From Verrucomicrobiales bacterium (GTDB taxonomy: Bacteria > Verrucomicrobiota > Verrucomicrobiia > Verrucomicrobiales > DEV007): DNA of 36,194 bases. The notes under the pieces were generated by a model. That model saw nothing but the letters and a program-made list of their open reading frames with translations, had not been told where the DNA came from and searched no databases. Each line of letters begins with the position of its first letter. Within the stretch, counting starts at the first letter, position 1. The stretch lies in contig JAEUHH010000035.1 of NCBI GenBank assembly GCA_016795505.1, forward strand, positions 1 through 36,194. Direction: 5' to 3'. The position numbers were made by a program, and so were the translations under genes. This document shows, piece by piece, positions 1-36,194 of the stretch.

Positions 1-192
1 TCGGACTTGGGCTCGGACTTGGGCTCGGACTTGGGCTCGGACTTGGGCTCGGACTTGGGCTCGGACTTGGGCTCGGACTTGGGCTCGGACTTGGGCTCGG
101 CTTTGGGCTCGGACTTGGGCTCGGACTTGGGCTCGGACTTGGGCTCGGACTTGGGCTCGGTCTTGGGCTCGGACTTGGGCTCGGTCTTGGGC
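1..192 (-). repeat. 12-bp tandem repeat encoding (PKSE)n
   Basis: Sixteen consecutive 12-bp units, mostly TCGGACTTGGGC on the plus strand, continue to the left edge. Thirteen units are identical; variants at 97-108 (Ala), 157-168 (Thr) and 181-192 (Thr) change only the third residue of PKSE, and a degenerate unit follows at 193-204. The period is a multiple of three, so copy-number change by slippage keeps the frame. The tract lies in the protease gene just after the last visible PDZ strand (LTLTVRR). The full copy number is not visible. Confidence 0.97.
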
Positions 193-2912
193 TCGGCTTT
201 CGGAGCGGGCGTGCGGCGGACGGTGAGGGTGAGGTCGCGGGCGAGCGGGCCGTTGAGCAGGGTGGTCGGGTCGATGCCGGGGGCGATGGTCTGGCCGTCG
301 ATGGCGAGGATCAGGTCGCCGGGCTGAAGCCGCGAGTCGGCCTGGTCGGCTGGGCCGCGGGGCAGGACGCTGGCGACTTTCCAGCCGGGACCGGCATGGA
401 AGCGGTCGAAGGTGACGCCGAGGTGGGCGGTGTCCTCGCTCCAGCCCTGGGCGGGGCGGATGGAGTAGGTGTCGGTGTTGGATTTGAAGCCGAGGTGGGA
501 GCCGTTGAGTTCGCCCAGCATCATGGCGACGACTCGGTCGAAGGTGCGGCTGTCGGGAGCGGCGGTCGCGGCGGGCTCGTATTTCGCGCGGACGGCGTCC
601 CAGTCGAGGTGGTTGAGCGCGGGATCGTACCAGATGTCGCGCATGGTGCGCCAAATTTGTTGGAATCCGCTGCGCTGGTAGTCGCCGCGGCTGTGGCTCT
701 GGAGGGCGGTGAAGGCATGGCTGCGGAGGGCTCCTCGGCTGAGGCTGGCGGGCACGCCATCGACGAGCCAGAGCAGGGTCTCGTCGCGGGCGATCCAGCG
801 GTGGTGCGAACCGGTCTTCGGGCTGAGCAGGGCCGGGGTGGCGGGATCGGGAAAGCCGACGGTGTAGGTGCCGCGCTGGCCTTTGATCTCGGCGGCAAAG
901 CCAAGCCGTTTCGAATCGGCCGACCAGAACAGGCCGGACTCGGTGGCGTCGGGCAGGGCGATGCGATGAATGCGCTCGGAGAGGCGGTCGAAGTCGATGT
1001 GGACGCTGGGCAGCGTCGGAGTCGCGGCGGGGGGCGTTGCCGGCTTGGCTGGGGCGGTGGCTGCCGGTGGAGTGGCCGTGGCTGGGGCGGCTGTGGGTGC
1101 CGGCTTGGCCGGGGCGGTGTCGGGAGTGGTGGGTTTGGCTGCGGCGGCGGGCGCGGGTGGGGTAGCCGGCGGCGCGGCCAATGGGGTGGGCTCGGGCTTT
1201 TTGCGAACGGCGTCGAGTTTCTTCAGGGCGCTGTCGAGGGTGCGGTCGCGTTTGTCTTTTTCCTCATCGGCGAGGGCGAGGTGTACATAATAGATGTCGG
1301 TCTCGTCGTCCTGGCGGCGGCCGGTGAAGGCGAGGATCTTGCCGTCGGGGGACCAGGCGGGCTGGCTGTCGATGTCGGGGTGGCGGGAGACATTGTAGGG
1401 CGGTGTCTTGCCGTCGGCGGGAGCGATCCAGACGTCACGGTTGAAGTCATCGTCGGAGACGGCGTAGGCGATCCAGCGTCCGTCGGGTGACCAAGCGTAG
1501 TCGGGGACATTCCACGAGGCGAGGAGCCGCTGGGCGCCGGTCCCATCGGCTCCGGCGACCCAGAGATCGCCGCCTCCGGCGACCCAGGAGAGGCGTTTGC
1601 CGCCGGGAACGGTCTGAAGGCTCTGTTTGGCGGCGCCGTCGCGGGTGATCCGGGTCTCGCGGAAGGCGCGGTTTCGCCACCAGTAGGCCTTGGCATCGGC
1701 GCGGGTGGCGGACCAGAGATCCACCTCGGTACCGGCATCGCGGATGAAATGCAGGGTCTCGCCATCGGCGGAAAAGACCGGCTCGCGCTCCTCATGCGGG
1801 GTGCGGGTGACGGCGACGGGCTCGCGGAGCTCGGTATCCATGACCCAGATGTCACCGCCGGCGACAAAGGCGACTTCCAGACCATCGGGGGAATAGGAAA
1901 CGCCGGTGGCCGAGGTGAGACTGCGCCGGACCACGGGATCGGGCAGGGTGTCGGTGGCAGCGGTGAGGGCGATCTTCCGCGGGCCGGTGGCGGCGGCTTT
2001 CCCAGTCAGGGCGATCCGGAACAGGTCGAAGCCCTGCCGGAAGACGAGCGTGCTGCCATCGCGGGCCACAGCGGGGAGCACTGCGGGATCGGCGCTCAGG
2101 GTGGTGAGGGCTTTTTCCTGACCGCTTTTCAGATCGTATTCCCAGACATCAGCCACACCGCTCTGCCGGTGGTCTCCCAGATAATAAAAGCCGGAGCCGT
2201 CGGCCTTCCACAGAGGCGATCGGGCCTCGGTCTCGCGGGCCACGAGCCGGCGGTAGGTCGGCTGGGGAGTCTCCAGGCCTTCGGCCAGCCAGATCTGGGC
2301 GGACTTGGAGCCGCGGTAGCCTTTCCGGAATGGCTCCGCGCCTTCGCGGCAAAACAGAAGCCGTTTGCCATCGGGCGACAGGGCGGGGGAATGGCCCTCG
2401 GCATCAAATAGAAGCCGCTCCGGGCCGCGCTGATCAGCCGAGATCCGGTAGAAGCGCGAGGCGCTGGTGGTGCCGAAGTCGCGGGTGGCCTCGATGAGCA
2501 GGTGCCGACCGTCGGGATACCACGCGACGACGCGGGCGCCTTCGGAGTGAAAAGTGACCTGGCGTGGGATACCACCGCGGAGGGGCATCACGAAGACCTG
2601 ATCCTGGCCGGTGCGATTGCTGGTAAAGGCGAGCGACTGGCCATCGGGGGAAAAAGCCGGGCTGGCGTCGTAGGCGGCGTGGGTGGTGAGTCGGGTCGCC
2701 TGTCCGCCGCGGCTGCGGGCGAGCCAGAGATCTCCCGCCCAGGAAAAGGCGATCTGCCGCCCGTCCGGCGAGAGCGCGGGCGTGCTGGCGAGTTCAACCC
2801 CAACTGTGGCGGACGGCGGTGCTTCGGCTCCGGTCGCAAATGGCCCCGCCATCAAGGGAAGCAGCAGCGCGAGGGCAGGACGGACGAGTGGGAAAACGGG
2901 AAACGGGCGCAT
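1..2912 (-). CDS. Tricorn-like secreted protease, beta-propeller plus PDZ (C-terminus outside window)
   Basis: The first 970 residues are visible; the gene runs off the left edge without a stop. The ATG at 2912 starts a signal peptide (about residues 1-29, cleavage near ATGA/EA). A long region of TolB/PD40-type propeller blades follows, with recurring LSPDGR, FSPDGQ, WSPDGK motifs to about residue 560. An Ala/Pro/Thr-rich linker spans about 571-635, then a tricorn C1-like segment, then a PDZ domain from about residue 831 (LGVTFDRF, LQPGDLILAIDGQ). From about residue 903 the protein becomes a PKSE repeat. In this family the S41 serine-protease domain follows the PDZ; it would lie beyond the window, so catalysis is inferred, not seen. 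Expected role: periplasmic peptide or protein degradation. It is the last gene of a minus-strand run behind the cysJ-like gene. Confidence 0.85.
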   Translation of the reverse strand, partial: MRPFPVFPLVRPALALLLPLMAGPFATGAEAPPSATVGVELASTPALSPDGRQIAFSWAGDLWLARSRGGQATRLTTHAAYDASPAFSPDGQSLAFTSNRTGQDQVFVMPLRGGIPRQVTFHSEGARVVAWYPDGRHLLIEATRDFGTTSASRFYRISADQRGPERLLFDAEGHSPALSPDGKRLLFCREGAEPFRKGYRGSKSAQIWLAEGLETPQPTYRRLVARETEARSPLWKADGSGFYYLGDHRQSGVADVWEYDLKSGQEKALTTLSADPAVLPAVARDGSTLVFRQGFDLFRIALTGKAAATGPRKIALTAATDTLPDPVVRRSLTSATGVSYSPDGLEVAFVAGGDIWVMDTELREPVAVTRTPHEEREPVFSADGETLHFIRDAGTEVDLWSATRADAKAYWWRNRAFRETRITRDGAAKQSLQTVPGGKRLSWVAGGGDLWVAGADGTGAQRLLASWNVPDYAWSPDGRWIAYAVSDDDFNRDVWIAPADGKTPPYNVSRHPDIDSQPAWSPDGKILAFTGRRQDDETDIYYVHLALADEEKDKRDRTLDSALKKLDAVRKKPEPTPLAAPPATPPAPAAAAKPTTPDTAPAKPAPTAAPATATPPAATAPAKPATPPAATPTLPSVHIDFDRLSERIHRIALPDATESGLFWSADSKRLGFAAEIKGQRGTYTVGFPDPATPALLSPKTGSHHRWIARDETLLWLVDGVPASLSRGALRSHAFTALQSHSRGDYQRSGFQQIWRTMRDIWYDPALNHLDWDAVRAKYEPAATAAPDSRTFDRVVAMMLGELNGSHLGFKSNTDTYSIRPAQGWSEDTAHLGVTFDRFHAGPGWKVASVLPRGPADQADSRLQPGDLILAIDGQTIAPGIDPTTLLNGPLARDLTLTVRRTPAPKAEPKTEPKSEPKTEPKSEPKSEPKSEPKSEPKAEPKSEPKSEPKSEPKSEPKSEPKSEPKSEPKS

Positions 2913-3002
2913 GACAGGCTGGGAAATTGGCGGGAAAAGCCAAAATTACCACAGTCCGCCCGGCTTTCGTCAGCCCGTGAATGCGCCGAAGCGGACGCGG
3001 AC

Positions 3003-3377
3003 TCAGAATCGCGGACCCGGCTCCCGAACCATCCCGATCAGGGCGCGGACAGCCGCGAGTAGACCGGCGAGGGTGCCGATGACGGCGAGCCAGGAGGCGG
3101 TGGAGAAGATGCCACTCGGGACAGCCGAGCCGGCGGCGACCAAATCGGGCAGCCCATTCCAAAGCGCATTTACCAAGGCCAGGACCGCCGCTCCAATGGC
3201 GAAAATGCCGGTGCCGATCAGGGCGTGCAGCGGCCAGCGGGAGCGACCGTAGTGGGCCGTCATCGAGAGGATGAAACATATCACGGTGAGGGCGAGCAAC
3301 ACCAAGATGAGCAACCTCGCGCCGATCCCGCTGCTTCCGATCCCTACCAGAGGGTCAATCCAACTCCTCGTTTGCAT
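3003..3377 (-). CDS. Small integral membrane protein, unknown function
   Basis: A 124-residue protein with three clear hydrophobic segments, at about residues 20-42, 50-72 and 92-115, joined by short loops. There is no recognisable catalytic motif. It lies 33 bp downstream of the cysJ-like gene and 90 bp upstream of the tricorn-like gene on the same strand, so cotranscription is plausible. It is one of the few genes here with a purine-rich stretch (AGAGGAT) roughly ten bases before the ATG that could act as a Shine-Dalgarno sequence, and its -1 base is T rather than the usual C. I do not recognise the family. Confidence 0.65.
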   Translation of the reverse strand: MQTRSWIDPLVGIGSSGIGARLLILVLLALTVICFILSMTAHYGRSRWPLHALIGTGIFAIGAAVLALVNALWNGLPDLVAAGSAVPSGIFSTASWLAVIGTLAGLLAAVRALIGMVREPGPRF

Positions 3378-3410
3378 ACCGCCCGATCCTCTGCCTTTTC
3401 ACGCCCGCCG

Positions 3411-4574
3411 TCAATACACGTCCCTGCGGTAGCGCTTGTCTTTGCGCATTTGTTCGACGTAGGCCGCCGCTTCCTCGGTCGTTTTGCCGCCGTGGGTGGC
3501 GATCACGTCATGGATGGCCTTGTCCACATCGGGCGCCATGCGCTCGGCGTCGCCGCAGACATAGACGATGGCTCCCGACTCCAGCCAGGACCAGAAATCG
3601 GCTCCCTGCTCGACGATCTTGTGCTGAATGTAGATCTTCTCGGCCTGGTCGCGCGACCAGGCGGTGGTGACCCGGTCCAAAGTGCCGTCCTGGAGGTAGG
3701 TGTCCCATTCCTCGCCATAGAAATAGCAGGTGTCGGCATGGATCTCGCCAAAGAAAAGCCACGCCTTGCCCCTGGCCTGGGTGGCCTGCCGATGCTGGAG
3801 GAAGGCGCGGAACGGGGCGATGCCGGTGCCGGGGCCGATGAAGATCACCGGCACATCGTCCGAAGGATCGGGCAGGCGGAAGCCCTTGCCCGGATTGATG
3901 AAACAGGGCACCGGCGTGTGCTCGTCGGTGCGATGGGCGAGCCAGCTCGAGCAGACGCCCTTGCGCTGCCGGCCGTGGCTCTCGTATTGCACGACCGCGA
4001 CGGTGAGGTGGCACTCATTCGGCTTGGCGGCGAGGCTGGAGGCGATGGAGTAGAGCCGGATGTTCAGCTTTTTGAGAATGTCGACGAACTCCTGAGCCTC
4101 CCATTTCAGGCTGGGGAATTGCAGCAGGCAGTCGACGATTTCGCGCCCCCAGAGGAAGTGATTGAGGGCGTCCTTGTGATCGGGTTCGAGCAGGCGGGCC
4201 AGATCGGAGGCGGATTCACCGGCTTTTTCAACGAGTTTGTTGAGAAACTTCTTATCCGGCGTGGTGATGACGCAACTGTCGACGAGGGCCTGGCGGAGCG
4301 GCATGGCGACACCGTTGGCGTCGGTGACGATCTCGTCGCCGGTCAGGTGCAGGGCTTTCACGATGTCATCCGCGAGCGCGGGGTCGTTCTTCGGGAGCAC
4401 GGCGAGGGAGTCGCCCGGCGTGTATTCCATCCCGGAGCCCTGCAGGTCGATCTCGAAATGCCACGTCTCCTTTTCATCGCAGCCCTCCGTCAGCAGCCGC
4501 CGACGGACGAGGCGGGCGATGAGGGGATTTTTTCGGTTGAAGGCGATGGTGTTGGAGGTTGCTTCTTCACTCAT
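3411..4574 (-). CDS. cysJ: Sulfite reductase flavoprotein-type NADPH reductase lacking the flavodoxin domain
   Basis: A 387-residue diflavin-reductase C-terminal half. In order: FAD-binding RLYSIASS (173-180), FAD phosphate-binding GVCSSW (206-211), NADPH-binding GPGTGIAPFRAF (247-258), FFGE (274-277), the NADP phosphate-binding region with SRDQ (307-310), YVCGD (338-342), and a C-terminal YRRDVY whose last Tyr stacks on the flavin in CysJ. E. coli CysJ is about 600 residues and begins with an FMN-binding flavodoxin domain; here the protein starts directly at the connecting/FAD region, so that domain is absent rather than cut by the window. It should pass electrons from NADPH through FAD to a sulfite reductase or another acceptor; the partner is not in the window. 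It is transcribed divergently from the gene at 4725 across 150 bp. Confidence 0.87.
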   Translation of the reverse strand: MSEEATSNTIAFNRKNPLIARLVRRRLLTEGCDEKETWHFEIDLQGSGMEYTPGDSLAVLPKNDPALADDIVKALHLTGDEIVTDANGVAMPLRQALVDSCVITTPDKKFLNKLVEKAGESASDLARLLEPDHKDALNHFLWGREIVDCLLQFPSLKWEAQEFVDILKKLNIRLYSIASSLAAKPNECHLTVAVVQYESHGRQRKGVCSSWLAHRTDEHTPVPCFINPGKGFRLPDPSDDVPVIFIGPGTGIAPFRAFLQHRQATQARGKAWLFFGEIHADTCYFYGEEWDTYLQDGTLDRVTTAWSRDQAEKIYIQHKIVEQGADFWSWLESGAIVYVCGDAERMAPDVDKAIHDVIATHGGKTTEEAAAYVEQMRKDKRYRRDVY

Positions 4575-4724
4575 GGGCGTGGCAAGATAGGGTGACGCGG
4601 GGGCGGTGCAAGCAGTTCCCGCGCCATCCGGATGGGTCGGTCGGGCAGGGGGACAACTCCCGCCGTCAGGGCTGACCCGATCGGATCGTTGCCTTCTGTC
4701 TGTCTTTCGCCTTTTTTATCGTCC

Positions 4725-5582
4725 ATGTCGCTCCGCATCCTGTCCGCCGCCATCGTCCTTTTCTGGCTGGGCACCACCGGCTGGCTGGTTCGGACCCTCT
4801 GGCATCAGCGGGAGGGACACTTCACTCCAGTCGAGACGGAGGAGGCTTTGGGGGCCTTTTTCCGATGGAATGACACCACCGACCTGATCATTCTCGAGAA
4901 CGGCGTGAAGATCGGACAGATGAACATCGCCGGTCTGGAGGGGATCGACCGGGCGACGGGGAAGTTCTCGCGCGGTCTGTCCGCCTTCGCCACTCTCGAT
5001 GAGCCTGCCATGGAGCAGTTGGATTCCGCGGCTCTGACCGGCATGAATTGGCGACTCAGCGCCACCTTCAGCGAGGCGAATGCGCTCACCGGGCTGGAGA
5101 CCAAGATCCGGGTGCCGAGGCAGGATCTGGACGCGCGGCTGGAGTGGACCGGCGGCGACCAGTCCCTCGCCGCAAGGGCGACGGTCGGCGGGGTGGAATT
5201 GTATCGAGCCGGCCGGTTTTCCGACGAACCGGCTGGGAAAGACGCGGGCGCTGCCTCGCCGGCACCGCCCATCAGCCCAGCCCTCGCCGAGTCGATGCTC
5301 GGGTCCCTGGGGCTGCCCGGCTTTGGCGGGGACAGTGCCAGTGAACTGGGAGCGGCGTCCGGCTGGATGCCCCGGGTCGAGGCATCAAAAGGCACGCTGG
5401 AGAGCGGCGGGCGTTCCGTGCCGGTCTACCTGATCAAGCTGCGGCAGCCGCAGGGCGGAGACCCGGGCGACGGCATCCGAATTTACCTGTCCGAGGCGGG
5501 TGAACCCCTGCGGATCGACACAGGTCTCGGCTACGAAGCGATGGCCGAAGTGCTGCTCCCGGTCCGGCCCGGAAAACCCTGA
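4725..5582 (+). CDS. Membrane-anchored protein of unknown function, paired with an ABC ATPase
   Basis: A 285-residue protein with one N-terminal hydrophobic segment (about residues 4-24, LSAAIVLFWLGTTGWLVRTL) that is either a signal anchor or an uncleaved signal peptide. The rest is soluble and probably periplasmic, with an Ala/Pro-rich break near residues 167-185. No known motif is recognised. The ATG at 4725 was chosen because the TM begins immediately after it and the base before it is C, as in most starts here; an in-frame start at 4632 would add 31 residues of low-quality sequence. The ABC ATPase starts 16 bp after its stop, so the two are probably cotranscribed and may work together. 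Confidence 0.8.
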   Translation: MSLRILSAAIVLFWLGTTGWLVRTLWHQREGHFTPVETEEALGAFFRWNDTTDLIILENGVKIGQMNIAGLEGIDRATGKFSRGLSAFATLDEPAMEQLDSAALTGMNWRLSATFSEANALTGLETKIRVPRQDLDARLEWTGGDQSLAARATVGGVELYRAGRFSDEPAGKDAGAASPAPPISPALAESMLGSLGLPGFGGDSASELGAASGWMPRVEASKGTLESGGRSVPVYLIKLRQPQGGDPGDGIRIYLSEAGEPLRIDTGLGYEAMAEVLLPVRPGKP

Positions 5583-5598
5583 ATCTCCCCTCCCTCGC

Positions 5599-6354
5599 AT
5601 GATCGAAATCAACGACCTGTCAATGGACTACGGGAGGCTCCGCGCTCTGGAGCGCTTGAATTTGAGGATCGAACCAGGGGAATTCTTCGCTTTCCTCGGT
5701 CCCAATGCCGCGGGGAAGACGACGACCATCAAACTCCTGACCGGCCTGCTGCGACCGACCTCGGGCAGCGCCCGCATCTGCGGCTTCGACATTCAGACCC
5801 AGCCCATGGAGGCCAAGCGCCGGGTCGGCTACGTGCCGGATGTGGCGGAATTTTACGACAAACTCACCGCGATCGAGTTCATGTCCTTCATCGCCGAGCT
5901 TTTCGAGGTGCCGGTGGGGGAGGCGCGAAGACGGACCGGCGCCCTGTTCGAGCGATTCGCCCTGGTGCCCCACGCGTCCCAGCGGATTGAGAATCTCAGC
6001 CACGGCACCAAGCAGCGGCTGGCCATCGCCTCGGCTCTGTTGCACAACCCAGAGGTCATCATCATCGATGAGCCCATGGTCGGGCTTGATCCGATTAACG
6101 CCCGAGTGGTGAAAGAGGAGCTGAAAGCCCGCAGTGAGAGCGGGGTAACCGTATTTTTGTCCACTCACCTGCTCAACGTGGCTGAGGAACTGGCGGATCG
6201 CATCGGCATCATCCACCGGGGGCGCCTGATTGCCCTCGGCGGGGTGGGGGACCTGCGCCGCCGGCTGGCTCGGGAGACCGGGGATTTGGAGGCGATCTTC
6301 CTCGAATTGACTGCCGAAGCGGAGGCAGCCGGGGCGAATGTTCTGGAAAACTGA
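5599..6354 (+). CDS. ABC transporter ATP-binding protein (ABC-2/CcmA type)
   Basis: A 251-residue ATPase with all expected motifs: Walker A GPNAAGKTT (34-42), Q-loop region near VGYVPD, signature LSHGTKQ (133-139), Walker B VIIIDEP (153-159), D-loop GLDP (162-165) and switch histidine H190. The Ala-Ala in the Walker A loop and His in the signature are mild deviations, all catalytic residues being present. It resembles the ATPases of ABC-2 exporters such as CcmA. No multi-span permease gene lies on either side: upstream is a single-TM protein and downstream is exbB. The permease must be elsewhere, or the ATPase has another partner. There is no Shine-Dalgarno sequence before the ATG. Confidence 0.92.
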   Translation: MIEINDLSMDYGRLRALERLNLRIEPGEFFAFLGPNAAGKTTTIKLLTGLLRPTSGSARICGFDIQTQPMEAKRRVGYVPDVAEFYDKLTAIEFMSFIAELFEVPVGEARRRTGALFERFALVPHASQRIENLSHGTKQRLAIASALLHNPEVIIIDEPMVGLDPINARVVKEELKARSESGVTVFLSTHLLNVAEELADRIGIIHRGRLIALGGVGDLRRRLARETGDLEAIFLELTAEAEAAGANVLEN

Positions 6355-6448
6355 AATTCCCATCGAATTTTCTTTACAGTTTTTGGATTCTGCCCCAGAA
6401 ATGGCGGCTGAAATTGAAAAACCTCCCTCATTCGGAAGCCACAAACCC

Positions 6449-7249
6449 ATGAAATCTCTTCTTCGTTCACGTCTCGCTTGGTTGTCTGTTGGGCTCACGT
6501 CGGCCCTGTTGCTCTCTGCTCCCGACTTGTTTGCGGAAGAGGCCGCGGCCGCCGCGGCTCCCGCTGCGCAAAAGACGCTGTGGGATCTGGTGGTTCTGGG
6601 CGGTTGGGCCATGTGGCCTCTGGGGCTCTTCTCGGTGGCGATGATCACCCTGTTCGTCTACAACCAGATGCAGATGACGCGGAAGAAGTTCGTCCCGCCA
6701 ATCCTGAAGCAGTCCCTGCTGTCTCACATGTCCGAAGTGCGGGTGCGCTCGGCGATCGAAGAGGCGGCTGAAAGCCCCAGCTACCTGGGCCGTTTGTTTG
6801 CCACCTCGCTGCCTCATGTCGACGCCACCGAGGCTGAGACGCTCGGTCGCAGCCACGTGGAAGACGCCGCCGCCGACTTCATCGTGAAGGAAAACTCCAG
6901 CTACATGTCCTGGGTCGGTTACTTCGCCATTATCTCCCAGTCCGCACCGATGGTCGGTCTTCTCGGCACGGTGTCCGGGATGATCAAGGCATTCGAAACC
7001 CTCGGTGTGAGCGGTGGATCCGATCCGGCGAAACTGGCGAACGCGATTTCCGAGGCCCTCATCACGACCGCTGCCGGTCTGATCGTCGCCATTCCCTGTC
7101 TCTTCATGTTCTACTACTTCAAGAACACCTTTGCCAAATTGGTGTCGGAAGCGGAAGACGCACTGGCTCAGTCGTTGGACGCCGCCGTCGCCACTGTGAA
7201 TGCCGACCAGCAACTCGCCAAGGTGCCCGAGGGTATCGTGGAGGGTTGA
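6449..7249 (+). CDS. exbB: ExbB/TolQ/MotA-family proton channel protein with signal peptide
   Basis: A 266-residue protein. Residues 1-29 form a cleavable-looking signal peptide (LLLSAPDLFA/EE), which E. coli ExbB lacks but related PVC-group proteins often carry. TM1 lies near 47-71, TM2 near 155-177 and TM3 near 203-224. The diagnostic blocks are APMVGLLGTVSGMIKAF (166-182) and ISEALITTAAGLIVAIP (200-216). In this family a pentameric channel surrounds an ExbD dimer and converts proton flow into mechanical work across the envelope. Three exbD genes follow at 85, 45 and 65 bp spacings, indicating one transcription unit. No tonB or TonB-dependent receptor is present, so the driven partner is unknown. 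Confidence 0.93.
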   Translation: MKSLLRSRLAWLSVGLTSALLLSAPDLFAEEAAAAAAPAAQKTLWDLVVLGGWAMWPLGLFSVAMITLFVYNQMQMTRKKFVPPILKQSLLSHMSEVRVRSAIEEAAESPSYLGRLFATSLPHVDATEAETLGRSHVEDAAADFIVKENSSYMSWVGYFAIISQSAPMVGLLGTVSGMIKAFETLGVSGGSDPAKLANAISEALITTAAGLIVAIPCLFMFYYFKNTFAKLVSEAEDALAQSLDAAVATVNADQQLAKVPEGIVEG

Positions 7250-7334
7250 TGGAGCGTCCCGCCGCAGGGGCTGGTTCTCGAATGATGACCAGCTCTGACA
7301 GGCGGGGAAACCCACCCAAAAACCGGACTCTGAC

Positions 7335-7820
7335 ATGGCTTCTTCCAAACTCAGTCGCGCTCGCGCCGGTTCCTCCGAGGAGATGACGATGGACATCTCC
7401 TCCATGATCGATCTGGTCTTCCTCCTGCTGATTTTCTTCATGGTCAGTTCGCACCTGATCATCGTGCGGATCGACAAGAACGTCCGCCCGTCCGTGGTGA
7501 AAAACGCCGCCGTGGCAGAGGTCGCCACCGGCCGTATCGTGATCAACGTCTATGGTTTCGGTCTTAGGCCGGAACTGGCCGCGATGGAAGGCAAGATCTT
7601 CGACGCCAATGGCAACGAACTCGACACGTCCGAAGCGATTGAAGCGTTCGTCGACGAGCAGGCGACCATCATCCGCGAGAGCGAAGCGAACCTCACCCCG
7701 AAGCTCCATCTGCGGGCGGACTTCGCCACCGACACCCGTTTGATCAAGAAGGTGGTGCAGGCCTCCGCGAAAGCCGGCGTCATCGATGTGATCTTCGGCA
7801 GCTATGCCACGGAGAAGTGA
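7335..7820 (+). CDS. exbD: ExbD/TolR-family protein, copy 1
   Basis: A 161-residue ExbD-type protein: short cytoplasmic N-terminus, one TM at about 22-43 (SSMIDLVFLLLIFFMV) carrying the conserved proton-binding Asp at position 26, then a periplasmic domain. It differs from the next two copies: it lacks their shared DPKEADLG block after the TM, has SSHLIIVRIDKNVRPS there instead, and carries an insertion around FGLRPELAAMEGKIFD. It is therefore the divergent member of the trio. The 85-bp gap from exbB includes a short GCTGGT/ACCAGC inverted repeat, whose role is unknown. Confidence 0.92.
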   Translation: MASSKLSRARAGSSEEMTMDISSMIDLVFLLLIFFMVSSHLIIVRIDKNVRPSVVKNAAVAEVATGRIVINVYGFGLRPELAAMEGKIFDANGNELDTSEAIEAFVDEQATIIRESEANLTPKLHLRADFATDTRLIKKVVQASAKAGVIDVIFGSYATEK

Positions 7821-7865
7821 CGGTCTGCCGTCCCCCGATTCCGACCCCATTCCTTTTTTTCACCC

Positions 7866-8318
7866 ATGGCCAGACTCACCAAACGCCGGGCACCGGATGA
7901 ACCGGAACCACAGCTCGACATCTCGTCGATGATCGACGTGGCGTTCCTGCTCCTGATCTACTTCCTCGTCACCTCCTCGCTCGACCCGAAGGAAGCCGAC
8001 CTCGGCATTCAGTTGCCGACCACGGAATCCAGCGCTTCCACGGCGGTCGAGGTGGACCAGATGACGATCGAGATCAATGCCGAGGGCCACATCGTCGTCG
8101 ATTCGGAAGTGCTCGACACCGATCAGAACGACCGCAAGGTGCCGCTGCTCACCGCCAAAGTCACCGAGTATGCCCAGGCGGCCCAGCTCACCAACTCGCA
8201 GCCCGTCGTGATCGTGAAATCGGACGATGCCGCCAAAGGGCAGCGATTCGTCGATGTCCTCGACGCGCTGGCTGGAGCGAAGATCACCAGCGTCACGCTC
8301 ACCGGCTTCACCGAATAG
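7866..8318 (+). CDS. exbD: ExbD/TolR-family protein, copy 2
   Basis: A 150-residue ExbD-type protein with the TM at about 20-40 (SSMIDVAFLLLIYFLV) and the conserved Asp at position 24. The TM is followed by SLDPKEADLGIQLP, shared almost exactly with copy 3, which shows that these two are the closer pair from a tandem duplication. The C-terminal periplasmic region (AAKGQRFVDVLDALAGAKI) has the normal ExbD helix-strand pattern. It begins 45 bp after copy 1. It should assemble with the ExbB channel; whether the three ExbDs form mixed dimers or alternative complexes cannot be told from sequence. Confidence 0.93.
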   Translation: MARLTKRRAPDEPEPQLDISSMIDVAFLLLIYFLVTSSLDPKEADLGIQLPTTESSASTAVEVDQMTIEINAEGHIVVDSEVLDTDQNDRKVPLLTAKVTEYAQAAQLTNSQPVVIVKSDDAAKGQRFVDVLDALAGAKITSVTLTGFTE

Positions 8319-8383
8319 GGGCGGGCGCGATTCGGCTAGCAGGCTTTTCTCCCCCCAGAAACCTCCCCAACCCCGCCCAAGCC

Positions 8384-8872
8384 ATGAAACGCCGAACTCT
8401 CCGCGCCGCCGCTGCCGCCCCGGGAATGCCCGAGGCGCAGACTTCCCTCGATCTGTCGTCCCTCGTCGACATCGCCTTTCTGCTGCTCACCTTTTTTCTC
8501 CTCACGTCCACGCTGGATCCGAAGGAAGCCGATCTCGGGTTCCGCCTCGGTCTGCCCGGCATCGTCCAACCGCCGAAAAACTCGTTTGTGCCCGAGGAAG
8601 TGCGCGTCGAGGTCCGCGCCGACGGTTCGGTGTGGTTTCAGGGCGAAGCGGTGGAGTCCGGGGCGACCGATCGCCGTCAGCTTCCCGGCCTGCTGTCCGA
8701 ATTACGCGACGCCACTGCGGCCGCGGCGATGCTGGCACCCGACAAGGAAAACGGAGTGGTGGTTCGGGTCTCCGCTGACGATCAGGTGCGCGGACAGCGG
8801 CTCATGGATGTCCTCGACACGATCGCCGAGTCGGGCATCGCAACGATCCGGCTCGATGGCTTCGTGGATTAG
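8384..8872 (+). CDS. exbD: ExbD/TolR-family protein, copy 3
   Basis: A 162-residue ExbD-type protein with the TM at about 25-45 (SSLVDIAFLLLTFFLL) and conserved Asp at 29. The post-TM block TLDPKEADLGFRLGLP matches copy 2. The periplasmic part has an extra stretch (SGATDRRQLPGLLSELRDATAAAAM) compared with copy 2 and ends in QRLMDVLDTIAESGIATIRLDGF, paralleling the copy 2 C-terminus. It is the last gene before a 211-bp gap that precedes the TPR gene. That gap has no convincing terminator, so readthrough into the TPR gene is possible. Confidence 0.92.
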   Translation: MKRRTLRAAAAAPGMPEAQTSLDLSSLVDIAFLLLTFFLLTSTLDPKEADLGFRLGLPGIVQPPKNSFVPEEVRVEVRADGSVWFQGEAVESGATDRRQLPGLLSELRDATAAAAMLAPDKENGVVVRVSADDQVRGQRLMDVLDTIAESGIATIRLDGFVD

Positions 8873-9083
8873 CGTCCTCCAGCCTTTCTGCGTGGCATTG
8901 AAGGGTTTTCCCCGCCGCCGCGTCGAAATTTTTGCTCCGGACCGGCGGTTGCGCTGGCCAAAAGGAGCCTCCTTGTAGTAAAACAACCCTGTCAGTCAGT
9001 CATTTTCCCAGTTTTCACCCTTTTCCCCGGCCATCTGTCCCCACCACGGAATCACCCCCCCTATTTTCTTCCGCAGTTTGAAC

Positions 9084-12000
9084 ATGAGAACGACCATCTC
9101 CCGCCTCACTGACCCGTTTACCCGCTCTGGCCGTGGTTTGGCCCTTCTGGGATGCGCCTCCGGATGTCTCGCTCTGACCTGGCTGCCGTCGGGCTCCCTG
9201 GCCCAGGATGAGGAGGACAACAGCGTCGAGGGCCTCTACTCGAAGGCCGCGGAACTGGCCATCGCCGGCCAGTATGCCGAGTCCGTCAAGCTCTATGACA
9301 AGCTGTTCGACCTCGCCGGAGAGTTCCTCTGCGAAGACTTCGGCGCCCAGGCCGGCGGGATCGTGTTCGACTACGGCACCGTGCTCCTGCAGATGCAGGA
9401 TTGGCAAAAGGCCCGCGACGCCTTCGAGCGCTGCGTCAACTTCAAGGACAACGAGTGCAAAAAGGCCAAGATCCAGAACGAAAACACCCGTGCCGTGCTC
9501 GCCCTGTTCCAATGGGGATTTTGCGAAGCCCAACTCGGCAATCACGCCCGCGCCATCGAGCTCTACGACCAGTATCTGGAAAAGGCCAAAGCCGATCCGA
9601 CTGAACTGGCCAAAGTGCGCAACGCCTTCAAACTGCGCCGCGGATCGTCGCTGATGAACGTGGGCCGTGCCGACGAGGGCATCGCCGAGATCAACGAACT
9701 GTTCGAGAAGCGCGTCGAGTGGCAGGTCACCCCGCAGTTCCTCGTGCAGGGGCTGTTGGAACTCGGACTCGGCTGGGTGGAACTGGCCCGCAAGGGAGCC
9801 CAGACGCCGAATGCGGTCGACCAGATCGAGGCGCAGGCCCAGCTCTTCCTCGACCGGAATGCGGCGGCGATCGAGGTCAGCCCGCTGGACAAATTCCGCT
9901 TTGGCTTCATCGACCGATTCAAGAAGCTCGGCTTCGAGTCCTCCGAGATCGGCATGCAGACCCTGGCCCTCCGCTTCTACTCCATGGTGCCGACGCTGGA
10001 GGATGTGGAATACGATGTGCAGTCCCGCCTCGCCCTCGTTCCCGGCGGTGCCGTGCCGGCGGCTTTCCAGCAGATCCTCGACCAGATCGCCGAGCAGAAA
10101 AAGCGCCCCGTTCCCGGTGATGTCGAGATTCAGCGCCTCTCCGCCCGCGCCTACGAGTTGCTGGGCAACTACATCGCCCCGCGCGAGATTTACCGTTACC
10201 TCGCCGAGACCTATCCCACCATCGAGAAAGACCGCCGTGCCGAGATCCTGCACGAGGCGGCCCGCTTTTCCACCATGCTGGGCGACTATTCCTCGGCCCA
10301 GTTTTACGGCGAGACTTTCATGGCCGAACTGGCCGATCACAAGCTGCGGGACAATGTCTCCGTCTTCATGCTGCAGTCGCTGTTCTCCTCGCAGCAGTTC
10401 GATCAGGTCGTCACCATCTGCGAATCGGTGCGCAGCCGCTACGAATTGGGCAGCGAGCAGCGCGAACTCCCCGACGCGCTTTACGGTCTGGCCCTGTATT
10501 CCCTGAGGAAGTATCAGGAGGCCATCGCCGCCTTTGACGAATATGCCAAGACCTATCAGGAAGGCTCGAACCGCGAGATGGTCATGTATCACCGCGCCAA
10601 TACGCGCATGATCCTGCGCGAGTTCCGCACCGCCGCCGAGTTGGCCCGCGAGTTCCAGCAGCAGTTCCCCAAATCGGAAAAATTCTCCGACCTTTCCATC
10701 GCCGACGAGGCGCTCTGCCGCTTCAATTTGGAAGACTACACCGCCGCCATCGCCCTTGCCGAGCGGTTGGCAACGGAATTCCCCGAATCCCAGGCGCTCG
10801 ACCGGGTGCTGAACATCAAGGGCGACAGCCTCATCGTCCGCAGCAGTGCGGTCGAGGGAGAAGACGACGCCGCCAAAGCCGAGGTCGCGAAAATGCGCGA
10901 AGAAGCGCTCCAGACCTACCTCAAGGCAGTGGAGACGGGCAAAGCCCTCGAAGCGACGGGCAAGAATGCCGAAGTGCACAAGACTGCCACCGCCGAGGCG
11001 ATTGCCAAGGCCGTCGACATCTACGTGACCGATGGCGACAACCTGAAAGCCGCTCAGGATGAGGCCGGTGCCCTCGAAAAATACAAGCTGGCTGTCGCGC
11101 TCTACGATTCCTTCTTCCCGAACTATGCCGGCACCTTCTACGAGCCGCAGGTTTCGGTTTATACAGTGTCCGCCTTGGAGTCGGTCGGTCGTGGCGAGGA
11201 CGCCTTGACGCAGATGGAAAAGATGATCATCGTTCTAGGCAGCCGCACCGGCGAGGACATGGACCTCGACCTCCTGCGCCGCTCCATCGGCTCCTACTCG
11301 GAGGCGTCCGTCCGCATCCGCGGCGAGGAAAAGACGCTCGAAGTGCTCGGCGCCTTCCCCGGTCTCGATCCGACGAACCAGGCCCTGTTGACCTGGCTCA
11401 AGATGCAGAAGGTCATCGTCCTCCAGGCCATGCGCACCAAGCTGGCCAAGGATGCGCCGGAGTTGGCTTCGATCAATCAGCGCATCGACAAGGAGTTCCA
11501 GGAAATGGACCAGTTCGAGGTGAAGAGCCTCTCCGAGATCGCGCTGAAGATGATCGGCGACTATCTCTACGGCAGCGACAACCCCTTCCTCGCGGTGCGT
11601 TACTATGAGGAACTGCTGGTGCGTTCGAATCCCGAAGCCGACCAGTTCAAGGCCTCCGCCGACCTCGGTCTCGGCCGCATTGAGGCCCGGCGCACCGACG
11701 CCGAGTCGCGTCGCACGGCCCGCGACCGTTTCCGCCGCATCACCGACACCTACAAGGACAAGGACCTGACCCCGGCCGCCACTTTCGAGTTGGGCAAACT
11801 GGCCGTCGTCACCCAGGATTGGGAGGAAGCCAAGACCGCCTTCCAGACCATCAACCAGAACAAGCGCTGGCTCACCCCGGTGGAGCGCGCCGAGGCCACC
11901 TTCCGCTTCGGCCAGACGTTGGAAGCGCTCGGCGACATCGGCGGCGCCTTCCAGGCCTATACCGCCGCGTGGGTGACCTATGCGAAGCACCACGAGTGGT

Positions 12001-12293
12001 CCACCCAGTCTCTGGAAAAATGGCTTCAACTCGGATTCAAGGATGCCGAGACCAACATCACGGATCCGATCGCCCTGCGGGCGAAGAAAATGGAATTCTA
12101 CAAGCAGTTGAAGCGCAAGCTGATCGAGTGGTCGCAGTTCCCCGAGACGGAGGCACTCCAGCGCCTGCGACTGCGCCTCCCCGACATGCGGACGGAACTC
12201 GGCATCACGCCCGAGGAGGAAAGCCAGATCAACTTCCAGATGGGTCTCAATCCCGACGGCACTCTGCCCGAGGAGCCGGGCAAGAAGAAGTGA
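9084..12293 (+). CDS. Large secreted tetratricopeptide-repeat protein
   Basis: A 1069-residue protein with a signal peptide (about 1-40, LALTWLPSGSLA/QD); an internal LLGC could be read as a lipobox, but hydrophobic sequence continues after it. The mature protein is almost entirely degenerate TPR/TolA-Pal-YbgF-type helical repeats, for example LYSKAAELAIAGQYAESVKL near residue 51 and later AARFSTMLGDYSSAQFYGE and ALYSLRKYQEAIAAFDEY. No enzyme motif is seen. The ATG at 9084 was preferred to an in-frame TTG two codons earlier. It follows exbB-exbD-exbD-exbD and precedes another secreted protein. The likely role is a periplasmic or outer-membrane scaffold receiving force from the ExbB/D motor; this is inference from order and fold. 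Confidence 0.9.
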   Translation: MRTTISRLTDPFTRSGRGLALLGCASGCLALTWLPSGSLAQDEEDNSVEGLYSKAAELAIAGQYAESVKLYDKLFDLAGEFLCEDFGAQAGGIVFDYGTVLLQMQDWQKARDAFERCVNFKDNECKKAKIQNENTRAVLALFQWGFCEAQLGNHARAIELYDQYLEKAKADPTELAKVRNAFKLRRGSSLMNVGRADEGIAEINELFEKRVEWQVTPQFLVQGLLELGLGWVELARKGAQTPNAVDQIEAQAQLFLDRNAAAIEVSPLDKFRFGFIDRFKKLGFESSEIGMQTLALRFYSMVPTLEDVEYDVQSRLALVPGGAVPAAFQQILDQIAEQKKRPVPGDVEIQRLSARAYELLGNYIAPREIYRYLAETYPTIEKDRRAEILHEAARFSTMLGDYSSAQFYGETFMAELADHKLRDNVSVFMLQSLFSSQQFDQVVTICESVRSRYELGSEQRELPDALYGLALYSLRKYQEAIAAFDEYAKTYQEGSNREMVMYHRANTRMILREFRTAAELAREFQQQFPKSEKFSDLSIADEALCRFNLEDYTAAIALAERLATEFPESQALDRVLNIKGDSLIVRSSAVEGEDDAAKAEVAKMREEALQTYLKAVETGKALEATGKNAEVHKTATAEAIAKAVDIYVTDGDNLKAAQDEAGALEKYKLAVALYDSFFPNYAGTFYEPQVSVYTVSALESVGRGEDALTQMEKMIIVLGSRTGEDMDLDLLRRSIGSYSEASVRIRGEEKTLEVLGAFPGLDPTNQALLTWLKMQKVIVLQAMRTKLAKDAPELASINQRIDKEFQEMDQFEVKSLSEIALKMIGDYLYGSDNPFLAVRYYEELLVRSNPEADQFKASADLGLGRIEARRTDAESRRTARDRFRRITDTYKDKDLTPAATFELGKLAVVTQDWEEAKTAFQTINQNKRWLTPVERAEATFRFGQTLEALGDIGGAFQAYTAAWVTYAKHHEWSTQSLEKWLQLGFKDAETNITDPIALRAKKMEFYKQLKRKLIEWSQFPETEALQRLRLRLPDMRTELGITPEEESQINFQMGLNPDGTLPEEPGKKK

Positions 12294-12312
12294 TTCCGCA
12301 GGGGCACCATTC

Positions 12313-12356
12313 CGATGCAACAGGGTACGATCGACGATCAAACAGGGTATCATCAG
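12313..12356 (+). repeat. Dispersed 22-bp paired repeat, copy A
   Basis: Two adjacent 22-bp units, 12313-12334 and 12335-12356, each with the core AACAGGGT preceded by CGATnn and followed by a degenerate nnSATCrn end. The second unit ends two bases before the ATG of the next gene, so it occupies the position where a ribosome binding site would be. It is related to the copies at 21081, 23848 and 36008. Confidence 0.85.
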
Positions 12357-12358
12357 CC

Positions 12359-13558
12359 ATGAAAGCAATCCGACTTTTCACCGTTTCACTGACCGTGGCC
12401 GCCGTGGCCGCGCCGGCTTTCCTGAATTTCGACCAAGCGTCAGCCCAGGCCCAGGCGCCGGCCGCCGCCGCGGCTCCAGCCGTCAAGCGTGAGTTGGGCG
12501 CCATGATCCTGCTGTCCGACGGCAGACGCCAGCGTGGCTTCGTCCAGGATACCAACGACCGCGGCCTGCTGTTCTCACTGGTCGAAGGGGCGCCGGGCAC
12601 GGGTATGGCCTGGCAGACGCAGGTGGTGGATGTGGCTTTCGACGAGTCCGATGAGATCATGCGAGAGGCCCGCGCGGTCTATTCGCAGGGCAACTACGAG
12701 GTGGCGGTGCAGTTGTTCGACGGCATCGCGAATTCCTTCGCCCACGTCGCCTGGGTGCCGCGGAGTTTTTCCACCGAAGCCCGCTACTACCAGCTCGAGT
12801 GCCTGCGGCTGCTCGGTCGTTGGGAGGAAATGGGGCCGCTGCTCCAGACGCCCACCGCCCAGGCCATTCCGACGAAGCTGCCGGAGTTCTTCCAGCGGCA
12901 GTTCAAGCTGAACCAGCTCTGGGCACAACTCGGTGCAGGGCAGCTCGATGGCATCAAGACCACCCTCGCCGGTCTGGAGAAGCCGGTGGTGGGCCAAGCC
13001 AAACTGCTGCCCTCGCCCAGCCTCCAGACGCTGCCGCTGCGTGAGCTGGTGCAGATCACTTTCTTCAGCGCCAAAGCCAACGAGGCCGCCGGCAATCTCG
13101 ACCGGGCTCTGGCGGACTACTACCGCACCTTCGCGCTGACTTTCTCCAATCAGAAAGTCCTCAGCGATCTGTCGATGAAGGCCGCGCTGTCCATCCAGTC
13201 GCGTCTGCCTGCGGTGGCGGAAACCAAAAGCCCCATGGCGATGCGCCAGATCCAGAGTCTGGCCTATCTCTACAAGAATTCGTTCGGCAAGGGTGAGATC
13301 GAGCCGGCCTATGACCCCTTTGCGGTGAAACCCGAGCTGCCCAAGCCGCCGGCACCGAAGGAAGAGGAAAAGCCGGCCGCACCCGCCGATGGAGCGGCAC
13401 CGGCGGCGGATGCCGCCGCCAAGGGCGCGGCTCCGAAGGCCGACGCCGCCAAGGGGGAAGCCCCGAAGGCTGATGCCAAAGGCGAGGCGCCCAAAGCCGA
13501 TGCCGCTCCGAAAGGGGAGGCGCCCAAGGCCGACGCGCCGAAGGCCGGGGCGAAGTGA
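12359..13558 (+). CDS. Secreted protein with TPR-like region and Lys/Ala/Pro-rich repetitive tail
   Basis: A 399-residue protein. The N-terminus is a signal peptide (about 1-29, NFDQASA/QA). A short beta-rich section (MILLSDGRRQRGFVQD) is followed by a helical, TPR-like region starting near residue 99 (REARAVYSQGNYEVAVQLFD). The C-terminal 75 residues, from about 326, are low-complexity with repeated GEAPKADA/KGAAPKADA blocks, resembling a wall- or envelope-spanning tail. The start is fixed by the signal peptide and lies two bases after a 22-bp repeat pair. It lies 65 bp after the large TPR gene and probably belongs to the same exbB/exbD-TPR module. Function is otherwise unknown. Confidence 0.88.
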   Translation: MKAIRLFTVSLTVAAVAAPAFLNFDQASAQAQAPAAAAAPAVKRELGAMILLSDGRRQRGFVQDTNDRGLLFSLVEGAPGTGMAWQTQVVDVAFDESDEIMREARAVYSQGNYEVAVQLFDGIANSFAHVAWVPRSFSTEARYYQLECLRLLGRWEEMGPLLQTPTAQAIPTKLPEFFQRQFKLNQLWAQLGAGQLDGIKTTLAGLEKPVVGQAKLLPSPSLQTLPLRELVQITFFSAKANEAAGNLDRALADYYRTFALTFSNQKVLSDLSMKAALSIQSRLPAVAETKSPMAMRQIQSLAYLYKNSFGKGEIEPAYDPFAVKPELPKPPAPKEEEKPAAPADGAAPAADAAAKGAAPKADAAKGEAPKADAKGEAPKADAAPKGEAPKADAPKAGAK

Positions 13559-13565
13559 GGAAATC

Positions 13566-13590
13566 GGAATCGGCGGTAATGCCGATTTTC
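13566..13590 (+). terminator. Probable intrinsic terminator of the exbB/TPR gene run
   Basis: A perfect 7-bp stem (AATCGGC at 13568-13574, GCCGATT at 13581-13587) with a 6-base loop GGTAAT is followed by a short T run (TTTC). Two further G-T pairs could lengthen the stem. It begins 10 bp after the stop of the preceding gene and sits between two convergent transcription units. The T run is short, so efficiency is uncertain. Confidence 0.55.
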
Positions 13591-13600
13591 TCAGGCGACG

Positions 13601-13673
13601 TAGGTGGACTGGGACTCGAACCCAGGACCAACGGCTTAAAAGGCCGCTGCTCTACCGACTGAGCTATCCACCC
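13601..13673 (-). tRNA. trnK: tRNA-Lys (anticodon UUU)
   Basis: On the minus strand a complete cloverleaf can be folded. The acceptor arm pairs GGGTGGA with TCCACCT, position 1 forming a G-U pair with position 72. The D arm contains AGCTCAGTCGGTAGAGC, the anticodon stem is GCGGC/GCCGT with loop CTTTTAA (anticodon TTT), and the T arm contains GGTTCGAGTCC. The discriminator is A. CCA is not encoded after it (the genome reads CGT), so CCA must be added by the nucleotidyltransferase. It is close to E. coli tRNA-Lys in the D and anticodon arms. Confidence 0.95.
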
Positions 13674-13819
13674 GTGCGGCGCCCGCGGGAGGCCGGGTGG
13701 GCTTCGGAAAAGCCCCGGTCCGCGTGGAGCGTGGTTCGTAACTCAGGTTTTCGGCCGGCGCAAGAAAAAGTTCCCGCGTCGCGTGCGGGAGATGATCGGC
13801 TGGAATCCGGGATAACGGC

Positions 13820-16012
13820 CTATTGGTCCCGCTTGAGGACCGAGAGCAGGCTGGCGTAGTCGTCCGTCCAGACGCGGAAGCCGGAGGGGATGGCGGGCTT
13901 TTCCCAGGTCCCCGATGCGATGAGGGGGAGGATCTGGCTTTCCTCCCGTGCTAGCAGGGCCCAGAGGGAACTCATGCCTTCAACCGAGGCGGGATCGTGA
14001 TTTTCCACCACCCGATGGCGGGTGCGGCAAGCCACACCCAGCGAGTCGGCCAGGGCGGCGATGGCGGGGCGCAGATCGAAGTGGCGATTCGAAATGTGGA
14101 AGAGCAGGCGGCCGTCCGGCTTCAATTTCTGAAAATACAGGGCCATGGCCTCCCGGGTCGCGAGGTGCAGCGGGATGGCGTCGGAGGAAAAGGCGTCCAC
14201 GATGAGCAGGTCGTATTGGCCATCCGCTTCCTCGGCGAGTTTTAGCCGGCCGTCGCCGAGAATGATGCGGCAGGTCGCCTGGCTGTCTTTCAGATAGGTG
14301 AAATGGCCGCTGTCGCGGGCGAAATGGACCGACGACGGATCAATCTCGAAGAAGTCCCACTGGGAGCCCTCGGTGCCGTAGGCGGCGAGGGTGCCCACGC
14401 CGAGACCGATCACGCCGACGTGCGCGAGCGGACGGACGGACTGGAGGGCGTCGATGATCTGGCCGCACGGGCCGCCGCGGCTGAAGTAGGTGGTGGGCTG
14501 GCGACGGGCCGCGGGATCGAGCACTTGGGAGCCGTGGAGCGTGGTGCCGTGCATCAGTTGGATCGAACGCCCCTCGTCGTCCATCTGCACGCGGTAGATC
14601 CCGAAAAAGGAGCGCTCGGTGTCGAGGGTGTGATCCGCAAACCGTTTCGCTGAAAGCGCAGTGGCGAGGAACAGGGCCACCCCGACGGTGAACAGGCGCG
14701 GGCTGATGAGCGAGGCTCCGTAGCAGGCCAGCGTGGCGGGCATCAGGAGGACGGTCACGGGGAAATCCGGCCACTTTTCGCCCAACCAGAAAGCCCCGGC
14801 GGCCAGCACGGCGGCGGCGGCAGGCACAAGCCAGCGCTTTCGCCCGACCGGAGCGCCGGTGGCGCTGGATGGGTCGCGGCGGGGCGTCAGAAAGAGGGCT
14901 GCGATGAGTCCGATGGGGTATTCCAGCACCGTGGTGAAAACCAGCGGGGCCACCAAAGCGGTGAAGGCGCCTCCGACCACGCCGCCGACCGACAGGGCGA
15001 GGTAGAAGGAGGTCAGGCTGGCGGCTGGCGGTCTTTCCGCGGCGAGACGACCGTGGCACAGGCAGGCGAGTAGGAAAAACGCCGTCAGATGCACGATCAG
15101 GATCAGCCCGGTGGGCTCCGTCGCCCGAGCCGCGAGCAGCAAAGCCAGTACGACTCCGGCCAGCGGCACCGCGCGTGCCAGAGCCCGATCACCGATCCAG
15201 GGGCGTTTGGCGAAGGCATTGATGAAGGAGAGCAGATACAGGCCCAGAGGCGGCAGCCACAACAGAGGCATCGAGGCGATGTCAGTGGTGAGGTACTGCG
15301 TCGTGCTCAGCATCAGGCTGGAGGGAATCGCGGCATAGGCGATCCAGCGCAGCCATTGGGACCGGGTCACGACCGGTTCGTCGGCGGCAGGGGACTTGGT
15401 CACGGCGGCGGCGGTTCCCTTCGCAGCGCGGGTCGCCTGCCAGCCGGCCAGGATCACGGTGCCGATGAGCAGGATGTATCCCCAGGCCCACCACGCCGAT
15501 TGCCGGGCGAGCGGCAGGTGCGGCTCGATGAGCAGGGGATAGGCGAGCAGGGAGCCGAGGCTGCCGACATTGCTCGCCGCGTAGAGGAAATAGGGATCGC
15601 GGGCGGCCGGATCGCCCGTTTCCGCGAACCATCGCTGGAGCAGGGGGCTGGTGGTGGATACGGCGAAAAAGGGCACTCCCACGGAAACGGTCATCAGACC
15701 CAGCAGCCACCAGACGTGGGCCTGACCAGCCGGCGGGGACCAGTCATCGGGCAACGCGATCGGCATCGCCAGAGCGGCGAGCCCGATCACGAGGCCATGC
15801 ACGATGACCTGGCGCCGCAGGGGCATCCGGGTGGCGAGGCCATGGGCATAGGCGTAGCCGAGGAGGAGGGCGCTTTGAAAAAACAGCATCGCCGTATTCC
15901 ACACCGCTGGAGTGCCCCCGAGCAGGGGCAGGGCCAGGCGGGCAAACAGGGGCTGCACGCTGAAAAGGAGCGCGGCGGAGAGGAGGATGGGCGGGATGAA
16001 CCACCGGATCAT
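13820..16012 (-). CDS. Fused multi-pass membrane protein with spermidine synthase-like domain
   Basis: A 730-residue fusion. Residues 1 to about 455 contain many hydrophobic spans, beginning MIRWFIPPILLSAALLFSVQ. From about 461 (RSFFGIYRV) the protein becomes a spermidine-synthase/methyltransferase fold: nucleotide-binding VGVIGLGVGTLAAYG, acidic FFEIDPSSV, LGDGRLKL, and the aminopropyltransferase-like LLIVDAFSSDAIPLHLAT. This is the architecture usually called a fused MFS/spermidine synthase. Substrate and product are not established for such fusions; polyamine aminopropyl transfer is only a guess from the fold. It lies 47 bp downstream of the HAD gene in a short AT-rich spacer, and could be cotranscribed with it. 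Confidence 0.88.
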   Translation of the reverse strand: MIRWFIPPILLSAALLFSVQPLFARLALPLLGGTPAVWNTAMLFFQSALLLGYAYAHGLATRMPLRRQVIVHGLVIGLAALAMPIALPDDWSPPAGQAHVWWLLGLMTVSVGVPFFAVSTTSPLLQRWFAETGDPAARDPYFLYAASNVGSLGSLLAYPLLIEPHLPLARQSAWWAWGYILLIGTVILAGWQATRAAKGTAAAVTKSPAADEPVVTRSQWLRWIAYAAIPSSLMLSTTQYLTTDIASMPLLWLPPLGLYLLSFINAFAKRPWIGDRALARAVPLAGVVLALLLAARATEPTGLILIVHLTAFFLLACLCHGRLAAERPPAASLTSFYLALSVGGVVGGAFTALVAPLVFTTVLEYPIGLIAALFLTPRRDPSSATGAPVGRKRWLVPAAAAVLAAGAFWLGEKWPDFPVTVLLMPATLACYGASLISPRLFTVGVALFLATALSAKRFADHTLDTERSFFGIYRVQMDDEGRSIQLMHGTTLHGSQVLDPAARRQPTTYFSRGGPCGQIIDALQSVRPLAHVGVIGLGVGTLAAYGTEGSQWDFFEIDPSSVHFARDSGHFTYLKDSQATCRIILGDGRLKLAEEADGQYDLLIVDAFSSDAIPLHLATREAMALYFQKLKPDGRLLFHISNRHFDLRPAIAALADSLGVACRTRHRVVENHDPASVEGMSSLWALLAREESQILPLIASGTWEKPAIPSGFRVWTDDYASLLSVLKRDQ

Positions 16013-16059
16013 CCCGAGAAGAAAGTCAATAAACCCAAAAAATCTATAAAATTTTGAAA

Positions 16060-16776
16060 TTATTGATATTCTCCAGGTATTTTCTGCCCGTTCAGCAGGA
16101 TCGACTCCAGCGTGTCTGCCGGTCGGCGGAGTTCCAAAGCCAGAAAGCCCGCCTCTCGCGCGCCCTGCCAGTCGGCCGTAGGATCATCACCCACATGGGC
16201 GATGGCCTTCGGTGGCAGATCGAGAGCGCGGCAGGCCGTGTCGAAGATGAGGCGATCGGGCTTGGCCGCGCCGGCTTCGCCGGACAGGATGACCGCCTCG
16301 AAGTGGTCGGCGAGACCGAGACCCCGCGCGATGGCATGAAATCGACGGTCGAAGTTCGAAATGACCGCCAGCCGATGCGTCTCCGCCAGTCGGTCCAGCA
16401 CTGGCAGCGTCTCGGGATACAGGTGCCATTCCGCCGGATCGGCAAAAGCATCGAACAAGGCGTCGAAAATGGCGGCCAATCGGTCGTCATCAGGGCTGTC
16501 ACGGTCGCTGAGCCGGGCGGCTGAGCGAAAGGTGGCCTCCACCACGCCCCGCCACCACTGCCGCTCCCGCTCGTGGGGATCGGAGGCTCCGAGGGAATCG
16601 CCATGGAGCCGGGGCGCCCGCCGCCAGGATTCTCGAAAGGCTTGGTCGAGCGCCTCGGGCGGCAGGTCGACCGACCATTCCCGCGCCACCGCCGCATAGG
16701 TTTCACCAACCGGGCGGGCGAGGCGGAACAGTGTCCCGGCGGCATCGAAAGTGATCGCACGGATGGAACCGGTCAT
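16060..16776 (-). CDS. HAD-superfamily hydrolase, DREG-2/HDHD3-like
   Basis: A 238-residue HAD protein with motif I FDAAGTLF (nucleophile Asp11), motif II VISNFD (Ser140-Asn141), motif III Lys172 in AAKPDRLIF and motif IV GDDPTADW (196-203). The helical cap lies between motifs I and II. Typical HAD phosphatases have a second Asp two residues after the nucleophile (DxDGT); here it is Ala13, as in some DREG-2-like, phosphonatase and dehalogenase subfamilies, so the acid/base step must differ and a phosphatase label would be unsafe. It is divergent from nusA and lies upstream of the fused membrane/spermidine-synthase-like gene. Substrate unknown. Confidence 0.88.
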   Translation of the reverse strand: MTGSIRAITFDAAGTLFRLARPVGETYAAVAREWSVDLPPEALDQAFRESWRRAPRLHGDSLGASDPHERERQWWRGVVEATFRSAARLSDRDSPDDDRLAAIFDALFDAFADPAEWHLYPETLPVLDRLAETHRLAVISNFDRRFHAIARGLGLADHFEAVILSGEAGAAKPDRLIFDTACRALDLPPKAIAHVGDDPTADWQGAREAGFLALELRRPADTLESILLNGQKIPGEYQ

Positions 16777-16858
16777 GGAGGCGAAAGGCGGGGCGGAAGC
16801 CGGTTGGCCGGGGGAATTTGGAACGGATTTCGGACTTGCGAGTAATTAAGCTTGTGCC

Positions 16859-16989
16859 ATGTTCGCGTTCCTGCAACACTGGGGAAAGAAACCGGCACCC
16901 CGCCGTAAGAAGCAAAGTGAAGGATGGAGTGGGCTTGTTCCCGCTCTTTTTTTTCCCCTGAATGTCGCCACATCGCCCCGCCGCGAACC

Positions 16990-16993
<4 letters not shown>
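16859..16993 (+). CDS. Possible 44-residue leader ORF overlapping the nusA start
   Basis: The ATG at 16859 opens a 44-codon frame, starting MFAFLQHWGKKPAPRRKKQ, that ends with TGA at 16991-16993. The stop overlaps the nusA start as ATGA, the classic arrangement for translational coupling. The ATG is preceded by C like most starts here. The N-terminal third is basic and the middle has a hydrophobic stretch (GLVPALFFPLNVA). rimP would normally occupy this upstream position; this ORF is far too short and has no similarity that I can see. It may be a leader peptide or chance, since a random frame of this length is not rare at this GC content. Confidence 0.3.
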
Positions 16994-18345
<1,352 letters not shown>

Positions 18346-18515
18346 TCTCGGAGAGGCCTGCCATGAAGACCGACCTCTCTACCGAGCGAATCGACCCCAG
18401 TAACTCAACCCGCGAAGAGACCTCCCCGCCGTCGTGCGGCTGACCCTTGTCCTACAGGCCAAGCGGATCGGCGGCACCGAGCGGAGCGGAACTCGCCGAC
18501 CGAATCCACCACCGA

Positions 18516-20543
18516 ATGGCCAATAGCAAGGATAAGAAACCCGCCGACGACTCAGGGTCGTTCGAGGAGCAGAAAAAGAACGCCCTCAATCTCTTTGAGA
18601 AAGAGGAGCGCCGCGGTCAGCGCAAGAACCGGGGTTCGGAGGTGGAGGCCACGGCTTTCGTTCCGCTCACCCAGACGGATGGAGGCATCGTCTCCACGCC
18701 CCAGTCGCAGGCAGCCCCCGAGGAGCCGGACCCGGAATCTCCCGGCGTGGTCGAGATCGAAGGCCAAAAGGTCATCAACATCAAGCCGCCGATCATCGTC
18801 AAGGATCTCGCCGAATTGATGGGCCTCAGACCCTTCAATCTGATCAAGGACCTGATGGCCTACGACGTGTTCGCGAACCCGGCGACCGCCATCGAGCCGG
18901 ACATTGCCTCCAAGCTCTGCGAACAGCACGGCTTCGTTTTTGAGCGCGAGAAGCGGGAAAAAGGCGCCGGAGTTCATAAGGTTGAAGAGGTTATCGAAGA
19001 GCCGGAAGCTCCGGTCGAGGTCGAGGAAGACCTGCTCAAGCCCCGTCCGCCGGTGGTGACCTTCATGGGTCACGTGGACCATGGGAAAACGTCTCTTCTC
19101 GACTACTACCGCGGCTCCCGCGTCGTCGAGGGCGAGGCGGGTGGCATCACCCAGCACGTCGGCGCCTACGGAGTCGAGCGTGAAGGGCGTCGGATTACCT
19201 TCATCGACACGCCCGGCCACGAAGCGTTCACCGAGATGCGCGCCCGCGGGGCGAACGTCACCGACATCGTGGTGTTGGTGGTCGCTGCCGACGACGGACT
19301 CATGCCGACCACGCTGGAGGCCATGGACCACTGCAAGGCGGCCAACGTCACCATCGTCGTGGCGATCAACAAGTGCGACCTGCCCCGCGCCGATGTGAAC
19401 CGGGTGAAAGCCCAGCTCCAGGAAAAGGGCCTTTCGCCTGAAGATTGGGGCGGGACGACGCTGTGCGCCGAGGTTTCCGCCAAAACTGGCCAGGGATTGG
19501 ACGAACTCTTCGAGAGCATCTGTCTCCAGGCCGAAATCATGGAGCTGAAGTCGAATCCCTCCGGCCCGGCCCGTGGCGTCGTCATCGAGGCCCGCAGCGA
19601 GCCTGGCAAAGGCCCCACCGCGACCATCATCGTCCAGTCCGGCACGCTCAAAGTCGGCGCGCCCTTCATCTGCGGCAAATATTACGGCAAGGTGAAAGCC
19701 CTCGTCGATGACCGGGGCAAGCGCCTCACCGACGCCGGTCCGTCCACACCGGTCGAAGTCATCGGTTTCGCCGACGTGCCGAATGTCGGTGATGAACTGG
19801 TCCAAATGGACTCCGAGCGCCATGCCAAAAAGCTCAGCGAGGAGCGCCTCGAGATCGCCCGGCAGGAAAAGCTCAAGCCGCGCGAACGGTCTGCCCTGGA
19901 GACTCTGTTCCGCAACATCGAGGAGGGCACCAAGAAGACGCTCAACATCATCCTCAAGTGCGACGTGCAGGGCTCGGTCGAAGCCATCGCCAATTCCCTG
20001 CGCGACGTCAAGTCCGACAAGATCAATCTGGAACTCATCCGCACCGACGCCGGCCCGATCACCGAGTCCGATGTCATGCTCGCGAGTGCCTCGGACGCCA
20101 TCCTCATCGGCTTCAATACCAAGGTGGAGGCCAAAGCCGTCCCCATCGTCAAGCGCGAGGGCGTGCAGGTGAAGCTCTTCTCCATCATCTACGAACTCAT
20201 CGATCAGGTGAAGGAGGCGATGCTCGGCATGCTCGACCCCGAGACCCGGCAGCGCGTCATCGGCCACGCCGAAGTCCGGGAAGTCTTCAAGACCTCGTCC
20301 GGCCGCGTCGGCGGCTGCTACGTCACCGATGGCCGCATCGACCGCAAGGCCCGCGCCCGCGTGCTGCGCGGAGGCCAGCCGGTCTATGATGGTGGCTTTG
20401 TCACCCTGCGCCGGTTCAAGGATGACGTCAACGAGGTCAAGAACGGTCTCGAATGCGGCATCAAGCTCGGCGACTTCAACGACTACATGGTCAAGGACAT
20501 CATCGAGTGCTACGAACTCGATCGCGTCGCCCAGACGCTCTGA
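18516..20543 (+). CDS. infB: Translation initiation factor IF-2
   Basis: A 675-residue IF-2 when started at the ATG at 18516; an in-frame TTG at 18447 would add 23 residues. The charged N-terminal part is short, followed by the IF2-N motif [17 protein letters not shown] (about 99-115). The GTPase domain has G1 GHVDHGKT (185-192), G3 DTPGHEAF (231-238) and G4 NKCD (285-288). The later domains include the C-terminal fMet-tRNA-binding region ([16 protein letters not shown]). It places initiator tRNA on the 30S subunit. The 170-bp gap from nusA contains no ylxR-like gene, only a 26-codon frame at 18363-18443. Start choice is the main uncertainty, as neither candidate has a Shine-Dalgarno sequence. 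Confidence 0.96.
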
Positions 20544-20633
20544 TACCGCCCGCGCGAGCCTGACGACAGTCCCGCCGGGCATGGTCGTCCGGCGGTCCCG
20601 GCGTCATTTCACCCCGCAACCCACCACTTCAAC

Positions 20634-21053
20634 ATGAGCAACCGACTGGCCAGAGTCAGCGAACTCCTCAAGCGCGAACTGGGGCAGTGTCTCGAGCGGG
20701 ATTTCCACTTCGACGACGTGCTCGTCACCGTGCACCATGTGGACGTCTCGCCCGATCTGCGCAATGCCCACGTCTATGTCGGCATCGTGGGCGATGAAAA
20801 GCGACGCAGTTCCGTGATCGACCTGCTCAACCGCAAGCGTGGCCAGATCCAGAGCACGGTGATGAAGCGCGTCGTGCTCAAGTATACCCCGCACCTGCAC
20901 TTCCTGTTCGATGGCTCCGTCGAGCGTGGCGTGCGCGTGGTCAACCTGCTCGACGAGATCGCCGCCGGCCAGCCGCCGTTGCTGCCCGACGAGGATGAGG
21001 AGGACGATGTCGAATACTACGACGAGGAGTCGACCTACACCGAAAGCGAATAA
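20634..21053 (+). CDS. rbfA: Ribosome-binding factor A
   Basis: A 139-residue RbfA: the N-terminal helix MSNRLARVSELLKRELG, the KH-like core with VTVHHVDVSPDLRNAHVYV and the helix leading to KYTPHLHFLFDGSVERGVRV, which is the family's hallmark end of the domain. RbfA binds the 30S subunit during maturation of the 5' end of 16S rRNA. The last 25 residues form a strongly acidic tail (DEDEEDDVEYYDEES) beyond the conserved core. It is 90 bp after infB and 72 bp before the nrnA-type gene, with a dispersed repeat in the latter gap. Confidence 0.95.
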   Translation: MSNRLARVSELLKRELGQCLERDFHFDDVLVTVHHVDVSPDLRNAHVYVGIVGDEKRRSSVIDLLNRKRGQIQSTVMKRVVLKYTPHLHFLFDGSVERGVRVVNLLDEIAAGQPPLLPDEDEEDDVEYYDEESTYTESE

Positions 21054-21080
21054 GCCGGCAGGAGTGCCGGTTTCCGGACC

Positions 21081-21124
21081 AACCCTGTTGGATCGGAGAT
21101 CGAACCCTGTTTCATCGGAATCTG
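21081..21124 (-). repeat. Dispersed 22-bp paired repeat, copy B
   Basis: Two adjacent 22-bp units at 21081-21102 and 21103-21124, reading AACCCTGTT on the plus strand, so the AACAGGGT core is on the minus strand. The pair ends one base before the ATG of the DHH phosphoesterase gene. Relative to transcription it is inverted compared with copy A, yet it occupies the same place in front of a start codon. Confidence 0.85.
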
Positions 21125-21125
21125 C

Positions 21126-22133
21126 ATGACTCCCGCCAACGCCAGTTTCCAGACCCTGATCGGCCTGCTCGAGGGAGCCGCCACGATCGGCATCGTCAGC
21201 CACCGCCGACCGGATGGCGACGCCCTCGGCTCCTGCCTCGCGCTGGGAGCCTCGCTGGCCGCAATCGGGAAGACTGTCCACATCGTCAATGACGACCCCG
21301 TGCCCGATGGCCTGGGCTTCCTGCCCGGCAGCGAAGCCATCCGCGTCGCCGCGACCGTCGTCGCCGGAGGCGCGTTGCCGGTCGATGTCCTCGTCTCCCT
21401 CGACGCCGCCGGCGCCGATCGGCTCAGCGAGACGGCCTGGGCGGCTTTTGCTCTGGCGGAGGGAGGGGTGCGCATCAACATCGACCACCACATCAGCAAC
21501 ACCCGGTTTGCCGACTACAACTACGTCGATGCCATCTCTCCCGCGACCGGCCAGATCATTTACGAACTGATCGAGGCCGCCGGCTGGCCGCTGCCGGAAG
21601 GCGCCCGGGTCGCCCTGTATGCCGCCATCTCCACCGATACCGGTTCCTTCCGCTATCCCAGCGCGACCGGGCAGACTTATCGCATCGCCGCCAGCCTCAT
21701 CGATGCCGGGCTTGATGTCGGCGAGGTGAATCGCCAGCTTTACGAGAGCTATCCGCTGCGCCGCCTGCTGCTGCTGCGCGACCTGCTACAGGATCTCGAG
21801 ATCCATGCCGATGGCAGGGTCGTGGCGGTGAAATTGACCCGCCGGATGGCCGAGGCGGCCGGATTGCAGGCCGGCGACACCGAGGGCATCATCGACGTGA
21901 TTCGCTCGGTCGATTCCGTCATTGTCGCCATCCTGTTCGAGGAGATGGAGGACGGAAAGATCCGCGTCAGCTCCCGGAGCAAATCCCCCCGCGCCGATGT
22001 CGGCGCCATCTGTGCCGTTTTTGGGGGTGGCGGACACACTCTGGCTGCCGGGACCCGCATGGCGGGGCCCATCGATGCGGCCGCGACCCGATTTTTGCAT
22101 GAAGTATCCCAAAGACTCGATGGACTCGATTGA
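21126..22133 (+). CDS. nrnA: DHH-family phosphoesterase, NrnA-type oligoribonuclease/pAp phosphatase
   Basis: A 335-residue DHH/DHHA1 protein. Metal-binding motifs appear in order: SHRRPDGDALGS (25-36), LDAAGADR (92-99), the DHH motif NIDHHISNT (118-126) and STDTGSFRY (169-177). The C-terminal DHHA1 substrate-binding glycine motif GGGGHTLAAG is at 300-309. Members degrade very short RNA oligonucleotides and dephosphorylate 3'-phosphoadenosine-5'-phosphate. Its position between rbfA and truB is a standard arrangement. The start is fixed by MTPANASFQ just before motif I; there is no Shine-Dalgarno sequence because a 22-bp repeat pair abuts the ATG. Its 3' end overlaps the truB start. Confidence 0.93.
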   Translation: MTPANASFQTLIGLLEGAATIGIVSHRRPDGDALGSCLALGASLAAIGKTVHIVNDDPVPDGLGFLPGSEAIRVAATVVAGGALPVDVLVSLDAAGADRLSETAWAAFALAEGGVRINIDHHISNTRFADYNYVDAISPATGQIIYELIEAAGWPLPEGARVALYAAISTDTGSFRYPSATGQTYRIAASLIDAGLDVGEVNRQLYESYPLRRLLLLRDLLQDLEIHADGRVVAVKLTRRMAEAAGLQAGDTEGIIDVIRSVDSVIVAILFEEMEDGKIRVSSRSKSPRADVGAICAVFGGGGHTLAAGTRMAGPIDAAATRFLHEVSQRLDGLD

Positions 22134-22833
22134 CGGCGTATTGCTGGTGGACAAAGGCCCGGACATGACCTCCCACGATGTGGTGGCCGTGGCCCGGCGT
22201 GCCCTCGGCATTAAGAAAATTGGCCACTGTGGCACACTCGACCCCATGGCCACGGGGCTGCTGATCCTCGTGGTCGGTCGCGGCACCAAGATTCAGGACC
22301 TGCTCATGGCCGAGGACAAGGAGTATGTCGGCTCCCTCGAGTTGGGCAAAGTCACCAGCACCCAGGACGCCGATGGCGAGGTCACCGAGACCCGCGATCT
22401 CACCGGGATCGATGAGGCGGGCATCCGCGCGGCTTTCGCCTCGTTCACCGGCGATTTTTATCAGACGCCGCCCATGGTCTCGGCGATCAAAAAGGACGGC
22501 GTGCCGCTCTACAAGCTGGCCCGACAGGGCAAGACGGTCGAGCGCGAGCCGCGGCTGGTGCATGTGTACAGCCACCGCATCGACGCCATCCAACTGCCGA
22601 TCGTGGACTTCACCGTGGTGTGCAGCAAGGGCTTCTACGTCCGCACCTACGCCCACGACATCGGTGAAAAGCTCGGCTGCGGTGCCCATCTGCGCTCCCT
22701 GCGCCGCACGAAGTCCGGGAAATTCGGGCTGGATCGCTCCGTCACCTTCGAGGACCTGAAGTCCGGCGATCGCGAGTTGCTGCTGAGCCGGCTGCTCACG
22801 CTGCCCGAGGTGTCCCGGCTGCGCGGAGCCTGA
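22099..22833 (+). CDS. truB: tRNA pseudouridine(55) synthase TruB
   Basis: A 244-residue TruB. The motif HCGTLDPMATGLL (43-55) contains the catalytic Asp48. The N-terminal DGVLLVDKGPDMTSHDVV and SKGFYVRTYAHDIGEKLG are also family blocks. It converts U55 in the T loop of most tRNAs to pseudouridine. Two starts are possible: the ATG at 22099 (preceded by C, as in most genes here) overlaps nrnA by 35 bp, while the ATG at 22120 overlaps by 14 bp and gives the more usual short N-terminus. Neither has a Shine-Dalgarno sequence. The overlap suggests translational coupling with nrnA. Confidence 0.95.
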   Translation: MKYPKDSMDSIDGVLLVDKGPDMTSHDVVAVARRALGIKKIGHCGTLDPMATGLLILVVGRGTKIQDLLMAEDKEYVGSLELGKVTSTQDADGEVTETRDLTGIDEAGIRAAFASFTGDFYQTPPMVSAIKKDGVPLYKLARQGKTVEREPRLVHVYSHRIDAIQLPIVDFTVVCSKGFYVRTYAHDIGEKLGCGAHLRSLRRTKSGKFGLDRSVTFEDLKSGDRELLLSRLLTLPEVSRLRGA

Positions 22834-22859
22834 ATGACGAATCACACGGCGCGCTGCCC

Positions 22860-23819
22860 ATGATCGCCCACCGTGACATCGACGGCCTCCGTGACGTGCC
22901 AGGGCCGGTCCATCTGGCGATCGGGGTCTTTGATGGCGTGCATCTCGGGCATCAGGCCGTGATCGGCGCGGCGCTGGCCAGTGCTCGCGAGAGTGGTGGC
23001 ACGGCCTGCGTCGTGACCTTCGATCCACACCCGGCCCGCGTCCTCGCTCCCGCCAGTGCGCCCCGGCTGCTCACGGCGACGGCGCACAAGCTGTCGTTGC
23101 TCGCCGGACTCGGCATCGGGCAGGCGGTCATCATCGGATTTGACCGGGAATTTGCCGAAATGCCCGCCGAACGCTTTGTGCGCCGGCTACACGAATCCTC
23201 GGACCGGCTCCGCCGCATCAGCGTGGGGGCCGACTGGCGGTTTGGCAACCGCTGCCAGGGCGATGTGGCCCTGCTCGAAAGCCTCGGGAAAGAGCTGGGC
23301 TTTGCGGTCACCGGCGTGCCCACCGTGAAGGTCGGCGGCTTTGTCGCCAGCAGCACGCGGATCCGCGAAGCCGTCGCCGGTGGCGATTTTGCGGTCGCCG
23401 AGCGCCTGCTGGGGCGGCCCTACACCGTTCTGGGCACGGTGGTCGAAGGGCGGCGGCTGGGGCGCACGCTCGGCTTTCCGACCGCGAACCTCCGCGTCCA
23501 CAACGAGCAGTTGCCGCCCACGGGAGTTTACGCCGTCCGCGTGCGCCGGGTGGCGGATTCGGCTGTTTCCGCGGGGTCGGCTGATCATATCTGGGGCGGA
23601 GTGGCCAATCTCGGCTACCGGCCCACCGTGGAGACCGATGGTTTGCGCCGTCAGTTGGAAGTGCACCTGTTCGACTACGCCGGCGATCTCTACGGGGCTG
23701 AGTTGGAGGTGGAATTCCGCGCCTTTCTCCGTCCCGAGCGCGCCTTCGATGGGCTGGAGGCCCTGAGGGCGCAGATTGCAGCCGATGCCGATGCCGCCCG
23801 TGGGGTGCTGGGCAGGTGA
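22860..23819 (+). CDS. ribF: Bifunctional riboflavin kinase/FAD synthetase
   Basis: A 319-residue RibF with both catalytic halves. The N-terminal FMN adenylyltransferase has GVFDGVHLGHQAVI (22-35), TFDPHP (53-58) and SSTRIR (164-169). The C-terminal riboflavin kinase has RTLGFPTANL (202-211), TGVYAVRV (221-228) and ANLGYRPTV. It makes FMN from riboflavin and then FAD, which the FAD-dependent cysJ-like product in this window would need. It lies 26 bp after truB, the usual end of this cluster, and is convergent with deoB; a dispersed repeat fills most of the 89-bp gap. Confidence 0.96.
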   Translation: MIAHRDIDGLRDVPGPVHLAIGVFDGVHLGHQAVIGAALASARESGGTACVVTFDPHPARVLAPASAPRLLTATAHKLSLLAGLGIGQAVIIGFDREFAEMPAERFVRRLHESSDRLRRISVGADWRFGNRCQGDVALLESLGKELGFAVTGVPTVKVGGFVASSTRIREAVAGGDFAVAERLLGRPYTVLGTVVEGRRLGRTLGFPTANLRVHNEQLPPTGVYAVRVRRVADSAVSAGSADHIWGGVANLGYRPTVETDGLRRQLEVHLFDYAGDLYGAELEVEFRAFLRPERAFDGLEALRAQIAADADAARGVLGR

Positions 23820-23847
23820 CGCGCGGATTTTCCCCGCCGCCCGGCTC

Positions 23848-23891
23848 CGATGGAACAGGGTCTGATCGGCGATGCAACAGGGTCTGATCGG
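23848..23891 (+). repeat. Dispersed 22-bp paired repeat, copy C
   Basis: The best-preserved copy: two 22-bp units, 23848-23869 and 23870-23891, differ at a single base (GATGGAAC versus GATGCAAC). Each has the AACAGGGT core, and the ends CCGAT and ATCGG are complementary so a unit could fold. It lies between the convergent stops of ribF (23819) and deoB (23909). Confidence 0.92.
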
Positions 23892-23908
23892 AAATCCCAG
23901 GTCCCCGG

Positions 23909-25081
23909 TCAGGTCAAAGCCGGATTCCCGTGCGGCCAGGCCGGCAGGCTGAACCACGCGGCGAGGGTGGCGGCGATGTCGCAAAAACTGTCGCGGACAC
24001 CCAGCGAACCGGAGAGTCCGGGAGCGTGGACCAACCAAGGCACCCGCTCGCGGGTGTGGTCCGTGCCGGTCCAGGTGGGATCGTTGCCGTGGTCGGCGGT
24101 GATCATGACGAGGTCGTCGTCGGAGATGAGCCCGATCAGGTCGCCGAGCCAGATGTCGAAGGCCTCCAGGGCCCGGGCGTAGCCTGCGGGGTCGCGGCGA
24201 TGGCCGTAGAGCATGTCGAAGTCGACGAGATTGGCGATGATCAGGAGGCGGTCTTCCAGATCGCTCTCGATCCAGAGCCGGTCGATGGTCTCCATGCCTT
24301 CGGCATTCGAGTGGGTGGGGTGGGAGAGCGAGATGCCCTGCCCGGCGAAGATGTCCGCGATTTTACCCACCGAGATCACCGGAATACCGGCGTCGGTGAG
24401 CGCGCTGAGGATGGTGGGCGGCGGCTTGAGGGAAAAATCGCGCCGGTCGGCGGTGCGTTGGAAGGCCCCCGGTTCGCCGGTGAAGGGGCGGGCGATGACC
24501 CGTCCGATGCGGAGTTCGTCGGCCAGCGGTCGGGCCAGCCGGCAAATCTCGTGAAGCTGGTCAACGGGGATGCGATCCGTGTGGGCCGCGATCTGCATCA
24601 CCGAGTCGGCGCTGGTGTAAAGGATGGGCTCTCCGGTGCTGAGGTGCTCGGCGCCCAGCTCTTCGAGGATCGTGGTGCCGGATCGGGCGATGTTGCCGAG
24701 AAACGTCTGGCCGGTCAGTTGCTCCAGGCGTTCGACAACGGACTCGGGAAACCGGTCGAAAGTCGCGAGGGGGCGATCCACGGGGGCTCCGGCGATTTCC
24801 CAATGGCCAATGGTGGTGTCCTTGCCGGGCGACTGCTCGGTGAGCGCTCCATAGGCCCACTGTGGGGAGAGGTTCCGTGTCTCCGGCGTCGTAAGGCCTG
24901 CCGCGAGGGCGCGAGCGGCATCGAGTCCGCAGGTCCGCAGGTGGGGCAGGGCGGTGTCGGGATGCCGTTCGAGGATGTGGCCGACGGTGTCGGCGCCCTG
25001 GTCGCCGAAGGCGGCCGCGTCGGGAGCATGTCCAATGCCGACGGAATCGAGTACGATGAGGAGAGCGCGCTTGGGAGTCAC
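23909..25081 (-). CDS. deoB: Phosphopentomutase
   Basis: A 390-residue DeoB of the alkaline-phosphatase-like metalloenzyme fold. Motifs: metal-binding VLDSVGIGHAPDA (10-22), GKDTTIGHWEIAG (86-98) with the presumed phosphorylated Thr89, DFDMLYGHRRD, and ADHGNDPTWTGTDHTRE, which supplies the remaining metal ligands. It interconverts ribose 1-phosphate or deoxyribose 1-phosphate and the 5-phosphates, linking nucleoside salvage to the pentose pathway. The start is GTG at 25081, two codons before KRALLIVLDSVG; there is no better ATG. It is alone on its strand, between the convergent ribF and the divergent smc, with 422 bp before the latter. Confidence 0.96.
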   Translation of the reverse strand: MTPKRALLIVLDSVGIGHAPDAAAFGDQGADTVGHILERHPDTALPHLRTCGLDAARALAAGLTTPETRNLSPQWAYGALTEQSPGKDTTIGHWEIAGAPVDRPLATFDRFPESVVERLEQLTGQTFLGNIARSGTTILEELGAEHLSTGEPILYTSADSVMQIAAHTDRIPVDQLHEICRLARPLADELRIGRVIARPFTGEPGAFQRTADRRDFSLKPPPTILSALTDAGIPVISVGKIADIFAGQGISLSHPTHSNAEGMETIDRLWIESDLEDRLLIIANLVDFDMLYGHRRDPAGYARALEAFDIWLGDLIGLISDDDLVMITADHGNDPTWTGTDHTRERVPWLVHAPGLSGSLGVRDSFCDIAATLAAWFSLPAWPHGNPALT

Positions 25082-25503
25082 GTGATGGGAGAGGGCAACG
25101 ACTGTGAGCGCCCGGAGGTGGCGCTCCGGGGTGGCAGACGAGCGCAGTCGTCAGGCTACGCAAGGAAACCGCAGCAAGCGGAAAATTTTCACGGACTTTT
25201 TGACGGTTCTACACCACTTATTCACCACTTTTTCGCAGGTGGCTGAACTTTTTTCGGTTTTCTGAAATTTCCACGATTCTGGTGCAATGGGGATATTTTG
25301 TGGTGCTTGGAGGTAAAAGGCCACAAGATATGGTGCGGTGATCGAAAAGTGCTTGCGATGAGTCGCAAAATCGAAAAAGCTATCGGGGTCGCCGCCGAGA
25401 TATTCACAGGGCACCTGCGGGGATGCCAGACCGACGGGTCGCAGGCGTCTCCGGGCAGGGGCGGGGCGGGTCCCGGGGCGATCGAAACACGACACGAAAC
25501 ACC
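25082..25503. promoter_or_regulatory. 422-bp divergent deoB-smc intergenic region with repeated short motifs
   Basis: No gene is supported here. The middle (about 25180-25400) is clearly more AT-rich than its surroundings. It contains a palindrome GAAAATTTTC (25181-25190), CACCAC twice 11 bp apart (25212 and 25223), TGGTGC three times at 25280, 25301 and 25331 (21 and 30 bp apart), a 6-bp inverted repeat TTGCGA-TGAG-TCGCAA (25353-25368) and near-repeats of ATCGAAAA flanking it. The spacing suggests a regulator-binding region controlling smc or deoB. No clear -35/-10 pair was recognised. Confidence 0.45.
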
Positions 25504-28500
25504 ATGTTCCTAAAATCTCTAGAAATCCACGGCTTCAAGTCGTTCGCCGACAAGACGAAGCTCGATTTCCACCAAGGGGTGACCGGCATCGTCGGGCCGA
25601 ATGGCTGTGGCAAGTCGAATATCGTCGATTCGATTCGCTGGGTGCTCGGGGAGACTTCGGCCAAGGCTCTGCGGGGTGGTGAGATGTCGGACGTGATTTT
25701 CAATGGCACCGATCGCCGCCAGCCTCTGGGCATGGCGGAGGTCACGCTGACGCTGTCGGGCTGTGCCGGGGTGCTCGACACGGAATACGACGAGGTGTCG
25801 CTGGGCCGCCGGGTGTACCGCGATGGACGGGGGGAGTATCTGCTGAACAAGCAGCCATGCCGGCTCAAGGATATTCACAACCTGCTGATGGACACGGGCA
25901 TCGGTCGGTCGAGCTACTCCATCATGGAGCAGGGAAAGATCGACCAGTTGCTGAGTTCGAAGCCGGAGGACCGGCGTGCGGTCTTTGAGGAGGCGGCAGG
26001 CATCACCAAATACAAGGCGCAGAAGAAAGAGGCTCTCCGGAAGCTGGAATACACGGAGGCAAACCTGGTGCGTCTCCGCGACATCGTGGAGGAGGTGGAG
26101 CGCCAGATGCGCAGTCTGCAGCGTCAGGCCAGCAAGGCGAAGCGCTACCAGATCCTGCACCACGATGTGAAGGTGCTGGACCTACACTACGGGCACAAGC
26201 TGTGGCGGGAGCAGCAGGCGGAAAAGGCTGAACTGGAGAATTCCATCCGCCTGTTGCGCCAGCAGCAAAAGGAGCTGGAATCGGCGGTGGAAGACGATCA
26301 ATCGGCCGTGATCGAAGCCAAGCGGGTCAATCAGGAGATCGAAACGCGGATCGCGCGGCTCCAGGGGGCGATTCAGGAAAAGGAGAGCGCGATTCAGGCA
26401 GCCACGGGGCGGATCGAGTTCAATGCCGAGCGTGCCCACGAACTGTCGGTGTTGATCGGGCAGAACGAGCAGGACATTGCCACCACCACGGAGAAGCTCA
26501 GCCAGCAGGAGGCCGATTTGCAGGCGGCCGATCACATGCTGCATTCGGTGGACGAAAAGATCGCCCAACTCGAGGGGCGGCTCCGGGATTACGAGCAATC
26601 CGCCGCGGATAGTCGCGAGCAGCGCAAGATCATCTCGCAGCAGATCGAGACGCTGCGGAAGGAGCGTCACGCGCTGGAGAGCCGGGTCGCCAGTCTGGAG
26701 GCGCGGATCGAGAATCATACCCGGCAACTCCAGTCCGACCAGGATCGCTTTGTCCAACTGGATGAGGAAATTGGCCGGCTCCAGAAGGACGAGCAGACCC
26801 GCACGCGCGAGGCGGATACCATCCGCGGTCGCATTGAGGAACTGCGGCGCACGGTGGACCGGCAGGAGGAGGAATTGTCGGCCAAGGAGCACCAGCATCA
26901 CGACGCAAAGCGGGCCTTGGAGGCGCTGCAGCGGGATCTGGCGGAGTTTCACCGGATTTTCGCCGAGAAATCGTCGCGGCTTGAGGTGTTGCGGCAACTC
27001 GTCGCCGAGGGTGAGGGCTTTGAAAAGGGGACCCAGGCCGTTTTGCGGGGGCTCGATCAGCCGGATCTATTCCAAAAGGCGGTGCGCGGCGCGCTGGCAG
27101 CTTTCATTGATGTGGACCCCGAGTTCGTGCCTGCGATCGAGGCGGCGATGGGCCGCCATTTGCAGACGATCGTGGTCGCCGACACCCTGGTGGCAGAAAG
27201 CATGGTCGAGGCGCTCAAGCGCGGCAAACTGGGCAAGGCGACGCTGGTGGCCGAGGAACTGGTCAAGCGAGCCGCCGATCGGCAGATGCTGACGGTGCCG
27301 GATGGCGCGCTCGGTTGGGCGCTCGATCAGATCGACTGCGAAGAGCGGGTGCGCTCGCTGGTGGATCGGCTGCTGGAGAATGTGCTGATCGTGCCGGATA
27401 TCGCCACGGCGCTGCGCCTGCACCGGGAACTGCAGGGCGTGGCTTTTGCCACCATGGCGGGGGAGTTCGTCTCCATCGAAGGGATCATCCATGGCGGCGT
27501 CAGCGGCGACGACTCCGGGTCTTTTCTCCGCCGTCAGAGCGACATCCGGGAGCTGGAAGCGGCCACCGAGAGTCTCGCCAAGGCGCTCGACCGCCTCGAA
27601 GATCGGCGCGAAAGCCTCCAGGAACGGGTGGAAAAGCTGGAGGGGCACATCGGGCTCTATCGTGACCGGCTTCAGCAGCGCCGGGTGGCTTGTTCGACTC
27701 AGGAAGGGCAGCTCGCCGTGGTCGAACGCGACCTGCAACAGTTGGACAACAAGCTGCAGAGCCTGCGCTGGGAACAAAAGGAAGTGGCCCAGCGTCAGGA
27801 CGATCTGGATGAGCAGCTCACGGCGGTCCGGCAGGAGAAAGCCGATTCGGAGGCCCGCATCGAAGCCATCGCGGCGGAGACGACCGGGCTGCACCAACAG
27901 CACGAGGAGGCCGAGCGTCGTGAGCGCGAAGCCGGCGAGTTGCTGGCCGAGATGAAGACCACGCTCGCGGTCGAGCGACAGGCCCGTGAGTCGCTGGTGA
28001 GCCAACGCCAGCCCATGGCGGGCCGTTTGCAGGAACTCAGCGAATTGCTCACCCGCCGCAGTGCCGAGATCGAGTCTTACCGGCAGCGCATCGGCTCAGC
28101 CAATGAGGAAAACACGACGCTCGCCGCGCAAGTGGAGAGCGCGCGCGAGCAGGCGGCGGCTTTGACGGCCGAACTGGATCAGGTCCGGGAAGAACGCAGC
28201 GGCCACGCCACCGCCATCGAGGCGGGCGAGGGGCGCATGGTCGCCGAACGGCGGCAGATCCAGCAGATCGCGACCCAGGCGGGTCAGGAAGAGGTCCGTC
28301 TCGCGCAATTGTCCATCCGGCTCGAGGCCGTCGAAAGCGGGGCCCGCGAACGGTATCAGATCGATCTTGAGAGATTCGAACCCGACAGCCACACCCTGCT
28401 CGCGGTGATCGCCAGCCAGCGCCAAGCCCACGAACGGGGCGATCGCCGCTCCCGCAGCCAAGCGGGGGAGTCGGACGGGGAAGAAGCCGCCGAAACGGTG

Positions 28501-29295
28501 GAATTCGCCGCCGAGGTGAGCCCCATCGCTGAGCCGGCCGCCGAAGGAGATGAATCGGTCGAATTTGCCGACCCGGCTGAACCGGATTGGGATTTCGTCG
28601 AGGAGATTGTCGCCCAGTTGCGCAGCCGGCTCGATTCGATGGGACCGGTGAACATCGATGCCATCGAGGAGTTCGAGGAGCTGGAGCAGCATTACAAGTT
28701 CAACGTCCAGCAGATGCAGGACCTCGAAAATTCGAAGGAAGAACTGATGCGGATGATCGCCCGGATCAACCGGGACACACGCAAGATGTTCGGCGACTCC
28801 TTCGAGAAGATCCGTAAAAACTTCCAGGACATGTTCAAGGAGCTGTTCGGTCCGCAAGCCAAAGCCGACCTCATCCTCATGGACGAGGGAGACCCGCTGG
28901 AAAGCGGCATCGAGGTGATCGCCAAGCCTCCGGGCAAAAAGCTCCAGTCCATCAGCCTGCTCTCCGGTGGTGAGCGATCCATGACGGCGGTGGCCCTGCT
29001 GTTCGCCATTTACATGGTGAAACCTTCGCCCTTCTGCGTGCTCGATGAGTTGGACGCGCCCTTGGACGATTCCAACATCGGCCGATTCATTCGCGTGCTG
29101 GACCGTTTCATCGGCGAGAGCCAGTTCATCATTGTCACCCACAGCAAGCGCACCATGTCGCGGGCGGATGTGATGTATGGGGTCTCGATGGAGGAGTTCG
29201 GCGTCTCCAAAACGGTGGGCGTCAAGTTCACCAAGGACGAGCAGCGCGAGGAGACCGAAATGGGAACCGCCGCCCTCGCCGGCAGTCACGCGTGA
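25504..29295 (+). CDS. smc: Chromosome segregation ATPase SMC
   Basis: A 1263-residue SMC. The N-terminal head has GPNGCGKSN (31-39, Walker A). Long coiled coils run to about 505 and resume after about 680. The hinge between them starts at GTQAVLRGLDQPDLF and includes MGRHLQTIVVADT and GGVSGDDSG. The C-terminal head has LSGGE (1153-1157, ABC signature) and Walker B FCVLDELDAPLD with Asp1181-Glu1182. It condenses and organises chromosomes with ScpA and ScpB, which are not in the window. It carries an acidic, repeat-like insert at about 980-1025 just before LDSMGPVNIDAIEEFEEL, longer than normal for that position. A strong hairpin overlaps the stop codon. It has no Shine-Dalgarno sequence; the start is set by MFLKSLEIHGFKSFAD. 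Confidence 0.97.
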   Translation: MFLKSLEIHGFKSFADKTKLDFHQGVTGIVGPNGCGKSNIVDSIRWVLGETSAKALRGGEMSDVIFNGTDRRQPLGMAEVTLTLSGCAGVLDTEYDEVSLGRRVYRDGRGEYLLNKQPCRLKDIHNLLMDTGIGRSSYSIMEQGKIDQLLSSKPEDRRAVFEEAAGITKYKAQKKEALRKLEYTEANLVRLRDIVEEVERQMRSLQRQASKAKRYQILHHDVKVLDLHYGHKLWREQQAEKAELENSIRLLRQQQKELESAVEDDQSAVIEAKRVNQEIETRIARLQGAIQEKESAIQAATGRIEFNAERAHELSVLIGQNEQDIATTTEKLSQQEADLQAADHMLHSVDEKIAQLEGRLRDYEQSAADSREQRKIISQQIETLRKERHALESRVASLEARIENHTRQLQSDQDRFVQLDEEIGRLQKDEQTRTREADTIRGRIEELRRTVDRQEEELSAKEHQHHDAKRALEALQRDLAEFHRIFAEKSSRLEVLRQLVAEGEGFEKGTQAVLRGLDQPDLFQKAVRGALAAFIDVDPEFVPAIEAAMGRHLQTIVVADTLVAESMVEALKRGKLGKATLVAEELVKRAADRQMLTVPDGALGWALDQIDCEERVRSLVDRLLENVLIVPDIATALRLHRELQGVAFATMAGEFVSIEGIIHGGVSGDDSGSFLRRQSDIRELEAATESLAKALDRLEDRRESLQERVEKLEGHIGLYRDRLQQRRVACSTQEGQLAVVERDLQQLDNKLQSLRWEQKEVAQRQDDLDEQLTAVRQEKADSEARIEAIAAETTGLHQQHEEAERREREAGELLAEMKTTLAVERQARESLVSQRQPMAGRLQELSELLTRRSAEIESYRQRIGSANEENTTLAAQVESAREQAAALTAELDQVREERSGHATAIEAGEGRMVAERRQIQQIATQAGQEEVRLAQLSIRLEAVESGARERYQIDLERFEPDSHTLLAVIASQRQAHERGDRRSRSQAGESDGEEAAETVEFAAEVSPIAEPAAEGDESVEFADPAEPDWDFVEEIVAQLRSRLDSMGPVNIDAIEEFEELEQHYKFNVQQMQDLENSKEELMRMIARINRDTRKMFGDSFEKIRKNFQDMFKELFGPQAKADLILMDEGDPLESGIEVIAKPPGKKLQSISLLSGGERSMTAVALLFAIYMVKPSPFCVLDELDAPLDDSNIGRFIRVLDRFIGESQFIIVTHSKRTMSRADVMYGVSMEEFGVSKTVGVKFTKDEQREETEMGTAALAGSHA

Positions 29296-29324
29296 CCGTG
29301 GCGTGAGCGTTCACGCTTGGTCAC
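29292..29324 (+). terminator. Two-tier hairpin at the smc stop codon, possible transcription barrier
   Basis: GTGACC (29292-29297) pairs with GGTCAC (29319-29324), enclosing GCGTGA (29301-29306) paired with TCACGC (29311-29316) over a 4-base loop, so 12 pairs form in two tiers. It includes the smc stop codon and lies where smc meets an oppositely oriented small gene whose stop is at 29321. A 12-bp palindrome GTCACGCGTGAC (29285-29296) overlaps it. There is no T run, so intrinsic termination is doubtful; mRNA 3'-end protection is an alternative. Confidence 0.4.
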
Positions 29325-29482
29325 TGACCAGCCCGCTGCGGCGCTGAGGGGAGGGGGCGTCGGCGGCGCGCCAGCCGGCGGCTGCGCTTCATCCCGGCAA
29401 TGGCGATGGTGACAATGGTCGTGGCCAGAGTGGCCAACAGGATCAGACCGGGAATGGGGGAATGTTCCTGAATTTCAAACAT
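29321..29482 (-). CDS. Small single-span membrane protein with sorting-signal-like layout
   Basis: A 53-residue frame from ATG at 29482: MFEIQEHSPIPG, then a hydrophobic segment (about 10-30, PIPGLILLATLATTIVTIAI), then a very basic tail (KRSRRLARRRRP). The order Pro-x-Pro-Gly, TM, Arg/Lys-rich end is like a C-terminal PEP-CTERM or rhombosortase sorting signal, but here it stands alone with no secreted domain before it. It is downstream of the glycosyltransferase gene and has C before the ATG. It might be a real small protein or a remnant of a sorting tail. Too short to be sure. Confidence 0.4.
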   Translation of the reverse strand: MFEIQEHSPIPGLILLATLATTIVTIAIAGMKRSRRLARRRRPLPSAPQRAGQ

Positions 29483-29575
29483 GGAGGAAACGAATTCCGC
29501 AACCGTGCTATAATTTTAAAAAATTTGCAATAAATTTTATAAATTACCTTTACGTAGGTCTTCCTGGCCCCGGCT

Positions 29576-30745
29576 TTACTGACCCTCTCCTTTTGAGAGA
29601 GCCAGTGCCTCACGGTAAATGGATTCCAGATTTTCGATGCCGCGGTCGCGGTCAAAACGTTCCCGGACACTGGCAGCGGCAGCGTGTCCCATGCGGCTCC
29701 AAAGTGCAGGATCGGTTGTCAGGGTGTGAAGATGGGCGGCGAGACCTGCTTCGTCATTTTCGGCACAAAGAAGCCCCGTTTCGCCGTGGTCGACCGCCTC
29801 GGGGATGCCCCCGTGACGGGTCGCGAGAACGGGTAGGCCAGTGGACATCGCCTCCAGCATCGAGTTGGGCACACCTTCCTGATTTTGATCCGCCGTCAGC
29901 CGACTGGGATGAATGAACAGATGGCATCGACGGTAGAGGTCCCGCAGGTCGTCTCCCTTTAGAAAACCGCAAAACTCCACCGCGTCGCTCACGCCGAGGA
30001 TTCGAGCTTGTTCACGCAGGGGGCTCTCGAGCGGTCCTTCGCCGGCAATGAACAGACGGGCGCCGGGCCGGTTGCGGTGAAAGTCGGCGAAAACACGCAG
30101 CGTCAGATCCAGCCCCTTCTTTTCGATCAGCCGGCAGGCTTGGACGAGATACCAACTGCTGCCATCGGCGGGCGCCTCCCGCGGGAACTCCGGAAAATCG
30201 CCGGTGGGAATGGCCGTGCGGTTCATCCGGATCTTCTCGATCGGGCAGCCCAGTTCCAGCAGTCGGTCGCGCAGGCTCTCCGAGCGCACCATGACCAATG
30301 GCACGCACTGCAGCAGTTCGCGCAGGCGGTCGATATAGCCGGGCTGATCGGCTCGCGGCTGCACGTCCATCCCGTGGAAGGACACCACGGTGGGCTTGGG
30401 CCACCTTTGGATGAAGGGCAATAAATGGACACCGGTATGGCCGAAGTAGACGTGCATCAGATCCACGTCGGATTGCTCCAGCACTCGGCAGAGGGCACCA
30501 TATTCGCCCCGATAGACAATGGGTGGCTCACGGCGAATGTATTTCAGCCAAAAGCGGCGGAGAAAATTCGACTTCACTGCGCAATGCATGCGCAAATCGT
30601 CCACTGGGAACCGGTCGCCATGGAGGCGCTCCTTGCAGATGACGAAGGTCTTGAACTGGCGCAGCCCGGTGACCTGCCGGTAGATGTGGAGCATCTCCGG
30701 CTTGAGGAAGGTGGTGCAATAGCTGGCGACAATCGGGGGGCGCAT
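29576..30745 (-). CDS. Glycosyltransferase family 4 (GT-B fold)
   Basis: A 389-residue GT4 when started at the ATG at 30745; a GTG at 30772 would add nine residues. The N-terminal Rossmann half has VSFHGMDVQPRADQPG. The donor-binding half has VQACRLIEKKGLDLTLRVF, ARLFIAGEGPLESPLRE, and the EX7E-type block EGVPNSMLEAMSTGLPVLAT with HGGIPEAVDHGETGLL, all typical of nucleotide-sugar-dependent retaining GT4 enzymes. Donor and acceptor are unknown; polysaccharide or lipid glycosylation is likely. There is no adjacent polysaccharide-export cluster, so it is a solitary gene, downstream of the helix-hairpin-helix gene. Confidence 0.9.
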   Translation of the reverse strand: MRPPIVASYCTTFLKPEMLHIYRQVTGLRQFKTFVICKERLHGDRFPVDDLRMHCAVKSNFLRRFWLKYIRREPPIVYRGEYGALCRVLEQSDVDLMHVYFGHTGVHLLPFIQRWPKPTVVSFHGMDVQPRADQPGYIDRLRELLQCVPLVMVRSESLRDRLLELGCPIEKIRMNRTAIPTGDFPEFPREAPADGSSWYLVQACRLIEKKGLDLTLRVFADFHRNRPGARLFIAGEGPLESPLREQARILGVSDAVEFCGFLKGDDLRDLYRRCHLFIHPSRLTADQNQEGVPNSMLEAMSTGLPVLATRHGGIPEAVDHGETGLLCAENDEAGLAAHLHTLTTDPALWSRMGHAAAASVRERFDRDRGIENLESIYREALALSKGEGQ

Positions 30746-30873
30746 GGCGGGATCGGCGGGGCGGGGGCGCACGCAGTAGTGAACCAGAGTGGCGGCCCGG
30801 TCAACCGGTGGAACCGCCTCGCCGGTTCATCTGGCATCCGCATCCTCGCCCCGCAGATCGCCCTGTCAGCGGA

Positions 30874-31332
30874 TCATTTCCGCGATTTCACGATCTCGGC
30901 CAGCGTCTTCTCGCCCACGCCTTCGACCGTGATGAGGTGGGCCGCGCTTTCCAGCGGACGAGCCTTGATGATCGCGTCCGCGATGGTGTCGCCGATGCCG
31001 GGCAGCGTCATGAGTTCTTTTTTCGATCCGCCATTAAGCAGCTTGGTCAATGCGGCCTTGCGTGCCGTGGTCAGTTCGTCAACGATGGTGTTGGCCCGTT
31101 TCAACTCGGCTGTTTCCGGCTTGGCATCTTCCTTCGCCGCAGTCGAACCGCCTTTCTTGCCGGCTGACTTTTTGGATTCGGACTTCTTGGTCTCGGCCTT
31201 GCCGGTTTCCTCGCTGGCGGCCTTGCCTTTCGACTTGGACTTGGAGGATGACTCGGCCGAGAGGGCACTTCCGCCTGCCCCCAAGAGGCAAGTGATCGCG
31301 AGGCAGACAGTCAGGGTGCGTTTCAGTTTCAT
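30874..31332 (-). CDS. Secreted helix-hairpin-helix protein, ComEA-like
   Basis: A 152-residue protein. The signal peptide covers about 1-26 (CLLGAGGSALSA/ES). A Ser/Lys/Glu-rich linker (about 27-75) precedes a C-terminal domain with two helix-hairpin-helix motifs, LPGIGDTIADAI (110-121) and VEGVGEKTLAEIV (136-148). The GIG and GVG hairpins are the DNA-backbone-binding signature of ComEA. ComEA binds incoming DNA outside the cytoplasmic membrane in transformable bacteria, but in E. coli-type relatives the same fold occurs without competence. No other com gene is nearby, so a DNA-uptake role is only a possibility. The lysine-rich linker itself could bind nucleic acid or polyanions. Confidence 0.85.
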   Translation of the reverse strand: MKLKRTLTVCLAITCLLGAGGSALSAESSSKSKSKGKAASEETGKAETKKSESKKSAGKKGGSTAAKEDAKPETAELKRANTIVDELTTARKAALTKLLNGGSKKELMTLPGIGDTIADAIIKARPLESAAHLITVEGVGEKTLAEIVKSRK

Positions 31333-31620
31333 GGTTTCGTATCAGTAGTGTTTGTTTTAGTAACGAACGGTTGTGGGTCCTCCGATGATTGGTTTTAGCT
31401 GAATTATCAGTCAGTCGACAACAAAAATCTGACTGCCGATCACAGTTTTTCCCGGGTAACGGTCCGGATGACTTCGACTCATGAACCGACCGTAGGAACG
31501 GCGCCCATGTCCGCCCGGTCCGGGGCTCCAGGCTTGGCAGTTCGCAGCCTTCCGTTTACCATGGCGTCCTGCTTCGTATCCCGCTCTGATTGCAAGAGCT
31601 GGATCTTCCAATTTTGCCAA
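31333..31620. promoter_or_regulatory. 288-bp divergent intergenic region
   Basis: This lies between the divergent helix-hairpin-helix and FG-GAP genes. It holds a 7-bp inverted repeat, CAGTCAG (31408-31414) and CTGACTG (31429-31435), separated by a 14-base AT-rich loop. No gene or clear -35/-10 promoter was recognised. A frame from 31468 continues into the FG-GAP gene, but that N-terminal extension has no signal peptide character. Confidence 0.35.
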
Positions 31621-34446
31621 ATGAAACCCATGAAAACATCCTCTCTGAGAAATTCCCGATCCCTGTTCCTGCTGCTGGGGCTGGCTCTGGCCGGCTTGCC
31701 GGGATACTTGGCTGCGCGAACACCGGTGACCACGAAACTGTTTCCCCGGAAGACGCCAGCCGCGGCGGCGGATCTTTTTGGCCGATCCGTGGCGGTTTCG
31801 GAAAAATGGCTGCTGGTCGGCTCGCCCGAAGATGATAATACCGGTCCGGCGGCGACCGCTCCCGGCTCGGTCTATGTGCACGATGCCGTGACGGGGCGAT
31901 TCCTGCGTCGTCTCGTGCCTGCGGATGGTGTTGCCGGGGACGAATTTGGCTTGAGCGTGGCAGTCTGCGGAAATCTGGCGCTGATCGGTGCCCCGGATGC
32001 TCTTCCGGCCGGGAACGGAAGAGGACGTGCGTATCTCTACAATCTCGTCAACGGTGCGCTGCTGCGAACCTTTGTCGCGCCCGATGGCATCGAGCAGAAC
32101 AATTTCGCGACGGCCGTCGCGCTGAGTGATCGCTATGCGGCGGTCTCGTCTCCGAGTCGGACGGGGACGACCTTCGAGGGCATCTATGTCTATGAACTGG
32201 CCACCGGCATTCTGGTGGCGAAGCTCATGGGCAATGGCATCGACCCCGGAGAAGGATTCGGCGAAGCCATGGCCATGTGCGGCCGGCACGTGCTGGTCGG
32301 GGTGCCGTTTGGCGAAGGCACCAAAGGCGAGGCCATCCTGTTCGACATCGAAAAGGCACGCAGTGCCACGCCCCTGCCCGGCACGCCGGGGCTGGGCGAA
32401 GTTTACGCGACGCCGTTGCGGGCCTCCGACGGGGTGGCCGGGGATTTCTTCGGCATTCGCGTCGCAATGAGTGGTGATCGCATCCTGGTGGCTGCCCCCT
32501 TTCGGTCGAGCCAGAAAGGCGGCGTCTATATCTACGATCTTCCCACCGGGACACCGCTTGGCTCGGTCCTTCCGGCGGGAGCCAGCGATGGCGATCGGTT
32601 CGGCTCGTCCGTTTCCATCAGCGGAAATCTCGGTCTCATCGGCGCCAGCCGGATGGAATCCGGACGCGGGGGCGCCTATCTGCTGGATGTCAAAGGCGGG
32701 CTCTTTGTCCAGCAATTCCCCGTGGATATCACCCAGAGCTTCGGTTTGGCCGTGTCGATTTGTGGAAACACCGCCGCCATCGGTGCGCCCGGCGATGACA
32801 TGCTGGCTGCGGATAGTGGTGCGGCTTACCTGATCCGCCCGCTGGCGTCGGAATTGCCGATGGTGACGCTGACCCAGCGACGGGATTCCGCGCCTGGTGA
32901 CGTGGATGTGGAGTTCAATATTTTAGGGCAACCGGGCATCAACCCCGATGGCGAAGTCACCTTTTTGTCGAGCCTCACGGGCGACGGCTCGAACCGGGGC
33001 CGGGACATGGGCATCTACACCACCACCTTTTCCAATAACAGGCTTACCAAATTGATCAAGACTCGGGACGGGGCCGCCGCCATCGGCGTGGGGCTCAATA
33101 TCGGGGCGGTGGTCGGAGCGGTCAGCAGTCAGGCCAACTCGGTCGTGATGGACTTGCGCGTCACTGGAGCCGGTGTGAACCGGACGAACAACCAGGTCAT
33201 CCTCGGCTTCAACGGCACCAACCTGGGCAGTATCCGCACCGGGGTGGACTACGGCATCTTTGGAAATGCCAAGTTCGCCGGCTTTTCGGAGCTAGTCCAC
33301 GCCGGGCCGCAGGGATCGGACCGGATCGCTCTGCCATTCCGGCTGCAACTCGATCCCGCCGCCGCGGTCGACACCACCAACGACAGCGGTATTCTCATCG
33401 CCGATGCCGCGGGCGATCCGCCTCTGGTGCGGGACATCGACGCCCGCGAGGGGAAGCCAGTGGCGGGATCTGCCACCGACACGTTCGGCGAGTTCCTCGG
33501 TCGGACCGCTGCCCGGGCGACCGGAACGACCGGCAACGAGATCGATTTCTACGTTTTCAGCAGCTACGTCCGGACCGCCACCACCACGGGCAAGTCACCC
33601 GGCCTGATGCAGTGTTTCTCCAAGCAATCGGCCACCGGTACTGTCCCGACCAGCATTGCCCGGCAGGGCGATGCGGCTTCCTTCAAGACGCATCCCAGTG
33701 TGACGGTGCCGATGACGTTCCAGGCGATGCTCGGCGAATCGATCAACGTGAACGGTTTTGGCTTGGTGCGGGCCACACTCGCCGGTCCTGCCAATCAGGC
33801 GGCCTTCAATGAAGGGTTGTGGCTGGAGCCAGTCACCCCCGGCCCGGCGGAAATGGTGCTGCACAAGAGCGAGGAATTCGTCTCTTCGGGCGCCACCGTG
33901 AAAGTGGGGCGGATACTGAGCTTCTGGCCCGCAGGCGATCGCATCGTGGTGCTGGTGAAAGGATACGGAGTCGGTATCAATTCCGCGAACGATTGTGCCC
34001 TGCTCGTCGCTCACAAGGATGGAGCCAATTGGGTCCTCCAGAGCCTGCTGCGGGAGGGCGATGCCCTCTGCGATTGGGATTGCCCACGGGTGGCCGCGAT
34101 CCAGCGCGTCGAGGTCGATCCCGTCAACGGCCACTACGCCATTGTCGCGGCCCTGACCGGATCGAAAGGGCGCAACCAGGCGCTTCTCCTCGGTCGTCTG
34201 GATGTCGGCAATGACACGGCGCGCCACTCGCTGCGCCTGCCCGTGATGGCCCTGCGGAAGGGCACGCTCTACAACACCCGGCACAGCGAATCCACCCGAC
34301 TGCTCTCCATCGACCTGCGGCCGCGCCTCGATCGCAGCGGCGCCGGCGGCAAAGGCCTCGGTCAGGTGATGAACCCTGTCGGAGTGCTCACCGCCGCCCT
34401 CGCTTTCGACAATGGAGCCGTGGAACTGATGGTCGGTCGGCCCTGA
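31621..34446 (+). CDS. Secreted FG-GAP propeller protein with second repeat domain
   Basis: A 941-residue protein with a signal peptide (about 1-35, LFLLLGLALAGLPGYLAA). Seven FG-GAP-like repeats follow, each with an FGxxVA...GNLxLIGAP pattern, for example DEFGLSVAVCGNLALIGAP and DRFGSSVSISGNLGLIGAS, enough for a seven-bladed propeller in roughly residues 45-440. The second half has NPDGEVTFLSSL and GIYTTTF-like blocks similar to the NxxGxxAF tandem repeats of large secreted proteins in this bacterial group. No catalytic motif or C-terminal anchor is seen. An alternative ATG at 31630 is preceded by C, which is usual for this genome. It is convergent with the glycosidase-like gene, with 18 bp between stops. 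Function is probably extracellular binding. Confidence 0.88.
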   Translation: MKPMKTSSLRNSRSLFLLLGLALAGLPGYLAARTPVTTKLFPRKTPAAAADLFGRSVAVSEKWLLVGSPEDDNTGPAATAPGSVYVHDAVTGRFLRRLVPADGVAGDEFGLSVAVCGNLALIGAPDALPAGNGRGRAYLYNLVNGALLRTFVAPDGIEQNNFATAVALSDRYAAVSSPSRTGTTFEGIYVYELATGILVAKLMGNGIDPGEGFGEAMAMCGRHVLVGVPFGEGTKGEAILFDIEKARSATPLPGTPGLGEVYATPLRASDGVAGDFFGIRVAMSGDRILVAAPFRSSQKGGVYIYDLPTGTPLGSVLPAGASDGDRFGSSVSISGNLGLIGASRMESGRGGAYLLDVKGGLFVQQFPVDITQSFGLAVSICGNTAAIGAPGDDMLAADSGAAYLIRPLASELPMVTLTQRRDSAPGDVDVEFNILGQPGINPDGEVTFLSSLTGDGSNRGRDMGIYTTTFSNNRLTKLIKTRDGAAAIGVGLNIGAVVGAVSSQANSVVMDLRVTGAGVNRTNNQVILGFNGTNLGSIRTGVDYGIFGNAKFAGFSELVHAGPQGSDRIALPFRLQLDPAAAVDTTNDSGILIADAAGDPPLVRDIDAREGKPVAGSATDTFGEFLGRTAARATGTTGNEIDFYVFSSYVRTATTTGKSPGLMQCFSKQSATGTVPTSIARQGDAASFKTHPSVTVPMTFQAMLGESINVNGFGLVRATLAGPANQAAFNEGLWLEPVTPGPAEMVLHKSEEFVSSGATVKVGRILSFWPAGDRIVVLVKGYGVGINSANDCALLVAHKDGANWVLQSLLREGDALCDWDCPRVAAIQRVEVDPVNGHYAIVAALTGSKGRNQALLLGRLDVGNDTARHSLRLPVMALRKGTLYNTRHSESTRLLSIDLRPRLDRSGAGGKGLGQVMNPVGVLTAALAFDNGAVELMVGRP

Positions 34447-34464
34447 AGACGGACAGGGTGCGTC

Positions 34465-35922
34465 TCATTGCGATTCAGAGGTGAACTGAATCGAAAACAG
34501 ATCGGCCTCTCGCAGCGCGATTCGCAGACGCACCGGCTGGCCCGCCAGGGCTGCCAGATCGGGCTGGGATTGCCATGCGACGACGGCCCCGGTCGCATCC
34601 CGCGTGATCGGCACGGCGTCTTCCAGGGAAAAGCCGGGCAGGGCCTTGCCCGATTCGTCCAGCAGGGCCACCCGCACCGAGCCGGCTTCGGACAGTGGCT
34701 TTACGTTCACCACCAGACGGTCGCCGGTGAAAGTCAGCGGTTTGGTCACCATTTCCCCGCCGTCGCCATCCACCGGCGCACGCAGTGAGACGAAGCCGTC
34801 GAGGCGGTAAACGAACCGCCTCAGCCGCCCTGGTGTCGTTCCGAGATAGGCTTCCGTGGCATAGACTGACAGCTCATCCGGCTTGCCTGGCAGGGAGAGC
34901 AGCCCCCAAGCCATGTAGTTGCTGCGGTTGCCCTTTCGGTCCGCTGGCGCGCTCTCCGGTATCACCGGGGCGGCATGGCGCACGAAATTGAGCCCGTCCC
35001 GACTCGTCATCAATACCGGCTCGACCCGGTGCCCCTCGTCCGGCAGGTAGCGGGTGGGAAAACCGATGAACAGGTGCGGCGCCCGCGGATGGGGCAGCAC
35101 CGCGTTTGTGTAGAGGTGCTGATCCGGCACTCCCTCGGCATACTGGACATCGTGGTGCGGCTCCCAGGTGAGGAAGTCCCGCGAGGTGGCCGTCCGGATC
35201 GCGCGAAATCCCTTCGGCTTCCACTCCCGGCCGTCCGCCACGCCGTCGGTGAAGATGCGCCAGTAAGCCCGGTATTCGCCCCTCTGCCCGTCCCAGAAGG
35301 CCAGATTCTGCGAGTCGAAGGCCCCCGCGACGATCAGCGGTTCGCTCCGGTCCCGCACCCAGTGAATGCCATCGGCCGAACGAAAATAGATCAGTCCGTG
35401 CCGCGATTTTTCCGCAGCGCTGCCCAGGGCCTTGTAGCGGGATTCAGGGGGACAGTTCGGATTCGTGTCCTTGAAGGGGGTGAAATTGTGGACCGCGTCG
35501 CCGTCTCGCAGAATGATGTTGTTGGCTTTTGATCCCTCGAAGTCGTGCAGCCCCAGTTCCGGCTTGCGCCAGCGGATGCCATCGTCGCTTTCGGCATAAC
35601 ACGTCACCTCGGACCGCAGTTCCCGCTGAGTGGCCGGATCGTGCGCCCAGCCCCGGTAATACATCCGGTAAAGGTCACCATCCTGAAACAGCGTGAAATA
35701 GCCCGACGTATTCCCTTCCCACGGAGCATCGGCGGTCAACACCACCTCACGTGGCTCCGGTTGGTGCAGGTGGTGGTCCAGATCTCCGCGGATTTCGGCG
35801 ACCAGCATCTCGTCGGTCAGCAATTCGAGCCGACTGCCGAGCGCGATTGGCTCGGCTTGGGCGACAAACGTCAGGCAAGTGAGAGAAAGGGAAAGAAGCG
35901 GCAGGGGGTGGGGGATTCGCAT
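34465..35922 (-). CDS. Secreted glycosidase-like beta-propeller protein
   Basis: A 485-residue secreted protein. The signal peptide (about 1-23, LSLTCLTFVAQA/EP) follows the ATG at 35922; another ATG three codons earlier is possible. Repeated propeller-like strands include YFTLFQDGDLYRMYYRGWAH, CYAESDDGIRWRKPELGL and IYFRSADGIHWVRD, as in GH32/GH43/GH117-type five-bladed folds. The last 110 residues form a beta-sandwich-like tail (LTFTGDRLVVNVKPL, VRLRIALREADLFSIQF). I cannot assign catalytic acids, so the activity is unproven; polysaccharide binding or cleavage is the likely theme. It lies downstream of the partial gene at the right edge, 132 bp away across copy D of the dispersed repeat. 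Confidence 0.85.
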   Translation of the reverse strand: MRIPHPLPLLSLSLTCLTFVAQAEPIALGSRLELLTDEMLVAEIRGDLDHHLHQPEPREVVLTADAPWEGNTSGYFTLFQDGDLYRMYYRGWAHDPATQRELRSEVTCYAESDDGIRWRKPELGLHDFEGSKANNIILRDGDAVHNFTPFKDTNPNCPPESRYKALGSAAEKSRHGLIYFRSADGIHWVRDRSEPLIVAGAFDSQNLAFWDGQRGEYRAYWRIFTDGVADGREWKPKGFRAIRTATSRDFLTWEPHHDVQYAEGVPDQHLYTNAVLPHPRAPHLFIGFPTRYLPDEGHRVEPVLMTSRDGLNFVRHAAPVIPESAPADRKGNRSNYMAWGLLSLPGKPDELSVYATEAYLGTTPGRLRRFVYRLDGFVSLRAPVDGDGGEMVTKPLTFTGDRLVVNVKPLSEAGSVRVALLDESGKALPGFSLEDAVPITRDATGAVVAWQSQPDLAALAGQPVRLRIALREADLFSIQFTSESQ

Positions 35923-35989
35923 GCCACCCATCTTGACGGATTGGCTGCACCTTGCCGAGTCCGCATTGACGTTCCCGGCGAAAGTTGAA

Positions 35990-36059
35990 GAGACCCTGTT
36001 GGATCGGCGATCCAACAGGGTCTCATCGGAGATGATACCCTCTCTGATCGGAGATCAGA
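35990..36059. repeat. Dispersed 22-bp repeat, copy D, with a perfect 17-bp-arm palindrome
   Basis: The right half has a 22-bp unit at 36008-36029 and a degraded one at 36030-36051. The left half is a unit in the opposite orientation, giving a perfect inverted repeat: GAGACCCTGTTGGATCG (35990-36006), one base, and its complement (36008-36024). A second hairpin, TCTGATC-GGA-GATCAGA (36043-36059), overlaps the stop codon (36055-36057) of the upstream minus-strand gene. This is the only copy found here with units in both orientations. Confidence 0.9.
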
Positions 36060-36194
36060 AGCCGAAGGTGCCGGCTTCGTCGAGGGAGCCGGTGCCGACG
36101 CCAGAGGTGCCGACGAGGCTGGCGGCGGTCAGGGCGCCGCCGACGACGGTGTCGCCGGAGGCGTAGATGCCGTGGTTCTTCGCGGTGCCCTGGC
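36055..36194 (-). CDS. C-terminus of a repetitive, probably beta-helical protein (partial)
   Basis: Only the last 46 residues are in the window; the sequence continues past the right edge. The visible part, KNHGIYASGDTVVGGALTAA and SLVGTSGVGTGSLDEAGTFGF before the TGA at 36057-36055, is Gly/Thr/Ala-rich with short strands like secreted beta-solenoid or passenger-type proteins. No family can be named from this much. It is on the same strand as the glycosidase-like gene and upstream of it. Confidence 0.6.
   Translation of the reverse strand, partial: QGTAKNHGIYASGDTVVGGALTAASLVGTSGVGTGSLDEAGTFGF

Follow-up and report, generated by a model that had tools for sequence, protein, structure and literature searches.

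Mucin accumulation by Akkermansia muciniphila is reported to require MUL genes and a periplasmic complex; import of large mucin pieces is described, and some enzymes are marked as Mul1A-associated. Mucin utilization locus 1 (MUL1) of this species has the gene order exbB-exbD-exbD-TPR-Mul1B, with neither a tonB nor a TonB-like arm linked to it, and was suggested in 2026 to be specific to the gut and to mucin (PMC13174399). Labelled fucoidan is taken up by marine Akkermansiaceae, and the import of large polysaccharides by Verrucomicrobiota is poorly understood. Other described motors that share features with the locus studied here are ExbB-ExbD-TonB, the PVC motors with vWA force transducers (PMC12204202, Mol Biol Evol 2025) and the AglRQS gliding motor of Myxococcus. 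The locus lies in a stretch of 36,194 nucleotides from a Verrucomicrobiales bacterium (assembly GCA_016795505.1, contig JAEUHH010000035.1), which we call the window. We favour, with some reservation, the reading that it encodes a MUL1-like, proton-driven envelope machine that moves large glycans into the periplasm, a function assigned by homology.

A MUL1-like locus in a second family

Six open frames follow one another on the + strand in the order that an earlier note on this DNA had given, and no TonB lies within the run, as that note had also claimed. The first, exbB (6449-7249), encodes a protein of 266 amino acids that matches Pfam PF01618 (MotA_ExbB; 94.5 bits, E 5e-27) and has a signal-peptide-like N terminus, judged by eye like all signal peptides here. 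Aligned to ExbB chains from the PDB, it retains the threonine of the LGTV motif and the TM3 glutamate (SEALITTA). Three exbD genes follow (exbD1, 7335-7820; exbD2, 7866-8318; exbD3, 8384-8872), and all three products exceed the 25.4-bit cut-off of Pfam PF02472, with 40.4 bits (E 4e-10), 83.7 bits (E 2e-23) and 64.8 bits (E 1e-17), respectively. Upstream of exbB, also on the + strand, are genes for a membrane-anchored protein with no family assigned (4725-5582) and an ABC ATPase (5596-6354; PF00005, E 3e-27). Homologues of the former adjoin the ABC gene in eight loci of the window's family, and in the same eight loci the ABC homologue lies upstream of exbB, at a distance of at most 100 bases in seven and of 1.5 kb in L099. 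The 4725-5582 protein was considered as a possible arm and rejected, as no membrane histidine is conserved in nine aligned rows. Promoter and terminator scans of the locus gave nothing beyond shuffled sequences, and a Pfam scan of 15 window proteins showed no outer-membrane pore.

The last two genes tie the locus to MUL1. The large secreted TPR superhelix protein (9084-12293, +; 1069 amino acids) matches several Pfam TPR families and corresponds, by sequence comparison, to the TPR protein encoded in the Akkermansia locus; an orthologue profile that includes the window row itself gives it 1000 bits, and it is 15-23% identical to the other 12 rows of the alignment. Its model is all-helical, with a mean pLDDT of 68. 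The secreted protein at 12359-13558 (+; 399 amino acids) scores 55.2 bits (E 6e-15) against NF052542, below the curated cut-off of 75 bits, and we therefore call it Mul1B-like rather than a member of the family; its A. muciniphila counterpart, at the same position in the locus, scores 281 bits and passes. The Mul1B-like protein is 16-24% identical to ten relatives, and consists of a short beta part, TPR-like helices and a tail rich in proline, alanine and lysine (mean pLDDT of the model, 59). Structure comparison with the models of both proteins returned general TPR superhelices only, at low TM-scores and from shallow alignments (6 and 5 rows). The Akkermansia ExbB/ExbD/TPR locus that the earlier note tentatively linked to mucin accumulation is thus indeed related, since A. 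muciniphila shares the gene order and the last protein resembles Mul1B, albeit below the cut-off. What the note took for a new envelope motor is a variant of a locus already described.

The note had proposed to check whether the gene order is conserved, and it does recur in many relatives, with exceptions. The order exbB-exbD-exbD(-exbD)-TPR-Mul1B was present in 13 of 20 loci fetched from Mul1B hits, in 12 of 20 fetched from TPR hits and in all five loci titled Akkermansia or Akkermansiaceae. Without a third exbD, it is found again both among Akkermansiaceae and within the family of the window, and the MUL1 order was seen in three of nine sampled Akkermansiaceae other than Akkermansia and in a second family. 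The window has this order plus one extra exbD (L088-L091 are the loci of Akkermansia and kin). Because the order recurs in other genomes and the membrane aspartate is kept in 64/64 ExbDs from 30 same-order loci, including the window, the arrangement is more than chance. The LGT threonine is likewise kept in all 30 ExbBs of these loci (L092 and L082, on contigs of equal length, are probably one locus, and L092 was omitted from the residue counts). The occurrence of the order outside Akkermansia and in a second family would run against the proposed restriction of MUL1 to gut and mucin (PMC13174399). Besides the sub-threshold Mul1B match and the third ExbD, the window differs from MUL1 in that its ExbB keeps the TM3 glutamate, whereas the aligned Akkermansiaceae MUL1 ExbBs have valine, and in coming from another family, for which mucin would be an unlikely substrate. 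The scan of named genomes used patterns from the A. muciniphila TPR protein, and its reach is close kin only. One locus, L104 of G322, groups with Akkermansiaceae and may be contamination.

The ExbD proteins

ExbD1 and ExbD2, assigned by tree, belong to separate subfamilies, and one of each was found in 30/30 loci of the tree. As two old subfamilies travel together in this way, we infer that ExbD1 and ExbD2 pair. A PDB search with ExbD2 gave no match at E 0.01. The motif DPKEADLG is, as previously noted, present in both ExbD2 and ExbD3, but the idea that these two are recent copies had to be rejected on divergence and on the tree: they are 41% identical, with a pS of 0.65, and a single clade (100/100) unites the ExbD3s from four genomes of the genus. 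ExbD3 is an old and diverged offshoot of the ExbD2 lineage. It was found in all four same-genus genomes seen and, among the MUL1-like loci fetched, is limited to the window's genus. ExbD3 keeps the membrane aspartate and is under purifying selection across these four genomes (dN/dS 0.17-0.38 over six pairs, values that are rough as dS exceeds 1).

A putative machine for glycan uptake

In the MUL1-like machine that we propose, ExbB would form the proton channel, and ExbD1 and ExbD2, or in this genus alternatively ExbD3, would form a paired axle within it, giving a 5:2 assembly with an ExbD heterodimer. Force would pass to the TPR protein, a large scaffold in the periplasm, and to the Mul1B-like protein that partners it; the two would help large glycan or glycoprotein chains to enter the periplasm through the outer membrane. 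The most likely role of ExbD3 would be in a second pairing of the axle, adapted to a different partner. The earlier note had left the choice between uptake of large polymers and movement; uptake fits what is reported in the MUL literature, and none of the analyses made of the locus and its relatives pointed to movement. Five fetched loci have TPR-Mul1B without a complete motor alongside, although the fetched stretch would have allowed one: L080, L081 and L083 from Akkermansiaceae, L108, which has one ExbD and no ExbB, and L109. These loci suggest that a linked motor may not be obligatory. The sub-threshold Mul1B score, the low identities to relatives and the lack of a pore among the scanned window proteins also weigh against the proposal.

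As the same order occurs in another family, with an extra motor part, this machine for uptake probably predates mucin feeding and has a wider use. If it is old and widespread, a gut symbiont's mucin locus would represent one adaptation of a general system for uptake, open to testing in environmental relatives, and the gut-specific suggestion for MUL1 would need revision.

TonB-like arms and other possible paths of force

Sister modules carry a TonB-like arm adjoining exbBD, with a histidine in the membrane helix in 12/12 linked arms looked at and with tips that differ (toroid, vWA and perhaps PA14-like). With these modules, the transmission of force from such motors to the outer membrane can be addressed directly. 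One of them in the window genome, L032, encodes a candidate membrane-anchored vWA arm that matches VWA only at E 0.03. A vWA assignment for L084 was rejected, as Pfam gives it a weak PA14 match only. The PVC motors with vWA transducers described in PMC12204202 resemble the sister modules of the window genome in having an arm. They combine a TPR gene with tolQ and an unlike tolR pair, as the window does, and with a linked membrane-anchored vWA protein bearing a transmembrane histidine, which the window locus lacks. In contrast to those motors, toroid tips and perhaps PA14-like ones also occur on the arms found here, and the modules include Mul1B-like proteins; section 8 of that paper mentions neither. 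His-bearing TonB-like arms with varied tips in sister modules, together with the MUL1 order beyond Akkermansia, are the additions made here to what is known.

No arm is linked to the window locus, and the foremost alternative, which we consider possible but doubtful, is that its motor acts through unlinked arms encoded elsewhere in the genome, on contig C82. These would be membrane-anchored proteins with a transmembrane histidine, a linker rich in glycine and a tip of the toroid or vWA type. The genome has three such His-bearing arms away from the locus, and the sister modules provide a precedent. Moreover, in 14 genomes from which a MUL1-linked ExbB and an unlinked toroid arm had both been fetched, the ExbB TM3 glutamate and the arm histidine were both present in seven, both absent in seven and mixed in none (left out were G305, which lacked an unlinked arm spanning more than 300 columns; G024 and G063, whose ExbB was taken under a different identifier; G215, G268 and G178, with no MUL1-linked ExbB fetched; and additional arm matches in G277 and G240). 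However, the TPR tree can require no more than a single change to explain this match (80% of 200 bootstrap trees), so it may reflect one historical event. C82 also bears, some 8.5 kb away from these arms, an exbB/exbD/tonB set of its own, and the genome has ten ExbB-type places, so the arms may serve another motor. Across 31 Akkermansiaceae genomes, with arms matched at E 1e-40 and Mul1B over its cut-off, 17 had both, ten Mul1B only, four the arm only and none neither; this co-occurrence does not support the orphan toroid arms as a dedicated MUL1 transducer.

A wider scheme, more speculative still, would join these observations. A general Verrucomicrobiota machine for large glycans, predating mucin feeding, might have combined one ExbB motor, paired unlike ExbDs, a giant TPR scaffold and, instead of TonB, exchangeable TonB-like arms whose tips are of the toroid, vWA or PA14-like type. 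ExbD3 might be a second gear in this genus, and Akkermansiaceae might have lost arm coupling, with the ExbB glutamate and the arm histidine gone, leaving an arm-free motor.

That the locus is instead an ordinary Ton energiser, with a TonB encoded elsewhere carrying force to TonB-dependent receptors, seems unlikely. The channel proteins and their key residues are like those of ExbB-ExbD-TonB, two TonB_C genes and four matches to receptor plugs occur in the genome, and a TonB_C match over cut-off was found in 34 of 36 relatives checked (12/12 and 22/24). Both TonB genes of the genome, however, adjoin their own exbB/exbD, and G286 has the entire locus but neither a TonB_C above the cut-off nor an arm at E 1e-40, albeit in a genome that is only 97% complete. 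The window locus further departs from Ton systems in having two to three ExbDs per locus of its kind, no TonB, and large TPR and Mul1B partners foreign to them. We regard as less probable again a Tol-Pal-like system for envelope maintenance or division, with the TPR protein in the role of CpoB/YbgF. TolQ is the best-scoring NCBIfam model for ExbB, and the TPR protein reaches 68.7 bits against the YbgF model (cut-off 90.1), which the A. muciniphila counterpart passes at 93.2 bits; but generic TPR models match a wide range of TPR proteins, the scores for TolQ and TolR lie far under their cut-offs, and the Pfam scan of 15 window proteins showed no TolA, TolB or Pal. A role in surface motility or in moving polymers along the surface, of the AglRQS kind, is very improbable: AglRQS has, like the locus, one MotA-type protein with two MotB-type proteins and is reported also to move a carbohydrate polymer over spores, but the nearest relative of known role is a locus for nutrient uptake, from a bacterium described as non-motile. 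The locus also differs from AglRQS in its TPR and Mul1B-like partners, and uptake, not gliding, is suggested for it.

A MUL1-like module in the window

The window, contig C86 of a 6.55 Mb genome in 120 contigs, carries on its + strand (6449-13558) six genes, called from open frames and Pfam, for one ExbB, three ExbDs, a TPR protein of 1069 residues and a secreted protein of 399 residues with a Pro/Ala/Lys-rich tail. ExbB and all three ExbDs passed their Pfam cut-offs, ExbB aligned to ExbB chains of known structure across its last two membrane helices, and the run contains no TonB, as the earlier note had described. The secreted protein matched the NCBI Mul1B family (NF052542) at 55.2 bits (E 6e-15); because this is under the 75-bit cut-off, we call it Mul1B-like rather than a family member. 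Its Akkermansia muciniphila counterpart, at 281 bits, is the final gene of an exbB-exbD-exbD-TPR-Mul1B run, mucin utilization locus 1 (MUL1), an order common to the window locus, which has one more exbD. The below-cut-off match and the shared order bear out the Akkermansia ExbB/ExbD/TPR link named in the earlier note, and the module is a variant of this known kind, not the new envelope motor supposed there. Sequence identity is low, at 15-23% to 12 relatives for the TPR protein and 16-24% to 10 relatives for the Mul1B-like protein. The window locus encodes a genuine MUL1-like envelope module, proton-driven and found repeatedly in other genomes; judged by homology, its best-supported function would be import of large glycans. 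What makes it interesting is that it extends beyond Akkermansia and is tied to arm-bearing motors of PVC bacteria.

The TPR protein was modelled as an all-helical superhelix (mean pLDDT 68). Comparison with the PDB gave 192 matches (E 0.001 or better), one of them a periplasmic scaffold of the Campylobacter flagellum (E 4e-6); the best 50 of the 192 were TPR or similar helical scaffolds, with TM-scores of at most 0.3. The Mul1B-like model (mean pLDDT 59) comprises a short beta part, TPR-like helices and a disordered tail, and had no PDB match at E 0.001.

Conservation and spread of the module

We fetched one locus from each of 20 of the 54 Mul1B-positive genomes, and a second set of 20 from the best TPR-profile matches. 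Since these loci were picked by Mul1B or TPR alone, the motor genes beside them are an independent result. Among the Mul1B-chosen loci, 13/20 had the order exbB-exbD-exbD-TPR-Mul1B; four had TPR-Mul1B-exbB-exbD-exbD (L085 with three exbDs), followed in three by a membrane-anchored arm; and three (L080, L081, L083) had TPR-Mul1B with no motor in the fetched stretch. The TPR-chosen set gave a MUL1-like order in 12/20, three of them with three exbDs, and the same order with one or two arms inserted between exbD and TPR in 4/20; the other four were incomplete: L103 and L110 run into contig ends, L108 has a single ExbD but lacks ExbB, and L109 lacks a motor. MUL1 order was found in 5/5 loci of an Akkermansia/Akkermansiaceae set. 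Gene order, which the earlier note wished to see searched for across the PVC superphylum, is conserved in many relatives, though not in the motor-less, rearranged and partial loci. In L106 (G288; 3344-6482), the TPR gene is split between two open frames that overlap, through either a frameshift or an assembly error.

Across 288 Verrucomicrobiota genomes, the Mul1B profile matched at E 0.001 in 54 and passed its cut-off in 27, all from the family that we take to be Akkermansiaceae: counted by family and genus labels, 21/22 genomes of the inferred genus Akkermansia and 6/9 of other genera. Three of these nine (G237, G240, G277; Mul1B 221-237 bits) have the full MUL1 order. In the window's family, the MUL1-like order occurs in seven genera, or eight with G322, whose locus (L104, contig C272) groups with Akkermansiaceae despite its label and may be contamination or transfer; a second TPR-Mul1B pair lies behind it. 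A 2026 paper (PMC13174399) states that aquatic Akkermansiaceae lack MUL1 synteny and suggests a mucin-specific adaptation of gut lineages. The loci fetched here speak against a gut-only origin of MUL1, in a comparison of gene order rather than host habitat and with MUL1 perhaps defined differently in that paper.

ExbD1 and ExbD2 form two old subfamilies (support 99/95), one of each in 30/30 tree loci. ExbD3 is present in all four sampled genomes of the window's genus and absent from nine other MUL1-like loci of its family (L095-L099, L101, L102, L104, L107); among the loci seen, it is particular to that genus, and the tree makes the additional ExbD of L085 a separate copy. The four ExbD3s form a single clade (100/100) nested in the ExbD2 lineage, window ExbD2 and ExbD3 are 41% identical, and dN/dS for ExbD3 (0.17-0.38 in six pairs, mostly above ExbD1 and ExbD2, and rough because dS exceeds 1) indicates purifying selection. 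ExbD3 is therefore a kept paralogue, not half of the recent pair proposed earlier.

Arms and TonB as possible partners

The window genome has two sister modules with a TonB-like arm, exbB-exbD-exbD-arm-TPR-Mul1B-like on contig C23 and TPR-Mul1B-like-exbB-exbD-exbD-arm on C20. Arms combine a single His-bearing membrane helix with a glycine-rich linker and a tip: toroid-type tips gave weak squalene-cyclase-type matches, vWA tips reached 24.7 bits in L111 (cut-off 23.8) and less elsewhere, and the L084 tip is PA14-like (E 0.018, below cut-off). According to a 2025 Mol Biol Evol paper (PMC12204202), a vWA-type arm in PVC bacteria adjoins TPR, tolQ and paired tolR genes, with docking proposed through a conserved His; its section 8, on these motors, mentions neither Mul1B nor toroid tips, both of which accompany the modules here. 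Among the open-licence PMC papers listed, one on conflict systems shared some of these terms, and none was seen to link MUL1 to arm-bearing PVC motors. Tandem arms in L112 (6391-8633) are alike in membrane helix and linker and differ in tip (one vWA-like, one of another type), so the tip looks exchangeable. In L113 (2555-9031 of the locus, which is on contig C82 of the window genome), an HSP70 gene is directly followed by genes for two arm proteins whose N-terminal part, ahead of the membrane helix, is TPR-like.

The window motor might instead work through unlinked arms. Three His-bearing arms are encoded on C82 (18705-20930, 21042-23030, 43765-45804), which also has its own exbB/exbD/tonB set (31531-32864). 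Val or Leu replaces the TM3 Glu in the MUL1-linked ExbBs of ten loci (L068, L072, L075-L079, L102, L104, L107), mainly those of Akkermansiaceae. We take this Glu to correspond to Glu176 of E. coli ExbB; in the alignment to chains of known structure, an ExbB chain shows an aligned EAL stretch. The Glu of the MUL1-linked ExbB is kept in 7/7 genomes in which the unlinked toroid arm that we fetched has its His, and is missing in 7/7 in which that arm lacks it. This concordance lends weak support to coupling, because the TPR tree requires as few as one change and the match may be a single event. Moreover, arm matches occur in 139/288 genomes of the phylum, far more commonly than Mul1B, and among 31 Akkermansiaceae genomes (any arm counted, with no more than four candidates scored in each) an above-cut-off Mul1B did not go with an arm match at E 1e-40 (17 both, 10 Mul1B only, 4 arm only, 0 neither). 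A consistent, though not proven, account would be that the window's family has retained arm coupling, which disappeared on the way to Akkermansiaceae.

Both TonB_C genes of the window genome adjoin other exbB/exbD genes. TonB_C passed its cut-off in 34/36 relatives (12/12 and 22/24) and not in G286 and G298. The incomplete genome G286 has a full locus (L071) with neither TonB_C over cut-off nor an arm match at E 1e-40, a hint from one genome that a MUL1-like motor needs neither.

Neighbourhood of the locus

Upstream of the window exbB lie genes for a membrane-anchored protein with no Pfam family (4725-5582) and an ABC ATPase (5596-6354), with homologues upstream of exbB in eight same-family loci (L093-L099, L106; 1.5 kb away in L099) and none found in L101, L102 and L107. 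A sulfite-reductase flavoprotein-like protein (3411-4574, - strand), matching the C-terminal part of CysJ, has homologues in seven related loci (L093-L098, L106). Directly behind the six genes is a tRNA-Lys (13600-13673, - strand), and beyond it a fused MFS/spermidine-synthase-type protein (13820-16012, - strand; NF037959, 54 bits, cut-off 40).
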